Shown piece after piece: positions 1 through 64,000 of a stretch of 64,000 nt of DNA. The translations under genes and the position numbers were made by a program. Every line of letters starts with the position of its first letter. Positions within the stretch are counted from its first letter, which is position 1. The DNA comes from a virus: positions 19,299 to 83,298 of IMG/VR virus record IMGVR_UViG_3300028840_004763. One strand, given 5' to 3'. The notes below the pieces were generated by a model that was not told where the DNA came from, did no database searches, and saw only the letters and a list, made by a program, of their open reading frames with translations.

Positions 1-21
1 ACGATGGGTGCGGATCCCTGA
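1..21 (+). CDS. 3' end of an upstream gene (partial)
   Basis: Only the last six codons and a TGA stop (19-21) are visible. The stop overlaps the ATG of the next gene by one base, the same junction style used throughout this module, which is the only reason to call it coding. In myoviruses a tail-assembly chaperone often lies directly upstream of the tape measure, but nothing here identifies the product. Confidence 0.3.
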   Translation, partial: TMGADP

Positions 22-2432
22 TGGATGGCGATCTGAAAATAGCGATTGACGTCGCGACTTTGGACCGGAGCACCGAGAACGCCTCTCGGGCATATACCAA
101 CTTCGGTGTCGCCGTTCGCTCGGTTGCCGCCGCCGTGGAGCGGGATATAACGCATCTACTCGACGAGGCGGCAGATGTCTCGTTGCCGTTGAAGCCGCTC
201 ATGCAGACTGCCTCCACGTTGTATCCGGAGGCTGATTACATCTCGATGGAAAACTACCTGCGGCAGTGGGAACGTCAGGATCGCGCCATTTCAGACACCT
301 TCGAGAAACTCGGGTCGATCAAGCTCGGCAGTGACATCAGGGTTCCGCGCTCCGAGTTCGAACCGCCTCCTGTCGATATTCCGGTCGTGGAGGTCACTTT
401 CGCTGCGAACAAGGCCGATCAGGCTCTTCGGAAGGCGGAAGATTCGTTCGACGAGACAGAAGAGGCCGAAGACAAATCCATCAAGCGCATTTCCATGTGG
501 CGACGGTTTGTGGAACGCGAGGTCAGATCGGCCAAGGGGGCCATCAAGGATCTCATCTCCCAGATTCCTGGCGGCATTGTCGGTGGTTTCGTCTCCGGTC
601 TCATCGGCACCATCATCCTGGGTTACCAGGAGCGCAACCGTCGTCGGGCCGAGATGGGGGAGATGTCCAACGTGTTCGCGGCGGGTCTCGACTCGATCTT
701 CTCGACGGAAACGCGCAAGGCGGTCCGTTGGATGGGCAACTGGGCCGAGCGCGCTCAATGGCACTACGGCATCGCTCGGCAAGAGGTACAGAAGACCGTT
801 GCCGAGATGATCGATAACGGTTTCAAGAGTGCAGACTTGATCGAGACCTATGACCGGGGTCTCAAGTCGGCTGGCCGCAATGTCGTGGTCGCTTCCATTG
901 CGCTGGATCGGCACTTCAACTTCGCCACCGGTACCAGCATGGAGGAGATCGTGAGCTTCGTGCGCGAGTACGGGATGGAGCTTCGCGGGGCGACTGACTT
1001 CTTCTTCAAGATGTCGATGGCCGGTCAACGCAGCGGAATGGGGACGATGAACTTCATCCGGGCGGTCAAGTCCAGTCAGGACAGCTTGAGCCGGTTCGGG
1101 ATCAACGCTGAGAACGTGGCCGTCCTGATGGAGGACGTCATCGGATTCTACGAGAGCATGGGGCTCAATCAGCGCTATGCCGGTCAGCAGGCTGTGGGCG
1201 TCGTCCAGGACCTCATGTCAGCCTTCTCCAACCTCGACAGCGGGATGAAGGTCGTCTTGGCCAGGAGGATGTACAACGACGAGGAGACGGACGCCTATTC
1301 GCTCCTGATCCAGTTCCAGGACGGTCTGCGGCGCATCGCCGGAGGTGAGGAGGACCAATACCTGGAGAACTTGATTCGCTCCTACATCGAGGTCATGCGC
1401 GAGACCGGTCTCGGGGGTCGCTCCCGGATGATCCGTACCATCCAGCAGAACCTGGGTGTCCGCAATCGGACTGCGGCGCTCTTGTACGACGCGGGCGATC
1501 TCATCGCCAAAGGGGGGAAGCTCAAGGATCTTACCAAGGAGGAACGTTCCAACCTCAAACGTGCTTTCAAGGTCGAGGCCTCTCAGGTTTCGAGCCTGCA
1601 TCGGACGCGCCGCGAGCTAGTACGGGGCATGGCCATGCTCGGGGAAGCTCTCACGGCCATTGTTGCTGACATTTTCGGCATTCTCGTGATCGGTGTTCGA
1701 AGCTTGCCGGCGCTCCATTGGGCTTGGCAGAATCGACAGCTCGACCGGGTGGTCGGTAACATCGTGGCCGAGCAACGGCAGCGCATTGCTGAAATCTCCG
1801 ACCACTGGAAGAAGGGCGAGGAGGGAATCAACCTCGTGTCCAAGGCACTTGGCTCCGAATTCGCCGAGACCATCCAGCCGTTGATCGATGCTATTTCCGG
1901 CCCTGTGAAGGTTCCGAAGAGAGCTGCTCCGTGGACGGCTGCGGTGACGGAGCTGGAGGAGGCCTGGGCGCGGCGTGAGGAATATCGGCAGCTCGGAGAA
2001 CGCTTCAACAAGCTTTATCTCGACAAGGAGATCGAGGAGACCACCTTCGGCAGCATGCTGCACGACACCCCCTTGTGGGAAGCTCCGTTGGTCGGCGTGA
2101 AGTTGCCCTACCAGGACGAGTTCACGGGTGCGATGCTTCAGGCTACTTCCGATGCTGACATCGGTGGTCAGACCGAGTGGGCCAAGAAAAATCCGGGCAA
2201 AGTCGCGGAGATGCGCCGCAAAGTCAACCAAGGTTGGGAACTCGATCCGGTGACGGGCATCATGGAGAACCCCCAGACCGGAGAACGTTGGAGCCCGTCT
2301 GAAGGAACTCTTCGTCGAGCTGCGGATCGGGACTATGGGGCGCTCCCGATTGAAGTGGGAAAGCCCAAAATTCCGCGTAGTACTGACGCGGTGAACAAGG
2401 CCGACAAGGCGGCTGCGGAGAATATCTTCTAA
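21..2432 (+). CDS. Tape-measure-like tail protein, first of two paralogues
   Basis: An 803-residue protein, probably part of the tail interior or a tape-measure component. The N-terminal 150 residues are polar and helical. A Gly/Ile-rich hydrophobic segment lies near residues 175-195 (GGIVGGFVSGLIGTIILGY), followed by a long helical region. Residues about 200-420 align by eye with residues about 190-415 of the next gene: both have Y.E..R.RAE.GE, an .NRQEVQ/.ARQEVQ-type helix, and (F/Y)AG.QA..G(V/I)Q. The gene sits immediately upstream of the second paralogue and the baseplate genes, where tape-measure genes normally lie. The start ATG overlaps the preceding stop. Seen: paralogy and position. 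Inferred: tape-measure role. It could instead be a second internal tail protein. Confidence 0.6.
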   Translation: MDGDLKIAIDVATLDRSTENASRAYTNFGVAVRSVAAAVERDITHLLDEAADVSLPLKPLMQTASTLYPEADYISMENYLRQWERQDRAISDTFEKLGSIKLGSDIRVPRSEFEPPPVDIPVVEVTFAANKADQALRKAEDSFDETEEAEDKSIKRISMWRRFVEREVRSAKGAIKDLISQIPGGIVGGFVSGLIGTIILGYQERNRRRAEMGEMSNVFAAGLDSIFSTETRKAVRWMGNWAERAQWHYGIARQEVQKTVAEMIDNGFKSADLIETYDRGLKSAGRNVVVASIALDRHFNFATGTSMEEIVSFVREYGMELRGATDFFFKMSMAGQRSGMGTMNFIRAVKSSQDSLSRFGINAENVAVLMEDVIGFYESMGLNQRYAGQQAVGVVQDLMSAFSNLDSGMKVVLARRMYNDEETDAYSLLIQFQDGLRRIAGGEEDQYLENLIRSYIEVMRETGLGGRSRMIRTIQQNLGVRNRTAALLYDAGDLIAKGGKLKDLTKEERSNLKRAFKVEASQVSSLHRTRRELVRGMAMLGEALTAIVADIFGILVIGVRSLPALHWAWQNRQLDRVVGNIVAEQRQRIAEISDHWKKGEEGINLVSKALGSEFAETIQPLIDAISGPVKVPKRAAPWTAAVTELEEAWARREEYRQLGERFNKLYLDKEIEETTFGSMLHDTPLWEAPLVGVKLPYQDEFTGAMLQATSDADIGGQTEWAKKNPGKVAEMRRKVNQGWELDPVTGIMENPQTGERWSPSEGTLRRAADRDYGALPIEVGKPKIPRSTDAVNKADKAAAENIF

Positions 2433-5248
2433 TGGCGGATGTTGCCGATACTGCTCAGCTCGATAGTGTTCGGTACAAGTTCACCGAGCTGGGAGCCGCC
2501 GTCCGCGATCTGGCCCGGCAGAATGAAGACCTTTTCAAGAAGACCGAGGATCAGCTCAGGTTCGGGTTCAACACGGCACTGTCCGATCTGACCGAGAACC
2601 CTGAGTTCGAAGAGACGGCCAAGCTGCTCGGGATCAGCAAGCGTTACGCCCAGCAGGTTTCGTCCACTTATGATGCCATTTCCGGCAGCATGGAGAAGTC
2701 CTTCGAGACTTTCGACCAGACCGTTCAGAAGGCTGAGAAGAACTTCGAGAATCTCTCGAACGAAGCCGCCAATCTCGTTCGTGAGGGGGAGGACATCGCA
2801 TCCAAGGTCGGCAAGGGGAAAGGCGAACGGGATGCCGACCAGCGCGCCGAGCGCAAGCGCGGAACGGTTCCGGGGGTTCCGGACCGCATCTCGAAGATCA
2901 TCGTCTCCGAGATCAACACGCTCAAGTCTCGCGTTCGGGGGATGCTGTCCACCTTGAAGATCCCGACTCCCGGCAACATCTTGTCCGGTGCAATCGAGAT
3001 CATGGCCTACGGCTATCTCGAAAAGGACCGTATCCGGGCCGAGACCGGCGAAGTGAAGAACATCTTGATCGCGGCCTACGACGATGGCGTCCGAGGCGCG
3101 GTTCAGTCCGGCACGCGGCACATCGCCGGCATTCAGGAAACGTTTCAACGCTTCATGGGCATCAACCGTCAGGAGGTCCAGGCGGTCTCGCAGGCGTTCG
3201 TCGACGGCGGCTTGAGCGTGAGCCAGATGCTCGCCAAGGTCGATACCCAGATCAACAACGTCCAGAGCAGTGCGTTGACGGTCACCTTCGCTCTCGACAA
3301 GATGTTCGAGATCCCTGCGGGGGATTCGGCGAAGCGGATGGTCGGCTTGATGGCCGACTATGGAAAAAATGCCGATGAGGCCCGTGAGTCCTTGATCCAG
3401 ATGTACATGGTCGGCAAGCAGTCCGGGACCGGCGCGCTCCAGTTCGTTCGCAATGTCGAGACCGCCGGGGAGGAGCTGCGTCAGTTCGGCTACGACATCG
3501 ACGACACCATCAACCTGCTGGCCCATGTCCAAGAGGACTTTGCCGGCATCGGCGTCCCCAAGCAGTTCGCGGGACGACAAGCTGCCCTCGGTATCCAGCA
3601 AATCGCTTCGGGCATCACAAAGATGTCCGATAGCTGGAAGATCATCGTGGCCGAGCGTCTCGGCTACGGGAGGGGGCTCCAAGGGCGGCAGCGGATGATG
3701 GACGCCTTTGCACGGGTCCTGGAGCGCAAGAATACCAACGAGATAGTGCGCACCGTGCAGGCTGTCTATGACATCGCGATGGAAGCGGTCGGCGGTGCAG
3801 ATGAAAACCGTGCGCGCTACTACATCGAGACCCAGATGGGCTTCGGGTTCGAAGGTGCTCGTGTCGTGGCCAAGATCGGCAAGGATGTCAAGGAAGGGAA
3901 GGTCGTCGAGGCCGCGAAGAGTGCCAAGGAGGACATGGAGATCCTTCGAAGATCGTTCGGTATAGAAGCTCAGAAGCAGAGCAAGTTCGAACGTTTCATG
4001 AACCAATGGTTGAAAGGCTTGAGCAAAGTCGGCCAGGGGCTGCTGGGTCTCGTGGGCAATACTCTCGCCATGCTCATTGCTTATTTCAGGGCTCTCCCGG
4101 CGTATCTGGCGAATGCCGTCATGGGTCGTACCCAGGCGAACGAGCAGCTTGTCGCGAACCTGCACGCCTTCGATGTCCAGGCTGCGGCGCATACGGAAAA
4201 GATGAGCCGGGGCTTCGATCAGATGATCGCCGCGATGGGGAAGATGGGCGGTGATGTCCTGGGTTCGTCCCTCAAGTCCCTCAGGGCTGCCTGGAACTTC
4301 GATCCCACCGCTGCGATGCAGCCCGGTGCAGGAGGCGGCGCTCCGGGAGCTGTCGGCGAGATGTGGCAGCCCACGCAGGCGACCGTTCAGTTCGCGCCGA
4401 TCTCGTTGTCGGCCCTCACCGAGGGCGGCGCGGGGATCAAGCACGTCGTCAATGTCAGCGTTCCGGTGAAATCGGTCCAACGCGGTCCGGGGAGCGGTCG
4501 TGGCGGCGAATGGGTCGGCGGCGGTGTTTCGGTAATCGCGACGGGGGTCGATACGCAAGGGAACATCAATCTCTCCATCATGGGGAACTGCCCGCGCTGC
4601 GGTTTCATCTTTGGATCCACCACGCCGACTTCCGAGACCGAGATCATGGGCGAAGGTGAGTATCGTGGTCTCGATGTCGAGGCCTTGGCGCGGGTTATCC
4701 AGCGGGAGATCGGGGGCTATACCGGTAGGAATCGGAAGCTCGCCGCTGCCCACGCGCATGCTGTCCTCAACCAGGCCAAGCAGCGCGGCACCAAGGATCT
4801 CTACGAGGTCACTACGGGAGGCCTCGGGTGGGGACGACAGGGGGGCAAGCGGAGGTTCGCGACACCGACGCCTCCCACCGAGCAGACGGTGGAGTTCGCA
4901 CGGAGCGTTCTACGTGGAGAGGTCGAGGATCCGACCGGTGGGCGTGCTACCACCTTCACGCATCAGGCGCTCGGGACTGAAATCCAAGGCGGCGCGTTCG
5001 CGCCGTTCGCGCGAGAATCGCAGATCGTGGCGGCGCTTCCGATGGGACGCGGCAAGACGGCCTTCTTCTTTACGGGCCGCAAGGACATCGAGAAGGAGGC
5101 TCCGCAATATCGTCAGACGCGCCGTCAGTACGAAAAGGCTCTCGCCGAACGCAAGTCAGCCGGCGTGGTGCCCTCGGCAACAGGTCAGACCGGTGTCATG
5201 CAGTACGGGGAGAAAGTGACGCGTAGACCCCAGGCACCGAAGGAGTGA
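2432..5248 (+). CDS. Tape-measure-like tail protein with C-terminal SleB-like hydrolase domain
   Basis: A 938-residue protein in the tape-measure position, its ATG overlapping the TAA of the first paralogue. Residues 1-150 are helical, about 190-415 match the preceding protein, and about 530-570 contain a hydrophobic stretch (LLGLVGNTLAMLIAYFRALP). A CPRCG zinc-ribbon half-site lies near residue 718. Residues about 745-870 resemble SleB-type cell-wall hydrolases: ALARVI.REIGG near 750-763 with a candidate catalytic Glu, an AHAVLNQ helix, and DPTGG..TTFTH near 830. Peptidoglycan hydrolase domains on tape measures are known to help local wall opening during DNA injection. Tail assignment rests on position and paralogy; the hydrolase call rests on motif resemblance only. 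Confidence 0.65.
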   Translation: MADVADTAQLDSVRYKFTELGAAVRDLARQNEDLFKKTEDQLRFGFNTALSDLTENPEFEETAKLLGISKRYAQQVSSTYDAISGSMEKSFETFDQTVQKAEKNFENLSNEAANLVREGEDIASKVGKGKGERDADQRAERKRGTVPGVPDRISKIIVSEINTLKSRVRGMLSTLKIPTPGNILSGAIEIMAYGYLEKDRIRAETGEVKNILIAAYDDGVRGAVQSGTRHIAGIQETFQRFMGINRQEVQAVSQAFVDGGLSVSQMLAKVDTQINNVQSSALTVTFALDKMFEIPAGDSAKRMVGLMADYGKNADEARESLIQMYMVGKQSGTGALQFVRNVETAGEELRQFGYDIDDTINLLAHVQEDFAGIGVPKQFAGRQAALGIQQIASGITKMSDSWKIIVAERLGYGRGLQGRQRMMDAFARVLERKNTNEIVRTVQAVYDIAMEAVGGADENRARYYIETQMGFGFEGARVVAKIGKDVKEGKVVEAAKSAKEDMEILRRSFGIEAQKQSKFERFMNQWLKGLSKVGQGLLGLVGNTLAMLIAYFRALPAYLANAVMGRTQANEQLVANLHAFDVQAAAHTEKMSRGFDQMIAAMGKMGGDVLGSSLKSLRAAWNFDPTAAMQPGAGGGAPGAVGEMWQPTQATVQFAPISLSALTEGGAGIKHVVNVSVPVKSVQRGPGSGRGGEWVGGGVSVIATGVDTQGNINLSIMGNCPRCGFIFGSTTPTSETEIMGEGEYRGLDVEALARVIQREIGGYTGRNRKLAAAHAHAVLNQAKQRGTKDLYEVTTGGLGWGRQGGKRRFATPTPPTEQTVEFARSVLRGEVEDPTGGRATTFTHQALGTEIQGGAFAPFARESQIVAALPMGRGKTAFFFTGRKDIEKEAPQYRQTRRQYEKALAERKSAGVVPSATGQTGVMQYGEKVTRRPQAPKE

Positions 5249-5251
5249 TAG

Positions 5252-6001
5252 ATGGCTGATTTCGGAACATGGTTCGTGGACACTTTCGTCGACGAGACGC
5301 AGCCGAAACCGAGCACCGACAAGATTCTCGAACGGATCCTCAATCCCTACGAGGACATCGCGTATCGGGTGCCGTTCATGTTCACATCCGATCTCCGGAC
5401 CGCCCAGAACATTCCGCCAGTCCGGATGAAGGTGAACCCGCAGTCGGTCACGTTCACGCAGCAGAAGCGCATCACACGGCGAGATACCCAGAGCGGTGCG
5501 GTCTTCTTCCACTGGACGAATGCGCGGGGTCGTAACAACGACATCATTCAGATCCAGTTTTCGGGTCAGACCGGAAACATCAATCTTCGCAGCGGCGCGA
5601 AGAAGGCGAACTGGCTTTCCGATTCGCTCAAGCAGTTCCAGGAGTGGACGAAATCGGTCACCAAGCAGAAGGGGCTCGATGTCGCCAACTATTCCGGGGC
5701 TGCGAAGTTGGTCAACTTCTGGAATCTGTACAGTCTCACTCGGGAACCGATGATCGATCCCGTCAGCGGGATGCCGAACCAGTTTCACGTCCTCTACAGC
5801 AGCCCGATCCTGGGCAATGCGATCATCGATTTCATCGGACACTTCGATCGCGTCATGGAGTTCACTGATGAGGCAACGGAGCCGTTCAACAAGAGCTATT
5901 CGTTCAGCTTCACGGCGCTCAGCTCAATGCCGTCGATGGATGATGTTTACAAGTACATCTCCCTGTCCATAGGCCGGGAGTTCTTCAACGACTTGGAGTA
6001 A
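5252..6001 (+). CDS. Baseplate/hub-associated tail protein
   Basis: A 249-residue protein between the tape measure and the hub, 3 bases after the former and 1 base before the latter. A central segment (MKVNPQSVTFTQQKRITRRD, about residues 51-70) followed by FFHWTNARGRNNDIIQIQF looks like the beta-rich start of small baseplate proteins that in other myoviruses often carry a LysM module, the position of T4 gp53. I see no clear C-terminal LysM repeat. It probably bridges tube and hub. The exact family is not recognised. Confidence 0.5.
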   Translation: MADFGTWFVDTFVDETQPKPSTDKILERILNPYEDIAYRVPFMFTSDLRTAQNIPPVRMKVNPQSVTFTQQKRITRRDTQSGAVFFHWTNARGRNNDIIQIQFSGQTGNINLRSGAKKANWLSDSLKQFQEWTKSVTKQKGLDVANYSGAAKLVNFWNLYSLTREPMIDPVSGMPNQFHVLYSSPILGNAIIDFIGHFDRVMEFTDEATEPFNKSYSFSFTALSSMPSMDDVYKYISLSIGREFFNDLE

Positions 6002-6002
6002 G

Positions 6003-8441
6003 ATGGTCACGGAAATCGACCAGCAGTCGGTCATCGCCACGGATGGCATCTACCGCGCCGCGTTCCCGGCTTTCCGTGTATTCGTCTTCGGGCAGGAAGT
6101 ATCCGGGGACGTCGCGGAGATCCGAGTCAACCATGCGGGTGGCAGTCTCGACCGTTCGCCGGGAAACTGTGCCATCACGTTGGTCAATCCGCTCGACAAG
6201 TACATTCTCGATCATGACGACATGCTCGCTTTGAGCAACTCACGGGAGACGCTGGTCTCGACCTTGGAAAAGAACGTCCAGGACTACAAAGGCACCGAAC
6301 AGTACCTGCGTGGGACTGCCGGCGAAGATCCCACGGTGCTCAAGGAATTCCTGCGGCTCATCACGGCTCAACCGGGGAAGTACGCCGAGCTGACGGCAGA
6401 GGTCGAAGCCGCCTACGGCGCGCTGGAGACGGCGCAGCTCAACTACCAGCAGTACTGGGAGGAAGGGAAGGTCCCGGACGGCATCAAGTACGAGGTCATC
6501 AAGGAAAAGGCGTTCAAGCTCTCCCAGGCCGATGAAGAGGACATCAAGTGGCACATCGAGAAGTTCGGTGAGGATTTCGACTTCTCCAACTTCAACTTCA
6601 AGTATATCTATCCTTTCCAAGAGGGTGACAGTGTTTTCCATCCGAACGATCCGATCCGGGTGGCGTTTCGAGACCCCTTCAATCCGCGCATCTGGTACTG
6701 GATGTTCACCGGCTTCCTCGACTCCGCCACGGAGGATGTGGGGGTCAATCAGGAATCGCTCGTGACGATCACGGGGACCGATGTCTCCAAGATGGCGAGG
6801 TACAGCCTCATCCAGCTGGACACGGGCATCTTGGACCAGTCCATCCGGGATCTGTTCGCCAATGTTCCGGGTATTGCGGGGACGACTGCGGAGACCAAGT
6901 TCGTACCGATGCAGCAGCTGTTCGCCGGCTTTACCATTTTCGAGATCTTGGAACTCTTGTTCTTTGGTCTCAACACCTTCATCGGCTCGCTCGACGAGAC
7001 GACCGACCGGTTCATCGCGGGGCTGTCGGAAGAGGATATCAGGACCTACCTGATGGACAACCTCGGGAAGAGCCCCAGCGATGTGGATTCGATGTCGCCG
7101 ACCGAACGCATCGCGCTCCTCCGCGAGTTCCGTCTCGAACTCAAGGCGAGCCGGTTCACGGGTGCGAACATTCCTCCCATCTCCACGCCGCAAGGCATCA
7201 CGTTCAAGCGCAGGAACAACAAGTACGGCACCCACGCCTACTTCGTGGGCGATGAGATCGATGATCTGGACGCCGCCATCGGCGGTGCAGACAGTCACAT
7301 CAGTCACGGCAATCTGAAGAAGCTGAACGATGTGATTCACCACCGGGTGCGCCGTGAGGATCTGGTGAACATGTCCGCTGACGCTGCGCCCACCTCGTGG
7401 GATGCGCGGCCCGAGGAGATCATCACCGAGATTGGGACGAATCCAGACAAGTATCCGGTCGGAGGGGGTCGCGTGATCTACGTCGCGCCCTCTACGCTCG
7501 GTTCCCAGCTGGAGAAGGGAGCGCTCGACGAGACCGTCGTCAATTCGGTGGCGATGCACTCCGAGTTCAAGGACCGTCTCACGTTCCTCTACGACCTTGC
7601 GGAGCGCATCGAGTTCTGTTGCTACGCCACACCGAAGGGCGACATGGTCTTCGAGATGCCCTTCTACGACTTCGATCCGTGGCTGTTCGATGACGAAGAT
7701 TTCCACATTAGTAACGCCGAGATCCAGGCGGAGGTCAGCATCGACCAGAAACTGCTCAGCGAATGGGAGGCCTCCAGTGATTATACGGAAGACGAACTGA
7801 AGGAGATGCTCAGCTTGCGTACCAGGATTGAGCTGGAACGCGAAGGTTTTCTCCTGGACGACGAGGACGTGGAGGATTTCAGCTATATCAACCATTTCAC
7901 CATCGAGAAACACGAAACGTTGGGATACTCCAACTCGATGAACGACCAGGGGATGATCACGGCCTACCGCGCTCTGCCGAACATCATCCGTAACTACGAG
8001 CAGGGCAATGATCCCAACAGCCGTGTCTACGAATACGTCGTGGCACCCGGTCTCGCACCGATTCTGGGCTTCCGTCTCGCCGAAGGAAGTCCTTGGGGAT
8101 TCACGACGGGACAGACGACCGCGCGGCTATATGCGGCGCTGGAGCTGCGGCGCACGAATGCCGAGGCGCGGAACCTCGGTCTCCAGATCGTGCCCAAGTT
8201 TGGCCTGATGGTGAACCGTCCGCTTTATTGGCGGCAGCGGAACTACATCGCCAATATTGTGAGTAGCCAGCACAGCATAGTCTGGAACTCCAGCTGCGAC
8301 AGCATGATCAACTTGAACCATGTCAAGGGTTGGACGGGAAGCCTCGATGGCGACAAGATGGAGAAGTTCATCTACTTCGGCGGAGACATGCCGTTCAACC
8401 TGTCACGCCTCGTCTTCAAGAAGCAGGGTGGGAGTAGCTGA
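6003..8441 (+). CDS. Baseplate hub protein (gp27/gpD-like)
   Basis: An 812-residue protein with the layout of tail hub proteins. The N-terminal beta domain reads FRVFVFGQEVSGDVAEIRV and continues to ITLVNPLDKYIL (residues about 20-75). After a helical insertion, a second beta section reads DPIRVAFRDPFNPRIWYWMF, then TGFLDSA and LVTITGTD.SKMARYS (about 218-265), typical of the paired barrel domains of gp27/gpD-type hubs. The remainder is long and acidic. The spike gene follows with a 1-base overlap, the usual hub-spike order. The protein is larger than T4 gp27 (391 residues), so extra domains decorate the hub. SD GGAG precedes the ATG. Confidence 0.6.
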   Translation: MVTEIDQQSVIATDGIYRAAFPAFRVFVFGQEVSGDVAEIRVNHAGGSLDRSPGNCAITLVNPLDKYILDHDDMLALSNSRETLVSTLEKNVQDYKGTEQYLRGTAGEDPTVLKEFLRLITAQPGKYAELTAEVEAAYGALETAQLNYQQYWEEGKVPDGIKYEVIKEKAFKLSQADEEDIKWHIEKFGEDFDFSNFNFKYIYPFQEGDSVFHPNDPIRVAFRDPFNPRIWYWMFTGFLDSATEDVGVNQESLVTITGTDVSKMARYSLIQLDTGILDQSIRDLFANVPGIAGTTAETKFVPMQQLFAGFTIFEILELLFFGLNTFIGSLDETTDRFIAGLSEEDIRTYLMDNLGKSPSDVDSMSPTERIALLREFRLELKASRFTGANIPPISTPQGITFKRRNNKYGTHAYFVGDEIDDLDAAIGGADSHISHGNLKKLNDVIHHRVRREDLVNMSADAAPTSWDARPEEIITEIGTNPDKYPVGGGRVIYVAPSTLGSQLEKGALDETVVNSVAMHSEFKDRLTFLYDLAERIEFCCYATPKGDMVFEMPFYDFDPWLFDDEDFHISNAEIQAEVSIDQKLLSEWEASSDYTEDELKEMLSLRTRIELEREGFLLDDEDVEDFSYINHFTIEKHETLGYSNSMNDQGMITAYRALPNIIRNYEQGNDPNSRVYEYVVAPGLAPILGFRLAEGSPWGFTTGQTTARLYAALELRRTNAEARNLGLQIVPKFGLMVNRPLYWRQRNYIANIVSSQHSIVWNSSCDSMINLNHVKGWTGSLDGDKMEKFIYFGGDMPFNLSRLVFKKQGGSS

Positions 8442-10060
8442 TGGCCGGTCGTTCCAACGCGAATCCGAACTCGTCGCCCTCCCTGCGTGGGAGAGCGCGC
8501 CACAATGCCTTCTACAGCTCTCTTCATCGAGTTCGGGTGACCGATCTGCACATCGAACGGGGAACCGTCGAGGTGACACCCCTCAGCGGCGGCACTCCGT
8601 ATGAGGTTCTGATGCCGTTGGTGGGGCTGTCGATTCCTCCGCCGCAGACTTCCGAAGACAACAACTTCGCCCGGTCCTCCTGGGGAGTCTACTACCCCCA
8701 GGTGGATGACATCCTCGTCGTGGGCTTCGACACGCTCGGTTTTCCGATGGCGCTTGGTTTCAGTGCCGTCGATTTCAATGTGATGAAACGCCGCGATGAT
8801 GCTTTGGATGAGCGTGGGGGCATCGGTTGGGCCGATGCTTCCGGCAAGCGGTTGCAACCGGGTGATGTTTCGTTCCGGTCGGCGCGCAACTCCAGCATCT
8901 ACCTGGGAGATCGTGCCCGACTCGGGAGCGGCCCCCATTCGATCACGTTGGACAAACCCAACGGAGAGACCGTCATCCAGTCGGACATCGTCCATACTCG
9001 TTACGGGGCTGCCGGCGAAAAACGCGAGGGATCTGCGCGTCGGATCCTGGTGCCCGGAGTCGATACTCAGGAGAGCTATATCTACGGTATCTTCGGGACG
9101 GTTGCGCAGGAGCATACCAACTACGTGCGTCGCGGCGCGATCACGGCTCCTGGCGGACAGTTGCTGATGGTGCAGGAGTCGCGCGGAGAAATCATCGACG
9201 ACCTGACCGGCCTCATCATGGTGCCAGCGACTTCGTATCCGGATCTCGCGGTCGCGCTCGCCGGCACCGGGGCTCGGAAGTTGACCACTGTGAAGGATGA
9301 CGGCGCAGGCGTTGTCGACATGTATGTCGAGGTGGTAGATAACCTCGGCAATCGGGGGATTTCGGCCAAGACCGCTCTCGGCTTCCAGTGGTTCACTCCG
9401 GCAGCAACCTGGACCATCTTGAACAACCTCGTCAACTGGACGACGAGCAGTACGTACAGTCTCACTGCGGGAGCCAGCATGTCGCTCACCGCAGGCACGG
9501 CGCTCACTGCCAGCGCAGGAGCCGCCTTGAGCTTGACGGCTGGTGCAGCGCTTACCGCGACTGCCGGAGCGACGATGGGGTTGACGGCGACCGGCGCGAT
9601 GACGCTGACTGCCCCTTCAATCACGTTGGCATCCGGTGTCCTCAACCTGGGGGCGAGCCCGGTGGTCGCGACCGCGAAGGACGCGCTCACTTTCAACGCG
9701 ACCGACCTCACGATGGTGGCCACGGCGGCGATGGAGCTGGTGGCGACCGGCGAGATTGGTATCGACACGGCGGCGAAGCTCGTGCTGATCGCCGCCACCC
9801 AGATCGACATCGGAGCCCCGATTGTCAATCTCGGAGGTGCTGCGGCTACGGAATTCTTGGTGAAGGGAACGACTTTCATCACGGAACTGACCACTTTCAT
9901 GACGGCGCTCAACACGTTCTTTGCCGCTTTCGCGGCTGATCCCGCGCTGAACGGTGTGCTTCCGGCCACGAAGAGTGCGCTTGGAGCGCTCATTCCGTTC
10001 GGCATCGATTTCCAGGCGAGTCTGGCGACCGCGTTGTCGACAGTCTCGAAGACGGTGTAG
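8441..10060 (+). CDS. Tail spike/puncturing protein (gp5/VgrG-like)
   Basis: A 539-residue protein with an N-terminal OB-fold-like region, including the YYPQVDDILVVGFDTLGFP stretch near residue 86-105 that is characteristic of gp5/gpV spike proteins. Residues about 335-460 are a regular Ala/Thr/Gly/Leu repeat (SLTAGASMSLTAGTALTASA and similar, about 8 residues per unit) expected to form a trimeric beta-helical needle. A helical C-terminus follows. It would trimerise on the hub and pierce the outer membrane. No lysozyme domain is evident. The hub lies immediately upstream. Confidence 0.7.
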   Translation: MAGRSNANPNSSPSLRGRARHNAFYSSLHRVRVTDLHIERGTVEVTPLSGGTPYEVLMPLVGLSIPPPQTSEDNNFARSSWGVYYPQVDDILVVGFDTLGFPMALGFSAVDFNVMKRRDDALDERGGIGWADASGKRLQPGDVSFRSARNSSIYLGDRARLGSGPHSITLDKPNGETVIQSDIVHTRYGAAGEKREGSARRILVPGVDTQESYIYGIFGTVAQEHTNYVRRGAITAPGGQLLMVQESRGEIIDDLTGLIMVPATSYPDLAVALAGTGARKLTTVKDDGAGVVDMYVEVVDNLGNRGISAKTALGFQWFTPAATWTILNNLVNWTTSSTYSLTAGASMSLTAGTALTASAGAALSLTAGAALTATAGATMGLTATGAMTLTAPSITLASGVLNLGASPVVATAKDALTFNATDLTMVATAAMELVATGEIGIDTAAKLVLIAATQIDIGAPIVNLGGAAATEFLVKGTTFITELTTFMTALNTFFAAFAADPALNGVLPATKSALGALIPFGIDFQASLATALSTVSKTV

Positions 10061-10062
10061 GA

Positions 10063-10563
10063 ATGCCCGATACGCCAACCCAGGCCCTCGCGACGTGCGT
10101 CTTGCGATGGATCTATTCACAGATTGCCGCCATCCTGGAGGCGCTCAAGGCAATCTTGTTGGCGCTCATCGCGTTCATCGACGCCTACATCTTGTGGCTC
10201 AAGGCGTGGCTCGCGCAGTTCGACATCCTGTCCCAGATAGAGGAGGCGGCGTGGGCCATCGTGCAAGCCTTGATTGAGGAGATCCGAAACCTGCTGACCA
10301 ATATCCCGGACGGGCCGCTCAAGGAGCTGTGTCCGGAGTTCTACCAGCTCTTCACCGATCCGGCGCTCCAGTTGTTCGATACAGCCGTGTCGGGCCTGAC
10401 GATCTGGCGCGAGCGTTACAAGAACGTGGTTAGCTTCATGGATGAGATCGAAGCGCTCCTGCTGTACTGGGAGGCCATCAAGGCCGATCTGGTCGCAACC
10501 GTGGAGATTCTCGATGACGCCATCTACCTGGCGCTCATGGACGCCGCCGACGAGGTGCCGTGA
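10063..10563 (+). CDS. Small hydrophobic helical protein in baseplate cluster
   Basis: A 166-residue protein, unrecognised. Residues about 12-55 are almost entirely hydrophobic or amphipathic helix (AAILEALKAILLALIAFIDA), giving one or two possible membrane-spanning or bundle-forming helices; the C-terminal half is acidic and helical. It sits between spike and wedge genes and overlaps the next ORF by 4 bases, so it is probably a tail or baseplate accessory. A holin is possible from hydrophobicity alone, but the position argues against it. Confidence 0.5.
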   Translation: MPDTPTQALATCVLRWIYSQIAAILEALKAILLALIAFIDAYILWLKAWLAQFDILSQIEEAAWAIVQALIEEIRNLLTNIPDGPLKELCPEFYQLFTDPALQLFDTAVSGLTIWRERYKNVVSFMDEIEALLLYWEAIKADLVATVEILDDAIYLALMDAADEVP

Positions 10564-10997
10564 TGTCGTGGGAACTGAAAATAGTCGAGGGGGACATCGT
10601 TCGAAATAGTGTCAACACCGGCTACGAGCAGGTAACGGGGAAGGACAAGCTCAAGCAGAACGTCGTGATGACGCTCCAGACGGCGATTCGACCGGATACC
10701 GGCATTGGGACCGGCCTCGGGAAGGTTCTCGGAGATCGCAGTGACAAAGAGCCCGATCAGGTCTACAGCACGCCGGCCATGTTCAAGTTCCAGACGTTGG
10801 TGCGCAACGGGCTGAGCCGTCTGAAGTACAACCAACGCAACTACCTCTTCAGCCGGCGCACCCCGTCCGAGATGCTCGACGATTTCTCTCCCGTCCAGGT
10901 ATGGGCGACCGACGATCCTCGCAATTTTCGCTGGAGGGTCGATGTCTACACGATGGGAAACCTGCCCAACTTCGTGGTGGGCGGTACGATTACGTGA
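10560..10997 (+). CDS. Baseplate wedge protein, gp25/GpW-like
   Basis: A 145-residue protein with the size and location of the gp25/GpW family, which joins the sheath to the baseplate wedge. Visible pattern: LKQNVVMTLQTAIRPDTGIG followed by GLGKVLG (residues about 37-63), resembling the conserved helix plus GFG-type turn of gp25-like proteins, and a beta C-terminus (WRVDVYTMGN). The baseplate J-like gene follows 8 bases later, the canonical order in contractile systems. Family assignment is by pattern and context. Confidence 0.55.
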   Translation: MMSWELKIVEGDIVRNSVNTGYEQVTGKDKLKQNVVMTLQTAIRPDTGIGTGLGKVLGDRSDKEPDQVYSTPAMFKFQTLVRNGLSRLKYNQRNYLFSRRTPSEMLDDFSPVQVWATDDPRNFRWRVDVYTMGNLPNFVVGGTIT

Positions 10998-11005
10998 GGT
11001 AAGCC

Positions 11006-12436
11006 ATGACCATTCGGAGAAGGACCGAGACGGAGTTCGCTGACCAGATTGCCGATGGGATCGCCCAGCGGGACGAGACCGTCGACACCAGGATCGGCTC
11101 GATTCGGGACATCTTCATCACTCCGCCGTCCGTGGTGATGAAGGACATCAACGACAACATCGTCTACTTGTCGCAGCTCACGAGCTTGCAGAACGCGGAG
11201 CAGTTCGCTCCCGCCGATCTGGATGGCTTCGTCTTCAACGAGGGTCTCGTGCGGTGGGACGGTGCTCCGTCGCTCGCCATCGTCACCTTCGCGCGCATCC
11301 AGCCGCCGACTGCCAACATTCCCATCCCGTCGAACTTCCCGTTGTCGACGGTGCAGGATCCTTCGACGGGTCAGATCACGGAGTTCAAGACCATCGAATC
11401 GGCGGTCATGTACGGGCCTGCCACAGTGCCGGCCTCTGCGTACTACAATGCCGATACGGAGCGTTACGAGATCGATGTGGCTGTTGCCAGCGTGGTGAAA
11501 GGCGAATCGACTGCGGTGGGGGCCTACACGATCACGCAGTTCCGACGTCCCTTCCCGGATTTCGACTATGTGTACAACAAGGAGGCTACGACCAGCGGAC
11601 GCGGCTTGGAGACGAATCTCGAACTCGCCCGGCGTTACCAGATGCAGGTAGAGGGCTCGCAGCTGGGGCCGGCTCGCGGTCTTCAGCGTTTCATTCTCGA
11701 CAGTTTCAGCAGCTCCTTAGATGCCTACGTGGTTTACGGAGAGAACGAGAATCTGCTGCGGGAGATGTACGATGCCGGCGCGGTCGACTGCTGGATCCTC
11801 GGCGATTCGCCGGCAACCGTTTCCATGACGACCAACTATCCCGGTATCGAGACGTTGATCCCTTTGGAAAAGCAGCCGGTGGTGGAGGTCATCTCGGTTT
11901 CGGACTCGGGGACGACTTATATCGCGGGGACCGACTACGTAGTCGTGACCGGCGAGACCATCTACGCCTACAGCGACCGTGGCCAGGACGGCATCCGCTT
12001 CATTGCCGGGGGATCGGCCCCCACCTTGAACGCGGCGATCACCATCGTCTACTCGTACAACAGCCTCATCACCACGATGACGGCCTACTACCGTCAATCC
12101 GAGTACTACGTGATGGGATCGGACGTCTTGTTCCGCTGGGCGCAGGCTCAGCAGCTGGAAATCGAGGCTAACTTGAAAGTATCTTCGGGCAATCCGGACT
12201 CGGTGCTCCAGCTGGTTCGCGAGCGTGTTTTGAACTACATCAACGGGCTCCTTCTGGGCAATAACGTCGAGGAGTTCGATATCGATGCGGAGGTTGCGCG
12301 CGTTTTCGGGGTCGATAACTGGACCTACACCACCCTCGCGGTCGAGGGTGGTACGGGAGTTGCGGACATCGAGATTCCACCGAACCAGTATGCGCGGCTG
12401 GAAGAGGCGAATCTCATCGTGAACTTGGTGTCGTAA
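11006..12436 (+). CDS. Baseplate J / gp6-like protein
   Basis: A 476-residue protein with the usual baseplate J size and position. The N-terminal half has the helical start with paired Asp/Arg (DETVDTRIGSIRDIFITPP) and a central beta region. The C-terminal region contains the helix-rich VRERVLNYINGLLLGNNVEE segment (residues about 403-422) followed by a beta finish, as in wedge arms that dimerise around the hub. SD GAGG lies upstream of the ATG, and the next ORF overlaps by 1 base. Confidence 0.6.
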   Translation: MTIRRRTETEFADQIADGIAQRDETVDTRIGSIRDIFITPPSVVMKDINDNIVYLSQLTSLQNAEQFAPADLDGFVFNEGLVRWDGAPSLAIVTFARIQPPTANIPIPSNFPLSTVQDPSTGQITEFKTIESAVMYGPATVPASAYYNADTERYEIDVAVASVVKGESTAVGAYTITQFRRPFPDFDYVYNKEATTSGRGLETNLELARRYQMQVEGSQLGPARGLQRFILDSFSSSLDAYVVYGENENLLREMYDAGAVDCWILGDSPATVSMTTNYPGIETLIPLEKQPVVEVISVSDSGTTYIAGTDYVVVTGETIYAYSDRGQDGIRFIAGGSAPTLNAAITIVYSYNSLITTMTAYYRQSEYYVMGSDVLFRWAQAQQLEIEANLKVSSGNPDSVLQLVRERVLNYINGLLLGNNVEEFDIDAEVARVFGVDNWTYTTLAVEGGTGVADIEIPPNQYARLEEANLIVNLVS

Positions 12437-13437
12437 TGCGATACGCGCTGTTCAAGTACGGGACCGGAGTGCTCTACGGGCCGAGCACCATGCTCGACGT
12501 GGTGGATCCGGAGCGGGGACCATCGCCGGGAGGTAACCCCTTCATTCTTAAGGGGACCGGTTTCGATCCGCGTCAATGGGATGACTTTTTCACCGGAGGT
12601 GTCCTCGATCCGTCGAAGTGGGTCGACATCTCCTACGGCTCCGGATCCGTCAACACCGGACCGTTCCATCTGGAGATGGTGACGGGCTCGACCGCCAGCT
12701 CGGCTGCTGCAATCGAATCGGTTGCGTTGTGGGGTTCTACGCAAGGCGAGATCAGATTCAGTCTGCCCGTGATTCGAGAATACCCCGCTGACGTCGTCAC
12801 GTTGATGGCGCTGTCACTCTGGGTGGGAGTCAACGATTACGCCGAGATGCGCATCGAAGTGGGGACGGAGCCGGGGACACTGGTGCTGCGTTGTGAGGTC
12901 TACCGGGGCGGCATCCTCGCCGACGAGATGATCAAGCCTCTCTCGTGGACGACTGGCACCTCGATGTTCAAGATCCTGCGCTGGAACAGTGACGTCTACT
13001 TCTACGCCAACGGAGAGCGCGTTTTCAAGAGCGTTCGGTTCACGAGCACTGCTGCGAAGTTCCGAATCTATACAACGAACGGCACGACTACCTACAACCT
13101 CCAAGGGGTCCGGGTCGAGTGGTTCTACTATCGGCCCTTCGCGGTCTTCCAGAATCAGCCGGTCCACGATACCATCGTTGTCTCGGATTTTCGGATGCGC
13201 GGTCTAGTGACGCCCAGCATGGACGACAAGCGCCAGCCGGCTGCCTATAAAGGTCTCGTGGATGTCCATGTCGTCGGCAATGGGGTATACACCAAGAGCA
13301 ATGCCTACGAGTACTACTATCTGGACGCGCTCAAGGTGATCAACAGCGCTCAGGCCGATACGAGGTTCTCGATCATCGATGACGCGCAGCTCTTCACGCC
13401 GCAAGGTGAGCAGAAGGGTCTCGGAGGAGGTAAGTGA
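12436..13437 (+). CDS. Tail/baseplate protein with IPT-like and jelly-roll-like regions
   Basis: A 333-residue protein. Residues about 17-45 contain VDPERGPSPGGNPFILKGTG, which resembles the first strands of IPT/TIG immunoglobulin-like domains. Residues about 50-230 form a beta-rich block beginning DDFFTGGVLDPSKWVDIS, the typical opening of LamG or DUF1349-type concanavalin-like domains. A carbohydrate- or receptor-facing role at the tail periphery is plausible. It overlaps both neighbours. No precise family is claimed. Confidence 0.5.
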   Translation: MRYALFKYGTGVLYGPSTMLDVVDPERGPSPGGNPFILKGTGFDPRQWDDFFTGGVLDPSKWVDISYGSGSVNTGPFHLEMVTGSTASSAAAIESVALWGSTQGEIRFSLPVIREYPADVVTLMALSLWVGVNDYAEMRIEVGTEPGTLVLRCEVYRGGILADEMIKPLSWTTGTSMFKILRWNSDVYFYANGERVFKSVRFTSTAAKFRIYTTNGTTTYNLQGVRVEWFYYRPFAVFQNQPVHDTIVVSDFRMRGLVTPSMDDKRQPAAYKGLVDVHVVGNGVYTKSNAYEYYYLDALKVINSAQADTRFSIIDDAQLFTPQGEQKGLGGGK

Positions 13438-16400
13438 TGGCCCTCGAAGGTGTGAATCGCTATGCAGAGCTGATCAAGGCCATCCCGCCGGGGCCGTTCT
13501 ACGATTCGCGCGGCATTGTCGTTCCGTACCGGCACGGAAACCACGAAGTGCGCCTTGAAACCGACAATCCGAATACCACTTATATCCTTTATATTGCAGG
13601 AGTTTATTCTGGTTCTGTCGTGTCGGACATCAACGGGAATGTTGTCTTCAGTCGCCATCTGGATCGTGGCGAGAACGAGATCCGACTCGTCAATTCCGAG
13701 ACCAACAATACCCTCATCAGCTACGTGACTGTGCGGGAGTACGCCCTGTGGCTCATAGCTTATGCGGAGACCTTCGAGAGCATCGACGACGACTGGAAGG
13801 AAGCCTACGACGACATCTTCATCGAGACGGTCACCGTCAACGGCATCGAAGGTCGTTTTGGTCGCGACATCCAGACCTACAACAATATCGGGCAGTCCCT
13901 GGACGACTATCGGTGGCTCCTTCACGAGCTGCGGTTGGCATACCGCAACTATGGGGGACGATTTCGGGGTTTCGAGACCGCTGTGGCCGAGTTTACCCAG
14001 ATTCCGCAGTTCGGCTACTCGCGCCGGCTCTGGGGTCCGAACTGGACCTTGGATCAGTCGATGCTCATCAACGCCCGTTGGAAAGAACGGTCTCACGTCG
14101 TCTCTTACAACGGAGCTGGAATTACCGGAGTCGCGCTTGACCGTGTCGAAGCAGATGTTCCTTCTGGAGTTGCGGCACGGGTCATCCAGTACGATGCCAC
14201 GCTCGATTCCCTACGGTGGGGAACTTTCTTGACGCCCGGTCCTTACGTGCCGGCGAACGATGGATTGCTGTTCCTGCCAGGACCGCCCTCGACCGTACCG
14301 GCGTTCATTCTGGGACTCGCGGGTCCTTTCGCTCTGGCAGCTGCGGAGACGACTCTCTATATCGATGACGGCACCGGGACCATTATTGTGCCGTTGGTCA
14401 CGGGATGGCCGACACCGACAGCGGCACAGGTGGTCGGCGACATCAACACGGCGATGGGGTACGCCTTGGCGTCGGTCTACAACGGCAAAGTGCTCCTGGT
14501 GAATCCGGCCTCGCAGCCACTCCTGGAGATTGAACACGGCGCGAACAACGCCGCCGTCCGGATCTTCGGCGTCGAGCCGGGCAATCTGACATTCGCTCCG
14601 AACGTCATGAACGGGGTCACCATTGTCAGTATTTCGGGATCGGTGGACGTCAACGCCAACTCCGAGATCGCCTACCGATATGATGGGTCCGTGACGCCGC
14701 CGACCAGGGAGCTACGCTGGCGCTCGCCACTCGCGGCCTGGTCGCCGTGGGTCTCGATCAGCGGAGATGGCACCTACTCGCTCATCGATGGTTTCGGCTA
14801 CACCTTGAAGGTCCATTGCTACGAAGATGACATGGACGTTCTGAGCGGTCCGTGGCCCGCCACAACGTCCGTTCTCTTCTCCGTGGGGTACGGCAAGGAG
14901 GCGAGGCAGATCGAGCAGACAGGGGGACTCTGGGTGTACGTGGATCGCACCCAGCTGCCGGCCATCAACACTTTCGACTTTGTTGACGTCTTCGATGATG
15001 CTTCGACCCCGGGCGTGGCCGAGCTTCCTGATAACTGGTGGCTTGGGCTGCCGCTGCCAACGACTTCTACAGTCATTCTGGAATCCAGGGTCGTGACCGA
15101 CAAGATCGATCTCTATGATCCTTCACCGGCTTTTCGGGTGCATCTCCAAGATTCTGGTGCGCGGGTTCACGAGCTGTTTTCGAGGGTTCTTCAGTACCCG
15201 ATGCCCCGACCGGGTCCGAGGGGTCAGAACTATCCGCAGCAGAGTCCGGGCCTCTTCTACGACTACGAGGGCTTCAAGGCGAAGTTCTCCGGCTGGGTGT
15301 CCAGCACCACGGTAGGGCCAACCACAGCCACGCTGAGCTTCTCTTTCGACAACGGGGCTACCTGGGTGTCCAGCGCGCCTTTCCCGGTCGTACAGGATAC
15401 TGGGGGCTTCTGGTACGAAGATTTCACCTACATCGAGTTCGAGACCATCATCCCCGCCGGTCTCACTGACAACGGGGTCTTGGTGGCCGTCACCATCGAT
15501 GACCCCGTGGGCATCGATGTGATGTTGGATAGCTTCCGTGTGGACGTCGAATACATCACCTCTCGGGTTCTGACGAGCAACACCGTCGTCAGGACGCGTC
15601 ATCGGCAGTACTTCGGCGAGCTGGCGTGGACGTGGTCCGTAGATCCGCTCTCCCTCCTGGAGAAGGAGTATATCGGACTGCCCCACAAGCGCCCCGACAA
15701 GACAGTGCCGATCTCCGGCGTCACGGTCACTGACATCTCGATGGACACCGATCCGGGGAATGGCACCGTCGACTACGAGTACAACAGTCTCGGGGACATC
15801 CACCGGCTTCGTTGGAACGCTCCGAACGCTGCGTGGGGTCCGGGGCTCGGCTGGGTCTCGATCCTGAGTGCGGGAGCTTACGTGCTGCCGGCGAGCGACG
15901 GATCCTCGATGACGACCTTGGTGGACTACGCGTTGCTGCCCGTGCTGGACGGCACTCCTCCGGGAGCCACGATTACCCGGAGCGTGACCATCACCGATAC
16001 CACCATCCGGCAGGGACACGTCCGGAGGATCTCTCCGGCTCATTCGTCCATCGATATCTTCGATGTTACCGAATATAATTCGGATAATGTGCCGATCAAT
16101 CTCAAGGGAGCCGTTACAGAAGGTGATTTTTCCTCCTGTACCCTCACAAATCTCGATATCCATGCGTCGAGCCCCTTCCGGTACTCGTACCTCCTCCCGA
16201 ACCTGCTTCCCGTGGAGGACGAGCCGCTGACGTTCTCGGTGGCCGCTCCCTACGTGGCTCCCCTTCTCTATGATTCGGACCAGGATCAAGAATATGCCAT
16301 GTTGTTCGAGGATGGGATTCTTGTTCCGAACGATCAGTGGTGGTTCAATTCCGCATCCGAAGTTCAGGTGGCTACTGCTTACTACAACTCTGGTGCCACT

Positions 16401-17027
16401 TACACCATCAGCTACAATCCGATCTGCGTGATTGAGACGCCGTTGTTGGATCTCGGCGCTCTCACCTACCAGGACTACGTCTGGTTCGCTGACTACATGC
16501 TCTGGGATCGGATGGAGCACAACGTCATCGGACGCATCGTGACCGTGCCGCTCTTCTTCAATCCGGACATCGGTCGCACCACGCTGGAGTACCGCTCCTC
16601 AATGGACATGGCGGTCTCCAAGCTCTACATCGAGGACGCAGACGGACGCAGGGAGATCTCGACGGCCAACTGGAGGTTCATCGACCCGACCACGGTCGAG
16701 ATGGACGCTTCCCAGTTCGTCGGAGGCGCGGTCTATTACCTGGAGCACGAGGAAATCCGGATGTATCGGCAGAGCGCCTTGACGATCACTTTCGAACACC
16801 GCTCCGGCGTAGATGCGCCGTCGTGCCTGGCAGCCGGCTGGAACACGATCCAGCGCAACGAGAACGTCGACGTGAACCAGAGTCCGGCAGGACACCTGAT
16901 CCATCAGCTGCGCCTGTCGGTGAGCAACATCCGCGATCTGAGCGACTTCAAGATTCGGTCCTTGGTGCTCAAGGGCCTTCACATGTTCGGGAGCAATCCG
17001 GACATACCGGGGTTGACCAATGTATAG
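13437..17027 (+). CDS. Giant beta-rich tail protein
   Basis: A 1196-residue protein, probably a baseplate-to-fibre connector or fibre. The ATG at 13437 is chosen because GGAGG at 13424-13430 is well spaced; a GTG three bases upstream is the alternative. The N-terminal 200 residues include beta strands and a helical segment (DDDWKEAYDDIFIETVTVNG). Residues about 393-482 and 761-853 are two copies of a beta module that also occurs twice in the 18773 gene. The rest is strand-rich with jelly-roll-like segments. The C-terminal 120 residues include VDVNQSPAGHLIHQLRLSVS. It overlaps the lipoprotein gene by 8 bases. Confidence 0.6.
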   Translation: MALEGVNRYAELIKAIPPGPFYDSRGIVVPYRHGNHEVRLETDNPNTTYILYIAGVYSGSVVSDINGNVVFSRHLDRGENEIRLVNSETNNTLISYVTVREYALWLIAYAETFESIDDDWKEAYDDIFIETVTVNGIEGRFGRDIQTYNNIGQSLDDYRWLLHELRLAYRNYGGRFRGFETAVAEFTQIPQFGYSRRLWGPNWTLDQSMLINARWKERSHVVSYNGAGITGVALDRVEADVPSGVAARVIQYDATLDSLRWGTFLTPGPYVPANDGLLFLPGPPSTVPAFILGLAGPFALAAAETTLYIDDGTGTIIVPLVTGWPTPTAAQVVGDINTAMGYALASVYNGKVLLVNPASQPLLEIEHGANNAAVRIFGVEPGNLTFAPNVMNGVTIVSISGSVDVNANSEIAYRYDGSVTPPTRELRWRSPLAAWSPWVSISGDGTYSLIDGFGYTLKVHCYEDDMDVLSGPWPATTSVLFSVGYGKEARQIEQTGGLWVYVDRTQLPAINTFDFVDVFDDASTPGVAELPDNWWLGLPLPTTSTVILESRVVTDKIDLYDPSPAFRVHLQDSGARVHELFSRVLQYPMPRPGPRGQNYPQQSPGLFYDYEGFKAKFSGWVSSTTVGPTTATLSFSFDNGATWVSSAPFPVVQDTGGFWYEDFTYIEFETIIPAGLTDNGVLVAVTIDDPVGIDVMLDSFRVDVEYITSRVLTSNTVVRTRHRQYFGELAWTWSVDPLSLLEKEYIGLPHKRPDKTVPISGVTVTDISMDTDPGNGTVDYEYNSLGDIHRLRWNAPNAAWGPGLGWVSILSAGAYVLPASDGSSMTTLVDYALLPVLDGTPPGATITRSVTITDTTIRQGHVRRISPAHSSIDIFDVTEYNSDNVPINLKGAVTEGDFSSCTLTNLDIHASSPFRYSYLLPNLLPVEDEPLTFSVAAPYVAPLLYDSDQDQEYAMLFEDGILVPNDQWWFNSASEVQVATAYYNSGATYTISYNPICVIETPLLDLGALTYQDYVWFADYMLWDRMEHNVIGRIVTVPLFFNPDIGRTTLEYRSSMDMAVSKLYIEDADGRREISTANWRFIDPTTVEMDASQFVGGAVYYLEHEEIRMYRQSALTITFEHRSGVDAPSCLAAGWNTIQRNENVDVNQSPAGHLIHQLRLSVSNIRDLSDFKIRSLVLKGLHMFGSNPDIPGLTNV

Positions 17028-17295
17028 GATTACGATTGAGGTGATTTTGGTTATGTTAGCTTTCATCATCTTTTCGTCCGGCTGTCACGATGGATGTGAA
17101 CCGGAAGAGATGAAGTGTGAAGGCTCCAGGGTCATGATCTGCAACGCCGAAACCGATTGGGAGGTCCACGACGACTGTGCCGACGTGGAGGACTTCGGCC
17201 AGGATCTGGAATGGGTGTGCTGCGAAGATCCGACTGACGGAATCCCGGCGTGCCTCCCGATCGAAGCCTGCGAAGAACTGGACGGAGGTGTGTGA
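17020..17295 (+). CDS. Small Cys-rich lipoprotein
   Basis: A 91-residue protein with an N-terminal hydrophobic signal (VILVMLAFIIF) ending in a lipobox-like FSSGC, so Cys22 is the probable lipidation site. The mature part is acidic and has nine further cysteines arranged as C..........C.G......C......W....C, resembling Cys-rich repeats common in proteins of Myxococcota and related bacteria. It overlaps the giant tail gene by 8 bases and the metallopeptidase-like gene by 1. Possible roles are superinfection exclusion at the outer membrane, or a spanin-like role, but the Cys pattern is unlike Rz1. The function is unknown. Confidence 0.6.
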   Translation: MYRITIEVILVMLAFIIFSSGCHDGCEPEEMKCEGSRVMICNAETDWEVHDDCADVEDFGQDLEWVCCEDPTDGIPACLPIEACEELDGGV

Positions 17296-17900
17296 TGCCG
17301 CAAGTATCTGGGGATCAGGTCCGGCTCTACTGGAAGTACATGCAGAAGCAGTACCGCTTCAAGGTGGTCGACAAAGACGACGCCGGGGAGATGCAGCTCA
17401 TCGGATGGGCGCTCGACACGATGGGCATCCAGGACCAGGACTACTTTCTGCACAACTACACGACCACTGTCGGCAGCAAGATCTACATCCCCTTCGAGGT
17501 CGGCGTCGGCACCCAGAAGCAGCTCGTTGGGCAGATCATGACCTGCGCCCACGAATGCCAGCACATCGTGCAGTCGCGCCGTGATCCAATGTACGAGATC
17601 AAGTACCTCACCAGTGATGCTGCCCGGACGCTCTACGAGGTGGATGCCTACCAGGCGAACATGGAGATCCACTGGTGGTGGTATCAGAAGACTTTGAATC
17701 CGACGATTCTGGTAAACACTTTGAAGGGTTACAGCATCGATGCGCCGAACCGGCGCGTTGCCAAGAAGCGCTTCATCAGCGCGAACAAGATGATCGAGTA
17801 CGGTGGCGTCACTACTGGGACGGCCATCAAGACGATCCGGTGGTGCAACCGGAACCTGAAGCCGGCCCGGTCGCGGACGGTTCGCGTGATAAAAGTGTAG
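17295..17900 (+). CDS. Putative zinc metallopeptidase (HExxH)
   Basis: A 201-residue protein. The start is the ATG at 17295, overlapping the preceding stop by one base; a longer frame upstream would run through the lipoprotein gene. Residues 86-90 are HECQH, an HExxH zinc site within TCAHECQHIVQ. About 25 residues later YEVDAYQAN supplies Glu115, a plausible third ligand in gluzincin-like geometry. A FVLHNYTT-like beta section precedes the site. The substrate is unknown; a tail-processing or envelope-protein cleavage role is inferred from context only. No signal peptide is visible. Confidence 0.55.
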   Translation: MPQVSGDQVRLYWKYMQKQYRFKVVDKDDAGEMQLIGWALDTMGIQDQDYFLHNYTTTVGSKIYIPFEVGVGTQKQLVGQIMTCAHECQHIVQSRRDPMYEIKYLTSDAARTLYEVDAYQANMEIHWWWYQKTLNPTILVNTLKGYSIDAPNRRVAKKRFISANKMIEYGGVTTGTAIKTIRWCNRNLKPARSRTVRVIKV

Positions 17901-17903
17901 GAA

Positions 17904-18776
17904 ATGATAATTAGAGATAAAGAACGAGAAGTTCGAACCTGCACTAAGTGTATGGAAGTAAAGTCTTTTTCTGAGTTTTCTTACTCAAGAACTGGTTTTG
18001 CTAATCGAAAGAGTATGTGTAAGAATTGCATGTATGAACATCGTCGCGAATACATGAAGAATTACAAGAAAAAGAAACTCAAGACTTTTGTTGAGGTTAC
18101 ATCTGGAGTTAAAACATGTACGCATTGCAAAGTAGAGAAACCGGTAACTGAATTTAGAAAACTTGTTACAGTTAAGGACGGTCGTCAGAGTTGGTGTATC
18201 CGATGTACTCAGAAGCAGAGTCATGAGCGGGATAAACGGTTGAACTTCCCCCCTCGCAAGGAAGGGGTAAAAAAGTGTTCTCGATGTGAACAAGTCAAGT
18301 CTGTACGAGAATTTAGTCCGCATAAATACCATAGGGATGGTTTAGCTTCTTGCTGTAAAAAATGTGATGGACAACGTAGTGTATGTCGCAACAGACGTGA
18401 TCCGCAGTCGAGATTGGCTTCAACTTTACGGAGTCGTTTGTTGGTAGCGTTGCAGTATCGTGATGGGACGGGCTATAAAGGAGGATCTGCCGTAGCAGAT
18501 TTAGGGTGTACAATTCCAGAATTGAAGAAATATTTGGAAGATCAGTTTTATCCGCATCCCCATACTGGGGAATTGATGAACTGGGATAATTGGTCTAACT
18601 CGGGATGGCAGATCGATCATATAAAGCCTCTTTCTTCTTTTGATTTATTGGATCGGGCACAATTTTTGGAGGCATCTCGGTATACAAATCTACGACCTTT
18701 ATGGTTGGTAGATCATATTAGGAAAACAAAGCGGGAGCAGAAAGCTCTGAAACTTTCTGAGGAGAAAAAATCATGA
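17904..18776 (+). CDS. HNH homing-type endonuclease
   Basis: A 290-residue protein. The N-terminal half has three CxxC...CxxC zinc-binding units (starting CTKC near residue 12, CTHC near 72 and CSRC near 127), which resemble the zinc-binding part of phage HNH or recombination-endonuclease-VII-like proteins. The C-terminal half carries the nuclease signature: WQIDHIKPL (first His), YTNLRPL (Asn), and a final His in VDHIRKTK. The gene is clearly more AT-rich than both flanks and uses AT-rich codons, a sign of recent acquisition. It fits tightly: 3 bases after the previous stop, and its TGA overlaps the ATG of the fibre gene. Confidence 0.8.
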   Translation: MIIRDKEREVRTCTKCMEVKSFSEFSYSRTGFANRKSMCKNCMYEHRREYMKNYKKKKLKTFVEVTSGVKTCTHCKVEKPVTEFRKLVTVKDGRQSWCIRCTQKQSHERDKRLNFPPRKEGVKKCSRCEQVKSVREFSPHKYHRDGLASCCKKCDGQRSVCRNRRDPQSRLASTLRSRLLVALQYRDGTGYKGGSAVADLGCTIPELKKYLEDQFYPHPHTGELMNWDNWSNSGWQIDHIKPLSSFDLLDRAQFLEASRYTNLRPLWLVDHIRKTKREQKALKLSEEKKS

Positions 18777-21700
18777 GGGGCAGCATTTATCCGGATGGGG
18801 TCGTTGTTGACCACACGGCGCTCCGACGCACGGAAACCAGCAAGTCCGAGGAGATCCTTCGGAATCGCCTGGATTGGACATCTCGGGGGATGTACACGGG
18901 CGGCGAAGTCACGGTGAACACCAGCGGTGCTCCGCCCTATCTCCACATCGATGTCGCGCAGCTGTCCGGATTTGCCCCGAACGGTGAATTTTTGCAGACT
19001 GCCAGTGACTACTACGACATCGCGCTCGATGACGAGACGAGCGGTGTCGTGAACCTCGTCTGCGCGGTCTACACCGAGAACGAGATCCACAGGCAGCCGC
19101 ACGAGAGCGACGGAGAGACCTATCCGACCGAGGCCGAGATGGCGTGGCGCATCCGGGTCTACTCGGAGGCCAATTACGCGGCGCTCCCGGCGACCGACGA
19201 CAACCTGGCCAACGATGCCAAGAATCGGATGCTCGTCGTCAGCAAAGTCACGGCCAATGGTCCGTCGACCTCCTTGACGGCGAGCAGCATCCAGAGCCCG
19301 ACGTCCTACGACAGCATCCTCTACGCGGAGCCCCGCGAGTTCACGTCGATTCCTGGGATTGCGATTCTCGGCGTCTCGTCGGACACGCCGGTCGGTGACG
19401 GCACTTTGGACTACACCTACAGTGTGGGTCCGACCTACGACTTCACCTGGACCACAACCAACGGTGTCGGCGTGACGTTGTCACCGACCGTGGACGGCAT
19501 TTACAACCTCACGGACGGTGCAGGAGCCTACCTGCGAGTTCAGATCGTCATCTCGATGCTGCCGACGAGCGGCACCTTCCCGATCTCCGAGACGGTCACG
19601 ATTCATAACCTCTACTACCAGGACATCCCGCGCCTGACTGCCGAGGACGAGCTGCACCGGCACTTCATCGGGACCGGTGTCGTGACTCCCACCAACCCGC
19701 ACGGGACATCGCTGAACGATATCCTGGAGCAGGAGTTCACTCTCCTCGAAGAGCACCAGGATATCGAACACTGCAACGGCATCTGGAAGGGTTCCAGTCC
19801 CAACGTCTTCGCCACGGCGGTCAACAATGCCTCCCCAGCCGACCAGCTGCTCATCACAGCTCCGGTGGCAGGCGATCTCTACTACGTCAACGGCAAGAAG
19901 CTCAGCTCCGTCGACGTGACCACCGTCGTCTTCTCCACTCCGGCGAACCAGACGGCCTATATGTACGAGATCTATGTTTCCGACGAGGAGACGGTCCAAT
20001 ACCTCCAGAAGATGTCCTATCCGGCGTCTCGGACGGTGACGGGGACTTGGATCATCGACGCGAGCCACGATTATCCGTTCGGCTCGGCCATTCTGGAGGT
20101 GCAGGTCACCAACACGCCGTCGCTGCGGTACATCTTCAGGTGGGACAACGGGGATCAGGTCACGCTGCTGAGCACGAATCCGTCCCAGGTCATCAGGCTC
20201 TATGCCGAGGATGGAGAGCACTGGATCGATCTGTACGTGAACATGACGCCGGGCTCTGGCGACGAGTTCCTGCCCGGACTCGGTACTTTCACCGATTCAA
20301 TCACCATCGCGGCCTCTCTGGATTTCGACCAGCACATCCAGATCGCGTCGACTCCGTACTGGTACGATGGTGCCTCCGCGACCTGGGTCATGGGCTACCC
20401 TCCGACGACGTGGCCGGGCCGTGTGACTGTCGATAAGCGTCCGTGGGGCACCTTGTGCTTCGAGAATATGGCCGACACGGCCCTGGAGCAGATTGCCTGG
20501 GATCCCAACAACGAGCTGGGGCGCTCCGGGGTTCTGCTGCGGCGTAACGGCTACAACAACGAGTTCCGGCTGGACTACGGAGGCAGCGGCCTCAACGCTG
20601 ACATCAACGGAGGATCCTACTACTGCCGGGGACGCCGCATCAGCATCGATTCGGTATCGAGCCTCGCGTTCTCCACCAACTCCACGTCGCTCGTCTGGGC
20701 CGACTACGAGGGGACGGTTCGAGTGCTGAACGTGAATGCTCTTTTCGCGGGGGATCTGACGGCGGCGATGCACTACATCCTCGGCTCGATGACCGATGTG
20801 CCGACCAAGAGCGCGATCTATCACGCCACCGACCTTCACGACGCTCCGGAGCGGGGCGTGATCCTCTGGTATGTCGAAACAGATGCCACCAACATCATCT
20901 ACAACTGCGACTTCTCCCAGAATGTCAATCAGGTGCTCCACCCGTGGTCGGTCAGCTCGCGGAACGTCGGTTTCTATCCGGCGCAGGCAGCCTACGATTC
21001 GTTGTTCACCGCCTTCGAGTACGCGAAGGTCTCCGGTCTCAAGGATCCGTACAGGGATGCGGCGGTCACCATCTACGTGACCGGGATGTGCGGCATCAAC
21101 CGGGAGATCACGCAGCCGCCCAATGTGAACGTCTGCGGCACGCGAGGCGCAGCCCTGACCCTCGCCAGGGTGGAAGTGGTCCACGTCGACATTACAGGAG
21201 CTTGGAAGCTCTCTTCCGGTTGCCAGATCTCCGGCCTCACCATCGACATGTACGCGAACAACGGGACCGTCTTCGCGCTGCACAACAACACCATCGTCGA
21301 GAAGTGCAACTACACGGCGTTCGGTACGACCAATGACGCCATGTTCGCCCTCGACAACGGCGAGCGCACCATCGTGGGGGTCCGGATCCGTGACAACCTG
21401 ATCGCCACCTACAGCGGAATGTTCTTGAACGTCGCGCCCGTCCCGGACGGCTACATCGATTGGGAGATCATCGGCAACAATGTCGTGGTCGCCGCCAACT
21501 CGAACTATCCCGTGATCAACCTCGACAGCGCATCGGCGATCCACATCAAGCGCAACAACATCGCGATCTTGAACGCCGGTTCGAACCCTACTCCCGGAAT
21601 CTATGTCCAGACGAGCGGCACCTACCAGACGCGGGAGATCTTCATCGAGGACAACGTCATCAAAGCCGACTGCACGAGTCTCTCGAACACACCGACCTGC

Positions 21701-23458
21701 GTCTACTTCGAGAACGTGCAGTTGTCTACGATCAACGGCAACACCTTCGAGCCTCGGACGGTCCCCGGCACGACGCTCTTGACCGGGATCGCCACTCTCG
21801 GCGTCTCCAACATCGCCATCTGCGACAACAAGTTCAACGCCCTTGGCATCGGCGTCTACATCGCGGATTACTTCTATGATGTCGAGATCTTCAACAACAA
21901 GTTCTTGGCCTGTTACCACCGGGGCGTCAAGGTCGAGACCTTGAGCTATCCCGTCCTGAACAGCGTCTACGGCCTTCGGGTCGAAGAGAACGACATGAAC
22001 ATCTTCATCAAAGGCGCGGTCGGCGGCAGCGGCTACGACGGCCAGTTGATGGGGGTCGAGATCGATCTGGGGACGCTGGATGTCGCGGATTCTGCGGTGA
22101 CGGATATCTCCGTCTCGAACAACAACTTTTTCGGGTTCACCAACTCCACCGGTAACATCCGGGTCGTGCAGGCGCTGGTGAACTCCAACTCCAACACCAT
22201 CCAGCGGAACTTCAAGATCAACGGCAACCTGATGTCGGGAATGAACGCCCCCAACGGCAGCTTCCGGGGCGTGTACGTCTTGGCTTCCACTGCGGGTCAA
22301 GCAGGCTACCCCATCGAGAACATTTCCGTCAGCCACAACCATATCTATGCGGAAGTCGATACAACTTCGTTCCGGATCGCGGGTCTTGACCTCGCGCACA
22401 AGATGACGGCTTCGGTCATCCAAGGGAACCAGATCCGCCTCATCAGCTCGAACGTGAACAGCAACGGCACCGGTATCTACATCGGCCAGGGCACGAACTC
22501 CGCTTCTTCCAGCGGGGTCGTGGTCGAAGGGAACACGATCACGACCCTTCGCGCCGGCATCTACGCCAATGTCACTTCCTCCAGCGTGATCGGCAACCGG
22601 GTCTTCTGCTTCGGGGAGGGGATCTTCCTGGAGGGCATAGCTCCTCCCAACGAGTCCCATCTGCTCTGCGACGGCAACAATATCCGGGTGCTCGGGCACA
22701 ACAGCAACCCATTCACGAGCGTTGGGGGCGGAGGGGGCTCCCATTGCATCACCGTCAGGACGGAGATGCTGCGCTTCTCGATCACGAACAACATCTGTCA
22801 TTTGGAAGGTGTCCTCAATGCTTATCTGCCGGGATCGAAGGGTCTCATCGATGGCAGCAGCTGCATCAAAGTTCGAGACGGCGCTCAGTACGTGATCGAG
22901 GGCAACCACACCCGGATCGAAGCCGGGGACGTCGAGGGAACGGACGGCAGCGGAGGCACGCGGGCTCACCACATCTACGTCCGGGCCGGAGCTGGCCTTT
23001 CCTATCCGTTCTACGGGGTCACCATCGAGGGCAACCACATCGACAACTGGAGAGCCCTGGGAGTTGCCTCGGTGTGCTACGGAATCTACGTTATTCCGGG
23101 CTCTGGGTGGTCGCACGCTGCCGGAGATGCCGGTCGTGCGGCCATCATCGGCAATCACATCGTCTCCTCCACCTGGGAAGCGGCGACCCCGTTCAACAAC
23201 GACGCGGTCAACGGCAATCCTCCGGGGACGACCATTCCACGCCCCTTCGAGATCTACATCCCCGATTTCGGAGGTGACAGCGGCATCTACTCCACCGATA
23301 TCTTCCTGGGTGCCAACGCCATCATGTCGCCGGACGACCCGCTCCCAAGACCGCGTGTCTACATGTGGAATCTCCATCTGACCATCGGTACCTGTCAGTC
23401 CAACTTGACCAACTGGGGCGAGCTGGTCGGCCCCCCCTTCGCGACTCACTTCTGGTAG
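18773..23458 (+). CDS. Tail fibre/spike with right-handed beta-helix
   Basis: A 1561-residue protein, probably the receptor-binding fibre or spike. Residues about 1-190 form a virion-attachment-type beta region. About 194-280 and 420-516 are two copies of the beta module also found twice in the 13437 gene. From about residue 780 to 1500 there are dozens of short turns of the type (I/V)..N.(I/V)....GI.(V/I), e.g. IHIKRNNIAILN and ISVSHNHIYAEV, the signature of pectate-lyase-like parallel beta-helices used by phage depolymerases. Catalytic residues cannot be assigned by eye. It is the last gene of the tail module; a promoter region follows. Confidence 0.75.
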   Translation: MRGSIYPDGVVVDHTALRRTETSKSEEILRNRLDWTSRGMYTGGEVTVNTSGAPPYLHIDVAQLSGFAPNGEFLQTASDYYDIALDDETSGVVNLVCAVYTENEIHRQPHESDGETYPTEAEMAWRIRVYSEANYAALPATDDNLANDAKNRMLVVSKVTANGPSTSLTASSIQSPTSYDSILYAEPREFTSIPGIAILGVSSDTPVGDGTLDYTYSVGPTYDFTWTTTNGVGVTLSPTVDGIYNLTDGAGAYLRVQIVISMLPTSGTFPISETVTIHNLYYQDIPRLTAEDELHRHFIGTGVVTPTNPHGTSLNDILEQEFTLLEEHQDIEHCNGIWKGSSPNVFATAVNNASPADQLLITAPVAGDLYYVNGKKLSSVDVTTVVFSTPANQTAYMYEIYVSDEETVQYLQKMSYPASRTVTGTWIIDASHDYPFGSAILEVQVTNTPSLRYIFRWDNGDQVTLLSTNPSQVIRLYAEDGEHWIDLYVNMTPGSGDEFLPGLGTFTDSITIAASLDFDQHIQIASTPYWYDGASATWVMGYPPTTWPGRVTVDKRPWGTLCFENMADTALEQIAWDPNNELGRSGVLLRRNGYNNEFRLDYGGSGLNADINGGSYYCRGRRISIDSVSSLAFSTNSTSLVWADYEGTVRVLNVNALFAGDLTAAMHYILGSMTDVPTKSAIYHATDLHDAPERGVILWYVETDATNIIYNCDFSQNVNQVLHPWSVSSRNVGFYPAQAAYDSLFTAFEYAKVSGLKDPYRDAAVTIYVTGMCGINREITQPPNVNVCGTRGAALTLARVEVVHVDITGAWKLSSGCQISGLTIDMYANNGTVFALHNNTIVEKCNYTAFGTTNDAMFALDNGERTIVGVRIRDNLIATYSGMFLNVAPVPDGYIDWEIIGNNVVVAANSNYPVINLDSASAIHIKRNNIAILNAGSNPTPGIYVQTSGTYQTREIFIEDNVIKADCTSLSNTPTCVYFENVQLSTINGNTFEPRTVPGTTLLTGIATLGVSNIAICDNKFNALGIGVYIADYFYDVEIFNNKFLACYHRGVKVETLSYPVLNSVYGLRVEENDMNIFIKGAVGGSGYDGQLMGVEIDLGTLDVADSAVTDISVSNNNFFGFTNSTGNIRVVQALVNSNSNTIQRNFKINGNLMSGMNAPNGSFRGVYVLASTAGQAGYPIENISVSHNHIYAEVDTTSFRIAGLDLAHKMTASVIQGNQIRLISSNVNSNGTGIYIGQGTNSASSSGVVVEGNTITTLRAGIYANVTSSSVIGNRVFCFGEGIFLEGIAPPNESHLLCDGNNIRVLGHNSNPFTSVGGGGGSHCITVRTEMLRFSITNNICHLEGVLNAYLPGSKGLIDGSSCIKVRDGAQYVIEGNHTRIEAGDVEGTDGSGGTRAHHIYVRAGAGLSYPFYGVTIEGNHIDNWRALGVASVCYGIYVIPGSGWSHAAGDAGRAAIIGNHIVSSTWEAATPFNNDAVNGNPPGTTIPRPFEIYIPDFGGDSGIYSTDIFLGANAIMSPDDPLPRPRVYMWNLHLTIGTCQSNLTNWGELVGPPFATHFW

Positions 23459-23468
23459 TCTTCCCATA

Positions 23469-23497
23469 TTGACAGCCTCTTAGACTCCGTGCTATAT
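23469..23497 (+). promoter_or_regulatory. Sigma70-like promoter
   Basis: TTGACA (23469-23474), a 17-base spacer, and CTATAT (23492-23497). It lies in the 89-base gap after the tail module and faces the 23548 gene. The -35 is a perfect consensus and the -10 is fair. The string ATATTGACA followed by GCCTCT is repeated near 24048. Confidence 0.6.
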
Positions 23498-23512
23498 GGA
23501 GAGAGGTATTGA

Positions 23513-23536
23513 TCCCTCATTCTGTATATTGAGGGA
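23513..23536 (+). promoter_or_regulatory. Inverted repeat abutting the ribosome-binding site
   Basis: A perfect 7-base inverted repeat, TCCCTCA (23513-23519) and TGAGGGA (23530-23536), separated by 10 bases. It lies in the predicted leader, directly before the SD GGAGGAAG (23537-23544). In DNA it could be an operator; in RNA it would be a hairpin next to the SD that could control translation of the regulator-like gene. There is no U-run, so it is not a terminator. Confidence 0.5.
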
Positions 23537-23547
23537 GGAGGAAGTGG

Positions 23548-24015
23548 ATGGCTCCCCAGACGGATGAAGTTGATCTCATCGAGCTGCGCAGGTTGATGCT
23601 CGAAGCGCTGGAGAAGATGGAAGCCGAGCACCCACGCGTCACCGCCGAGGTGCTTCAGACGTACCTGGAGATGACGACCGGCAAGAAGTACAGTCTATCC
23701 CAGCTGGGCAACAACCTTCGAATCTTGAAGAAGAAACGAATCGTGGAGGATGTCCGGAGCAGAGGTCATCGGTACTGGGCTCTCACCGGCAAGAAGTACT
23801 CCGAGGATGAAGTAGTGCGCGTCCTGGTAGCTTTTCCGAAGAGGATGCACGACCAAATTGTGGAGTTCTCGAAGTTCGCGAGCTTGTCCAAGACCCAGTT
23901 CGTCGTCAACATGGTCGGAGTGGGGCTCCGGAGCTTGAGTCCTCTCAAGAGAGAGATGGATTTTCCGGCTGTACCGGAAGTTCCGGAATCGGCGCAAGTT
24001 CCGAACACTGAATGA
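23548..24015 (+). CDS. Winged-helix-type DNA-binding protein, probable regulator
   Basis: A 155-residue protein. Residues about 12-70 fit a helix-turn-helix/winged-helix fold: helices VDLIELRRLMLEALEKMEAE and VTAEVLQTYLEMTTG, a recognition-helix candidate LSQLGNNLRILKKKR, and a wing VRSRGHRYWAL. Residues about 88-130 (VRVLVAFPKRMHDQIVEFSK followed by FVVNMVGVGL) resemble a ribbon-helix-helix-like strand plus helices. It has its own promoter and a strong SD at the boundary between tail and replication modules, so it may control module switching. The exact family is not recognised. Confidence 0.6.
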   Translation: MAPQTDEVDLIELRRLMLEALEKMEAEHPRVTAEVLQTYLEMTTGKKYSLSQLGNNLRILKKKRIVEDVRSRGHRYWALTGKKYSEDEVVRVLVAFPKRMHDQIVEFSKFASLSKTQFVVNMVGVGLRSLSPLKREMDFPAVPEVPESAQVPNTE

Positions 24016-24044
24016 TCTTGGACCTTTACAGAGAGGAGCTTTTT

Positions 24045-24076
24045 ATATTGACAAGCCTCTAGCGATATAATAAGAA
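24045..24076 (+). promoter_or_regulatory. Candidate promoter element upstream of the 24094 gene
   Basis: TTGACA at 24048-24053 is followed by GCCTCT, as at 23469. A perfect TATAAT lies at 24066-24071, only 12 bases from TTGACA, too short for a normal sigma70 spacer. TAAGAA (24071-24076) gives a 17-base spacer but is a weak -10. An alternative activator-dependent use of TATAAT is possible. An SD (GGAGG, 24083-24087) and the ATG follow at once. Confidence 0.4.
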
Positions 24077-24093
24077 CATCGCTGGAGGTCCGT

Positions 24094-25290
24094 ATGCAGC
24101 TGTATGGAAGTCTGGGAAGGATCGAAAATGTAGTTGTCCCGGTTCTGACTGGGATGCTCACACGAGTACGGGAGCACAAGGAGAAGGTCATGGCGGATGA
24201 TCGTAGGTACAAATGTCCTCTCTGCGACTTCGGAGAGAAGGGCGACAAGACCAAGCGCGCAGTCAACATCCATCTGGGGACGGGCCACAAGGACGTCCCG
24301 AAGGAAGAACGTCCGGCACCTATCGAAGTTGGCGGCGAGTCTCCAGAGATGCCTACGGCTGCGGAACCTGGAACCGAACCTCAACCTCCGACGCAGGAAC
24401 CCCCGGTTCCGGAACGGGAGTCCAAGCCCGTTTCTCCGGAAGACGCCCCACAGCCTCCGAGCGCGGCTCCTCCGTTTCCCCCTCCGGACGCCCCACAGCC
24501 GCACCCGACGAGCATCACGCCGGGATCGGCCCTTCTGCTCAACGGTCCAGCATGGCAACAGAACCCCGCGACCAAGGCGTGGGAGGCTGGTATCGCCGAC
24601 CAGTTGACCGTCCAGGTGCTCAAGAAGGAGTTGTCGACATCGGGGGATGTGGTCCTCATCTGCCGTGCGGAGAAATCCTCGGTTCTGTGGTCCGTCCAGG
24701 AGGAACTCGTTCTGAAGGGGATCGTGAAGCTTCTGTATCTCGCTCCGGGGAAACCTCACATCGAATCGGAGGCCGCGCGCCCGGAAGATGGTCCTCGTAA
24801 CATCTCGGATCCCGAGCACAACTACTTCGAGAAGCAGCGCAAGGCGCAGGAACTGCGGCAACAGCAGGAAGCGGAACGTGAAGATTACGGTACACGTCTC
24901 AGGCGCTATACCGATGCGAATCGCCGCAAGAAGAGCGCTGAGAAGGAGTTCGAAGCGATCCGCGAGGAGGACTACGAGAAGCTCAAGTCCTATGTCAAGA
25001 AGTACGGAGAGCCTTCGGGACCCGGCAAGGACGACTGGATGATTGTCGATTTCGACTACAAGGCTCACATCGTGCGCCGACCCGGCGACAGCGGAGTCAA
25101 GCTCGACACGGAAGTCATCGTCCAGTGGCTGCGTGATCACGACATGGAGGAGTGCTTGAACCACACCCTCAACATCACTGCCTGGGAGACGGCCAAGAAG
25201 GAGGGGAAGGTTCCTGCCGACTTTGTTCGTGAAGTCGAGGAGCCTTACAAGGATGCCGACGACTTCCAGTTCCGTATCGATCCTCTCTGA
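24094..25290 (+). CDS. C2H2 zinc-finger protein with Pro-rich linker
   Basis: A 398-residue protein, unrecognised. A C2H2-type finger lies near residues 41-65 (CPLC then HLGTGH), followed by about 85 Pro/Glu-rich residues. Residues about 250-310 are a charged coiled coil (KAQELRQQQEAEREDY), and there is an acidic C-terminal domain. The start at 24094 has GGAGG well placed; an in-frame ATG at 24190, just before the finger and preceded by AAGGAG, is a strong alternative. It follows a candidate promoter and precedes the exonuclease gene. A DNA-binding role is inferred from the finger alone. Confidence 0.55.
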   Translation: MQLYGSLGRIENVVVPVLTGMLTRVREHKEKVMADDRRYKCPLCDFGEKGDKTKRAVNIHLGTGHKDVPKEERPAPIEVGGESPEMPTAAEPGTEPQPPTQEPPVPERESKPVSPEDAPQPPSAAPPFPPPDAPQPHPTSITPGSALLLNGPAWQQNPATKAWEAGIADQLTVQVLKKELSTSGDVVLICRAEKSSVLWSVQEELVLKGIVKLLYLAPGKPHIESEAARPEDGPRNISDPEHNYFEKQRKAQELRQQQEAEREDYGTRLRRYTDANRRKKSAEKEFEAIREEDYEKLKSYVKKYGEPSGPGKDDWMIVDFDYKAHIVRRPGDSGVKLDTEVIVQWLRDHDMEECLNHTLNITAWETAKKEGKVPADFVREVEEPYKDADDFQFRIDPL

Positions 25291-25326
25291 TCTTCCCGAA
25301 CATTCCAGTCCAGTAATTTAAGAGGT

Positions 25327-26898
25327 ATGAATGTCGTTCTCCTCATCGACGGGAACCCTCTGCTCTGGCGCGCGGCCTACGCCGGCTACGGAACCGGCGA
25401 CAGCTCTCTGGCGAAAGGGGTCTTGAACTACTTCTACTCGATGATTCACAAGTTCCGACCGCAGGACCTCGTGGTGTGCTGGGACAAGGGAATGTCCTGG
25501 TGGCGCTCGCAGCTCTACCCCGATTACAAGGCTCACCGGATGGAGAAGAAACGGGAGAGCGACATCGATCTGGAGATGGTCCAGGAGCAAGCAGGCTACG
25601 CCAGGAGGTACTTCGAGGCCCTCGGGGTGCGTCAGGTCATCTTGCCTGGCGTCGAGGCTGACGACGTCCTCTCGTGGCTCTCAGAGCACTATCTGAAGCG
25701 CATCGAGCACTTCCCGGATTGGAAGATCGTCATCGCTACCGGGGATCAAGACCTGTGGCAGCTCGTTCGGGAAGATGGGCGCATCCTCATCTGGGATCCT
25801 CAGAAGGAACTTCTAGTAGATCATTCAAAGGTAGTGGAGGTCCTTGGTGTATCTCCGGAACGCATCCCCGATCTGAAGTCGATGATGGGGGATGCTTCGG
25901 ACAATTTGCCGGGGGTGAAGGGGATCGGCCAAAAGATAGGCTCGAAGTTGCTCCGCGAGTACGAGACGTTGGGCAATATCATGAGCCTCGATGAGAACCT
26001 CATCAAGGAACTGAAGAAGCGCAAGACGACGGCGCGGATCCTGGATGCCGATGACGTTCTTGGGGAGACGTACCGTCTTGTGAAGTTGCCCGCTATCCGC
26101 GAAGCCGCGCATTGCCTTTCTTCACAGGACCTGAAGCTTCTTCGAGAGCAGCTCGGGCAACCGCTCGACCGGGATTCCTTCCGACTCCAGGTGATGGCGG
26201 AGCGCATCGGGAAGTCGTGTGCGAACATCGAGCCGTTGGTTCCCACGTCGGCTTCGGATCTGACGGTCATGGTGGATGAAATGGAAGTATATCTATCGAA
26301 TCAGACCTGGACCGATCTTCGAGAGGTCGACTGGGCGATCCTCGGATGCAACCAGTGCGCTCTCCGGGCCGACACGGGCGAGAAGGGGCCGACTCTTCCC
26401 CAAGGTCATCAAGGGGTCGACATCATGCTCGTGGGCCGTAACCCTGGCCAGCAGGAGCTGGAGAACGGTGTTCCGTTCTGGCCGGATGCGCCGGCAGGAG
26501 GTCGGCTCAATCGCTTCTTGGAGGTGGTTGGTCTGGAGCGACACGAGTGCTGGATCACCAACGCGTGCAAGTGCTACTCCCAGGCCAATCGTCCTCCGAC
26601 ATGGCCCGAGGTTTTGGCGTGCTCGCGGTATCTCCGGGCCGAGATTGACCTCGTCAAGCCCAAGCTCATCATCTGTTTCGGTAACGAGGCGATGAGTCTC
26701 GTCACTCCATACCGGAGCCGGGTGACGAAGCACTGCGGCGAGATTCTGGACAAACCCCGCAGTGTGATCGGTGACATCGACGCGCTGGTGGCAATCAGCG
26801 TACATCCGTCGGCGGCGTGTCGGGGTGGTCAGGGAGAATCGAACATGCAGTACGCCGAGACTAACGTCAAGGCCCTCCTGGACAAGGTGACCCAATGA
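25327..26898 (+). CDS. 5'-3' exonuclease (FEN) fused to family-4-like uracil-DNA glycosylase
   Basis: A 523-residue two-domain protein. Residues 1-285 are a FEN/PIN exonuclease: LLIDGNPLLWRAAYA at the N-terminus, GVEADDVLSWL, ATGDQDLWQLV and a helix-hairpin-helix SDNLPGVKGIGQKIGSKLL. Residues about 325-523 look like a family 4 uracil-DNA glycosylase: CNQC (341-344), the active-site-like VGRNPGQQELENGVPF, WITNACKC (Cys416), LACSRYL (Cys432) and SVHPSA (His493). The four Cys positions fit a 4Fe-4S cluster. The family A polymerase at 38305 lacks a 5' nuclease, so this gene supplies it. The next gene overlaps by 4 bases. Confidence 0.8.
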   Translation: MNVVLLIDGNPLLWRAAYAGYGTGDSSLAKGVLNYFYSMIHKFRPQDLVVCWDKGMSWWRSQLYPDYKAHRMEKKRESDIDLEMVQEQAGYARRYFEALGVRQVILPGVEADDVLSWLSEHYLKRIEHFPDWKIVIATGDQDLWQLVREDGRILIWDPQKELLVDHSKVVEVLGVSPERIPDLKSMMGDASDNLPGVKGIGQKIGSKLLREYETLGNIMSLDENLIKELKKRKTTARILDADDVLGETYRLVKLPAIREAAHCLSSQDLKLLREQLGQPLDRDSFRLQVMAERIGKSCANIEPLVPTSASDLTVMVDEMEVYLSNQTWTDLREVDWAILGCNQCALRADTGEKGPTLPQGHQGVDIMLVGRNPGQQELENGVPFWPDAPAGGRLNRFLEVVGLERHECWITNACKCYSQANRPPTWPEVLACSRYLRAEIDLVKPKLIICFGNEAMSLVTPYRSRVTKHCGEILDKPRSVIGDIDALVAISVHPSAACRGGQGESNMQYAETNVKALLDKVTQ

Positions 26899-27842
26899 GC
26901 AAGCGTCTGGAAATCGACCGGAATTCCCCTGGCAACGAAAAGAAGCACTATGACGGCAAGTATCAACCCATCGATTTCATCGAGGACTGGAAGCTGGGCT
27001 TCACCGAGGGCTGCGTGGTCAAGTACGTGTCGCGCCACAAGAAGAAGAACGGCAAGGAGGATGTCAAGAAGACCATCTGGTATCTGAGCGTTCTCAAGGC
27101 GCGGTTCCAGTCGGGGAAGTTCGAGAAGCGCGAGTATCAAGGAGAGATCACGTTCAAGGAGTTCAGCAAAGCGCAGCATCTTGGCATCCTGGAGGACAAC
27201 ATCATCTACTGCATGCTCGATGCACTTCGGTATGGGCGCGAGAGCCGGGTTGACGACGCCATCAACTACGCGGTCGACTTGCTGAGATGTTACGAGACGA
27301 CTGGCGATGTGGTCGACCGGGCCTTCGGAGGTGAGGAGCCGGAGAGCTTGAGGCCCAAGGGTTCCGTGACTCGGCAGCCCTTCAAGTTGATCGAGGATCG
27401 GATCTTCGATGCGAACCCTTCTCCGCGTGGAGCACCCCATCCGAGGCGGTTTCATCTCGACGACGAGCGTGACAGCTATACAGTACGTTTTCAAATCAGC
27501 GGTCAGCACGGCTACTTCACGGTGGGCACCTACGCGGATGGTACTCCAGGTGAGGTGTTCATCCGTCTTGGCAAAGAGGGTGCAGAATCGCACGGTTTCG
27601 CGGACATGTGGGCCATCGCGGTGTCGATGCTGCTCCAGTACGGAGTCGATCCGAAGAAAATCTATGACAAGTTCAAGTTCCAGCAGTTCGAACCTTCCGG
27701 TTTGACCGGTGTGAAGAAGGTGACCTTCTGCAAGTCGATCCCCGACCTGATCATGAAGTGGATGGAACGCCGGTTGCCACCTACCGGAGGTCCGGAAGAC
27801 GATGATTATGGCGACGCCATCGAGGAGATGATCTCTCAATGA
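26895..27842 (+). CDS. DUF3310-TSCPD fusion, nucleotide metabolism
   Basis: A 315-residue protein. Residues about 12-75 match the DUF3310/T7 gp1.7 pattern (KHYDGKYQPIDFIEDW, FTEGCVVKYVSRHKKKNG, EDVKKTIWYL); T7 gp1.7 is a nucleotide kinase. Residues about 190-290 match the TSCPD-type domain at the C-terminus of B12-dependent ribonucleotide reductase (GYFTVGTYADGTPGEVFIRL, KEGAESHGFADMWAIAVSML, FKFQQFEPSG, CKSIPDLIMKWM). No reductase catalytic subunit lies in the window. It overlaps the FEN-UDG gene by 4 bases. Domain recognition is by eye; the fusion is seen directly. Confidence 0.7.
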   Translation: MSKRLEIDRNSPGNEKKHYDGKYQPIDFIEDWKLGFTEGCVVKYVSRHKKKNGKEDVKKTIWYLSVLKARFQSGKFEKREYQGEITFKEFSKAQHLGILEDNIIYCMLDALRYGRESRVDDAINYAVDLLRCYETTGDVVDRAFGGEEPESLRPKGSVTRQPFKLIEDRIFDANPSPRGAPHPRRFHLDDERDSYTVRFQISGQHGYFTVGTYADGTPGEVFIRLGKEGAESHGFADMWAIAVSMLLQYGVDPKKIYDKFKFQQFEPSGLTGVKKVTFCKSIPDLIMKWMERRLPPTGGPEDDDYGDAIEEMISQ

Positions 27843-28264
27843 GAGTGATCGTCCAGATCGGCTTCCAGAAGGCTGCTGGGAGACGTCGGGAGGGGCAGCT
27901 CGTCCAGGCCTGGGTGAACGACGAGGAATGCTCCTGGAGCGACGGCTGCGGGAAGTACCTCACGTCTCGCGCGGAGTCCGCTCAGGGCGTTCTCTGGTAT
28001 CTGTGGCAGGGAGATGTGGGCTCCGACGACACGATCCGCATCGCGGTGAAGACATCTTTGGCCAAGATCGGCACCGACGAGGCGCGAACCTTCGAGACAC
28101 TCTACTACATGAACCCGGATGCCCCGGTGCGGCAGATCGAGGTGAAGGGAGTGGGTCGTCGAGGCTATCCTCTGCTCAAGGGACGGCTCATCGAGGCAGC
28201 ACACGTCTCCGAGAAGGACAAGCGTGAGGCCGAGATCGAGGCCTTTCTGGAGGGGGACTTTTGA
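27839..28264 (+). CDS. Hypothetical protein
   Basis: A 141-residue alpha/beta protein, not recognised. It begins with a beta strand (MRVIVQIGF) and ends in a charged helix (VSEKDKREAEIEAFLEG). It overlaps the upstream stop by 4 bases and the downstream TTG start by 4, so it is translationally coupled to the DUF3310-TSCPD and helicase genes. Confidence 0.6.
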   Translation: MRVIVQIGFQKAAGRRREGQLVQAWVNDEECSWSDGCGKYLTSRAESAQGVLWYLWQGDVGSDDTIRIAVKTSLAKIGTDEARTFETLYYMNPDAPVRQIEVKGVGRRGYPLLKGRLIEAAHVSEKDKREAEIEAFLEGDF

Positions 28265-30069
28265 TCGATGTCTTCTTGAGACGCTGGCGCATCTGCGTCC
28301 GGCTCGATCCGACCCATCCCTACTACCAGCGGGCCTATCTGGTCGTGCGCTCGTTGCTGTCGGCCTACGAGATCGAAGAGAACCTCTGGACCATCAACTT
28401 CCACGACATGAACCTCCTCCGAGCCCGTTTGGACCAGCTCGGCCTGGTGGAGGGGCGCACCATCACCGATGATGCCTGGGACAGGCTCGCTTATCTGGGT
28501 TCTCGGCAGGTGCGCAACATCGACATCAAGCGGGGGGTCAACAACGATCAGGTTCGGGGTGCCCTCAACGGGAAGCTCAAGTGCGTGCCCTACGAGGACC
28601 AGCTACCGGCCATCTCCTTCGCCGTGAACAATCGGAGAGCCGGGATCTTCGACGAGATGGGGGTGGGGAAGAGCCTTGAGGCGCTCGCGGCTATCGTCGT
28701 CCTCGACACGTTGGTACGGCGTTCTCTCGTCATCTGTCCTTACACGGCCCAAATTTCCTTCAGACGGGAGGTTGAGAAGCATACCTACCTCAAGGTGGTC
28801 CAGGTGCCTTCGGGGCGTAAGCGGGCGTTCAAGTTCATCCAAGAGCACCAGGAAACCGAGTGGGACCTGATGCTCATCCACCCCGAGAATCTTATCGGAG
28901 GGGGCGGGCGAGGAAACATCTACGGAGACACTACGAAGCTATTGCGTTCGATGCTGTGGGATTTGATCATCGTCGACGAATTCCACATGTATAAGAACCT
29001 GACTGCCAAGCGCACGAAGTGCGTGTTATCCCTCCTGAATGAGTCGAAGGATCGGGCTGGGAAGCGCCCGAGGACCATCTTGCTGACCGGGACTCCCGTT
29101 TCGGAGAGCCCGTTGAACGCTTACGTGGCCCTGAAGGTGTTGACGCAGGGCTATCTGCCCCACATCAATAAGTTCGAGCATCATTTTGTCGTGAAACAGG
29201 CGATCAGCTACGGATCGAAGGGCACTCATGCCAAGGTAGTGGGATATCGCAACCTGGACGAGCTGAAAACGATGATCGAAGCTGTCTCCATCCGGCGCAC
29301 CAAGGCCGACATGCATGGATTTCCGGATCGCGTCTTCATGATCCGGGATGTGGAGCTGTCCGGGAAGCAGCTGGCCCTTTATCGCACGATCTGTGGCGAA
29401 ATCGTTGCCGGATTGCCGAAATCCACCGTCATCAACCTGATGCGCTTCTTGTCGAACAACACGACAGTGCTGCGCCTGCGCCAGGTCATGAATCATCCGA
29501 ATCTTCTCGATGAAGCTGGCGAATCGGCCAAATATGTCGAAATTGACAACATTCTTGAGGAGATTCTGGCCGATCCGGAGCAGAAGGTCATCCTGTGGAC
29601 CGAATTTCGACGCGCAGTTGAGAATCTCTACGAGAGGTACGATCCCATCTACGGCGCGTACCAGATCTACGGCGGCGTCACCAACGAGCAGCTCGAACAG
29701 ATGGCCTTCGACTTCGAGAACCGGGACAAGCCTCGCGTGGTCGTCGCCATTCCGGCCAAGGCCGGGACGGGTCTCGATTTCCTGGCTAGGGCGCGCACCG
29801 CCATCTACGTCGATCGTCCTTACAGCTTCACGCTTTACAAGCAGAGCATCGACCGCATCCACCGCCGGATCACGAGCGGCCAGATGTCGCGGCTGGATAC
29901 CATTCGGGCGAAGCCGGCGACGATGATCTTTCTGGATGTCATCAACTCCGTCGACGAGCTGATTCGTGACCGCCTGCACGGAAAGCAGGACCTCGCGGAC
30001 GCATTGACCACTTCGGACGAGAAGTTGGTCGAGCTGGGCCGTGAAGACCTGTTGAGGTACTTGAAATGA
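28261..30069 (+). CDS. SNF2-family DEAD/DEAH-type helicase
   Basis: A 602-residue superfamily 2 helicase. After a 100-residue N-terminal extension, motif Q/I reads YEDQLPAISFAVN...DEMGVGKS (Lys near residue 136). Motif II is DEFH near 240, motif III LLTGTPVSES near 276-285. In lobe 2, IPAKAGTGLDFLARA is motif V and QSIDRIHRR is motif VI near 540. This pattern is SNF2/UvsW-like and suggests branch migration, fork remodelling or replication initiation. The start codon is TTG, supported by GGAGGGGG 5 bases upstream and by overlap with the preceding stop. Confidence 0.8.
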   Translation: MIDVFLRRWRICVRLDPTHPYYQRAYLVVRSLLSAYEIEENLWTINFHDMNLLRARLDQLGLVEGRTITDDAWDRLAYLGSRQVRNIDIKRGVNNDQVRGALNGKLKCVPYEDQLPAISFAVNNRRAGIFDEMGVGKSLEALAAIVVLDTLVRRSLVICPYTAQISFRREVEKHTYLKVVQVPSGRKRAFKFIQEHQETEWDLMLIHPENLIGGGGRGNIYGDTTKLLRSMLWDLIIVDEFHMYKNLTAKRTKCVLSLLNESKDRAGKRPRTILLTGTPVSESPLNAYVALKVLTQGYLPHINKFEHHFVVKQAISYGSKGTHAKVVGYRNLDELKTMIEAVSIRRTKADMHGFPDRVFMIRDVELSGKQLALYRTICGEIVAGLPKSTVINLMRFLSNNTTVLRLRQVMNHPNLLDEAGESAKYVEIDNILEEILADPEQKVILWTEFRRAVENLYERYDPIYGAYQIYGGVTNEQLEQMAFDFENRDKPRVVVAIPAKAGTGLDFLARARTAIYVDRPYSFTLYKQSIDRIHRRITSGQMSRLDTIRAKPATMIFLDVINSVDELIRDRLHGKQDLADALTTSDEKLVELGREDLLRYLK

Positions 30070-31217
30070 GCGACTTCGTCACCGAGCAGGTCCACGCCGA
30101 CCTCTACGAGTACTCTCTCGCTTTGTCTCAGAAGTATGGCGTGCGCCCGGTCTATTTTACGAACAAGAACCTCCTCGATCCTCGGGAGTGCTTTGACGAT
30201 ATCATCTATCTTTCTCGATATTTTTGGACCTGTTTCGTCTTCACCGGCTTGCTGACGCCGTGGCACGATGATCCCGATCCCATTGGACTTCTTCGCAAGA
30301 GTGTCGACTACGTGCGCCGCTGGCTCTGGATCTGTGAGGACATGGATGTCGATTGGCGCAGTTACTGCGTGCTCTCCTTCTGCATGACTCCCTACGAGAT
30401 GTATGAACGTCCTACGATGCTTCTTGGGCAGCGCAAGCACTGGACCTGGATGCGCAAGTTCAGGAAGTACACCAAGAGTCGAAAGCTCGTGGATGAAGTG
30501 GCCTTCTTCATGCTGGAGTTCATTCGTCTTCAGATCGAGCACAGCGGACGCGCCTCCTTTTCGAAGCGTGTCTTCATCGGCCCCGACTTGAGCAGGGGAG
30601 TCGAGAAGGGAAAAGCTCCTCCGAAGACATTGGTGCTCTATCAGCAGGTTGCGAACCGTATCAATCAGATTCACAACGAAGGGGTCGACTATCTCGATTG
30701 GTTGGTGCTCAAGTGCCGCAATCTTTACAAGATGGCTCCCGAGCAGCCTCTCCAGATCCAGACGGTTGTGAACGTCAACCAGCTCGATCCCGATTTTGAC
30801 CTGCTCCGTATCCGCGCTGCCGACGAATGGCGCGCGGTGCGGGAGTTCTTGGGGCTCTCTTTCGAATGTGAGTTCCCAGACGGGGCGATTCCGAAGGGAT
30901 GGCAGCCGGCTTCCGACGACATGATCGACCGGAGCAAGATTCGGAGAATCACCGCTGACGGTTACTACTACTATGCGGACGGCACCCAACGACGCGGTAA
31001 GCGTCACTATGCCACCAACAAGTACCTGACGATCCGAGTGTCGCCCGAGAACTTCGAGGAGTTCCATAAAGAATGGGATGATCCGCGTCTGTTGACGGCT
31101 ATGCCGACGTGGGAAGAGTACTCGCGTTACGGAATGTATCCTGATCTGTGGGACGAGAATGGTACCAACATTTCGCCCTACCAGGCGATCCGGGACGTGC
31201 GCTGGAGGAGGGGATGA
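30066..31217 (+). CDS. Hypothetical protein in replication cluster
   Basis: A 383-residue protein, not recognised. It is rich in Trp, Tyr and Arg (DYVRRWLWICEDM, GQRKHWTWMRKFRKYTKSRK) with several Cys, and has a basic patch around residues 118-140 and a C-terminal Tyr-rich beta hairpin (ADGYYYYADGTQRRGKRHY). It overlaps the helicase gene and the Nudix gene by 4 bases each. Nucleic-acid binding is a guess from the basic aromatic composition. Confidence 0.6.
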   Translation: MSDFVTEQVHADLYEYSLALSQKYGVRPVYFTNKNLLDPRECFDDIIYLSRYFWTCFVFTGLLTPWHDDPDPIGLLRKSVDYVRRWLWICEDMDVDWRSYCVLSFCMTPYEMYERPTMLLGQRKHWTWMRKFRKYTKSRKLVDEVAFFMLEFIRLQIEHSGRASFSKRVFIGPDLSRGVEKGKAPPKTLVLYQQVANRINQIHNEGVDYLDWLVLKCRNLYKMAPEQPLQIQTVVNVNQLDPDFDLLRIRAADEWRAVREFLGLSFECEFPDGAIPKGWQPASDDMIDRSKIRRITADGYYYYADGTQRRGKRHYATNKYLTIRVSPENFEEFHKEWDDPRLLTAMPTWEEYSRYGMYPDLWDENGTNISPYQAIRDVRWRRG

Positions 31218-31894
31218 GCAAGAAGAAACAGAATCCTGAGCTGGGACCAGAGGTGCATGAGCTGGTTCTCGTTGTAGATCGCGAGGTTCTGGAGGACTTC
31301 GACGGCCTCGACGGATGTTCGATCACCACGCAGCCTGACGATCTGGACCAGATCTCAGCGAGTCTGCGGGGGGCCTTTTTCATGTCGCGTCGTGAGGCCG
31401 AGGAGAATCCGGTCTATAAGCAGATCATTCCTTACTTGATTGTCTCTTCAGGAGACCGCTACTTGACGTACCGGCGATCCGGGGCCGAGAAGCGCCTCAC
31501 CGATCTTTTCTCCATCGGCATCGGGGGGCATATCAATCCTGCCGATAGCGCCGAGCGTCGGATGGGGCTGATCCGGAACAACGTGCGGCGCGAGGTGGCC
31601 GAGGAGCTGAGCCTCGATGGAGCCGAGTCCATCTGGGACGAGCTGTCAGATGACTTTGCCGTAGTCGGCGTCCTCTATGATGATTCGAACGATGTGGGTC
31701 GGGTCCACTTGGGAATCGTCTTGCGCATCGACGTGCGTCCCGCGCTTGCCAAGCGCCTTCGGATGGGAGACGAGGGCAAGGAGATGTCCTGGAAGGTTCA
31801 GGAGGAACTGGAGGGTATCTACAACGTCCTGGAGGGGTGGAGCAAGGTTTGCGTGGACGCGCTCGCTGACTTCGTCGAGGTGCACGCTCAATGA
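31214..31894 (+). CDS. Nudix hydrolase-like protein
   Basis: A 226-residue protein. The ATG at 31214 is preceded by GGAGGAGGGG and overlaps the previous stop; the frame is open further upstream but that part lies inside the previous gene. The Nudix box is visible at about residues 113-145: GGHINPADSAERRMG, then NNVRREVAEELSLDG, matching Gx5Ex7REVxEExGU with a longer G-to-R spacing. A strand-rich core flanks it (LFSIGIGGHI, FAVVGVLYDD, HLGIVLRID). It likely hydrolyses a nucleoside diphosphate derivative. The loose box spacing makes the substrate unpredictable. Confidence 0.65.
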   Translation: MSKKKQNPELGPEVHELVLVVDREVLEDFDGLDGCSITTQPDDLDQISASLRGAFFMSRREAEENPVYKQIIPYLIVSSGDRYLTYRRSGAEKRLTDLFSIGIGGHINPADSAERRMGLIRNNVRREVAEELSLDGAESIWDELSDDFAVVGVLYDDSNDVGRVHLGIVLRIDVRPALAKRLRMGDEGKEMSWKVQEELEGIYNVLEGWSKVCVDALADFVEVHAQ

Positions 31895-32637
31895 CCGATC
31901 TGAAGCAGCTGAAGGAGCGCATCATGGGGGGCTGCCCCGCTTGTGGCGGAGACGGCTACATCGACTTCGATCTGTGCAACTGCGCGATCAAGTTCCGCGC
32001 CTTCAGCTGGCTCATCGATGGTGGATTTCATGAAGATACTCTCGATCTGGTGAGTTCTTCGAACTACGTGCTGCCGATGCTGGAATCTGGTGGAGAGTCG
32101 GTGGACTACTTCTTGCGCAATCCCTTCGACGTGATGGACAAAGGGTTGAGCCTTTACCTGTTTTCTAAGGAGAACGGGCGCGGCAAGACGACGCTGGCTC
32201 ACTACCTCGTGTACGCGTTGGCGTGGCCCTTCTGCAAGACCGAGAATTACAGTCGTCAACGCACCTACGGCTTTGCCGACATGCATTCCTTGCTGGAGGC
32301 GTTTCTGGAGCGCGAGGATGTTGGGGACGCCTGGAAGTCGACGGTGTTGGTGATCGATGACCTCGGCAGTGAGAGTAGGAGCGCCGCGTGGAAGACCGAC
32401 ACTGTCATCTCGATGCTGCACCGTATCATGCACTACCGTCGCAACAACAAGTTGCCCACGATCATCACCTCGAACTTCGCTCCCGCAAGCCTTGTCGGCT
32501 TCTACCAAGGGGTTCTCGACTCGGTCCTGGAGATACGTCCGGACGGCATTGTCGGAGGTAAGATCTTCCGTCAGGTCGAGGTAGGGGGCGGCGAGGATTT
32601 CCGGCTCATGGACGGTAGGAGCGATTGGCCGACCTGA
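31891..32637 (+). CDS. DnaC-like AAA+ helicase loader
   Basis: A 248-residue protein of DnaC/IstB-like layout. The N-terminal zinc-ribbon-like part reads CPACGGDGYIDFDLCNC (residues about 12-31). Walker A is SKENGRGKTTLA near residue 92-103, Walker B VLVIDDLGSE near 152-161, and sensor 1 is in PTIITSNF near 190. Size and domain order match loaders that load a DnaB helicase onto ssDNA, and the DnaB-like gene follows immediately with a 13-base overlap. The first ATG overlaps the upstream stop. Confidence 0.75.
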   Translation: MTDLKQLKERIMGGCPACGGDGYIDFDLCNCAIKFRAFSWLIDGGFHEDTLDLVSSSNYVLPMLESGGESVDYFLRNPFDVMDKGLSLYLFSKENGRGKTTLAHYLVYALAWPFCKTENYSRQRTYGFADMHSLLEAFLEREDVGDAWKSTVLVIDDLGSESRSAAWKTDTVISMLHRIMHYRRNNKLPTIITSNFAPASLVGFYQGVLDSVLEIRPDGIVGGKIFRQVEVGGGEDFRLMDGRSDWPT

Positions 32638-33983
32638 TGCAGATTGACGTCAACATCGAGGCCGAATTTCTCGCCTCCATTTTGCAAAACGCTGGGTTCG
32701 TCGAGGTCGACGTCCTTCGTGTCGTAGAGCCTGAATATTTTCAGGTCGATTCCTACCAGTGGCTCGTCAGGATCTTGCAGAAGCGCAACTGGAAACCGCC
32801 TGTCTTCGAGTATCTAGATCAAGAGCTGCTCTCCGTCGAGAACGAGGAGACGCGGTTCAAGTACCGTAACCAGCTCTACGCGCTCTACATCCGTAAACTG
32901 TCGTTCATCGAGGACGCATCCAGTACGTTCCGTGCTTACGTTGCATTCTGTATCGCCAACACCAAGACGCGGAGTGCCTTCGAGGGTTTCGCGCGCACGA
33001 GTCGGGTCGATTTCCTGCTCGACGAGATCGAAGAAGGTTTCCACAGCGCGAAGGATGTCATTCGAACCAACCGGCTTCCGGTCGTCGACTACGCCACTAC
33101 GTACCAGGAACGCCAGGAGCAGCGACGGTACATCCGTGACAACCCGAGCATGAGCCCCCGGATCCTGACCGGCATCATGGGGCTCGATCAGCAGTTCGTT
33201 ATCAAGGCACCGATGCTGGCGGACATGCTTGCTCCGTTCAAACGCTACAAGAGCATCTTTTTGAATGCCTTCGGTTACGCCTTTCTGCTTCAAGGCTTCG
33301 ATGTGCTGCATGTCACCTACGAGAATTCGATGGACATGACGATGGATCGCTACGACGCCATGTTCTCCGAGCTGAACTACGACCGCGTCTCGAACCTGCT
33401 GCTCACCAAGAAGGAGAAGGAGGACCTCGACCGCACGTTCTCCTGGATGCAGACCTGGAAAAATCGGTTGAAGATTATCAAGGGCACTTCTTACGAGACC
33501 AAAGTCTCGGACGTGGAAGAGGAGATCGAACGTCTCAAAGACCGTGAGGGTTTTGTTGCAGATGTAGAGATATGGGATTATTTGAATATCATTGCACCTT
33601 CGAAATCGTTCAATCAGGAACGCCACGAGCAGCGTCAGATTGTCTGGGATTTGAAAATTCACGCAGAACGATACAATGTGGCAATCTTCGAGGCTTCCCA
33701 GTCGAATTTGGAGGGTGCACAGGCGGATCGTCTCGGACTTGGCCACCGAGGATTATCCACGGATATCTCTCGCGGAATCGACCTTTGTATCGGAATCGAT
33801 CAAAATGAAAAGGAGGCCGAGGCCGGCATCATAGTGCTGTCTCCGCAGTTCTTCCGGGGTGGCCCTATTACTATACCTGAAATAGTTTTAGATTCTGATC
33901 TTCCAAGGATGGTAGTTAGTCGTGAATTGCATCGTTTATGGCAGCATGCTGCACGAATAAATCCTTACGTTCCGAATACTTAG
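32625..33983 (+). CDS. DnaB-like replicative helicase with degenerate P-loop
   Basis: A 452-residue protein. Residues 1-130 resemble the DnaB N-terminal helical domain. The RecA-like core has ILTGIMGLDQQF, the H1a-like FDVLHVTYENS with R..AMF, the Walker B-like WDYLNII, and the H3-like IFEASQSN. The Walker A position reads LAPFKRYKSIFLN near residue 200: the Lys-Ser pair is kept but both usual glycines are missing. The start is TTG at 32625 (TAGGAG upstream); ATG at 32637 is the alternative. The last 450 bases are more AT-rich than the rest. The helicase loader lies just upstream. Confidence 0.7.
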   Translation: MADLMQIDVNIEAEFLASILQNAGFVEVDVLRVVEPEYFQVDSYQWLVRILQKRNWKPPVFEYLDQELLSVENEETRFKYRNQLYALYIRKLSFIEDASSTFRAYVAFCIANTKTRSAFEGFARTSRVDFLLDEIEEGFHSAKDVIRTNRLPVVDYATTYQERQEQRRYIRDNPSMSPRILTGIMGLDQQFVIKAPMLADMLAPFKRYKSIFLNAFGYAFLLQGFDVLHVTYENSMDMTMDRYDAMFSELNYDRVSNLLLTKKEKEDLDRTFSWMQTWKNRLKIIKGTSYETKVSDVEEEIERLKDREGFVADVEIWDYLNIIAPSKSFNQERHEQRQIVWDLKIHAERYNVAIFEASQSNLEGAQADRLGLGHRGLSTDISRGIDLCIGIDQNEKEAEAGIIVLSPQFFRGGPITIPEIVLDSDLPRMVVSRELHRLWQHAARINPYVPNT

Positions 33984-34025
33984 AACTTTTCTCGGCACTG
34001 AACATAAATTAAGTGGTGTTTTTTC

Positions 34026-34054
34026 TTGACATGGGTTTTCGTGGCTGCTAGTTA
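34026..34054 (+). promoter_or_regulatory. Promoter with extended -10 before primase
   Basis: TTGACA (34026-34031), 17 bases, then TAGTTA (34049-34054) preceded by TG at 34046-34047, an extended -10. It lies in the 115-base gap between helicase and primase; a start near 34061 would give a leader of about 38 bases for the ATG at 34099. The preceding gap (33984-34025) is AT-rich, with only a weak 4-base stem (CACT/AGTG) before a T-run. Confidence 0.65.
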
Positions 34055-34098
34055 TACGGTCTGAGTATGTGACAGAGTACTGGTTTTTCGGGGAAGAT

Positions 34099-35031
34099 AT
34101 GGTCGATCCGCAGTCGTACATTCTGTCCAAGTTTCCCGATAAGGAACCCAACTCCTCCGGGGAGATACATGCTCGATGTCCATTCCATGATGACCATAAT
34201 CCTTCATTCTCAATAAACATTGACCGGGGAGTCTTTGTGTGCGGCTCCGGACGGTGTGGAGTACGTGGGAATTTTGCTCTTTTTTACAAGCTCATGGAAA
34301 ATATCACCTCTTGGCGCGAGGTCTACGAACGCCTGAAGGTGACTCGGCTCGCCGTGGATATCAAGGAGTTATTGGCCGAGAAGCCCAAGGGGATCAAGCA
34401 GTATACTATCAGTGAGTTTCCGCAGGCTCCCAACGCTCTCGTTGAAAACATCGGTCGCGTCCCGTACCTGGAGGAGCGTGGTCTCGACCGGAATGTCATC
34501 GATACTTTTGGGCTGCTCTACGGGCGTCTCGGCGTTTCAGCTGGCATCAGCGTGCAGGACTCGATCATTCTTCCCGTCTACGATCTCAACGGTGTCTATC
34601 TCACCTTCCAGGTCCGCTACCTCAACCCAAAATCGCGGCTGCGTTGGCGCAGTCCTTCGTCTTCACCGATTCAACGACTGTTGTACGGGGGGTGGCTGCT
34701 TCCTTGGAACCGGTCGGGCCGTTTCTGGATCGTGGAGGGCGCGTCCGACGTATGGAACCTCTATCGTTTCGGCATTCAGAGCGTCGGCCTCTTCACAAAG
34801 GAGGCATCCGATGCGCAGCTCAACCGCATCGTGCAGATCTGCCGTGACCTCGGACTTACGCCCGAGGTGTGCCTCGACGGCGATGCGGCGACACCGAAGA
34901 AGAACTACGGGAAGGTGATCCAGAACGAGCTGCTCGCGTCCGGTGTCAACGCGGGTCTCATTCAACTGGAACGCCACGAGGACCCTGGCGGTTTGTCCGC
35001 AGAACGAATCGCGGAGTTGTGGAGGGCGTGA
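34099..35031 (+). CDS. DNA primase (DnaG-type, CHC2 + TOPRIM)
   Basis: A 310-residue protein. The N-terminal CHC2 zinc-binding domain reads CPFHDDHNPSFS...VCGSGRCGVRG (residues about 27-58). The TOPRIM region has WIVEGASDVWNLYRFG (acidic Glu) and EVCLDGDAAT (the DxD). Length is short, consistent with a phage primase lacking the helicase-binding domain. The ATG at 34099 is chosen because GGGGA (34090-34094) precedes it and MVDP..Y matches typical starts; GTG at 34069 is an alternative without an SD. It would make primers for the family A polymerase at 38305. Confidence 0.85.
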   Translation: MVDPQSYILSKFPDKEPNSSGEIHARCPFHDDHNPSFSINIDRGVFVCGSGRCGVRGNFALFYKLMENITSWREVYERLKVTRLAVDIKELLAEKPKGIKQYTISEFPQAPNALVENIGRVPYLEERGLDRNVIDTFGLLYGRLGVSAGISVQDSIILPVYDLNGVYLTFQVRYLNPKSRLRWRSPSSSPIQRLLYGGWLLPWNRSGRFWIVEGASDVWNLYRFGIQSVGLFTKEASDAQLNRIVQICRDLGLTPEVCLDGDAATPKKNYGKVIQNELLASGVNAGLIQLERHEDPGGLSAERIAELWRA

Positions 35032-35924
35032 TGAAGCTGGACGTCATGGTGAGGATGACCATCGCCGGCCTGGAACGGGAGCATCCAGCGCTGGCGGCTG
35101 CGATTAACAGATGGTCGAATTTCTTGTGCCATGCCGTCGAACGAGTTTCCAGGATAACCAACACCCCTCCGGAAGATGTGCTTGGAGACATCTTCGTCGG
35201 CCTCGTCAAGGTCAACGACATGTACCGCCAAAATCTGTGGCGCTACAACGGGAACCTGTACCGCATTGTCGCCTTCGATGGAATGGCGGTCCTGATTGAG
35301 ACGTTGCCGCACAACGTGCGTCTCCATAAACGCTTCTGGACCGACTGCAAGAACCTGGAGCTGGTCAAGCGCGGCAAGATCGAGTCGAGCGTCTACCGTG
35401 AGATCCATCAGCAGTATGTGAATCTGCTCGCTTCTCACTTCACGGCTAAGAAAGGCTTCGTGATCGACAGTATCAGCGAACGTGCTGTCACCGTCCGGAG
35501 TGGTCCGAGGAAGACGTTTTCCGAGAAGCGCAAGGTCAAGAACATGCGCAAGTCCGTCCATCTGGTCGACATCGATATCCCCAGCTCACGCGAAGAATTC
35601 GACCACACTCTCTATCCGTCTTCCGCCGAGATTTCCAGCTATCTATCTGACTACGGCTCCAACCCGGAGCAGCAAGTTATCTCCGACGAGACAATCATGG
35701 GACTCGGTGACACACTGTCTCCCGAAGCGCTCGTCGTCCTGGGCTGCTTGCTCGACAATCCTGCGATGCCCACACGGTCGATCTCTCAATATACCGGACT
35801 GTCTCATCGTCAGGTCGGTTTGTCGCGTTTCGAGATCGAGCGCGATTACGAAGTATCCAGTGGCATTCCGCTCCACACCTTCGGCAAGACGCCGATCTAC
35901 CTTCGAGCGAGTCAAGTATGCTGA
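35031..35924 (+). CDS. Sigma-factor-like / HTH protein
   Basis: A 297-residue protein whose ATG overlaps the primase stop (TGATG). Residues about 40-75 (TNTPPEDVLGDIFVGLVKVN, then YRQNLWRYNGNLYRI) resemble sigma region 2 pattern P.EDL.QE....L. Residues about 228-272 (LSPEALVVLGCLLDNPAMPT, then ISQYTGLSHRQVGLSRFEIE) look like region 4 with a helix-turn-helix. The middle is basic. A phage-encoded divergent sigma would direct late or middle transcription, but region 2 aromatic residues are not obviously conserved. A plain HTH DNA-binding protein is the alternative. Confidence 0.5.
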   Translation: MKLDVMVRMTIAGLEREHPALAAAINRWSNFLCHAVERVSRITNTPPEDVLGDIFVGLVKVNDMYRQNLWRYNGNLYRIVAFDGMAVLIETLPHNVRLHKRFWTDCKNLELVKRGKIESSVYREIHQQYVNLLASHFTAKKGFVIDSISERAVTVRSGPRKTFSEKRKVKNMRKSVHLVDIDIPSSREEFDHTLYPSSAEISSYLSDYGSNPEQQVISDETIMGLGDTLSPEALVVLGCLLDNPAMPTRSISQYTGLSHRQVGLSRFEIERDYEVSSGIPLHTFGKTPIYLRASQVC

Positions 35925-37030
35925 TTCAACCAGAAGGAGACAGCTTCATCATCGATCATGGACTGGGCGTCCAGTTCTGTACGGCCATCGAGCGCACCAA
36001 CTCGAAGAACTCCTATATCTACCTGTCTTGCGACGGGAGCGTGTTCTCGATGTTCGCGCAGTCCCAGCTGGCCTTCGTCATGGTCCACATCGAGGTAGCC
36101 GGAGGAACTCCTTTTCAAGGGGGTGTCGAGTCGTCCAAGTTCATCGCGCTCTTCAAGAAGCTTTATCCCGGCAGTCGGATCAAGCTGACTCCGGTGGGGA
36201 ACAGCTTGCGAATCGAAGAGGACAACATCTCAGTTACGTTCCCCACGCTGGAGTTCTACCAACCGATGCGTATGCCGGTGTTCGAGACGCTCCAGGGTGA
36301 CGAAGCCAAGTGGCTCATGAACGCGGTGTCGGCTGCCTATTCGTCCGTTGGGAAGACTAAGCGGTTTCAGGGAGTTCTGGTGGACAACACGGGAGCTGTG
36401 GCACGCGTGTTCAAGTTCTCGCACGCGGCGTGGCGCAGTATCGCCTGCACTCCGTTGAGCTGCGCTACTCGGCGCTTTGTGGTCTCCGATGAGATGTCCC
36501 GGGCGATCTACTCCTTCAAGGATAATGTGGTCGGTGTCTTCGTGGGAGAGAACCATCTGGGGCTTCGGCTGGACAAGGACGTCTTTTTCTACATGCCGCT
36601 CTGGGCCGATGAGATAGGCGAGTACGTGGGCCAACTTGGGCTCGTGGACGGTCTCCCGCAGGTGGAGGTGGCCGGTGACCGGTATGCCTTTGACCGTAAG
36701 CAGCTCACGGACGTTCTCGACCTCATCTCGGCGGTCGTAGGAACTGACGAATCTCAGGTCCACTTTGAGCAAATAGGCCGCAATCAGAACTGTACGGTAT
36801 GGAAGGTAAGTGCGGTCACGTTTTCTAAGTGCGAGGCGTCTGAAACTATTCAGTGCGTAGAGCCGGGACCGTACCGAAAAATCAAGTTTCGTGTTCATAA
36901 AAACAAGCTGCTCAGTGGTCTCAAGTCTTATGGGGAGCGCATTGACTTGTACGATGCGGGGGCTCGACTGATCCTCGCTGACAACGAGAGCTTCAACGAC
37001 GTGACTCTGTTTCCGAAGGCATCTGGTTAG
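35918..37030 (+). CDS. DNA sliding-clamp-like protein
   Basis: A 370-residue protein of beta-clamp length (about 366). The visible order fits three beta-alpha repeats: FQGVLVDNTGAVARVFKFSH near residue 147-166 matches the middle-domain GV.L....L..VATD pattern, and RFVVSDEMSRAIYSFKDNVV followed by a strand matches the IVP.....E position. The last third is similarly beta-alpha. The sequence is very divergent. Context supports a clamp: the window has a DnaX clamp loader (42301) and a family A polymerase (38305). Overlap of 7 bases with the upstream gene. Confidence 0.5.
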   Translation: MLIQPEGDSFIIDHGLGVQFCTAIERTNSKNSYIYLSCDGSVFSMFAQSQLAFVMVHIEVAGGTPFQGGVESSKFIALFKKLYPGSRIKLTPVGNSLRIEEDNISVTFPTLEFYQPMRMPVFETLQGDEAKWLMNAVSAAYSSVGKTKRFQGVLVDNTGAVARVFKFSHAAWRSIACTPLSCATRRFVVSDEMSRAIYSFKDNVVGVFVGENHLGLRLDKDVFFYMPLWADEIGEYVGQLGLVDGLPQVEVAGDRYAFDRKQLTDVLDLISAVVGTDESQVHFEQIGRNQNCTVWKVSAVTFSKCEASETIQCVEPGPYRKIKFRVHKNKLLSGLKSYGERIDLYDAGARLILADNESFNDVTLFPKASG

Positions 37031-37039
37031 GAGGGCACC

Positions 37040-37690
37040 GTGGCTCGGATAAAGCAGAAGGTTCACCTCGACGCAGAGGTGCTCAAGCAGATCAACGAGT
37101 TCTACTCTTCGCGACTTGGTGACGAGGTCATTGGGCTGGAGTGCTTCTCTGATCCCAAGTTGAAGGCGCATGTTTGCAACATCCAAGCTCCTTTGGAGAA
37201 CGGGGAGCCGTGCGAATACTGCAACAATGTTCCAGGGCGACAGTGCAAGATCACCTGCCATATCCATTACTTCTGCTTGGCTGCTCTGGCGTACCGGCTC
37301 GGCATCGGGGAGGCCAAGAAGAAGCCGACCCTCAAGAAGGCCCTTACCCACAACCTCAAGAAGATGACCTACAAGCGGCTTTACGAACTTGTGATGGAGC
37401 GCCTGGCAGCCGAGAACCCGGAGGACGAACCTTCCGATGAAGCCCAGATGGGGCTTGGGATCGAGGAGGACGATTCGAAGAAGCATCTCAAGAAGAAGAA
37501 GGGGCCGGTTTTCGATGAAGACGGAAATGAACTCATCACCATCGCGAAGGCCGCTAAAGTGTACGGCTGCACCTATGTGAACATGTACAGTCACGTCCGG
37601 CGCAAGAACGTCGAGAAGGTCGTCGTGGACGGTATGACCTACGTGCGCGAGAAGGACGTGATCGAGTATCGCGACCGCAAGAAGAGCTGA
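37040..37690 (+). CDS. Cys-rich protein with C-terminal HTH
   Basis: A 216-residue protein with a GTG start and AGGAGGG immediately upstream. Residues about 46-82 carry five cysteines and a His pair (CNIQAPLENGEPCEYC, then CKITCHIHYFC), a zinc-binding candidate. Residues about 155-212 (ITIAKAAKVYGCTYVNMYSH, then VRRKNVEKVVVDGMTYVREK) look like a MerR/excisionase-type helix-turn-helix. It may be a regulator or recombination directionality-like factor. The function is not assigned. Confidence 0.6.
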   Translation: MARIKQKVHLDAEVLKQINEFYSSRLGDEVIGLECFSDPKLKAHVCNIQAPLENGEPCEYCNNVPGRQCKITCHIHYFCLAALAYRLGIGEAKKKPTLKKALTHNLKKMTYKRLYELVMERLAAENPEDEPSDEAQMGLGIEEDDSKKHLKKKKGPVFDEDGNELITIAKAAKVYGCTYVNMYSHVRRKNVEKVVVDGMTYVREKDVIEYRDRKKS

Positions 37691-37707
37691 TCTACCGAGG
37701 TTTACGG

Positions 37708-38301
37708 ATGGACGTCTCCTACGAAGATGTGAAAATCGCCGAAGCAGTCAACAACAGTGTTGTGCTCGAAATCTGGAAGAGGGGTACCCAGGAAAGGGTC
37801 TACTTCGATGTCATCTGCAAGACGGAGACGAAGATCGGGGAAGATCGATTCTTCTCTTCTTTTTTGCGTGTTGTCGATGTGCCTTGCTTGGTGATCGCCG
37901 CTACTCGGGCCATGGAGTACATTTCTGTCTGCCACAAAGAGATGCGACGTTTCGGGCGCAACACGAAAACGGTGGCCACGACCGATATCATCACGACATG
38001 GGCTCCCGTCGAGCACGAGGATCGGCAGGATGAACGTGTGATCCCCTACATCCGACCTGTTCGAGAGTTCAAGTGCGGGTCGGTCGTGGCGGAACTGTAT
38101 ATTAACGAAGGAGGAACTTACTTAGCTCGTTTCCAGCATGAGTGGCACAGCGACAGCCAGTGGAACCGCAGCGAGTTCCTCCAGCAGCGAGAGCTGCGAG
38201 ATCTGATAATTGTCGCTACCGAGATGTGGAAGTACCTGGAAAAGTACCCTGACGGAGAGCCGGTAGAAGAAGTCGATGGGAATGTAGCCAGCAAGGAATG
38301 A
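37708..38301 (+). CDS. Protein with internal duplication (possible ssDNA-binding fold)
   Basis: A 197-residue protein directly upstream of DNA polymerase. Two segments, about residues 18-71 and 128-181, align by eye: each has an initial beta strand (VVLEIW or VAELYI), an F-containing beta pair, then a helix of the form (A/V)AT.(A/M)(M/W).Y. A beta-beta-beta-alpha repeat of this type resembles PC4-like ssDNA-binding units. The duplication is seen; the binding role is a guess. The alternative is a polymerase accessory of unknown fold. Confidence 0.5.
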   Translation: MDVSYEDVKIAEAVNNSVVLEIWKRGTQERVYFDVICKTETKIGEDRFFSSFLRVVDVPCLVIAATRAMEYISVCHKEMRRFGRNTKTVATTDIITTWAPVEHEDRQDERVIPYIRPVREFKCGSVVAELYINEGGTYLARFQHEWHSDSQWNRSEFLQQRELRDLIIVATEMWKYLEKYPDGEPVEEVDGNVASKE

Positions 38302-38304
38302 CCG

Positions 38305-40617
38305 ATGTATTTTTCGGAAACCCAGGTCCCCAAGACGTACCATCTCATCGACAATCCGAAGAAGATCTCGTGGTTGTTTGGCGAGCTTTTGAAAGCTCCG
38401 GAGTTCTCCTTCGACATCGAGACCAACCATCCGACATGGAAGGGTAAGAAGAAGCTGCCTGATGCCTTCGAGGAATGCATCTGCGGCATCTCCTTCGCGT
38501 GGGGGCGCACGCAGGTCACAGAGCCTTGGATTCCAGGTATCGCGGCTTATCTACCGCTCACCGATGCCTATGATCGCCCTTACTGGCCTCACCAGGAGGC
38601 GGTCTTGAACGCGCTCAGAGAGGTCCTGGAGTCTCCGGTTCCCAAGGTTGCGCAGAACGGCAAGTTCGACATCTTCCAGCTGGCGATGCTCAATGATATT
38701 TTCGTCGAGAACTTCGCCTTCGACACGATGCTGGCGCACGCTCTCATCGATGAGGATCGCGTCGTGTGCTCTCATGCCCTCAAGTCCGACTTCGGGCTGA
38801 AGGGTCAGATCCTGAAGCTGGGCATGGCGGATGCCTACCTACGCGCCGAGGCGAGTCTGTTCAAGAGCGATCTCACGGAGGCCCTGGCTTTCTACGACCA
38901 GCACCTGAAGCGATACTCGAAGGTGCCTCTCGACAAGTTGTATCCTTACGGGTGCGCCGACGCCGACCTGACGCTGTCGTTGAAGTTCGTGTTCGAGCCA
39001 AAGGTCGAAGAAGAAGGTATGCTCCCGCTCTTCCGCGAACTAATCATGCCTCTTTCGCACGTCTTGACGGTGATGGAGCTGCACGGAGTTCCGCTCGACA
39101 TTCAGCGAGCGCAGCAGGTTCATCGTGAGCAGGCGGCGATCATGAAGCGCGCACAAGATCAAATTCGCAAGATGCTTGAAAAAAACGATCCTGCTGCTGT
39201 GCATCAACAACCGATGGGGGCGTCCAGGACCAAAAGCAATATCAACGTCGGTTCTCCGCATCAGCTTGGAGAGGCTCTCTTCCGCCCCAAGGCGGAGGGG
39301 GGTCTCGGCCTTCCTGGCCGCAAGAGCAAGGACGGCAAGTGGGTCACCGATGCTGACACCATCAAAGCGCTCGAACATCCGATCAAGGACCACATCCTCG
39401 AATATCGTCGTGCCGAGCAGATCCACGGCCACTACGCCGAAGCCGCTCTGGACAAGATTGTCGAGCGTACAAACGGTGGCACCATCGGCTGGGTTCATCC
39501 TCACTACTGGATGGATAGCGTCACTGGCAGGTTGAAGCTCACCGAGCCTAATCTGACCACGCTGCCTCGGCCCGAGAACGGTGGCATCATCGTCAAGTCG
39601 ATGTGGTGCGCCGACGAGGACCATATCCTCGTCTTCTCCGACTTCTCCCAGATCGAGCTGCGCGTCATCGCCCACGTCTCGCAGGAACCTGTCTGGATCG
39701 AGGGCTTCCTCGCGGGACACGACATGCACTCCGCGATGGCGCACCGTATCTGGAATCTCGATTGCCCGATCGGGGAGGTCAAGAAGAAGTATCCGAAGCA
39801 ACGTTCCGACGCCAAGGCCGTCAACTTCGGAATCGCTTACGGCGAGTCGGAGTTCTCTCTGGCCGAGCGTCTCGGCATCTCCATCGAGGAGGCGCACAAG
39901 TTGATCCACGAGGACTACTTCGGGGCAGCTCCGGTTCTCAAACAGTGGATCGACGACACCCATCAGAACCTCCGGGAGTACGGCGTCTCACGGAACATCT
40001 TCGGGCGTGTGCGTCACCTTCCCGACGCGCAGCTCGTCATTCCGGAGAGCGCTACTTGGCCCAGCCGGGACTCCCGTCCTGTCTGTTATCGGAACGGTCC
40101 TCATCCGAGTAGTGTAGGTCTCACGTTCGAGGAGGCTTTCGAGATAATCTACGGACCTTACGGAGCAGTTGCCCGTTGCAGCCTGAGCGAGTCCCATCTG
40201 AAGGATCTCGTGCAGACCCGACGCAGTTCTGATATCCGTCCGAGCTGTCCTGATTGCGAACATCTCTACTCTTGCTTCGTTAATCGCGAAGTCAAGTACA
40301 TTAGCGGCAAAGTGGGGCGCGCCCTTCGACAGGGAGTGAACCAGCCGATTCAAGGATCCGCCGTCGACATGACGTCCTTGTCGCTGATTGGCATCTACAA
40401 CGATTTCAGGCGCTACGAGGTTGCCGCGTGCCCGATTCTTCACATCCATGACGAGTTAGTGGTGTACTCCCATAAGAGCGCGGTCGAGCAGGTCAAGAAG
40501 ATCATGTACGATAACATGGTCACCAAGATGAAGGCGCGCACCAACTTCTCGATACCGATCTTGATCGATACCGAAGTCGTGCAGCGCTGGTCGGACAAGT
40601 ACAAAGAGGAGGAGTAA
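38305..40617 (+). CDS. Family A DNA polymerase with Cys-rich insertion
   Basis: A 770-residue polymerase without a 5' nuclease. The 3'-5' exonuclease motifs are FDIETNHP, NGKFDIFQ and a YGCADAD segment. Polymerase motif A is SDFSQIELRVIAH, motif B KAVNFGIAYGESEF with Phe at the O-helix position, and motif C ILHIHDELVV. Between the GRVRHLPDA strand and RALRQGVNQPIQGSAVDM is a 75-90-residue insertion (about 580-665) carrying VCYRNG and CPDCEHLYSC, a probable zinc-binding unit absent from standard Pol I. The 5' exonuclease is encoded separately at 25327. Confidence 0.9.
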   Translation: MYFSETQVPKTYHLIDNPKKISWLFGELLKAPEFSFDIETNHPTWKGKKKLPDAFEECICGISFAWGRTQVTEPWIPGIAAYLPLTDAYDRPYWPHQEAVLNALREVLESPVPKVAQNGKFDIFQLAMLNDIFVENFAFDTMLAHALIDEDRVVCSHALKSDFGLKGQILKLGMADAYLRAEASLFKSDLTEALAFYDQHLKRYSKVPLDKLYPYGCADADLTLSLKFVFEPKVEEEGMLPLFRELIMPLSHVLTVMELHGVPLDIQRAQQVHREQAAIMKRAQDQIRKMLEKNDPAAVHQQPMGASRTKSNINVGSPHQLGEALFRPKAEGGLGLPGRKSKDGKWVTDADTIKALEHPIKDHILEYRRAEQIHGHYAEAALDKIVERTNGGTIGWVHPHYWMDSVTGRLKLTEPNLTTLPRPENGGIIVKSMWCADEDHILVFSDFSQIELRVIAHVSQEPVWIEGFLAGHDMHSAMAHRIWNLDCPIGEVKKKYPKQRSDAKAVNFGIAYGESEFSLAERLGISIEEAHKLIHEDYFGAAPVLKQWIDDTHQNLREYGVSRNIFGRVRHLPDAQLVIPESATWPSRDSRPVCYRNGPHPSSVGLTFEEAFEIIYGPYGAVARCSLSESHLKDLVQTRRSSDIRPSCPDCEHLYSCFVNREVKYISGKVGRALRQGVNQPIQGSAVDMTSLSLIGIYNDFRRYEVAACPILHIHDELVVYSHKSAVEQVKKIMYDNMVTKMKARTNFSIPILIDTEVVQRWSDKYKEEE

Positions 40618-40618
40618 G

Positions 40619-41413
40619 ATGCCGACAGAGGATACCCGAGACCAACTCATCGAGAAGTACGGAGAGGATGATATCCTGCGCCGTGGGGTTCTCGATCAGA
40701 AGTTCAAGGTCGTCCTGGATTCCTTGATCCAGGAAAACGACGAACTCGACCGTCTTACCAGGCAGCTGCGTCGCCAGCTCGATGACGCGACCTCCAGGAA
40801 GCGGGATGTGCTCGTCATCCTGGGAACACTGTACTGGCTCGAAGAGAACATCTTCGATACCTCCGTTCTCAAGGAGGCGGTGAGTGGCGTCCTCGACCAG
40901 GACATGCGTTCGTATCGTGGGCTGATGGACCGTCTGGAAGTCCTGCTTTCGTTGACGCCTGCCGAGAAGCGCACCATCGCGCTGCGTGAGAATTTCGAGC
41001 CTCGCGAAGCCGGCAAGTTCTGCGGCGTCGAGGAGCAGAAGCCCGCGTTCTGGTGCCCCGAGTGCAACCTCGGCTTCAGGGACATCGATGACCTCAACCG
41101 GCATGCCAAGTCGAAGTGCAAGTACAAAGGCGAAGAGGCGTTCTACCGGAAGCGGGCCGAGGAAGAGCGCGCCAAGATCGAAGCCGAGGCCTCGTACTGC
41201 GCCGTCTGCGATTATCAGGCGCAGAGTCCCAGCGGCTTGTCTGCCCACAAGCGTGGGAAGGCTCACAAGGAGGCCGAGACGCAGCACTACAAGAAGGCTG
41301 CCAAGATCAGGCGCAAGAACCAGGATTCGATGAGGAAAGCCGGGGTTCCTGTCAGTGAGCCCAGGAAGTCGAAGCCTCGGAAAAGGGCTTCGAAGAAGAA
41401 GGGGAAGAAGTGA
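40619..41413 (+). CDS. Coiled-coil protein with two C2H2-type zinc fingers
   Basis: A 264-residue protein directly after the polymerase, overlapping the next gene by 1 base. Residues about 25-70 form a coiled coil. Residues about 140-165 (FWCPECNLGFRDIDDLNRHA) and 194-219 (YCAVCDYQAQSPSGLSAHKR, ending GKAH) are two C2H2 fingers, the second of U1/zf-met style. The C-terminal 40 residues are strongly basic (KSKPRKRASKKKGKK). This combination suggests DNA or RNA binding, perhaps as a polymerase or nucleoid accessory. No family is recognised. Confidence 0.6.
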   Translation: MPTEDTRDQLIEKYGEDDILRRGVLDQKFKVVLDSLIQENDELDRLTRQLRRQLDDATSRKRDVLVILGTLYWLEENIFDTSVLKEAVSGVLDQDMRSYRGLMDRLEVLLSLTPAEKRTIALRENFEPREAGKFCGVEEQKPAFWCPECNLGFRDIDDLNRHAKSKCKYKGEEAFYRKRAEEERAKIEAEASYCAVCDYQAQSPSGLSAHKRGKAHKEAETQHYKKAAKIRRKNQDSMRKAGVPVSEPRKSKPRKRASKKKGKK

Positions 41414-42294
41414 TGCAAGCCAAGTGGGTCAAGTACAAGAAGGGCGGTGGCCCTCGCGTCAAGGGTACCAATCTCTACAGCCCTCCGCAGCCGTTCGGTC
41501 CGTGGACGAAGATCATGGGCGTCGTCGCCCGCTGCGAAGGCGCGCACGACACCGTGGTGATGTACGACGAGACCGGCGTCACTTGGGGCTTCATGCAGTG
41601 GACCTTCAAGAGCGGTCGGCTCCAGAAGCTGCTGGAGAGCTTCAAGTCCATCGACGTCTACGACTTCGAGAGCGACGGGGACTCGACCCTCTTCGAAGAG
41701 GTGTGTGGCTCGGAGGGGGGCGCGTTTCAGCAGTTCGGCTTCAACATCAGAGGCGGCAAGTTCGTGTTGGCGGGTGTCCACACTCTCAATCCGAACAAGA
41801 AGGCTGAGCGGAAGAAGATCGTCGATGCTTGCATGGGCCGTCTCAGATACGGAACTTTCTTGGATCAGAAGAAGCACGCGCTCCGGCTGGCGGAATTCTT
41901 CGGTGAGATGGGGAACGAGTTCGGGGTGGCTGAGGCCCAGACCCACTTCGCCAAGCAGGAGTTCAAGAAGCAGCTCGATTACAATCGTCCTCCGCTGGGC
42001 GGCAAAAGCATCAACTGGCTGTTGGACGGTGAGAACCCGGTGACCTGGGAGACGCCCCTTGCGGCCCTCTTCTTCAACCTTTGGCAGAACAACCCTGGCG
42101 CGGCCTATCGCTTGTTCCGGAATGCCCGGAGGGCCGATCCCGAAACATACTTCCAGGAAGCTTGGAAGTTGGCCAATCGGTCCAAGTTCGGCAACTGGGG
42201 GTGGGCCAAGCCGGCGAACAAGAGCCCCAGGGTCGTTCGGATCAAGCAGGCCATCAAGGAGTTCTACGGGATCGACTTGAAGTACTACAAGTAG
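41413..42294 (+). CDS. Endolysin-like lysozyme-fold protein
   Basis: A 293-residue protein. The segment VVARCEGAHDTVVMYDETGV then TWGFMQWTFKSGRLQKLLES (about residues 37-75) has the EG...V.YD.G..SFG..QW...G.L layout seen in phage lysozyme-superfamily muramidases, with Glu near residue 42 as the candidate general acid. Downstream is a helical domain and a C-terminal KSPRVVRIKQAIKEFYGIDL that could be a wall-binding or helical cap. ATG at 41413 overlaps the stop of the preceding gene. No signal peptide; a holin is not evident. Sited among replication genes, which is unusual. Confidence 0.5.
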   Translation: MQAKWVKYKKGGGPRVKGTNLYSPPQPFGPWTKIMGVVARCEGAHDTVVMYDETGVTWGFMQWTFKSGRLQKLLESFKSIDVYDFESDGDSTLFEEVCGSEGGAFQQFGFNIRGGKFVLAGVHTLNPNKKAERKKIVDACMGRLRYGTFLDQKKHALRLAEFFGEMGNEFGVAEAQTHFAKQEFKKQLDYNRPPLGGKSINWLLDGENPVTWETPLAALFFNLWQNNPGAAYRLFRNARRADPETYFQEAWKLANRSKFGNWGWAKPANKSPRVVRIKQAIKEFYGIDLKYYK

Positions 42295-42300
42295 CGTTCA

Positions 42301-43371
42301 GTGCAGTCCTCGATCAAGTACCGTCCGCGTCGATTCGCCGAGGTCGTCGGCCAGGAAGTCTCGAAGCGGATCCTGGTGAACTCCATCAAGATGGGGCGAG
42401 TTCCCAAGGCGATGTTGTTCTCAGGCATCCGGGGTACCGGCAAGACGACCTTGGCTCGACTTTACGCCAAGGCTCTCAACTGTCCCAACTTTCTTCCAGC
42501 CGAAGAGCCATGTTGTGAATGCGATTCCTGTCGGGATGCGGACATGGTCGCCAATTTCTCGATTCTGGAACTGGACGCTGCCTCGAACTCTCGCGTCGAG
42601 GATGTTCGCGAGCTGGATTCCATCCTGTCTCAGGTCATCATCCACAACTACCGGGTCGTCATCCTGGACGAAGCCCACATGCTCTCGAAGTCTGCCCAGG
42701 CGGCGCTTCTCAAGACCATCGAAGAGCCCCCGAAGAACACCATTTTCATCCTGGTCACGACAGATCCTCAGAAGCTCGAAGATACTATCAGGTCCCGCTG
42801 CTTGAGAATGCCTCTCCAGCCTCTTTCCGAGGCCGACATCTACTCGAACCTTCGGTACATCGTGGAACAAGAAGGCTTGGGCTATACCGAGGGCTTCTTG
42901 CGTGCTCTGGCACGATACGGCGGAGGTTCGCTCCGGGATGTTCAACAGATCCTCGACGCGATGATCATCGCCGCCGGAGGGGAGAACCTCGATATCGACG
43001 TGCTCCAGGGTTCGGTCGGGGTCATCTCTCGACAGGAATACGGAGACTTGGCCGATGTTCTCGACCAGCGTAACCTCCGGCTGTTCCTGGAGGAGATCCG
43101 TCGCTGGCATCGAGAAGGGCGCGATCTTCAGTATCTCTTCTCGGAAGGCATCCCTATCCTGCTTCGGGACTTCGGGGTGTACTTGGCCGGTGTCACCGGG
43201 GTCGAACTTCAAAGTGGGATTCCGCTCGAATCTCTTTCCTGTAATTTAACCTTGTCACTAGCGGATCTGAAGATGCTCAGCCGCGAGTGGGAGATCACGA
43301 TGGAGTTCATGCAGCATACCTCGTACCCCCGGATCGTCTGGGACGTGTTCGCGGTCAAGGTATGCCGGTGA
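42301..43371 (+). CDS. dnaX: DNA polymerase III gamma/tau-like clamp loader (DnaX)
   Basis: A 356-residue protein with GTG start. It has the full DnaX core: KYRPRRFAEVVGQE, Walker A GIRGTGKTTLA (about 42-52), zinc Cys (CCECDSC and nearby), LDAASNSRVEDVREL, DEAH box VVILDEAHML, the RSRC sensor, and the C-terminal domain III helical region. Length ends after domain III, so it is gamma-like without a tau tail. With the clamp-like protein at 35918 it would form a phage-encoded clamp loader, which is uncommon outside large phages. Confidence 0.85.
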   Translation: MQSSIKYRPRRFAEVVGQEVSKRILVNSIKMGRVPKAMLFSGIRGTGKTTLARLYAKALNCPNFLPAEEPCCECDSCRDADMVANFSILELDAASNSRVEDVRELDSILSQVIIHNYRVVILDEAHMLSKSAQAALLKTIEEPPKNTIFILVTTDPQKLEDTIRSRCLRMPLQPLSEADIYSNLRYIVEQEGLGYTEGFLRALARYGGGSLRDVQQILDAMIIAAGGENLDIDVLQGSVGVISRQEYGDLADVLDQRNLRLFLEEIRRWHREGRDLQYLFSEGIPILLRDFGVYLAGVTGVELQSGIPLESLSCNLTLSLADLKMLSREWEITMEFMQHTSYPRIVWDVFAVKVCR

Positions 43372-43674
43372 ATGGCGGAGGGTACAAAGCTCGCATGGCA
43401 CTCGGACTTGAAATGCCCCAAGTGCGGAAACTGGATGCGGAACCGGGGGTGCGCGCTGACGACCGAGTTCTATTACGCTCACGTCGTCTGCGGGCGCTGC
43501 GGTATCCACGAGGAGATCAAGATCCCCATCGAGCAGTACGTCGTCAGGTCCGAGGGTGAGCTAGTTCGGGAGGAAATCGAGGAGCCCAAGAAGCGGGAGA
43601 GCGTGGGAAAGAAGCTCTATGGCAGGAAAGGACAGGCCAGGTCGGCACGGCGCGTGAGCGAGGAGAAGAAGTGA
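43372..43674 (+). CDS. Small zinc-ribbon protein
   Basis: A 100-residue protein right after DnaX. CPKCGNWM (Cys at 15 and 18) and CGRCG (Cys at 40 and 43) form a CxxC-CxxC zinc ribbon. The C-terminal half is a charged, Lys/Arg/Glu-rich tail. The function is unknown; nucleic-acid or protein binding is typical of such ribbons. Overlaps the next gene by 4 bases. Confidence 0.6.
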   Translation: MAEGTKLAWHSDLKCPKCGNWMRNRGCALTTEFYYAHVVCGRCGIHEEIKIPIEQYVVRSEGELVREEIEEPKKRESVGKKLYGRKGQARSARRVSEEKK

Positions 43675-44327
43675 AGTTCGGCATCGGTATCAACAGAGGA
43701 CAGGTACAGATCGTCCTCGACGAGCATCTTCCGGAGACGGACGTCCTGGAGCTGCTGCGTTTTGACGAGAACGATGTCGAGACCATGCTGCGGACCCACT
43801 CCGCGAACCAATCATACTGGGAGGCCTTGGCGGTGCGTCTGAAGATGCGCTACGAACGGTTCAAGGACGAGTGGCAGCGGAAGTGGTGGGCGCACAACAA
43901 GTCCTACGCTAAGCTGGTGGTCTTCGCCTACGGCGAGCCGAAGCCGACCGACACCGCCGTCAAGGAGATGGTCATTCAGATCTACTCCAACGAGACCACG
44001 GATAACGAGCGCCAGAAGTACGCGACCGCCGCGTTCTCCGCTGCCGATCAGCGGCGCGGCTTCGCCGGCACCGAGGTCGAGTTCAGCGCTGCCATGTACA
44101 AGTACCTGTACGTGGAGACGCCGTGGTACTTCGAGACGGTCGAAGCCACGATGAAACGTCTCCAGGAAGAATTCGAGACCGTGGAAAAGGTGGCCGAACG
44201 CCTCAACTCGCAGTCGTTCCATCTGGATCTGTACGCCAAGATGCAGATGGCCAAGCGATACAACATCGATGGCGTCTCCGTACCCGACGCCCGGGTGATG
44301 GAGAAGATCCGAGGAGGAAAGGTATGA
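43671..44327 (+). CDS. Hypothetical protein upstream of ssDNA-binding protein
   Basis: A 218-residue protein with GTG start overlapping the previous stop by 4 bases. Predicted mostly helical with many Tyr/Trp and acidic residues (HSANQSYWEALAVRLKMRYE, SAAMYKYLYVETPWYFETVE). No family recognised. It sits immediately before the ssDNA-binding-protein candidate and recA, overlapping the former by 4 bases, so a recombination-accessory role is possible by context only. Confidence 0.6.
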   Translation: MKFGIGINRGQVQIVLDEHLPETDVLELLRFDENDVETMLRTHSANQSYWEALAVRLKMRYERFKDEWQRKWWAHNKSYAKLVVFAYGEPKPTDTAVKEMVIQIYSNETTDNERQKYATAAFSAADQRRGFAGTEVEFSAAMYKYLYVETPWYFETVEATMKRLQEEFETVEKVAERLNSQSFHLDLYAKMQMAKRYNIDGVSVPDARVMEKIRGGKV

Positions 44328-45946
44328 GCGAATTCACGATGCCCTATCAGCGTGAGAAGGAGCGGGACGAGAAGGGGTCCTCTCGGGACAAGCGGCTCTT
44401 CAGGCCGCTCCCCGACAAGGCTGGGCAAGTCGTCAACAACGACGTCATCATTCCGCTTTTCTCTCCCCACAACTGGAAGATGTTCAACCCGGATCCGGAG
44501 ACGGCTGCCAAGTACGGAATGGTGGGAAGCGGGCTCGTCTCGATGAATCCGAGCGCTCCTATCTCTACCTTCTACTTCCGGCTGCCGGTCCACAACGTTC
44601 AGAACTTCAACCATCCGGACGGGACCATGAAGTTCGGACAGATCCTGTGTCCTCTTGCACTGAACAAGTACCTCGTGGAGAGCCTCGGACGCGGGCCGCT
44701 GTTCGATCAGCCGCGTTGCGCTTTCTGTGAGGAGGAGCAGCGGCATTGGGACGCGTACAACAAGTGCTGGGACACCTGCGGCACCGATAAGCGTTCGCTT
44801 TCCAAGGACGGCTACTGGAAGTTCGTTGACAACCATCCGGTGCTGTCGGCGGAACGGGATGCGGCTCGCAAGTTCGGGGTGGACACGCGCTTCGTGATTG
44901 GCGTCTTCGATCACGCCAAGTTCGTGGGCACGCGTCCCAAGGATGAGGGTGAGGAGACGGTCGAGCACCAGATCTGGTTCTCGCCGAAGAGCATCTACCA
45001 GAAGCTCTTAGCGCTCTATGAAGCGATGCCCGGCGGTTTCCGCTTCTTCGAGCCGACCGATGCGGGTTTTCCGGTCCTCTCCGTCGTGAAGAACACCACC
45101 GAGTGCAAGGCCGGAGATCTGCGGAATACGAAGTACGACATCATGTTCGTTAACCGGTACCATCCATATCCTCCCGAATGGGTGCAGTACATCATGAACC
45201 AAGGGGCGATGATCGATCCTTCGGACTTTGTTCACATGATCACTTACGAGGAAGGCCTCTATTACGCCGAGCGCGAGAAGACATCCGCTACCGAGTACGG
45301 GGAGGCTGCTGCAACCGGTGCTCCGGCAGCGGGCCAGCCAACCGGCTACCCGACAGGGCAGCCTACCGGTCAGCCTATGGGTGCTCCTCCCGCGCAGGGT
45401 TACGTGCCGCCTGGTGCTCCTCCCGCTCAAGGATATGTGCCTCCGGTGTCGACGGGCACTCCTCCGGGCGCTCCGCCTTCTTCCGGGGCTGTTTCTCCTG
45501 ACGGCTACGCAGTGCCCGCCGGTACGATGCCTCCCGGTGCTCCTCCGGCAGGTCAGCCTCCGGCGGTGCAGCCGCCCCCTGGAGCCCCGCCGGGCGCTCC
45601 TCCGGCCCAGCAGAGTGGTGCTCCCATTCCGCCGCAGCCTCCGGCTGCCCAGCCGGTCCCGGTGTCGACTCCTGGCGGGACGGTGCCCGTGGTCGATCTC
45701 TCTCAGCCCCCCGGCGCTCCTCCGGCTCAGCAGCCCCCTGGAGCCCCTCCCGGCGCTCCTCCGGCGCAACCGGGTGCTGCCGCTCCTCCGGGTTTTCCTC
45801 CGGCTCAGCAGCCCCCTGGAGCCCCTCCCGGCGCTCCTCCGGCGCAGACCCAAACGCCGCCCACCACGGCTCCTCCGCAAGGCGCTCCTCCCGAGCGGAC
45901 ACCTCCGGGTGGCGAGGATCCTCCGGGTCGGCGGCGTTCCTGGTAG
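44324..45946 (+). CDS. Putative ssDNA-binding protein with long Pro/Ala/Gln-rich tail
   Basis: A 540-residue protein. The ATG at 44324 has GAGGAGG upstream and overlaps the preceding stop. Residues 1-325 form a folded domain with a zinc site candidate (CPLALNKYL, CAFCEEEQRHWDAYNKCWDT, CG at about 105-145), the arrangement seen in gp32-like phage ssDNA-binding proteins. Residues about 330-535 are a disordered tail dominated by PPGAPPAQ units. SSB tails normally recruit partners and end acidic; this one ends GRRRSW instead. RecA follows 9 bases later. Function is from context plus zinc site. Confidence 0.55.
   Translation: MSEFTMPYQREKERDEKGSSRDKRLFRPLPDKAGQVVNNDVIIPLFSPHNWKMFNPDPETAAKYGMVGSGLVSMNPSAPISTFYFRLPVHNVQNFNHPDGTMKFGQILCPLALNKYLVESLGRGPLFDQPRCAFCEEEQRHWDAYNKCWDTCGTDKRSLSKDGYWKFVDNHPVLSAERDAARKFGVDTRFVIGVFDHAKFVGTRPKDEGEETVEHQIWFSPKSIYQKLLALYEAMPGGFRFFEPTDAGFPVLSVVKNTTECKAGDLRNTKYDIMFVNRYHPYPPEWVQYIMNQGAMIDPSDFVHMITYEEGLYYAEREKTSATEYGEAAATGAPAAGQPTGYPTGQPTGQPMGAPPAQGYVPPGAPPAQGYVPPVSTGTPPGAPPSSGAVSPDGYAVPAGTMPPGAPPAGQPPAVQPPPGAPPGAPPAQQSGAPIPPQPPAAQPVPVSTPGGTVPVVDLSQPPGAPPAQQPPGAPPGAPPAQPGAAAPPGFPPAQQPPGAPPGAPPAQTQTPPTTAPPQGAPPERTPPGGEDPPGRRRSW
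45718..45846 (+). repeat. 51-bp perfect direct repeat in the Pro-rich tail
   Basis: Bases 45718-45768 and 45796-45846 are identical over 51 bases, with a 78-base period. They encode the same Pro/Ala/Gly/Gln peptide unit. This part of the tail has evidently grown by tandem duplication. Confidence 0.85.
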
Positions 45947-45955
45947 GGGGTCGTC

Positions 45956-46960
45956 ATGTCGAAGGAGACCAAGAGTCGCACGGTCGACATCCTCAAGAAG
46001 ATCCAATCGACCCGAGGAAAAGACTTCTCGGGGCTGACAACCCTCGATGCGACCAAGATCGAGAATGTACCTCGGATTTCGTCTGGTATCCTCGGTCTCG
46101 ACATCGCGCTCGGGGGAGGCTATCCGCAAGGGCGCATCGTGGAGTTCTTCGGTTCGGAAGGATCGGGCAAGACCACGGCCACCCTCCAAGCCATCGTCGC
46201 GGCTCAGCGGTCCGAGGGGGTGGCAGCGTTCATCGATGTCGAACATGCGCTTGATACGAGCTACGCCAAGAAGCTCGGCGTCAACTTCTCCGATCTACTC
46301 TTCTCGCAACCTGACTGCGGAGAGGATGCGCTGGAGATGGGCCATGCCATCTGCGAGAACATGAAGCCGGGTGACGTCGTCGTCTACGATTCCGTCGCCA
46401 ACCTCGTCCCCAAGGCCGAGCTGGAGGGGGACTACGGCGACTCGCATGTGGGGTTGCAAGCGAGGATGATGGCTCAGGCGCTTCGCAAGCTCACCGCGAC
46501 AGTCTCCCGGACCGGGGTGGTGGTCATCTTCATCAACCAGATCCGGATGAAGATTGGCGTCATGTTCGGTAATCCCGAAACGACCACCGGGGGTCGCGCT
46601 CTGAAGTTCTATGCCACCCAGCGCGTGGAGGTGAAGCAGATCGGTAAGTCCAAGCAGGGCGAGCAGATCATCGGCCAGAAGGTGCGCTTCAAGGTCGTCA
46701 AGAACAAGGTCGCGCCGCCCTTCCGGGAAGCCGAGGTCGAGCTTCGTTTCGGAGATGGCTTCCCTCGTGCGCTCGACATCATCCGAATCGGAAGCGCCAA
46801 GAACGTTGGGGTCATCGAGAAGGCCGGTACCCATTACTCCTACCAGGGAACACGTCTTGGCCAGGGTGTTGAGAATGCGGCGCAGATGCTCGATGTCGAT
46901 CCGGATCTGATGGTCAAGATCGAGAGGGAGATTCTGACTCGGTATGGGTACTTTGTCTGA
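45956..46960 (+). CDS. recA: RecA recombinase
   Basis: A 334-residue RecA. Walker A GSEGSGKTTATLQ (about 67-79), the acidic IDVEHALD, Walker B VVVYDSVANLVPKAE, the L1 region LQARMMAQALRKLT, IFINQIRMKIGVMFGNPETT, and GGRALKFYATQRVEV are all close to bacterial RecA. It is shorter than E. coli RecA (353) and lacks the long acidic C-terminus. It would pair with the ssDNA-binding-protein candidate just upstream and the MRE11/RAD50-like pair downstream. Confidence 0.95.
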   Translation: MSKETKSRTVDILKKIQSTRGKDFSGLTTLDATKIENVPRISSGILGLDIALGGGYPQGRIVEFFGSEGSGKTTATLQAIVAAQRSEGVAAFIDVEHALDTSYAKKLGVNFSDLLFSQPDCGEDALEMGHAICENMKPGDVVVYDSVANLVPKAELEGDYGDSHVGLQARMMAQALRKLTATVSRTGVVVIFINQIRMKIGVMFGNPETTTGGRALKFYATQRVEVKQIGKSKQGEQIIGQKVRFKVVKNKVAPPFREAEVELRFGDGFPRALDIIRIGSAKNVGVIEKAGTHYSYQGTRLGQGVENAAQMLDVDPDLMVKIEREILTRYGYFV

Positions 46961-47222
46961 TCCCGGTGACGGCTACCTCCAGGTAGTCAAGGACCATCTC
47001 CACAAGCTCGACGAGGAGCTGCTCACCGAGGATATCGATGTCTTGTGCAAGTACATCGTTTTGCGATTTCTGAAGACGTCTCCGGAAGTGCATGCCGGAG
47101 TTTCCAAAGAGGAGATTGGTGAGAAGCTTCACGAGTTCGTTGATGACATCTTCCCGTTCTTGGTGACCTTCCTGACCGTGGTGAACTCGACGCCGCTTAG
47201 AGTGGAGGGGGAAAGCTCATGA
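46944..47222 (+). CDS. Small acidic helical protein
   Basis: A 92-residue protein overlapping the recA end by 17 bases and the phosphoesterase start by 4. Helical and acidic (HLHKLDEELLTEDIDVLCKY, LHEFVDDIFPFLVTFLTVVN). No motif recognised. Position suggests a recombination accessory. Confidence 0.5.
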   Translation: MGTLSDPGDGYLQVVKDHLHKLDEELLTEDIDVLCKYIVLRFLKTSPEVHAGVSKEEIGEKLHEFVDDIFPFLVTFLTVVNSTPLRVEGESS

Positions 47223-48316
47223 GCGCCATCCGTTTCCTTGCATACAGTGACATTCATCACGATCGGCTGGCGGCGCGGTGCATCACTCTCGACGATACTC
47301 TCGCCATCGAGCGCGCCGCCCATCAGCGTGTCGTTGACGGTCAGTTCGACTTCTCCATCTTCTGTGGTGACCGCTTTCTCAAGCGGGAACCTGAGGATGA
47401 GATCAAAGTCAGGGCCGATCGCGCGTTGGCGGATGCGCTTTGGGAGCGTTCTGGAGTTCCGCACTATCATCTGGTGGGCAACCACGACTGGACCAAGAAC
47501 AACCGGGAGTGGCATACTTCTGAATCGCTTCGGACTCTCCCGAATCTCGTTGTTCTGGACGAACCGATGACCATCAATAAGGAGACCTACGCGATCAACG
47601 CGCTCCCTGCCGACGTGCCGTTCGACATGGCCAACTACAAGCCCAATCCGGAGCAGCTCAACCTCTTTCTCTTCCACGCCATCGTGCGCGGATCATTCAT
47701 GGAGGATGACGGTGACCGTACCTTCGCGGATGGCCTCGAAGCCAACCAGCTCGACCGGCCCGAGTGGGACTTCGTGCTCGCCGGGGATCTCCACGTCCCG
47801 CAGCAGCTGCCGTTCCGGAACACCCGGGGCGGGTACCTTGGCTCCGTGCTCCAGCGCACCCGGGCTGACGCGGACCGACAGCGCGGTTGGCTGGAGGTGA
47901 CGGCGACTCGGGGTGCAGATGGTTGGAACGTTGAAACAACTTTCGTGCCGACCAGAAACTTCTTCCATCGAGCATCTTTCGAAGTTGGACCGGACACGCG
48001 CTACGAGAACATCGACATCAAGGACGAGGTGGTCAACGATGTCGCCGTGGAGGTGCGCTTGAAAGGTCGTCGTGCCGATGTGGACCGTATCGCCGACGAC
48101 GAGCGGTGGAGCAACTATACCAACATCTTGATGGCTCGGAGCATCGAGATCATCCGTGACTATCAGGTGGAGCAGAACGAGGCTGTGGTCGACATGAGCG
48201 CCTCTCAGAGCGTGCTCGACGATCTGGACCTCTACCTGGAGAGCGGGTTTGCCGATGTCGGCAACCTTTCGAAGAACAAGATCTTCGAAATGGTCCGGAA
48301 GATGCAGGAGAGTTGA
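47219..48316 (+). CDS. SbcD/gp47-like metallophosphoesterase nuclease
   Basis: A 365-residue protein with calcineurin-type motifs in order: YSDIHHDR (about 9-16), FCGDRF (48-53), GNHDW (87-91), LFHAIVRG (about 150) and AGDLHVPQ (187-194). This is the Mre11/SbcD/T4 gp47 nuclease subunit. The Rad50-like partner is three genes downstream at 48763, separated by two small proteins. Acts on DNA ends in recombination and degradation of host or branched DNA. Confidence 0.85.
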   Translation: MSAIRFLAYSDIHHDRLAARCITLDDTLAIERAAHQRVVDGQFDFSIFCGDRFLKREPEDEIKVRADRALADALWERSGVPHYHLVGNHDWTKNNREWHTSESLRTLPNLVVLDEPMTINKETYAINALPADVPFDMANYKPNPEQLNLFLFHAIVRGSFMEDDGDRTFADGLEANQLDRPEWDFVLAGDLHVPQQLPFRNTRGGYLGSVLQRTRADADRQRGWLEVTATRGADGWNVETTFVPTRNFFHRASFEVGPDTRYENIDIKDEVVNDVAVEVRLKGRRADVDRIADDERWSNYTNILMARSIEIIRDYQVEQNEAVVDMSASQSVLDDLDLYLESGFADVGNLSKNKIFEMVRKMQES

Positions 48317-48317
48317 A

Positions 48318-48500
48318 ATGCGGATGGTCGGCTATAAGTGCGTAAAGTGTGACAAGCAGTACGAGGACTTGTTCAACGACACCGAGGAGAAGCCCGAGAT
48401 CCATCCGACGATGAAGTGCACCTGCGGCGGCAAGCTCAAGAAGTGGGACATCAAGCAGAACGTTCACCGCGTGGCCATCTTTGATCGAGGGGGAATCTGA
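48318..48500 (+). CDS. FmdB-like zinc-ribbon protein
   Basis: A 60-residue protein. ATG at 48318 chosen because the preceding gene ends at 48316 and GGAGAG lies upstream; a longer open frame reaches into the phosphoesterase gene. YKCVKCDKQYE and MKCTCGGKLKKW give a CxxC/CxC ribbon in the layout of FmdB-family small proteins. The role is unknown. Confidence 0.6.
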   Translation: MRMVGYKCVKCDKQYEDLFNDTEEKPEIHPTMKCTCGGKLKKWDIKQNVHRVAIFDRGGI

Positions 48501-48763
48501 TGTCTGACCAGATAGGGCCGAAGGGCACCATCTTTTCGCTCGGTGGCGAACTCGTCCAGGAGCATACCTTTGTCTTCAGCTTGGCCGTGCTTCCTCCGCA
48601 GCACGTTCTCTGGAACGACTCCCGGATCGTCTCGGTCGCGAAGGTGGGGGACACGCAGGCGCGGGCGTTCCACACGTCGATGGTGGGAGTGAACGGTGGT
48701 CCCGAAGAAGCGAAGAAGGTCATCTGCGACATGATCGACGAGATGTGGAAGGTCAAGCCCTGA
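48500..48763 (+). CDS. Hypothetical protein between SbcD- and SbcC-like genes
   Basis: An 87-residue protein overlapping both neighbours by 1 base. Beta-rich N-terminus (GTIFSLGGELVQEHTFVFSL) and a C-terminal helix (GGPEEAKKVICDMIDEMWKV). Not recognised. Confidence 0.55.
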   Translation: MSDQIGPKGTIFSLGGELVQEHTFVFSLAVLPPQHVLWNDSRIVSVAKVGDTQARAFHTSMVGVNGGPEEAKKVICDMIDEMWKVKP

Positions 48764-50826
48764 TGTTGACGATCCGCTACATCAACCCGACCGGCATGTT
48801 CTCCTACGGGAGTTCGTCCAACATCGATGTCGAGCGGAGGGGGCTCGTGAACCTGATCGGGGTGAACGATGATATCGGTGGCGATTCGAACGGGTCCGGA
48901 AAGAGCAGCTTGTTCAACGCCCTGTGCGAGATCCTCTACGGCGAGAACCCGACCGGGGTCAGCGGCAACGGCGTCGTCAACGACGTCTGGGAGAGAGGTT
49001 ATGCGGGCCGCGTAGAGTTCATTGGGGACGACGGCATCTACTACCGGGTGACTTCGTGCCGTGACTGGAAGGACGAGTTCTACGCCATCGACACCGACAA
49101 CGGCGTTGTCTACAAAGGAACTTCTCTCTTCTTCGAACGCTACGATGGGGAGCAATGGCTCGACGAGCGCGGCTCTTCGATGTCCGAGACGCGCAAGCGC
49201 ATCACGGAGGCCCTCGGCATCACCTACTCCAGGTTCGTCTCCATCTCTTACCTGAGCCAGCGAGTGGGCTATCGGTTCCTGCGCGGTACCAACAAGGAAC
49301 GTATCGACATCCTCGCCGGTATCACCGGAGTCGAGGAGTGGGACCACATCCTCGCGCGGTCTCGTGCCGAGAAGGCCGTTCTACAGAAGACCGTGGCGGA
49401 GACTCAGGAGAAGATTGCTTACGAGACCGGGGCTCGGCAAGAATTGCGCCAGCGGCTTGCGCAGTTCGAGCAGACCGACTGGGCTGCGCAAGAGCATCGG
49501 TTCCATCAGCAGCTGACCGAGGTGACGAAGGCATCCGCAGCGGTCGAGGAGCAGATCCAAGGCCACGGTGCCGATGCGGAACGTCTCTCGCAGCAGCAGC
49601 GCGACATCTACGCCAGAAGCGGCATCAGCGGACTCTCTCAGGAGATCTCGGACCTGGCGCAGGAGGAGGCTCGGATTCGGAATCCTGGGAACCTGGAGGA
49701 GATCCTGCCGAACTTCGACCCCAGCTTCGAGCAGCAGGTTCAGAACATGCGCTCGAAGGTCGATGTAGCCAAGGGTGCGATTACTGTCTTCCTCCGTGAC
49801 GGAGATCTTCGAGACTTCGAATCCTGTCCAACTTGCGGGGCGAAGATCACCAAGACCAGGAAGACCGAGATCGAGAAACATCTGAAGCATCTCCAGGGCG
49901 AAGTTGCCAGCTTGGAGGTTCAATACCAGGAGGCCGTCGAACGTCGGGACGCTCATCATCGGGAAGTTCAAGATGCTCGCGCCAAGGCCTACACGGAGAT
50001 GAAGGTCAAGGCGGACGAGATTGCCAAGCAGATCGAAGAGAAGAAAGTTCAGATGCAGGCGAGCAACTCGGAGTATGAGCGTCTCACCGAGGAAATCCGG
50101 CAGCTCACTTTCCAGATCTCTCAACTTCAGCAGCAGCTCGGTGGCTACCGGACGGAGACGGTCTCCATCCAGAACTGGATTCAGCAGGCGCAGAAAGCGC
50201 TCCAGGACATCAAAGACCTTCAGGAGGCCGTTGAGACCCGAACCTCGAAGATCACCGAAATGGAATCTTCTATCTCGTCCTCGAAGTCAGACTTGATCAT
50301 CTTGGAATGGCTCATCTCCAACATCCCCTACATCAAGCTGCACCGACTCTCGGTGGCGATGAGCGGTCTGTCTGACAAGGTGAACCAGAACCTGGCCGCT
50401 ATGGGCGATACTATCCGGGTCAACATCTCGTCCTTCGGGGAAAAGAAGTCGAGCCGGGGAGCTGCCGACATCAAGGATCTTCTGAAGTCCGAGGTCAAGG
50501 TCGAGATCGTCGACGGTCCGAAAAATATCGATCCACGACTTTATTCGGATGGCGAGACCGCCAAGATCGCCAACGCGCTGATCCGGGCACTTCACGAGAT
50601 TGCTCTTCAAAGCGGCCACGGATGCAACCTGATCCTGCTCGATGAGATCTTCGCCTTCGTGGACATCACCAATTCCCAACGGCTCGTGGACAGCTTCACC
50701 AACCTCCAGGCGGCGACTGCTTTGGTAACAGACAACAGCGGGCACGTTAACGATCTGCTGCCTTTCAGCGAAGTTTGGATTGCCAGAAAACAGAATGGAA
50801 TCACCACGTTAGGAGTATCTCAATGA
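48763..50826 (+). CDS. SbcC/Rad50/gp46-like ATPase
   Basis: A 687-residue SMC-like ATPase, ATG at 48763 overlapping the preceding stop. N-terminal Walker A is GDSNGSGKSSLFNAL (about 40-54). Two long coiled coils flank a zinc hook CPTCGAKI near residue 354, where two proteins would dimerise through zinc. C-terminal signature-like YSDGETAKIANALI and Walker B LILLDEIFAFVD (about 624) complete the ABC ATPase. With the SbcD-like protein it makes the MRE11-RAD50-type DNA end processing complex. Confidence 0.88.
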   Translation: MLTIRYINPTGMFSYGSSSNIDVERRGLVNLIGVNDDIGGDSNGSGKSSLFNALCEILYGENPTGVSGNGVVNDVWERGYAGRVEFIGDDGIYYRVTSCRDWKDEFYAIDTDNGVVYKGTSLFFERYDGEQWLDERGSSMSETRKRITEALGITYSRFVSISYLSQRVGYRFLRGTNKERIDILAGITGVEEWDHILARSRAEKAVLQKTVAETQEKIAYETGARQELRQRLAQFEQTDWAAQEHRFHQQLTEVTKASAAVEEQIQGHGADAERLSQQQRDIYARSGISGLSQEISDLAQEEARIRNPGNLEEILPNFDPSFEQQVQNMRSKVDVAKGAITVFLRDGDLRDFESCPTCGAKITKTRKTEIEKHLKHLQGEVASLEVQYQEAVERRDAHHREVQDARAKAYTEMKVKADEIAKQIEEKKVQMQASNSEYERLTEEIRQLTFQISQLQQQLGGYRTETVSIQNWIQQAQKALQDIKDLQEAVETRTSKITEMESSISSSKSDLIILEWLISNIPYIKLHRLSVAMSGLSDKVNQNLAAMGDTIRVNISSFGEKKSSRGAADIKDLLKSEVKVEIVDGPKNIDPRLYSDGETAKIANALIRALHEIALQSGHGCNLILLDEIFAFVDITNSQRLVDSFTNLQAATALVTDNSGHVNDLLPFSEVWIARKQNGITTLGVSQ

Positions 50827-51332
50827 GCCACTCAGAGGATACGAGCAATCCTCACAGGCGGATCGATGGTCCTGAGGAAGAAGAAGAGTTCGTCGACTGG
50901 TTGGAGCGTACCTTCGACATGCGGGCGATCCGCAATCCGTACAATGAGAGCACCGTGATGGTGATCCTGACTGTGAACGCTCGGGCCATCATGGGTGGAA
51001 TCCGTGAGCTGGACGATGGCCTCCTTCCTGTCTACCAACCGTTGATGTTCGCGGAGATTCCAATCGACATTGATCCTGAGACCAAGCGGATCAAGGCCAT
51101 CGGTCCTCAGTTCTCCAAGCATTTCACGATCTTGAGTCCGTTGGACTGGATGTTCTTCAAGGTCAAGTCTCTCTACGTGATGAAGGCCAACCGGCCCCAT
51201 GATGTAGCGCTGGCCGGCGAGTATGAGCTGGCGGTCAAGACCATCATCGGGATGGACTCCGACATCCAGATTGTCGAAGGGATGCCTCCGGATCTCCGCG
51301 CCGAAAATGTTCGTCCTCTCGGGAAGAAATGA
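50823..51332 (+). CDS. Hypothetical protein
   Basis: A 169-residue protein, starting at the ATG that overlaps the SbcC-like stop by 4 bases. Acidic N-terminus (EEEEEFVDWLERTFDMRAIR), then a beta-rich part (MVILTVNARAIMGGI, FAEIPIDIDPETKRIKAIGP). Not recognised; position implies a recombination or replication accessory. Confidence 0.55.
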   Translation: MSHSEDTSNPHRRIDGPEEEEEFVDWLERTFDMRAIRNPYNESTVMVILTVNARAIMGGIRELDDGLLPVYQPLMFAEIPIDIDPETKRIKAIGPQFSKHFTILSPLDWMFFKVKSLYVMKANRPHDVALAGEYELAVKTIIGMDSDIQIVEGMPPDLRAENVRPLGKK

Positions 51333-51580
51333 CCAATCCGAAGGTCCAATCGCGCCAGGAGCAGGCCGGAGAGAAGGCTCGCCGGGTCCAGCGGAAGCTC
51401 GATCTGGTTCAGTACCGCGTCGAGGGCAACGATATCCGCATACTCAGCGGTCCCTTCGTGGATCGCTACGTCCGCGATCTGTGGGAGCAGGGTCCACAGG
51501 AGCGGGACTACATTGTGAAGAACCTTTGGTTCCGGCACGACGAAGCCGTAGTCGCGATCCTGAACAGCTTGTGCTGCTGA
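51329..51580 (+). CDS. Small hypothetical protein
   Basis: An 83-residue protein, 4-base overlap with the upstream gene and 1 base before the RusA-like gene. N-terminal basic helix (RQEQAGEKARRVQRKLDL), and a C-terminal helix with Cys-Cys end. Not recognised. Confidence 0.5.
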   Translation: MTNPKVQSRQEQAGEKARRVQRKLDLVQYRVEGNDIRILSGPFVDRYVRDLWEQGPQERDYIVKNLWFRHDEAVVAILNSLCC

Positions 51581-51581
51581 G

Positions 51582-52055
51582 ATGTTTGAACCGATCTACT
51601 TCGCGGACGATGATCCGCTCCACTTCGTGATCACCGGCAAGCCGTGGGTCCAGAAGAACAATCTCAACATCCTCTTCCGTGATCCTCGGCAGCGGCGTCA
51701 ACCTTTTATTGATCACAGCCACGAGATGAAACAGGCCCGGCAGCGAACTTCCCAGCTCCTCTATACCCAGTACAGGAATCAAGGACGATCCAGGCCGATA
51801 GATTATCTCATCCAAGTTGATCTTGTATTTTATGTGAAGAGGGGTCACGAGCCTGATCTCGATAATCTCCCGGCCTTCATCCTCGACGCGATGCAGGGGA
51901 TATCGGTTGCAGGAGGTATCAAGGTGGCCGCGATCCTCGTAGACGACAAGCTGGTACGCGAGGAGCACAGTCGAAAGATTGTGGAAGGAGACATCGGTTA
52001 TGACGGAGAGCCCCGCACCGAAATCACCATCCGAAGATATCGAGACGCCCGATAA
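51582..52055 (+). CDS. RusA-like Holliday junction resolvase
   Basis: A 157-residue protein. RusA features: an N-terminal beta strand with KPWVQKNN, a YVKRGHEPDLDNLPAFILDA segment (about 85-104) with the paired acidic residues, and ILVDDKLVREEHSRK supplying another catalytic Asp pair and Lys. Length close to the family (about 120-150). It would resolve branched intermediates made by the recombination genes upstream. The downstream ORF overlaps its last 56 bases. Confidence 0.75.
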   Translation: MFEPIYFADDDPLHFVITGKPWVQKNNLNILFRDPRQRRQPFIDHSHEMKQARQRTSQLLYTQYRNQGRSRPIDYLIQVDLVFYVKRGHEPDLDNLPAFILDAMQGISVAGGIKVAAILVDDKLVREEHSRKIVEGDIGYDGEPRTEITIRRYRDAR

Positions 52056-53256
52056 TCCCGTACCCCCGATGGTCGTGGAGGCTCTCGCGCCTCCGTATCG
52101 GGTCGTGATCTACGTCCCGTACAAGGAGCTTCGGGAGAAGTTCGATGACTTTTGGGACGAGTTCGGGGAGCGCTTGATTGCCAAGTTCAAGATCAAGGCC
52201 CGGAAGCAGAAGGGAGGTGGTCAACCGCAGGCGCGGAAGATGTTGGAGAAGAAGCTGCGTCCCTCGAAGCTGTACGGGAACATCCTCTCGAAAATCATCC
52301 GGGAGAAGCTCACGGATGACATCATGTTCGTGGAGGGCCTGGAGCTGTTCAACTACCCTCCGCCCGAGAACGAACATCCTCAAATCGTATCCATCGTCTA
52401 CTTCGTCCCGGAGCTGGAGATGCGCGGCACCATCAACTGGGCCGTGAAGCGACCTCCGCTGCCGCCGGAGGAAGATGAGTGGGAGCGCCGACTCAAGGAA
52501 GTGCAGCGGCAGCATCGGAGTATGGAACCCGATGAGGGAAGCGTGGTCACCGAGAAGCACAAGGTGCTCCTCGACGTCACCGCCAGTGTAGACGGCGAGC
52601 CCTACATTGCCGGAACCTTCCAGGGTCAGTGGCTGGAAGTCGACGTGATCCACATCCCCGAGCTGAAAGAGTCCCTTCTCCGGCACGAGCGCGGTGATCT
52701 CTTCGAGGTGGAGTTCGAGGCCAAGCACGACAAGAAGATCAACGGCAAGATGGTCCAAGCGTCTGTGAAGGTTCATGATCTCCAGATCATCCATACCCCC
52801 GAAATCGACGACGAGTTGGCGAAGGATGCGGGCTTCGAAGACCTCGAAGACTTCCGGAAGCGTTTTCACCAGGACTATGGGAAGTACGTGAAGAACGCCG
52901 AGAAGTCCACGGCGGTTGACCATGTGATCAATCAGATCATGCTCAACTCGCGCATTCCGCCGTTCCCGCAGGAGTGGATCAACCAGAACGTCGACCGCAT
53001 CATGGAGATACATCTTCAGAACTTCAAAGGTGACCGGAAGCGCGCGATGGCTGCGGTCGCCGTCGACAACGAGGAGGACTTTCGGCAGAAGTTCGTCGGA
53101 CAGCTCTATCGAGACTACATGCAGCAGCTGGCGATGCGCTACTACTGCAAGCTCTACGAGATCGAGAAGGAAGGTTCCGACGAGATGTTCGACAGCATCC
53201 TCAGCCAAGTGAGGTGGATCAATGAAGAAGAAACCGTGGAAGGATCACGCAGTTGA
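52000..53256 (+). CDS. Trigger-factor-like chaperone
   Basis: A 418-residue protein. ATG at 52000 has AAGGAG 9 bases upstream; ATG at 51979 is an alternative. The N-terminal alpha/beta domain resembles the trigger factor ribosome-binding part but lacks the GFRKGKVP loop. Residues about 175-265 form a beta PPIase-like region (LLDVTASVDGEPYIAG, GDLFEVEFEAKHDKK). Residues about 270-330 read EIDDELAKDAGFEDLEDFRK then HQDYGKYVKNAEKSTAVDHV, followed by IPPFPQEWINQNV, matching the trigger factor C-terminal arm opening. It overlaps the resolvase by 56 bases. May fold virion proteins. Confidence 0.65.
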   Translation: MTESPAPKSPSEDIETPDNPVPPMVVEALAPPYRVVIYVPYKELREKFDDFWDEFGERLIAKFKIKARKQKGGGQPQARKMLEKKLRPSKLYGNILSKIIREKLTDDIMFVEGLELFNYPPPENEHPQIVSIVYFVPELEMRGTINWAVKRPPLPPEEDEWERRLKEVQRQHRSMEPDEGSVVTEKHKVLLDVTASVDGEPYIAGTFQGQWLEVDVIHIPELKESLLRHERGDLFEVEFEAKHDKKINGKMVQASVKVHDLQIIHTPEIDDELAKDAGFEDLEDFRKRFHQDYGKYVKNAEKSTAVDHVINQIMLNSRIPPFPQEWINQNVDRIMEIHLQNFKGDRKRAMAAVAVDNEEDFRQKFVGQLYRDYMQQLAMRYYCKLYEIEKEGSDEMFDSILSQVRWINEEETVEGSRS

Positions 53257-53647
53257 GCTGATCCATAGGACCGGTCGTTGCCCCGGTGACCCGTCTTTCG
53301 GGTTGCCGACCGATCTCGTGACTGACGAGGAGTTTCAAACGTCTGTCCAAGCTGGCGGCACGCATCCCTACGACGACTGCCACTTTCTCGACGAGATGCT
53401 CGGCGCAGCCCCTCCTCCCGAGATGGAGATGATCGAAACGGACAAGGAGCCTAGGATCAGTGAGAAAGATGTCGCGAAGGCTAAGGCAGCGTTGGCCGAT
53501 GACAACTTGCGAACGGTCGCCAAGCTCAAGAGGGATTTGAAGGTCTACGTCGACATGATCAAGTTCAAGGACAAGGGAGTGCTCTACATTCCCGAGCCGC
53601 TCTTGAAGCTTGAATCGTTCGTGAAGAAGTTCTTCGACGTCAAGTGA
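53222..53647 (+). CDS. Hypothetical protein
   Basis: A 141-residue protein overlapping the trigger-factor-like gene by 35 bases. Middle segment acidic (EMEMIETDKEPRISEKDVAK); the C-terminal 40 residues are helical and basic. Not recognised. Confidence 0.5.
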   Translation: MKKKPWKDHAVELIHRTGRCPGDPSFGLPTDLVTDEEFQTSVQAGGTHPYDDCHFLDEMLGAAPPPEMEMIETDKEPRISEKDVAKAKAALADDNLRTVAKLKRDLKVYVDMIKFKDKGVLYIPEPLLKLESFVKKFFDVK

Positions 53648-53650
53648 GCG

Positions 53651-54646
53651 ATGCCCGCGTACTGTGACTCGCCTGGCTGCGTGAACCCGCTTCCCGACAA
53701 CGGGATCAAGCGGGGGGCTTACGGATACGCTTTCTGCTCGGAGTGTAAACGAAAGCATTCATACCGGGTGCTGATCACGCAGGTACAGCACGGCGCGTCG
53801 ATCAAGAACGTGATCCTGGATGCCGCTTCGTTCAAGACCGCTGGCGGCATGGCCGATTACGTGGGCGTCTCTTTCGTGACGATGTATCACTGGATCAAGA
53901 AGTACTTCAAGTGCTCTTTCCAGGAGTTCCGACGCAAGTACATCTGCAAGCGGCGTGGTGAGCAGTGCTATCTCCTCGACATCGAGCGGTCCTCCTATAG
54001 CCGGCACGACTACGTGCTCAAGAAGATCAGGAGCAAGCGCTACTGCGCCTGCATCAACGCCCTCGACGACAACTTGATCATGACCTCCGCGCCGATCCCG
54101 GTGGTCCAGGGCATCCTACGCGGCAGTCCGAAAATCGCTCAGTTGTCGGACGGCAAGTTCGCGCTGGTGCCGAGCCCCATCTACTTCGGCGATATGCGGA
54201 TGCCGATCTATTTCGATCTGAAGCCGAAGGCTTTCCCCCGTCCCAACCGGGACTCGGATGAGCCCAATCCTTACCTGGATGCACTCTTGGATGCGATCTT
54301 TGACATCCTTCCGAAGTCCATGCTCAAGAGGCGTAAGTCGTCCAAGATCCGACGCCTTAGAAAGCCGGTCAAGCGCGCAGTGCTGTGCGGAAAGACGAAC
54401 TTCTCGTTCCGTGATCGAGTCTTCGTGACTCTCCACAAGCTCGGCAATTCGGTTGACGTGGTCAAGCTGGTGGAGCATCTTCGGACTGAGGATGGCCGAG
54501 TACCCCGAACGAACAATACCCGGCGTGAGGTCTACCGCAATCCAGGGCTGTTGGAGTTTGATCCTGGGGACAACCAGATCATGCGGCTCACCCCGGATGG
54601 AGTCCAGGAGGCCAAGTCAATCATGGGCGATCTGCCTGGTTCGTAA
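53651..54646 (+). CDS. Zinc-finger/HTH DNA-binding protein
   Basis: A 331-residue protein. N-terminal C.....C..............C..C (Cys at 5, 10, 29 and 32) suggests a zinc ribbon. Residues about 60-85 (AASFKTAGGMADYVGVSFVT, then MYHWIKKYF) look like a helix-turn-helix for DNA binding; CSFQEFRRKYICKR follows. A basic stretch near 220-250 and a C-terminal winged-helix-like region (FVTLHKLGNSVDVVKLVEHL) complete it. Last gene before a promoter-containing gap; possibly a regulator. Confidence 0.55.
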   Translation: MPAYCDSPGCVNPLPDNGIKRGAYGYAFCSECKRKHSYRVLITQVQHGASIKNVILDAASFKTAGGMADYVGVSFVTMYHWIKKYFKCSFQEFRRKYICKRRGEQCYLLDIERSSYSRHDYVLKKIRSKRYCACINALDDNLIMTSAPIPVVQGILRGSPKIAQLSDGKFALVPSPIYFGDMRMPIYFDLKPKAFPRPNRDSDEPNPYLDALLDAIFDILPKSMLKRRKSSKIRRLRKPVKRAVLCGKTNFSFRDRVFVTLHKLGNSVDVVKLVEHLRTEDGRVPRTNNTRREVYRNPGLLEFDPGDNQIMRLTPDGVQEAKSIMGDLPGS

Positions 54647-54668
54647 AAAATTGTAGACCTGTCTCAAG

Positions 54669-54706
54669 TTTAGAACTCCTAAACAGAACCTGTTAATATA
54701 TAATCG
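54669..54706 (+). promoter_or_regulatory. Promoter with TTTAGA -35 and near-leaderless start
   Basis: TTTAGA (54669-54674) followed by TG (54691-54692) and an AT-rich -10 region from 54693 to 54704 (TAATAT at 54694-54699, TATAAT at 54699-54704). The downstream ATG at 54709 has no SD, and the predicted transcript start falls within a few bases of it, so the mRNA may be leaderless. A similar TTTAGA element lies at 56160. Confidence 0.45.
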
Positions 54707-54708
54707 TT

Positions 54709-55008
54709 ATGACGCCGGGAGAGGAACAACTTCTTCGGTCGGTGGTTGAGCGGATGGACCTTCCGCAGAAAGTTGCGGCAAACCCGCTCGACAACTCCTA
54801 CTGGGAGAATTTGATTCGAGGGGCCGAGAAGGCATTGGCTACGGTGTCGACGTACAGCATGGACTGGAAGCTGACGGCGATCACGAAGTTGCTCCAGTCG
54901 TGGCTGGCGGACAAGGAGGCCGAACAAAGAGCCCAACAGCAGTTCAACGCGGGCTACAACTTCGAGTTGGCATCCCTGGACGCATGGGACGGTCGGACTT
55001 ACGATTAG
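54709..55008 (+). CDS. Small helical protein
   Basis: A 99-residue protein after the 54669 promoter. Mainly helical (EQLLRSVVERMDLPQ, SYWENLIRGAEKAL, TKLLQSWLADKEAEQRAQQQ). The start at 54709 lacks an SD; an internal ATG at 54754 has only a weak GAGCGG. Contains a SYWENLIRG segment that distantly recalls the YW motif in the next gene. Not recognised. Confidence 0.5.
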   Translation: MTPGEEQLLRSVVERMDLPQKVAANPLDNSYWENLIRGAEKALATVSTYSMDWKLTAITKLLQSWLADKEAEQRAQQQFNAGYNFELASLDAWDGRTYD

Positions 55009-55026
55009 GCCGTCCGGAGGTGTGAC

Positions 55027-55833
55027 ATGGAACACGCACCCGAGCAACAGCCCAGCAGACGCGCCCACCATCTGTGGGAGGCCGAGCTGGACGAAAACGG
55101 GCGGAGGAAACTCCGTCGCAGCAGAATGGAAAAGGAAATGTTCGACACGCAGGCTCGTCAGGCCTCCAGGAAGATCGCTGCCGAGACGGTCGCGGCCTAC
55201 TGGGGACTCTTCGGGGCGGACCTCGTCGACGATCCGACGTTGAGCGAGGATATCCCCGTGTCGGTGTCGCGCCGGTTCAATTCGGCCTCGCGGCAGGAAA
55301 CGCCTCCGCACATCCACACCTGGGATGAGCTGCGTTCCGCCTTCGGCATGAAGATGGTGCAGGACGCGCGTCAGGCGGTGGCGGACGGTATGAAGACCAG
55401 GATGGCGTCGAAGTACTTCGACGTGCCGTTCCTGGTCGCGGCGGAGATCCTCGCGGAGCTGCCGAACGAGGACAAGCAGGCGATCAAGCTCGCTATCGAT
55501 GCGCTCTACGACGGCTTGGAGGTCACTGCCAGCCGGCGCGGTCCCACCTTGGCGCACAGGATTGCTGCGATCTTCGCCGAGTTCGAGGATGACGATTCTC
55601 GCAGGATCGCTGTCGACTCTCGGGCCAAGAGCTATTGGGAAGACTACTACGGGCCTTTCGGGGTGGAGCTGGTGAAGGAGGTCAAGCGCCGGGTGCGTGC
55701 CGATCTCGCCGCCGCGTGGATGCGGAAGAACGGGGTCGATGACGTCGCCGCCGAATACTGGTCCCAGTACTTCGGAGCTTACGGTGAGGACTGGGTCAAG
55801 ATCGTTCCGAAGAAGATCTCCCCTGCCAACTAG
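55027..55833 (+). CDS. Protein with repeated YW...G.(Y/F)G motif
   Basis: A 268-residue protein with strong SD (GGAGGTG). Three motif copies: AAYWGLFGADLV near residue 57, SYWEDYYGPFGVELVKEVKR near 200 and AEYWSQYFGAYGEDWVKIVP near 242; a fourth weaker copy is RSAFGMKMVQDARQAV near 107. The rest is helical. The motif also occurs in the 58492 protein. A structural or scaffold/sorting role is possible; no family is claimed. Confidence 0.55.
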   Translation: MEHAPEQQPSRRAHHLWEAELDENGRRKLRRSRMEKEMFDTQARQASRKIAAETVAAYWGLFGADLVDDPTLSEDIPVSVSRRFNSASRQETPPHIHTWDELRSAFGMKMVQDARQAVADGMKTRMASKYFDVPFLVAAEILAELPNEDKQAIKLAIDALYDGLEVTASRRGPTLAHRIAAIFAEFEDDDSRRIAVDSRAKSYWEDYYGPFGVELVKEVKRRVRADLAAAWMRKNGVDDVAAEYWSQYFGAYGEDWVKIVPKKISPAN

Positions 55834-55835
55834 GC

Positions 55836-56144
55836 ATGCCTGCTGCGCCCCCTTCCGAGTTTCAGCAAAGCTTCGACGAGATCATCAGCTCCGACGACTC
55901 CTCCCAGGGCAAGATCCGGGAGTTGATGCATCTCTTGAGAAGAGTTCGCAGACTCAAGCAGAAATCATCCGCCGAGGAAGACTGCCCCGAGCCGGGGGAC
56001 GATGATTGCCGCGACCTCCTGAGTCCGTGCTGTGATGAGCCAATCCGTACTGTTTTCGGTACTTTACCGGTCGAGGCCGAGTGCTCGAAATGCAAGGAAC
56101 GCTACTCTTTACGGCGGCTCGTGGCAGCTCTTTCGGACGCTTAA
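55836..56144 (+). CDS. Small zinc-ribbon-like protein
   Basis: A 102-residue protein 2 bases after the previous gene. Residues about 58-88 hold CRDLLSPCCDEP and CSKCKERYSLRR, giving a candidate zinc site. N-terminus is helical and basic. Not recognised. Confidence 0.5.
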   Translation: MPAAPPSEFQQSFDEIISSDDSSQGKIRELMHLLRRVRRLKQKSSAEEDCPEPGDDDCRDLLSPCCDEPIRTVFGTLPVEAECSKCKERYSLRRLVAALSDA

Positions 56145-56159
56145 AAAATTCCTGCCGTC

Positions 56160-56189
56160 TTTAGAATCGAGCAACCTCTTTGTGATAAA
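56160..56189 (+). promoter_or_regulatory. Promoter before the 556-residue gene
   Basis: TTTAGA (56160-56165), 18 bases, and GATAAA (56184-56189) preceded by TG at 56181-56182, an extended -10. It lies in an 84-base gap upstream of the 56229 gene. Same -35 string as at 54669, so the two may share a regulator or sigma. Confidence 0.5.
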
Positions 56190-56228
56190 GTTTCTAAATC
56201 GAGAAGAACTCGAAGTGAGGTACCCATC

Positions 56229-57899
56229 ATGAACACTCGCTATGGACGTCACGTCATGCAGGACTTGGCCGATCTCTCTGGACAGGAAATCCCCGGTCTG
56301 AGGATCGAGCGCCTCGCCTCCCACTACGAGGGGGCGATTGCGGAGCGCAAGGCCCGCGAGCGTGCGAACGAGCGTGAGCTGCGTCTAAACATTCCCCACA
56401 TCCATCAGGTCCAGCAGCGCATCGCGGAGGCCCTCGAAGAGGAGGCTGGTGAGATTCATGCGAAGCTCCCCATCGCCTCCGTCTATGATGCGCTCCAGAT
56501 TGTCAGGGCGCGCAAGGATCTCGATCGGGATGCCGGTCTGCGGGCTTTCCACGGGCATCTCGAATCGATGTGGAGGAAGAACCGGACCGGCAGCATCACG
56601 GCGTCGTCCTACTTGAAGCTGCGAGAACACTACGCGCGGAATTTCCCGAAATCGGCGGTCGGTGACGTCATCGTCGAGATCGGCCAGCGCGGCTATGCCA
56701 CCCTCCCTCGTACCGATCTCCATCACATCGCTTCTCAGATCGAGACCCAGGCCGACTACGACCGCCTGATGGTCAAATACGGTCTGGCCGGTCCGCATCC
56801 GCATCAGGTCAAGGCGCGTCAGTATATCCTCGCCGTCCTCAACGACGAGGAGATGGACCTCTCTTTTGACGAAGGAGAGGAAGTCGCTGACTGGGTAGTC
56901 GAGCGCATGAAGCACGACATCGGAGGCGGAGATCCAGAGGAGTTTCGCAAGAAGAACCCTCCGCCGAAACGAAGAGGTCAGCAAGAAGGTGACGGAACAT
57001 TCAAAACCTATGAAGAAGCTTGGGCTATCGCAGGCCCTCGTCTAGAGCAAGCGGCAAAGGAAACGGTCGAAGATCTACGCGAAGTCTCTGAAATAGGCGG
57101 TGAGCAGCTGGCGGTCAGTGATCCCTACTTCATGGAAGGGGAAGGCAACCACGGCTACTGGGTAAACATCAACTACGGCGATCTCGACGATGAGGAAGAC
57201 TCCATCGATATTTCGTTCCAGTTGGCTGATTCGGGACCTTACGAAGGAATCGATGAAGGTACGGAGGGATGGGGCGTCAACATCATGGTCGACATCGTGC
57301 ATTACGGTGGCGAGATTCTCGGTGGCTTTACTCCTTACAACTACACCTCTGAAGTCTGGACCGATCAGGTAGATGAGCTGAAAAGCCGTCTCACCATGAT
57401 TGATCCGATGTCTTTGGCCGACTTCATTCGGGAAGATGCGGTTCCTTCGAGAATTCGAGGGGCTTCTCATCGACAGGCCTTTGAAGATCAATTGGGGCGG
57501 TCCTGGACTTTCGAGGAAGGGGAGGATGATTACAATCTTCTCCGTGACGTAGACGTCGATGGTTACCGGCTTCGCATGTGGGACGCTGGTACACGCGCTC
57601 GGACCGGTCAACACCAGATTCGATATGTCTTTGAAGACCCCAAAGGTAACATTCTCTTCGAGGGTGATGACTACGGTGCCAGCCCAATGGATGCTATCGA
57701 TTCGGACGAGACTGTTCGAGGTCTTCTCGGCTTTTTGACACTCCAGCCTGGTGACACCGATGAGGAGTACTTCGCGGATTACACCGAGGAGCAGATGGAT
57801 TTTGCGGAGACAGAGGCCGAGGATCTTCAGATGTGGAGTATGGAAGGTGACGAGGAATATCCGCACCCTGGTTTCAAAGACTGGAAGGGACGGGAGTAG
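56229..57899 (+). CDS. Large acidic protein of unknown function
   Basis: A 556-residue protein. ATG at 56229 follows GAGG at 56217. Residues 1-240 are helical and basic/acidic mixed (RARERANERELRLNIPHIHQ region); residues about 255-400 are acidic beta-rich (GYWVNINYGDLDDEEDSIDI); the C-terminal 130 residues are strongly acidic with a VDGYRLRMWDAGTRARTG section. From about base 56980 onward the GC content drops, so the two halves may have different origin. Not recognised. Confidence 0.55.
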   Translation: MNTRYGRHVMQDLADLSGQEIPGLRIERLASHYEGAIAERKARERANERELRLNIPHIHQVQQRIAEALEEEAGEIHAKLPIASVYDALQIVRARKDLDRDAGLRAFHGHLESMWRKNRTGSITASSYLKLREHYARNFPKSAVGDVIVEIGQRGYATLPRTDLHHIASQIETQADYDRLMVKYGLAGPHPHQVKARQYILAVLNDEEMDLSFDEGEEVADWVVERMKHDIGGGDPEEFRKKNPPPKRRGQQEGDGTFKTYEEAWAIAGPRLEQAAKETVEDLREVSEIGGEQLAVSDPYFMEGEGNHGYWVNINYGDLDDEEDSIDISFQLADSGPYEGIDEGTEGWGVNIMVDIVHYGGEILGGFTPYNYTSEVWTDQVDELKSRLTMIDPMSLADFIREDAVPSRIRGASHRQAFEDQLGRSWTFEEGEDDYNLLRDVDVDGYRLRMWDAGTRARTGQHQIRYVFEDPKGNILFEGDDYGASPMDAIDSDETVRGLLGFLTLQPGDTDEEYFADYTEEQMDFAETEAEDLQMWSMEGDEEYPHPGFKDWKGRE

Positions 57900-57904
57900 A
57901 TCTG

Positions 57905-58462
57905 ATGATAAAGCCACCTGGAGTCCCGGATAGTGCCCTCTCCCGCATTGCGGGCAAGATGGGGCTCACGGCTCAACAACAGGAACTCGCGCTCGGAGGT
58001 CCCGATCCTCTTATCCTGGAGGGGATGGCTCGTGCCTTCTTCGTGTCGGCGTGGGCCTCGGAGTGGGAGTACGCCGAGGAGAAGGCGCGTGAACTCGGGT
58101 ACGAAGGCATCGAAGATGCTCCCAGCTTCATGGGCGCGGAGTTGATGGACATCGCACCGGAGACTCCCGGAGAAGCTTACTCCTTCGCCAACAAGCTCTA
58201 CGACGAAATCGAGCAGATCAACAACGTGAATCTGGCAGGTTTCGTGCCGCCGGGAGAGGATGAGGACTTTTTCGATGAGAAAGAGTTCGGCCACTACCTG
58301 GCGATGGAGATCATGGGACACGGAGTAGGCTGGAACGATGATCATGAAGATCATGGTTTGCAGCTGCCCTCTCTCGCGGGAGAGGAAACGGACTTGGCCT
58401 ACGATGGAGATCCTTATCTTCTGGAGATGGTGACCGAACTGGACGAAGAAGCAGGGCGCTGA
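57905..58462 (+). CDS. Hypothetical acidic protein
   Basis: A 185-residue protein 5 bases after the previous stop. Helical N-terminal half (ALSRIAGKMGLTAQQQELAL, MARAFFVSAWASEWEYAEEK), acidic C-terminal half. Not recognised. It likely belongs to the same operon as the 56229 and 58492 genes. Confidence 0.5.
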   Translation: MIKPPGVPDSALSRIAGKMGLTAQQQELALGGPDPLILEGMARAFFVSAWASEWEYAEEKARELGYEGIEDAPSFMGAELMDIAPETPGEAYSFANKLYDEIEQINNVNLAGFVPPGEDEDFFDEKEFGHYLAMEIMGHGVGWNDDHEDHGLQLPSLAGEETDLAYDGDPYLLEMVTELDEEAGR

Positions 58463-58491
58463 ATCGTTTCACAACGAGGTCGAGGGATACA

Positions 58492-61400
58492 ATGAGCAAC
58501 GCAACACGGAAAGCCCGGTACAACCCCCGTCAGGTGAAGGACGCCGTTCTTCGGGGCAGGATCGTGGAAGCTTCGAGCGGCTGGATGATCCGGATCAACA
58601 ACAACGACATGGTCGAACTCTGGCCCCCTGGCGACCACGACGGGTACATGACCCACATCGGGCATCTCGATCGGGTGGTGGCCGACTTCTGCAAGAAGGC
58701 CGACATGCCGATTCCCAAGGTCAACGAGACCCAAGGTGATCAGGTCAAGCTTCCCGGCGATGCTCAGTCGCTCCTCGGCCCCGACTCCGACAGCAAGGAG
58801 CCGAAAGGGAAGTTCGATCCGGAGATCAACCAGCGTCCCAAGGGGACCGACCAGAAGGGCACCTCGAAACCGGATACATCCCTCGGTCCGGACTCGACGA
58901 ACAAGGGTCTCAAGAGCTTCGACCCGGCGATCAACAAGCGTCCACGCCCGAACATCGAAGAGGGTGGTCTCCCCGACACGAGCCTCGGTTCCGATACCTC
59001 CGGCGCTCCGACCAACTGGCACGACAAGAAGGTCCGCATCGAGGAAGACGGTCGGAACCGGTTCGGTCGTCGTCGGGGCCAGACGCAGGAAGACGTGATC
59101 GAGACGCTCCAGCAGATGCCGGGTGGTCGGCAGATGAGTGGTCTCGGAGAGCGCCTCCAGCAGCTGATGGAGAACTTCCAGACCAGCATCTCTGTCGAAG
59201 ACAATCCGGACGGGACCGTCCATCTCTTCGATGCTCGCAACGACATGGTTGTCGATCCGTTCATCGCCATCTCGGAGCTTCAACGGCTGCCGGTGGACTC
59301 CGATGAGGATGCGGTGTGGGACGCCTTGAGCGGTGCGTTCAGCGCGTGGTCCGAGGAAGACATGTCGGCGGTCGCCAGCAAGGAAGGGCTGCATGAGCCT
59401 CAGAAGCCCAAGCGCGGTCCCGGGCAGCTGGGTGTCGGGAAGGCCCAGATGGGCGAGGAGGCTCCTCAAGCGGCTCCTGGTGTCGCGGCACGGCGGAAGG
59501 CCGAAGAGGATCCCTTCAAGGTTCGTCCCGTCGAGGAGCCCGGCAAGAAGCTCAACAAAGGCGAGAACCCGTCCGACCCGGAGGAGGTGATCTCTCAGTC
59601 CAAGGGCGAGAAGAAGGAGCTGCGCGAGGAGACCGAAGGGAAAGGCAAGATGGGCATCCGCGACTCGTTCGAGGACGCCACTCCCGATCCCACGGCCATC
59701 TACCAGGACCTGCGCCGAGCGCGTCCCAGCGAGGATCTCCTGCGGGACATCATGGATCCTCAGAAGTGGGCCGCGAACAACATCTTCCTGCCTACTGACC
59801 AGGCCGAGAAGAACCAGCGCCGCGCGCAGATGTTCGAGGAAGAGGAGCCTTTCGATTACGATCGGGGAGACCTGAATCCCGAGCACCTCTACGACTACAT
59901 CCAAGACCTGAAGCGCGCCGCCGACGAGAGCGGCAACGACGCGATGTTCGAGCATCTCCGGATGGCCGAGCAGGCGATGGAGTCGGGGGACTACGGCGAG
60001 GCATTCGATCATGCGGAAGAGGCCGAGCAGGCGTTCGACGAGGAGGCCTGGAAGGTAGCTTACCGGCGGCATCAGGGCCGCGTGGTCAAGTTCGCGCAAT
60101 GGGCGCTCGGGGAGGATACTACCTCCGAGGCCATCGCGTATCTTGTCGACCAGGGTTACGACGAGCTGGCCGCGTCCGAGATCATCAATGCCTATCTGCG
60201 CGGAGATACTCTGGATTTCCAGTCGGCCTACCTGGCCGAGGAAGCTCTGGGTGGCGCGGCCAAGGCTGCTCGGCGGATCGGTCAACAGTCCGAGGTCACC
60301 GCTGAAGAGGACAAGGAAGCGGTGGCTCCGAAGGGCTGGGAGAAAACCGTCAAGGAGATGAAGGACGAGCCCGGCATCGACAACCCGTGGGCGCTGAGCT
60401 GGTGGATGAAGGACAAGGGCTATACCCCCGGAGGTTCCGAGGAGACCAAGAAGAAGGAGAAGAAGTCGCGGCGCACCGCAGGCCCCAAGCTCAAGGAGAA
60501 CTGGAGTGGCGACGGGAGTTACGGGCGTGAGATCGGCGCTGAATCCGCCGAGGAGCTGCACGCCCTCACGATGGCGTTGGGCGGCGAGGAGGTCGACTGG
60601 TCCAAGTTCAAGCCGGCGCAGCCGGAAGGCGCTCCCGTTGAGGAACAGGGTGTCGTCGACGAGCAGTCGGCGGAGCAGGTCGCTCCCGTTCAGGCGTCTA
60701 GGTGGGAGGACGAGCAATCCCCTTTTGATGACGACGTCCAGCCCGAACCGGGGATCGAGAAGTCTCTGGATTCGTCCGAACCGTCGCGGGAGGGCCGGCG
60801 TCGGGCGCTGACGCCTCCAGACGATGAAGAGATCGGTGCAGGTGAGTTCGCGGGCGACAAGCCCGAGACCACTTACGAATCCGGGATGGAGAGCATCGGG
60901 AACGTCACCGACATCAACTACGAACGGTTCGGGCCGGGCAAGTTCGATGACAACGTTCAGGAGTTTCTCTATGCCGGAATGCTGGACGGCTGGGGAGAAG
61001 ACCTTGGGGACGAGGGCTTCGGCGTCTACACCTTCTTGGATCTCGGTGAGCCCGTAACGGTCCACCAAGATGGCGACGAGTGGAGCTTCGCTGCCGCCAT
61101 CCTGCATGAGGACACCAACGGATTCGTCTATACCGATTACTTCGACACCTCGGAAGAAGGCGCGAAGGCGTGGGCCGAGCTGGAGAAGGACTACGAGGAC
61201 TTCCTTGACGAGTATCCCGAGTGGCGGGAGGGTCGGCGGCATGCCCAGGAGGCCGAGGTGGAGGGGGGCAAAGGCTGTCCCCGAGCCGAGAACCGGGGCC
61301 GTTCCTCGATGCCCGACGAAGATCACGAGGCCGCGTGCGACCGCAAGTCCGAGCGGGCCGAAAAGGAAGCCGTCGATCCGGAAGCCGAGCAGTACTGGGA

Positions 61401-62328
61401 AGGCTACATGGGCGACTACGGCAAGCAGCTCACCGAGGGAGACACGGGAAAGCCCAAGCCGGACACCAAAGATAAAGGAAAGAAGAAAGACAAGAAGAAG
61501 GCCGACCTGAACGATCCGGGTTACCAGAAGAGGAAAGCCGCGTATCTGCGCGCCCGCAGGGAGGCCCAGGCCGGCGCTCCGCTCGCCGAACCGACTACCC
61601 CGGCTCCGACACCCGCGCCTGGTGCTCCGCCGGCTGGAGGCGCTCCTGCGGCTCCTCCGGCACCGGCTGGTCCCGCGAAGCCCGAAGCTCTTCCTCCCGG
61701 AAGCGGCGATTCCGGTCTCCAGGCGCTCGGCTGGACTGCCGAGGATATCGCTCTGCTGGATGAGGAGGACAAGAAGAAGATCCTCCAGATCCAGCTGAAC
61801 AAGCCGGGAACCAAGAAGAAGCCGTTGACGCCGGGCGAGAAGCCGGGGGTACCCGAGCCCAAGGCTCCGACTCCTCCGACGCCGGCAGCCCCTGCTCCGG
61901 GAGGCGTTCCCAAGCCGATGACGCCGGCAGCCCGGCAACGGCTGGCCAAGCTGATCCTGCGCAAGGTCAACCGGCGCAAGCTTCTTTCGCAAGCCGCTCC
62001 GGAACCCGCTGCTCCCATGACGCCTGCTCCCCCTACGCCGGATGCTGGAGCGCCGGGTGCAGCTCCTCCCACTCCTCCTGCCGGCGCGGAAGCAACCCTC
62101 CCGGAGTTCGATGCGGGTGACGGTTCATCCGAAGAGGAGAGGGCTCTCCAGCTGCTGAGCGATGTTCAGGAGATGGAAGTCTCGGCGACCACCCCGGAGC
62201 AGGTGCCGTCGCTGAAGGCGAGCTTTCTCGCCAGGAAGCTGCTCACCGAGCTGGGCATGACCGTCCAGGACGCCAAGAAGCTGTACGGGTTGGGGTCCCA
62301 GAGGGGGCTGACGAGCCTGTTCGAATAG
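58492..62328 (+). CDS. Very large low-complexity protein
   Basis: A 1278-residue protein. The first 75 residues form a small folded domain (MIRINNNDMVELWPPGDHDG). Next come three TSLG.D- or SLLGPD-type repeats separated by FDP.IN.RP units (residues about 85-170), then long charged helical stretches. A YWEGYMGDYGKQL motif shared with the 55027 protein lies near 966. A Pro/Ala/Gly-rich segment follows (about 1030-1070). The overall look is a disordered internal virion or scaffold-like protein, which is inference. Strong codon bias leaves a long antisense frame across it. Confidence 0.6.
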   Translation: MSNATRKARYNPRQVKDAVLRGRIVEASSGWMIRINNNDMVELWPPGDHDGYMTHIGHLDRVVADFCKKADMPIPKVNETQGDQVKLPGDAQSLLGPDSDSKEPKGKFDPEINQRPKGTDQKGTSKPDTSLGPDSTNKGLKSFDPAINKRPRPNIEEGGLPDTSLGSDTSGAPTNWHDKKVRIEEDGRNRFGRRRGQTQEDVIETLQQMPGGRQMSGLGERLQQLMENFQTSISVEDNPDGTVHLFDARNDMVVDPFIAISELQRLPVDSDEDAVWDALSGAFSAWSEEDMSAVASKEGLHEPQKPKRGPGQLGVGKAQMGEEAPQAAPGVAARRKAEEDPFKVRPVEEPGKKLNKGENPSDPEEVISQSKGEKKELREETEGKGKMGIRDSFEDATPDPTAIYQDLRRARPSEDLLRDIMDPQKWAANNIFLPTDQAEKNQRRAQMFEEEEPFDYDRGDLNPEHLYDYIQDLKRAADESGNDAMFEHLRMAEQAMESGDYGEAFDHAEEAEQAFDEEAWKVAYRRHQGRVVKFAQWALGEDTTSEAIAYLVDQGYDELAASEIINAYLRGDTLDFQSAYLAEEALGGAAKAARRIGQQSEVTAEEDKEAVAPKGWEKTVKEMKDEPGIDNPWALSWWMKDKGYTPGGSEETKKKEKKSRRTAGPKLKENWSGDGSYGREIGAESAEELHALTMALGGEEVDWSKFKPAQPEGAPVEEQGVVDEQSAEQVAPVQASRWEDEQSPFDDDVQPEPGIEKSLDSSEPSREGRRRALTPPDDEEIGAGEFAGDKPETTYESGMESIGNVTDINYERFGPGKFDDNVQEFLYAGMLDGWGEDLGDEGFGVYTFLDLGEPVTVHQDGDEWSFAAAILHEDTNGFVYTDYFDTSEEGAKAWAELEKDYEDFLDEYPEWREGRRHAQEAEVEGGKGCPRAENRGRSSMPDEDHEAACDRKSERAEKEAVDPEAEQYWEGYMGDYGKQLTEGDTGKPKPDTKDKGKKKDKKKADLNDPGYQKRKAAYLRARREAQAGAPLAEPTTPAPTPAPGAPPAGGAPAAPPAPAGPAKPEALPPGSGDSGLQALGWTAEDIALLDEEDKKKILQIQLNKPGTKKKPLTPGEKPGVPEPKAPTPPTPAAPAPGGVPKPMTPAARQRLAKLILRKVNRRKLLSQAAPEPAAPMTPAPPTPDAGAPGAAPPTPPAGAEATLPEFDAGDGSSEEERALQLLSDVQEMEVSATTPEQVPSLKASFLARKLLTELGMTVQDAKKLYGLGSQRGLTSLFE

Positions 62329-62338
62329 GAGGCAAGAC

Positions 62339-62791
62339 ATGCCCGAAGAAACCTACGAGGTACACAACATCTCCAGGGGACCCGTCTCCTGCACGGTGTA
62401 CAAGTCCTACACGATTCCTGAGGGAACTCCGAAGCACAAGCGCCGCAAGATGCTCAAGGAGTCCTCGATCAACGTGCTCATCCCGCCGCAGCAGTCGCGG
62501 GAGCTTGTGTCGTTGACAGGCCTGTCCGTCAACGAGCTGAAGGCGCAGCCGGAGTTGAACAAGATCCTTCACGGGTCTCCTCCGCGCCTGGTACTGCTGT
62601 CGCCGAGAAAGGTTTCGCAGCCGGCGCAGCCTCCCAAGGAGCCGGATCCTCCGGAAGAGCCGAAGAAGGAAGAGCCCGAGAAAGAGGTTCCTGCTGAGCC
62701 GGCGCAGCCTCCCAAGGAGCCGGATCCTCCGGAAGAGCCGAAGAAGGAAGAGCCCAAGAAGAAGACCAAGTCGAAGAAAAAGAAGAAGTAG
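62339..62791 (+). CDS. Protein with repeated Pro/Glu/Lys tail
   Basis: A 150-residue protein with AGGAGG upstream. Residues 1-90 look like a small folded beta/alpha domain. Residues about 94-139 consist of two copies of AQPPKEPDPPEEPKKEEP, then a Lys-rich end (KKKTKSKKKKK). Tail resembles linker or nucleic-acid-binding segments. Function unknown. Confidence 0.55.
   Translation: MPEETYEVHNISRGPVSCTVYKSYTIPEGTPKHKRRKMLKESSINVLIPPQQSRELVSLTGLSVNELKAQPELNKILHGSPPRLVLLSPRKVSQPAQPPKEPDPPEEPKKEEPEKEVPAEPAQPPKEPDPPEEPKKEEPKKKTKSKKKKK
62620..62755 (+). repeat. 58-bp perfect direct repeat in the Pro/Glu/Lys tail
   Basis: Bases 62620-62677 and 62698-62755 are identical over 58 bases with a 78-base period. 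Perfect identity, including synonymous positions, indicates a recent duplication. Confidence 0.9.
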
Positions 62792-62793
62792 CT

Positions 62794-63360
62794 GTGCTGG
62801 TAAAGCTGCATTCCCGTGAGTACGAAGAGGATTACGGGCTGCTCATCAAAGGTGAGCAACCTCATATCCACATGTTCGACCACGGATTGGTGCGGCTCAC
62901 CAGCAAGATGCGACCGATCCCCGTCGTCCGGGTCAACGCCGTTTGGATGAGCGATGATCTCTGGGTGCGCTGCGACGTCGCGGACACCGAGGAGAAGAAG
63001 CAGGTTGGCCTTCAATCCTACGAATCGTTGCCGTCCAGGAATGGACTCTACTTCCCATATCCAGGCTACTCCGATGTCACCTTCCACCAAGGCTCCGTGG
63101 CGTTCCCGCTCGACATCCTCTTTCTGCGCGACAGCGAAATCGTGCGGATTGAGGAGATGACCAAGGTCGGTAGCCGTGACCAGTGGGGGTGTGCCCACGT
63201 CGACGGCGTTATAGAGGTCAACGGGGGCTTCTGCGAGAAGAACAATGTTCGAGTAGGGGAGCGTCTCGCGCTATTTGCTTTTTCCGAACGGGACATCCGG
63301 GACTGGCATACCGAACGTGCTTCGGGAAGTCTGCTCCGACAGCTGGTGGAGGGAGAATGA
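62794..63360 (+). CDS. DUF192-like protein
   Basis: A 188-residue protein with GTG start 2 bases after the previous stop. The region VRCDVADTEEKKQVGLQSYE, NGLYFPYPGYSDVTFHQGSV, then AFPLDILFLRDSEIVRIEEM follows the DUF192 layout (V.VADT.E....GL.....L....GM.F.F.......F.....FPLDI.F.D..G.IV.I). DUF192 proteins are small beta domains of unknown role. The GLM and WM residues of typical members are altered here. Confidence 0.6.
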   Translation: MLVKLHSREYEEDYGLLIKGEQPHIHMFDHGLVRLTSKMRPIPVVRVNAVWMSDDLWVRCDVADTEEKKQVGLQSYESLPSRNGLYFPYPGYSDVTFHQGSVAFPLDILFLRDSEIVRIEEMTKVGSRDQWGCAHVDGVIEVNGGFCEKNNVRVGERLALFAFSERDIRDWHTERASGSLLRQLVEGE

Positions 63361-63737
63361 AGGGGAAACCAAAGGATCCGCCGGACATCCTGTACCTCTA
63401 CCGTCTCTTTTGTAGAGGCTGCGTCCTCAAGGTGTTGTCGGAGCACAAGGACATCGGCGACCTGTGGACCGACATCCTCGCCCGAGAGAAGGACGAAGAC
63501 CGTATCGATTTCTGGGAGCCTCGACCCGATCATACTTATGAGGAGATCATCGTGCGGCCTTCCATGATCATCGCCGTCGACCGGCTGCTGGCCACCGAAC
63601 TCACGTCCGAGCAGCCCAATCGCGACAAGCGTCGGAAGGAAGATCGAGAACGCCGCGAAAACGCCGTACAGATCAGCGGCGGTCGCATCCAGATAGGCCA
63701 GAGCGCGAAGAGGAACAGTCATGCCGACGTTCACTGA
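63357..63737 (+). CDS. Hypothetical protein
   Basis: A 126-residue protein, ATG at 63357 overlapping the previous stop by 4 bases. Helical N-terminus with FCRGCVLKVL, charged C-terminus (NRDKRRKEDRERRENAVQIS). Not recognised. A small packaging subunit is imaginable from size only; nothing supports it. Confidence 0.5.
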   Translation: MKGKPKDPPDILYLYRLFCRGCVLKVLSEHKDIGDLWTDILAREKDEDRIDFWEPRPDHTYEEIIVRPSMIIAVDRLLATELTSEQPNRDKRRKEDRERRENAVQISGGRIQIGQSAKRNSHADVH

Positions 63738-64000
63738 ACTCAAGAAGAAGTCCCACGTCTCCGCACATCCGCTCTTCCAGAGCTGGGATGAGAGGGTCGC
63801 CAAAATGCGTGCGGCGATGAAACATCGGACTGCGACCGACATCGACTTGCTGGACATCTTTTCGAAGGTCAAGCAAGTCGGGTTGAAGCCCGGTGATCGC
63901 AGCTTGAACGCCTTCATCCAGGAAGCCGCCATCGCCGCCCAAGCCGCGCTCGACGTGCTCCACTGGCCGTTGCCGCCGAAGGTCTCTTACAACAACGTCA
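63721..64000 (+). CDS. Hypothetical protein, 5' part (runs off window)
   Basis: An ORF starting at ATG 63721 inside the end of the previous gene (17-base overlap) and still open at the last base; 93 codons are visible. It begins MPTFTELKKKSHVSAHPLFQ and is helical (DIDLLDIFSKVKQVGLKPGD, FIQEAAIAAQAALDVLHW). Product unknown. Confidence 0.55.
   Translation, partial: MPTFTELKKKSHVSAHPLFQSWDERVAKMRAAMKHRTATDIDLLDIFSKVKQVGLKPGDRSLNAFIQEAAIAAQAALDVLHWPLPPKVSYNNV

Follow-up and report, generated by a model that had tools for sequence, protein, structure and literature searches.

A flap endonuclease joined to a uracil-DNA glycosylase-like domain with an altered motif 1 in large uncultivated phages

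Flap endonucleases (FENs) of phages, such as T5 D15 and SPO1 gp32.85 (PF02739 and PF01367), are encoded by separate genes or form the N-terminus of PolA. Domains resembling uracil-DNA glycosylases (UDGs) are likewise found on phage replication enzymes, as in the UDG-PolA fusions PaBG gp205, SPO1 gp31 and the polymerase of the Thermus phage phiLo. In the Pseudomonas phage PaBG, the UDG lies at the N-terminus of the PolA protein gp205, and the FEN gene is separate (PMC7412058). UDG families differ in their motif 1, which is GE(A/G)PG in family 4, GINPG in family 2 and GMNPG in family 3 (SMUG) (PMC10359453). In Tth UDGa, N80 contacts uracil, N89 positions the water and H155 stabilises the leaving group, and in family 2 the water-positioning residue is the Asn at the third position of motif 1 (PMC5387724).

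Here we describe a protein in which a UDG-like domain is carried by a FEN, whereas in the UDG-PolA fusions it is carried by the polymerase. It is encoded in a window of 64,000 bases, the stretch analysed here, taken from a virus record of 83,298 bases (IMGVR_UViG_3300028840_004763). All positions are those of the window unless another locus is named.

A FEN-UDG fusion conserved among large phages

The fusion gene is one uninterrupted ORF of 523 codons on the + strand (25327..26898). Pfam places 5_3_exonuc_N at residues 4-172 (E 1.6e-27; 96.7 bits, cut-off 34.3), 5_3_exonuc at residues 175-254 (E 1.5e-16; 61 bits, cut-off 40) and UDG at residues 359-508 (E 1.2e-23, over the curated cut-off), and detects no PolA domain in the protein. 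The ORF and these domains bear out the preliminary description, made from the letters of the DNA, that both halves sit in a single reading frame. In the full-length model (pTM 0.63), the relative placement of the domains is uncertain and pLDDT is low in the linker region at residues 325-348.

The FEN half has the same fold, active-site acids and H3TH domain as other phage FENs; its nearest named phage relatives are the SPO1-like FENs, at about 30% identity, and its modelled fold matches those of T5 FEN and E. coli ExoIX in Foldseek searches. The PIN-like N-terminal domain (residues 4-172; 25336..25842, +) is followed by the C-terminal H3TH/SAM-fold domain (residues 175-254; 25849..26088, +), which contains D189 and D192 and is identified by PF01367 and Foldseek. 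All the active-site acids (D8, D53, E110, D112, D113, D140, D142, D189 and D192) are invariant in ten homologues, as are K68, R60 and R71; the acids and an HhH had been recognised in the initial reading. Residues 4-254 are thus predicted to form a complete 5'-flap endonuclease/exonuclease, which is very probably active as a 5' nuclease.

Could the fusion result from an error that joined two genes during assembly or sequencing? The same protein, with 100% identity, is encoded on two further IMG/VR contigs (188.6 and 146.8 kb); in a 17,569-base stretch that surrounds the gene, contig L001 matches the window letter for letter and contig L002 departs from it at a single base. With the contigs agreeing over 17.6 kb, homologous fusions in eight further phage lineages and nothing that speaks in favour of an artefact, we consider the probability of such an error negligible, and the doubt raised on this point at the outset can be set aside.

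The homologues came from several scans. Viral contigs scanned with a FEN alignment gave 80 loci; in the four best (L030-L033) a single ORF of 501-525 residues carries FEN as well as UDG, and the remaining 76 are without such an ORF. The fusion alignment, used in the same way, brought in L115/L116, L118, L119 and L120. A scan with GRNPG UDG domains brought in L170, whose alignment to the window protein spans both domains (29% identity, E 9.6e-64) and whose gene context is another. Seven homologous loci of different phages have the same fusion with 37-72% full-length identity. FEN-UDG is thus a conserved family in large uncultivated phages, with identities from 72% down to 29%. Neither 50,697 phage records nor 72,556 plasmids contained a match that spans 80% of the protein. 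Among 84,980 prokaryote genomes, two short peptide patterns, which may miss distant relatives, retrieved only a cyanobacterial PolA. As for UDG matches from human-gut 'phages', we did not retain them as phage fusions, as they are on short contigs with bacterial-looking neighbours and are probably bacterial.

Both halves are under purifying selection. Between the window and L121, the dN/dS ratios are 0.13 for FEN, 0.22 for the linker and 0.11 for UDG, with synonymous sites near saturation; for the close pair L115 and L116 they are 0.08, 0.21 and 0.10, respectively. The UDG domain is about as conserved as the FEN, or more so. The linker (residues 261-330; 26107..26316, +) is variable: of the three segments it has the lowest identity and the highest dN/dS, and its pLDDT is low.

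A search of the open literature, which leaves most subscription papers outside its scope, retrieved no published FEN-UDG fusion, and a FEN-UDG with GRNPG appears to be undescribed. In this respect the first impression that no standard fusion of this kind exists has held up. Yet the protein is not a one-off, and fusions of UDG to polymerases do exist: other phages carry the UDG fold on PolA, at either end, and on DnaE. FEN-UDG adds a new arrangement to this recurring phage habit of placing a UDG fold on replication proteins.

Several of these other arrangements deserve mention. The phiLo polymerase (PDB 9qhs) has a UDG-like N-terminal region by both sequence and fold. Where motif 1 of UDG-PolA proteins was read, it is of the GE or GQ type except in L171, which has GRNPG. 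In L123 (870-3260), a PolA with exo and pol domains carries a GRNPG UDG at its C-terminus, the reverse of the usual UDG-PolA order. A family-4-like UDG forms the C-terminus of DnaE-type polymerases in L125, L126, L127, L129, L132 and L133 and in several of the loci L176-L205, mostly with GE(A/G)PG where motif 1 was read; in L126, L129, L177, L183 and L186, a FEN gene is located a few kb downstream of the DnaE-UDG gene. The DnaE-UDG protein of L133 (6464-10525; 1353 residues) contains an intein-like insertion (CVSGDTILKR... to ...VTCNSH).

A family-4-like fold with a different motif 1

The UDG-superfamily domain occupies residues 331-523, with its start at about residue 331 (26317..26895, +; PF03167 and model), and is modelled with a pLDDT of 97.1. 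Its nearest folds in the PDB are UdgX, Sulfolobus 4zbx and Thermus 1ui0/1ui1 (Foldseek E-values of about 1e-15 to 1e-17). TDG resembles the domain less closely (E about 1e-7), and the best 50 matches include no SMUG entry. With the family 4 UDGs 1ui0 and 4zbx, the domain shares the fold (TM-score about 0.81-0.83 by query length), the four cysteines of the Fe-S cluster, which is predicted here, and the functional residues of Tth UDGa: E47 corresponds to E377, F54 to F384, N80 to N412, N89 to N421 and H155 to H493. According to the alignments, the first pair of predicted Fe-S cysteines forms C341-x2-C344 (26347..26358, +), the third, C416, lies together with N412 in the sequence TNACKC (26560..26574, +), and the fourth is C432 (26620..26622, +). 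N421 (26587..26589, +) is an Asn in seven of ten homologues, an Asp in L115/L116 and a Gly in L120, and C344 is replaced by Tyr in L033. Motif 2 is HPSA, starting at H493 (26803..26814, +), and its H and P are invariant in ten homologues. All the Fe-S cysteines and the HPSA motif initially attributed to the protein are therefore present.

In contrast with family 4 enzymes, motif 1 (residues 370-374; 26434..26448, +) reads GRNPG instead of GE(A/G)PG, a point that the initial reading had left unmentioned. GRNPG is found in nearly all fusion members, and the motif-1 Glu is lost in all. A two-residue insertion follows F384 in the subgroup of the window protein. The domain scores 102.4 bits with the family 4 model TIGR00758 of NCBIfam, below the cut-off of 125.3, and L170 passes it at 134.5 bits. 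Because of this motif 1 and of a score below the curated threshold, we call the domain family-4-like rather than a member of family 4. The original assignment to a family-4-like UDG thus stands as far as the fold, the Fe-S cysteines, the Asn and the His are concerned, but not for motif 1 or the family score. As for UdgX, itself an Fe-S UDG that gives the best Foldseek E-values, the domain lacks the KRRIH R-loop and the GEQPG motif and reaches 88.7 bits with TIGR03914 against a threshold of 189.95, so that membership was rejected.

For the same reasons, namely motif 1 and the family score, uracil excision cannot be assumed. In Tth UDGa, the E41Q and G42D changes lower k2/Km by about 900-fold and 90-fold, respectively, but the double change to QD by only about 5-fold (PMC5387724), and a paired change in motif 1 need therefore not mean an inactive enzyme. 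We slightly favour the view that the domain excises uracil or a related base, and binding to DNA or to a base is quite probable.

It is conceivable that the UDG-like domain is instead a non-catalytic replisome part that binds DNA or protein for tethering, processivity or base sensing, leaving the FEN as the sole source of chemistry. There are precedents: the vaccinia UDG D4 is a processivity factor (PMC10253040), and the UNG of gamma-herpesviruses is a structural replisome element (PMC5934625). The repeated fusion of the fold to phage polymerases and the universal loss of the motif-1 Glu would also fit, as would the L120 member (L120:9986-11443), in which motif 1 is eroded. Most of this motif and the loop equivalent to E47/F54 are gone in L120, whereas the fold, the cysteines, the motif-2 His and N372 remain, and its UDG-like domain probably does not excise uracil because of these losses. 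However, H493, N412 and N372 are invariant in the family, and every member but L120 retains E377 and F384; a pure scaffold would not need catalytic or uracil-contacting residues. Together with a conservation equal to that of the FEN or higher, this makes a purely structural role unlikely, though it deserves to be kept in mind.

Alternatively, the substrate might be a base other than plain uracil. The combination of GxNPG and HPS resembles the motif pair of family 3 (SMUG), and GINPG is found in family 2 (PMC10359453); the motif-1 doublet co-varies with catalysis (PMC5387724), and Brig1, a member of the UDG superfamily, excises alpha-glucosyl-hmC from T-even phage DNA (PMC11078745). Nevertheless, the likeness to SMUG is limited to GxNPG and HPS, SMUG having GMNPG and HPSPRN where the window protein has GRNPG and HPSAACRG, and the motifs that define SMUG and Mug/TDG are GMNPG or GINPG, not GRNPG. 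An Arg at the second position of motif 1 occurs in no family in our sources, families 2 and 3 having Ile or Met. Furthermore, the uracil-contacting N412 and the stacking F384 are kept, which fits uracil, and no gene of the thymidylate synthase family that could make hmU was found. We regard a different base specificity as quite improbable.

When 31 UDG domains are placed in a tree, L122 falls inside the clade (support 100/98) that it forms with the ten FEN-UDG domains known by then. L122 is a lone 200-residue GRNPG UDG at the syntenic place with no nuclease fused to it, and no FEN match was found in its 170-kb contig. As it nests within the fusion clade, its lineage likely lost the FEN from a fused ancestor, as judged from the tree. 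In a tree of 38 domains its position next to L119 is moderately supported (98/76). With L170 added, the clade has support of 99/86, or of 95/74 without the motif columns. With the motif included, all GRNPG domains of the 38-domain tree group at 95/92, that is, those of the FEN-UDGs, the PolA-UDG of L123, the UDG-PolA of L171 and the lone domains L179 and L122. When the motif columns are removed, this grouping is not recovered, though it is not rejected either (p-AU 0.30), and the case for a GRNPG subfamily thus lies chiefly in the motif and in the core clade of FEN-UDGs. We tentatively propose that GRNPG domains might be a new UDG subfamily, with an Fe-S family-4-like scaffold and either Asn-based catalysis on another base or a non-excising sensor function, used as a module on FEN, on either end of PolA, or alone.

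A replication locus and its base metabolism

The gene order at the locus is a large protein gene, a zinc-finger-like gene, FEN-UDG, a gene for DUF3310 and TSCPD domains, a 141-aa gene, SNF2, further genes and then the DnaB-like, CHC2 primase and clamp-like genes. This order is common, with gaps, to L110, L111, L112, L116, L118, L119, L120, L121 and L122, in a comparison made without the fragment L033; the context of L170 differs. Seven of the homologues (L111, L112, L116, L118, L119, L120 and L121) have the fusion at this replication locus together with SNF2, and the DnaB-like helicase, primase and clamp genes are present as far as sampled. The DUF3310/TSCPD gene (26895..27842, +) overlaps the FEN-UDG stop by 4 bases and is syntenic in most homologous loci; the TSCPD domain is known from ribonucleotide reductases. 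A family A DNA polymerase of 770 residues (38305..40617, +) has 3'-5' exo and pol domains and neither FEN nor UDG. Each FEN-UDG genome searched matches FEN once and UDG once, in the same place, and all except G007, a 48.5-kb fragment, have a separate PolA of about 735-771 residues.

Other features of these loci were also seen. The gene upstream of FEN-UDG (24094-25290) has near its start a segment that looks by eye like a C2H2 finger, with no Pfam match, whereas Pfam does match C2H2 zinc fingers, which are unusual in a phage, at 40619-41413. A predicted tRNA-Gln (CTG) at 16829-16911 (-) lies inside a long gene of the + strand and is probably a false positive. Beside the replication locus of L122 (6594-8549) are proteins built from ALEYIQNQTPEICMAAVKQNG-type repeats.

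Might two neighbouring replication genes simply have fused, with co-expression as the only consequence and no functional coupling? The genes of the locus overlap tightly, the UDG of L122 stands alone at the same place, and FEN and DnaE-UDG genes adjoin in other phages. The fusion has nevertheless been retained in eight other lineages, at identities as low as 29%, and the position of L122 inside the fusion clade looks like a later loss of the FEN. A passive fusion is, in our judgement, rather improbable. Since L122 keeps a lone UDG without a FEN match, physical coupling is not always needed.

ThyX was found in six records, including the larger contigs of the window phage, with a weak match in G009. 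No thymidylate synthase (TS) was found in the contigs searched, nor any dUTPase of two families, the dUTPase_2 control being weak, and 11 related contigs gave no match to either of the two common AP endonuclease families. As the contigs are probably incomplete, these absences are tentative. With ThyX and no dUTPase found, the phage produces dTMP but perhaps has no barrier to dUTP, and a complete repair pathway would need a host AP endonuclease. Phages with uracil in place of thymine are described as devoid of TS/Thy1 (PMC7824862), so that a uracil-DNA phage is not favoured, given that ThyX is encoded here; a phage with hmU was also discarded, no thymidylate-synthase-family gene having been found. 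The suggestion that the enzyme might clear uracil-containing host DNA has gained no support, as the gene is in a replication operon and the phage encodes ThyX; likewise, nothing was found for an anti-phage weapon. ThyX and the location in a replication operon rather fit a role in keeping uracil low in the phage's own DNA.

A putative replication-coupled maintenance enzyme

We propose, with a probability of roughly 55%, that FEN-UDG is a replication-coupled DNA-maintenance enzyme. Its FEN domain would remove RNA primers, flaps and blocked 5' ends, supplying the 5'-nuclease work that the phage PolA, with 3'-5' exo and pol domains only, cannot do. The Fe-S UDG-like domain would recognise, and probably excise, uracil or an aberrant base closely akin to it in new phage DNA. 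Tethering would set base recognition beside the nuclease, which would clear the damaged 5' end, and the phage polymerase and a ligase would then close the gap. For such a coupling of the nuclease and UDG activities, we put the odds at about even.

The change in the active site is the most interesting part of FEN-UDG. As a natural replacement of E41-G/A42 by R-N in motif 1, it offers a handle on UDG specificity. If the activities are coupled, a single phage polypeptide would both detect an aberrant base and process the 5' end, and would thereby link base excision to Okazaki-fragment maturation. More generally, the presence of UDG folds on FEN, PolA and DnaE raises the question of whether base surveillance, or a UDG-shaped structural part, is built into phage replisomes.

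Follow-up and report, generated by a model that had tools for sequence, protein, structure and literature searches.

The locus described here lies in a stretch of viral DNA of 64,000 nucleotides (hereafter the window; IMG/VR record IMGVR_UViG_3300028840_004763, positions 19,299 to 83,298), which is part of an 83-kb viral record; the locus is also present, 100% identical, in records of 146.8 kb and 188.6 kb. Its central feature is an open reading frame on the + strand (26895..27842, stop included) that starts with ATG and encodes 315 aa, in which a DUF3310 domain is fused to a TSCPD domain. The presence of both domains in one 315-residue protein had been proposed in an initial annotation of the window and is borne out by Pfam, as both matches exceed the curated cut-offs: DUF3310 (PF11753) is found at residues 16-64 (E 4.5e-11, 43.1 bits versus a cut-off of 24) and TSCPD (PF12637) at residues 203-292 (E 2.8e-11, 44 bits versus 22.8). 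In PHROGs, the first half of the protein matches DUF3310-type families named nucleotide kinase, and the second half matches the reductase families 84 and 23565. Along the + strand, the gene can be divided into the DUF3310 core (residues 16-75; 26940..27119), which keeps all the invariant residues of the family (Y19, K43, Y44, R47, K51, D56 and K59); an extension to the DUF3310 half that is predicted to be helical (residues 76-147; 27120..27335); a linker of low confidence in the AlphaFold2 (AF2) model (residues 148-182; 27336..27440); the TSCPD, or IscU-like, domain (residues 183-296; 27441..27782), here counted together with the RxxLxxxR motif that NrdJ, the class II ribonucleotide reductase, has ahead of this domain; and a short acidic tail (residues 297-315; 27783..27839), which stands where NrdJ has a six-Cys zinc finger. 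The same architecture occurs in three divergent phage lineages, represented by the window, L004 and L107, which rules out an assembly chimera. Two other contigs encode the identical protein (100%), and the versions in L004 and L107 share 63% and 48% identity with it, respectively.

The gene immediately upstream on the same strand (25327..26898, +) encodes a 5'-3' exonuclease of the FEN type fused to a UDG-superfamily domain, in which four conserved Cys of the iron-sulfur kind are accompanied by GRNPG and HPS motifs. Its stop codon (26896-26898) and the start codon of the fusion share the 4-bp sequence ATGA (26895..26898, +), so that the overlap of 4 bases originally reported is indeed there. 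The co-translation that had been read from it is no more than plausible, as the fusion gene has a Shine-Dalgarno-like AAGGTG of its own and about 2.4 kb of small ORFs lie between both genes in L004; L104, L107 and L108 do have an overlap here, like the window. Downstream of the fusion there follow a conserved gene of 141 aa (27839..28264, +), for which no family was found and which is 56-70% identical in the syntenic phages, and a SNF2-type helicase (28261..30069, +), a constant member of the cluster. Two genes without an assigned family, at 24094-25290 and 30066-31217, are likewise constant, the former with a C2H2-like zinc motif near its start. The resulting order (wHTH, 24094 gene, FEN-UDG, fusion, 27839 gene, SNF2 helicase, 30066 gene) is common to the window and four other phages, namely L004, L107, L104 with its near-copy L105, and L108. 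The region 31148-63357 forms a module for replication and recombination, which includes Pol A, RecA, a clamp-loader-type AAA ATPase, a DnaG zinc ribbon, RusA and a DUF192 protein.

Comparison of the syntenic phages distinguishes a constant from an optional part of the fusion. The slot occupied by the fusion holds a TSCPD protein devoid of DUF3310 in L104 and L105 (177 aa) and in L108 (188 aa), and no separate DUF3310 was found elsewhere in these records. Two lineages thus do without DUF3310 at this position, which makes TSCPD the constant part and DUF3310 the optional one. The upstream gene varies as well, as the FEN-UDG fusion is retained in L004, L104 and L107 while L108 has a UDG alone (200 aa) upstream of TSCPD. 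Within the fusion, identity to L004 amounts to 78% for TSCPD, 77% for the DUF3310 core and 44% for the extension (24% to L107), and among the neighbouring genes to 77% for the SNF2 helicase, 71% for FEN-UDG and 66% for the 27839 gene. TSCPD is therefore as conserved as the SNF2 helicase and more than the DUF3310 extension, which argues that it is under selection. Its retention alone in related phages suggests a separate job for the piece.

The second half of the fusion can be assigned, on the basis of the Pfam, PHROGs and NCBIfam matches, to the tail domain of a class II reductase. In particular, residues 179-294 correspond to positions 737-852 of the 960 of the NrdJ model PRK06556 (E 1.7e-31), a match that stays well below the full-length cut-off of the model, as expected of a fragment. 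The near-invariant residues of NrdJ tails are found again in the fusion (R185, L188, F199, Y207, D215, G216, G219, E220, F222, K227, G229, D237, S244, L247, Q248, G250, F265, P267, G269, T271, S281 and D284), with the exception of P252, which is D. The other parts of the enzyme are missing: the Pfam search of the ORF gave no catalytic ten-stranded barrel (PF02867), and the C-terminal zinc finger with its redox cysteines is absent, as there is no Cys after residue 279 and the ORF stops 19 residues past the domain. Unlike the fusion, the NrdJ tails compared run on past TSCPD into a Cys-rich zinc finger.

The two halves were modelled apart in AF2 because the joint alignment misplaced the short DUF3310 rows, so that the models give no relative placement; the mean pLDDT was 88.5 for the DUF3310 half and 87.6 for the TSCPD half. 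The TSCPD half is predicted to consist of three strands, helices, a two-strand pair and a helix. Its top Foldseek rows are IscU/SufU proteins, although weak (E 0.14), and its alignment to 1q48 by VIA-align (Z 5.5, rmsd 5.4, 100 residues aligned) is tied with unrelated folds; phmmer gave no match for the fusion among solved structures. The IscU/SufU rows agree with the IscU-like domain and zinc finger published for long class II tails, a domain whose role is unreported and for which oligomerisation has been proposed (PMC9669993). The three Cys cluster ligands of IscU are absent from the TSCPD domain of the fusion: residues 183-296 contain one Cys (279), and L104 has no Cys at that place. An Fe-S scaffold serving the four-Cys UDG was considered and ruled out, as the IscU ligand region of the TSCPD domain holds at most one Cys.

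The initial annotation had stated that the window contains no reductase, and this holds well beyond it. No PF02867 barrel (class I/II) was found in the 83-kb, 146.8-kb and 188.6-kb records of the phage, whose size is at least 188.6 kb, nor in a relative of 56.6 kb, and no class III NRDD in the 83-kb, 188.6-kb and 56.6-kb records. By the same PF02867 search, no partner chain of the NrdJa type is seen in the 83-, 147- and 189-kb records. Since these records are not proven complete, the absence of a reductase is strong rather than final. As for thymidylate synthases, whose presence in the rest of the genome had also been listed as a point to check, ThyX was found in the 188.6-kb record and ThyA was not.

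TSCPD domains with neither barrel nor zinc finger, here called orphans, are not confined to the cluster. A scan of viral contigs with an alignment of six TSCPD sequences gave 201 relatives, of which the best 80 were examined, a sample kept by similarity to the window and hence biased towards it; 18 distinct orphans were present among these 80 after removal of near-copies. A nineteenth is encoded by ctSAF950, a complete circular genome of 44.6 kb. PF02867 was not found in the further 17 orphan records searched nor in the complete ctSAF950. In cellular genomes, a two-sequence query gave no matches and a wider query gave 80 loci, every complete one of which lies within a NrdJ ORF with barrel and Cys-rich tail. 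Three viral contigs (L110, L131 and L180) encode NrdJb-like tails with no barrel in the contig, in which TSCPD is extended by a cysteine-rich stretch that has four Cys in L110 and six in each of the other two; these contigs are fragments, and as they stand such tails would have to work on a reductase in trans. A further phage protein of 462 aa (L123:5050-6435) ends in TSCPD, and its N-terminal part ends in CC...CxxC, as though a zinc ribbon had been shifted to the front of the domain. A tree of TSCPD supports the window clade well (100/98) and needs 8 changes to explain the orphan state, with well-supported branches forcing at least 2; given the few columns and long branches, the number of orphan origins is put at at least two. 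A degenerate remnant of a lost reductase is unlikely, considering the conservation of TSCPD and its recurrence.

The DUF3310 half is predicted to be all-helical, with core helices at residues 25-31, 36-47 and 53-73 and extension helices at 87-93, 98-113 and 116-136. Its best BFVD match is A9J523, the DUF3310 protein gp20 of Pseudomonas phage YuA (TM 0.71 on the query, 0.86 on the target), and by this match of models the extension would belong to an already known, longer type of DUF3310 protein. A MazG-type or other known fold was sought in the PDB with no clear match; the rows obtained for FliS and cytochrome b562 are common helical bundles and carry little meaning. With regard to function, T7 gp1.7, a DUF3310-containing protein, is described as a dGMP/dTMP kinase in the passages that cite it in PMC12846349 and PMC10700055, and strong toxicity to Mycobacterium smegmatis has been found on overproduction of a DUF3310 protein from mycobacteriophage Hammy (PMC10700055). 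The additional N-terminal half of gp1.7 makes the kinase label no more than probable for the DUF3310 of the fusion, and the toxicity of the Hammy protein leaves room for an inhibitory role. In YuA (14312-18507), gp20 sits between the putative dUMP hydroxymethylase gp17 and the DNA polymerase A gp21; in another phage (L005:7319-8468), a ThyX gene is followed by a DUF3310 gene with a short overlap.

The best explanation of the locus, which we propose tentatively and consider somewhat short of probable, is that the NrdJ-derived TSCPD domain docks in trans, most likely on a class II reductase of the host, and may thereby link dNTP supply to phage replication. TSCPD would be the essential part and would work as the docking module. 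The likeliest target would be the class II reductase of the host, bound at its catalytic chain or at the tail domain that matches TSCPD, at the site where the ancestor was tethered. The fusion would connect this deoxynucleotide-making enzyme to the replication proteins encoded in its neighbourhood (UDG/FEN, SNF2 helicase, Pol A), and the DUF3310 half, if present, could add a nucleotide-kinase-type activity or a further contact. A precedent is offered by NrdJb of Pseudomonas aeruginosa, a separate tail that binds tightly to the catalytic chain near the rim of the active site, mediates the exchange of disulfides and is required in vivo (PMC4520616). The fusion, which lacks both the zinc finger and the cysteines in it, cannot take on this redox task, and a NrdJb-like redox subunit can be ruled out on the same ground; retention of the IscU-like part without the redox part would make binding its most likely use. 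Docking is favoured by the descent of the domain from NrdJ, by its constancy and conservation, by its recurrence without a barrel, by the analogy with NrdJb and by its setting in a replication module. The conserved residues are mainly those that hold the fold (G, P and hydrophobic residues), so that conservation by itself does not prove a docking surface, and the kinase role has against it that it rests on a single member of the family, T7 gp1.7. A more far-reaching form of the proposal is possible but rather doubtful, according to which phages repeatedly took the IscU-like domain from a class II tail as a free plug that recruits the host reductase to the replication complex, with the window fusion adding a gp1.7-type nucleotide kinase.

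The conserved neighbourhood of UDG and TSCPD weighs against docking on a reductase in that it fits a partner encoded by the phage equally well, and TSCPD might have left reductase biology altogether to become an interaction module for replication or repair proteins such as UDG, FEN, SNF2 and Pol A, which we regard as possible although not likely. The two domains are encoded side by side in five related phages, even where the UDG is not fused to FEN (L108), and in L144 a UDG gene lies within 250 bp of TSCPD with Pol A adjoining. Moreover, a UDG-superfamily domain is present in 12 of the 13 distinct orphan records of at least 40 kb, whereas among phage records with a complete NrdJ, a control group unmatched for replication type, 10 of 26 have one (Fisher p 0.002); counting the window clade once gives 8 of 9 orphan records (Fisher p 0.018). 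Against such a partner, the UDG is distant from TSCPD in G017 and G019 and was not found in G011 and in the short fragments, and UDG domains are common in Pol A phages, so that co-occurrence may mirror the type of replication. The Pfam matches near the other orphans point to replication and nucleotide metabolism and include ThyX (3), Pol A (2), AAA (2) and DnaJ (2), along with UDG, dCMP deaminase, NT5C, RNase HII, endonuclease VII and an ERCC4 nuclease. In the L171 record (G018; 61220-61989), a separate DUF3310 gene is directly upstream of a 903-aa UDG-containing frame and the orphan TSCPD is located elsewhere. The coupling to UDG put forward in the initial annotation can thus be upheld as an association of genes, while the uracil control attached to it has this neighbourhood and co-occurrence as its sole basis.

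The remaining alternatives to docking on a host reductase are all improbable, to different degrees. The phage domain could act as a decoy that competes with the tail of the host enzyme or blocks its oligomer, lowering host dNTP synthesis while host DNA is recycled. A domain kept without its redox zinc finger is the build expected of a dominant-negative piece, and the toxicity of the Hammy protein points the same way; yet replication of a phage genome of about 190 kb consumes a great deal of dNTP, and the ThyX in its 188.6-kb record suggests support rather than shut-down of precursor synthesis, which leaves the decoy improbable. Lower still stands the function first suggested for the protein, a nucleotide-sensing or pool-modifying factor coupled to uracil control. 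The link of DUF3310 to a nucleotide kinase speaks for it, as do the UDG neighbourhood, the dUTPase gene located two genes from the orphan TSCPD of ctSAF950 and the vicinity of YuA gp20 to dUMP hydroxymethylase, dCMP deaminase and Pol A, but dUTPase and deaminase are not general neighbours of orphans. Nucleotide sensing in reductases is the task of the ATP-cone and of the specificity site of the barrel. These parts lie outside the IscU-like tail, TSCPD is not a known nucleotide sensor and no nucleotide-binding motif was found, so that sensing is unsupported; a nucleotide role is reasonable through DUF3310, and for the tail domain a binding module is the better reading. The least likely of all is that TSCPD serves only to oligomerise a DUF3310 enzyme: the role proposed for the IscU-like domain in reductases (PMC9669993) would agree with it, but TSCPD stands alone in the slot of L104 and L108 and in many phages without DUF3310 in the record.

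The IscU-like domain is part of many class II reductases. A phage TSCPD domain that lacks barrel and zinc finger and is nevertheless conserved like the best-conserved neighbouring gene suggests that selection acts on a function of the domain itself, and orphan TSCPD proteins may offer small natural reagents for finding the partner of the IscU-like domain. If the partner is the host reductase, they would reveal a new phage route to controlling the supply of DNA precursors, whereas a phage repair or replication protein as partner would mean that a domain of reductase origin now serves a different purpose. If the recruiting plug is real, dNTP supply would be steered by a phage without its own reductase, and a first function could be given to the IscU-like domain.

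As for what is already on record, the component families are known, and short phage TSCPD proteins are present in databases as ribonucleotide reductase (PHROG 23565, UOF79512). A full-text literature search gave no paper on phage TSCPD domains, and a description of such proteins as orphan tails was not found in the literature searched, where the DUF3310-TSCPD fusion also appears to be undescribed. PHROG 23565 and UOF79512 of ctSAF950 resemble the fusion in that TSCPD occurs in a phage without a barrel, in the case of ctSAF950 in a complete genome in which no reductase was found, but they lack DUF3310 and have diverged much further, to 32% in the domain. With the C-terminal IscU-like domain of NrdJ, the fusion has in common the sequence family, the residue pattern, the RxxLxxxR motif ahead of the domain and the predicted fold, whereas the fusion has neither the barrel before it nor the six-Cys zinc finger after it, is joined to DUF3310 and belongs to a phage without a recognisable reductase. 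NrdJb of P. aeruginosa is similar in that a reductase tail including the IscU-like domain is encoded apart from the barrel (PMC4520616), but in addition to a redox zinc finger it has a partner gene, nrdJa, in its own operon, and the fusion has neither. On the DUF3310 side, no other protein of this family met in the analysis has a TSCPD domain. T7 gp1.7 and other phage members share with the fusion the DUF3310 core with all its invariant residues, although gp1.7 differs in having a different N-terminal half of about 115 residues where the DUF3310 of the fusion starts at residue 16. The nearest relative in length and predicted fold is gp20 of Pseudomonas phage YuA, which matches both the core and the helical extension.
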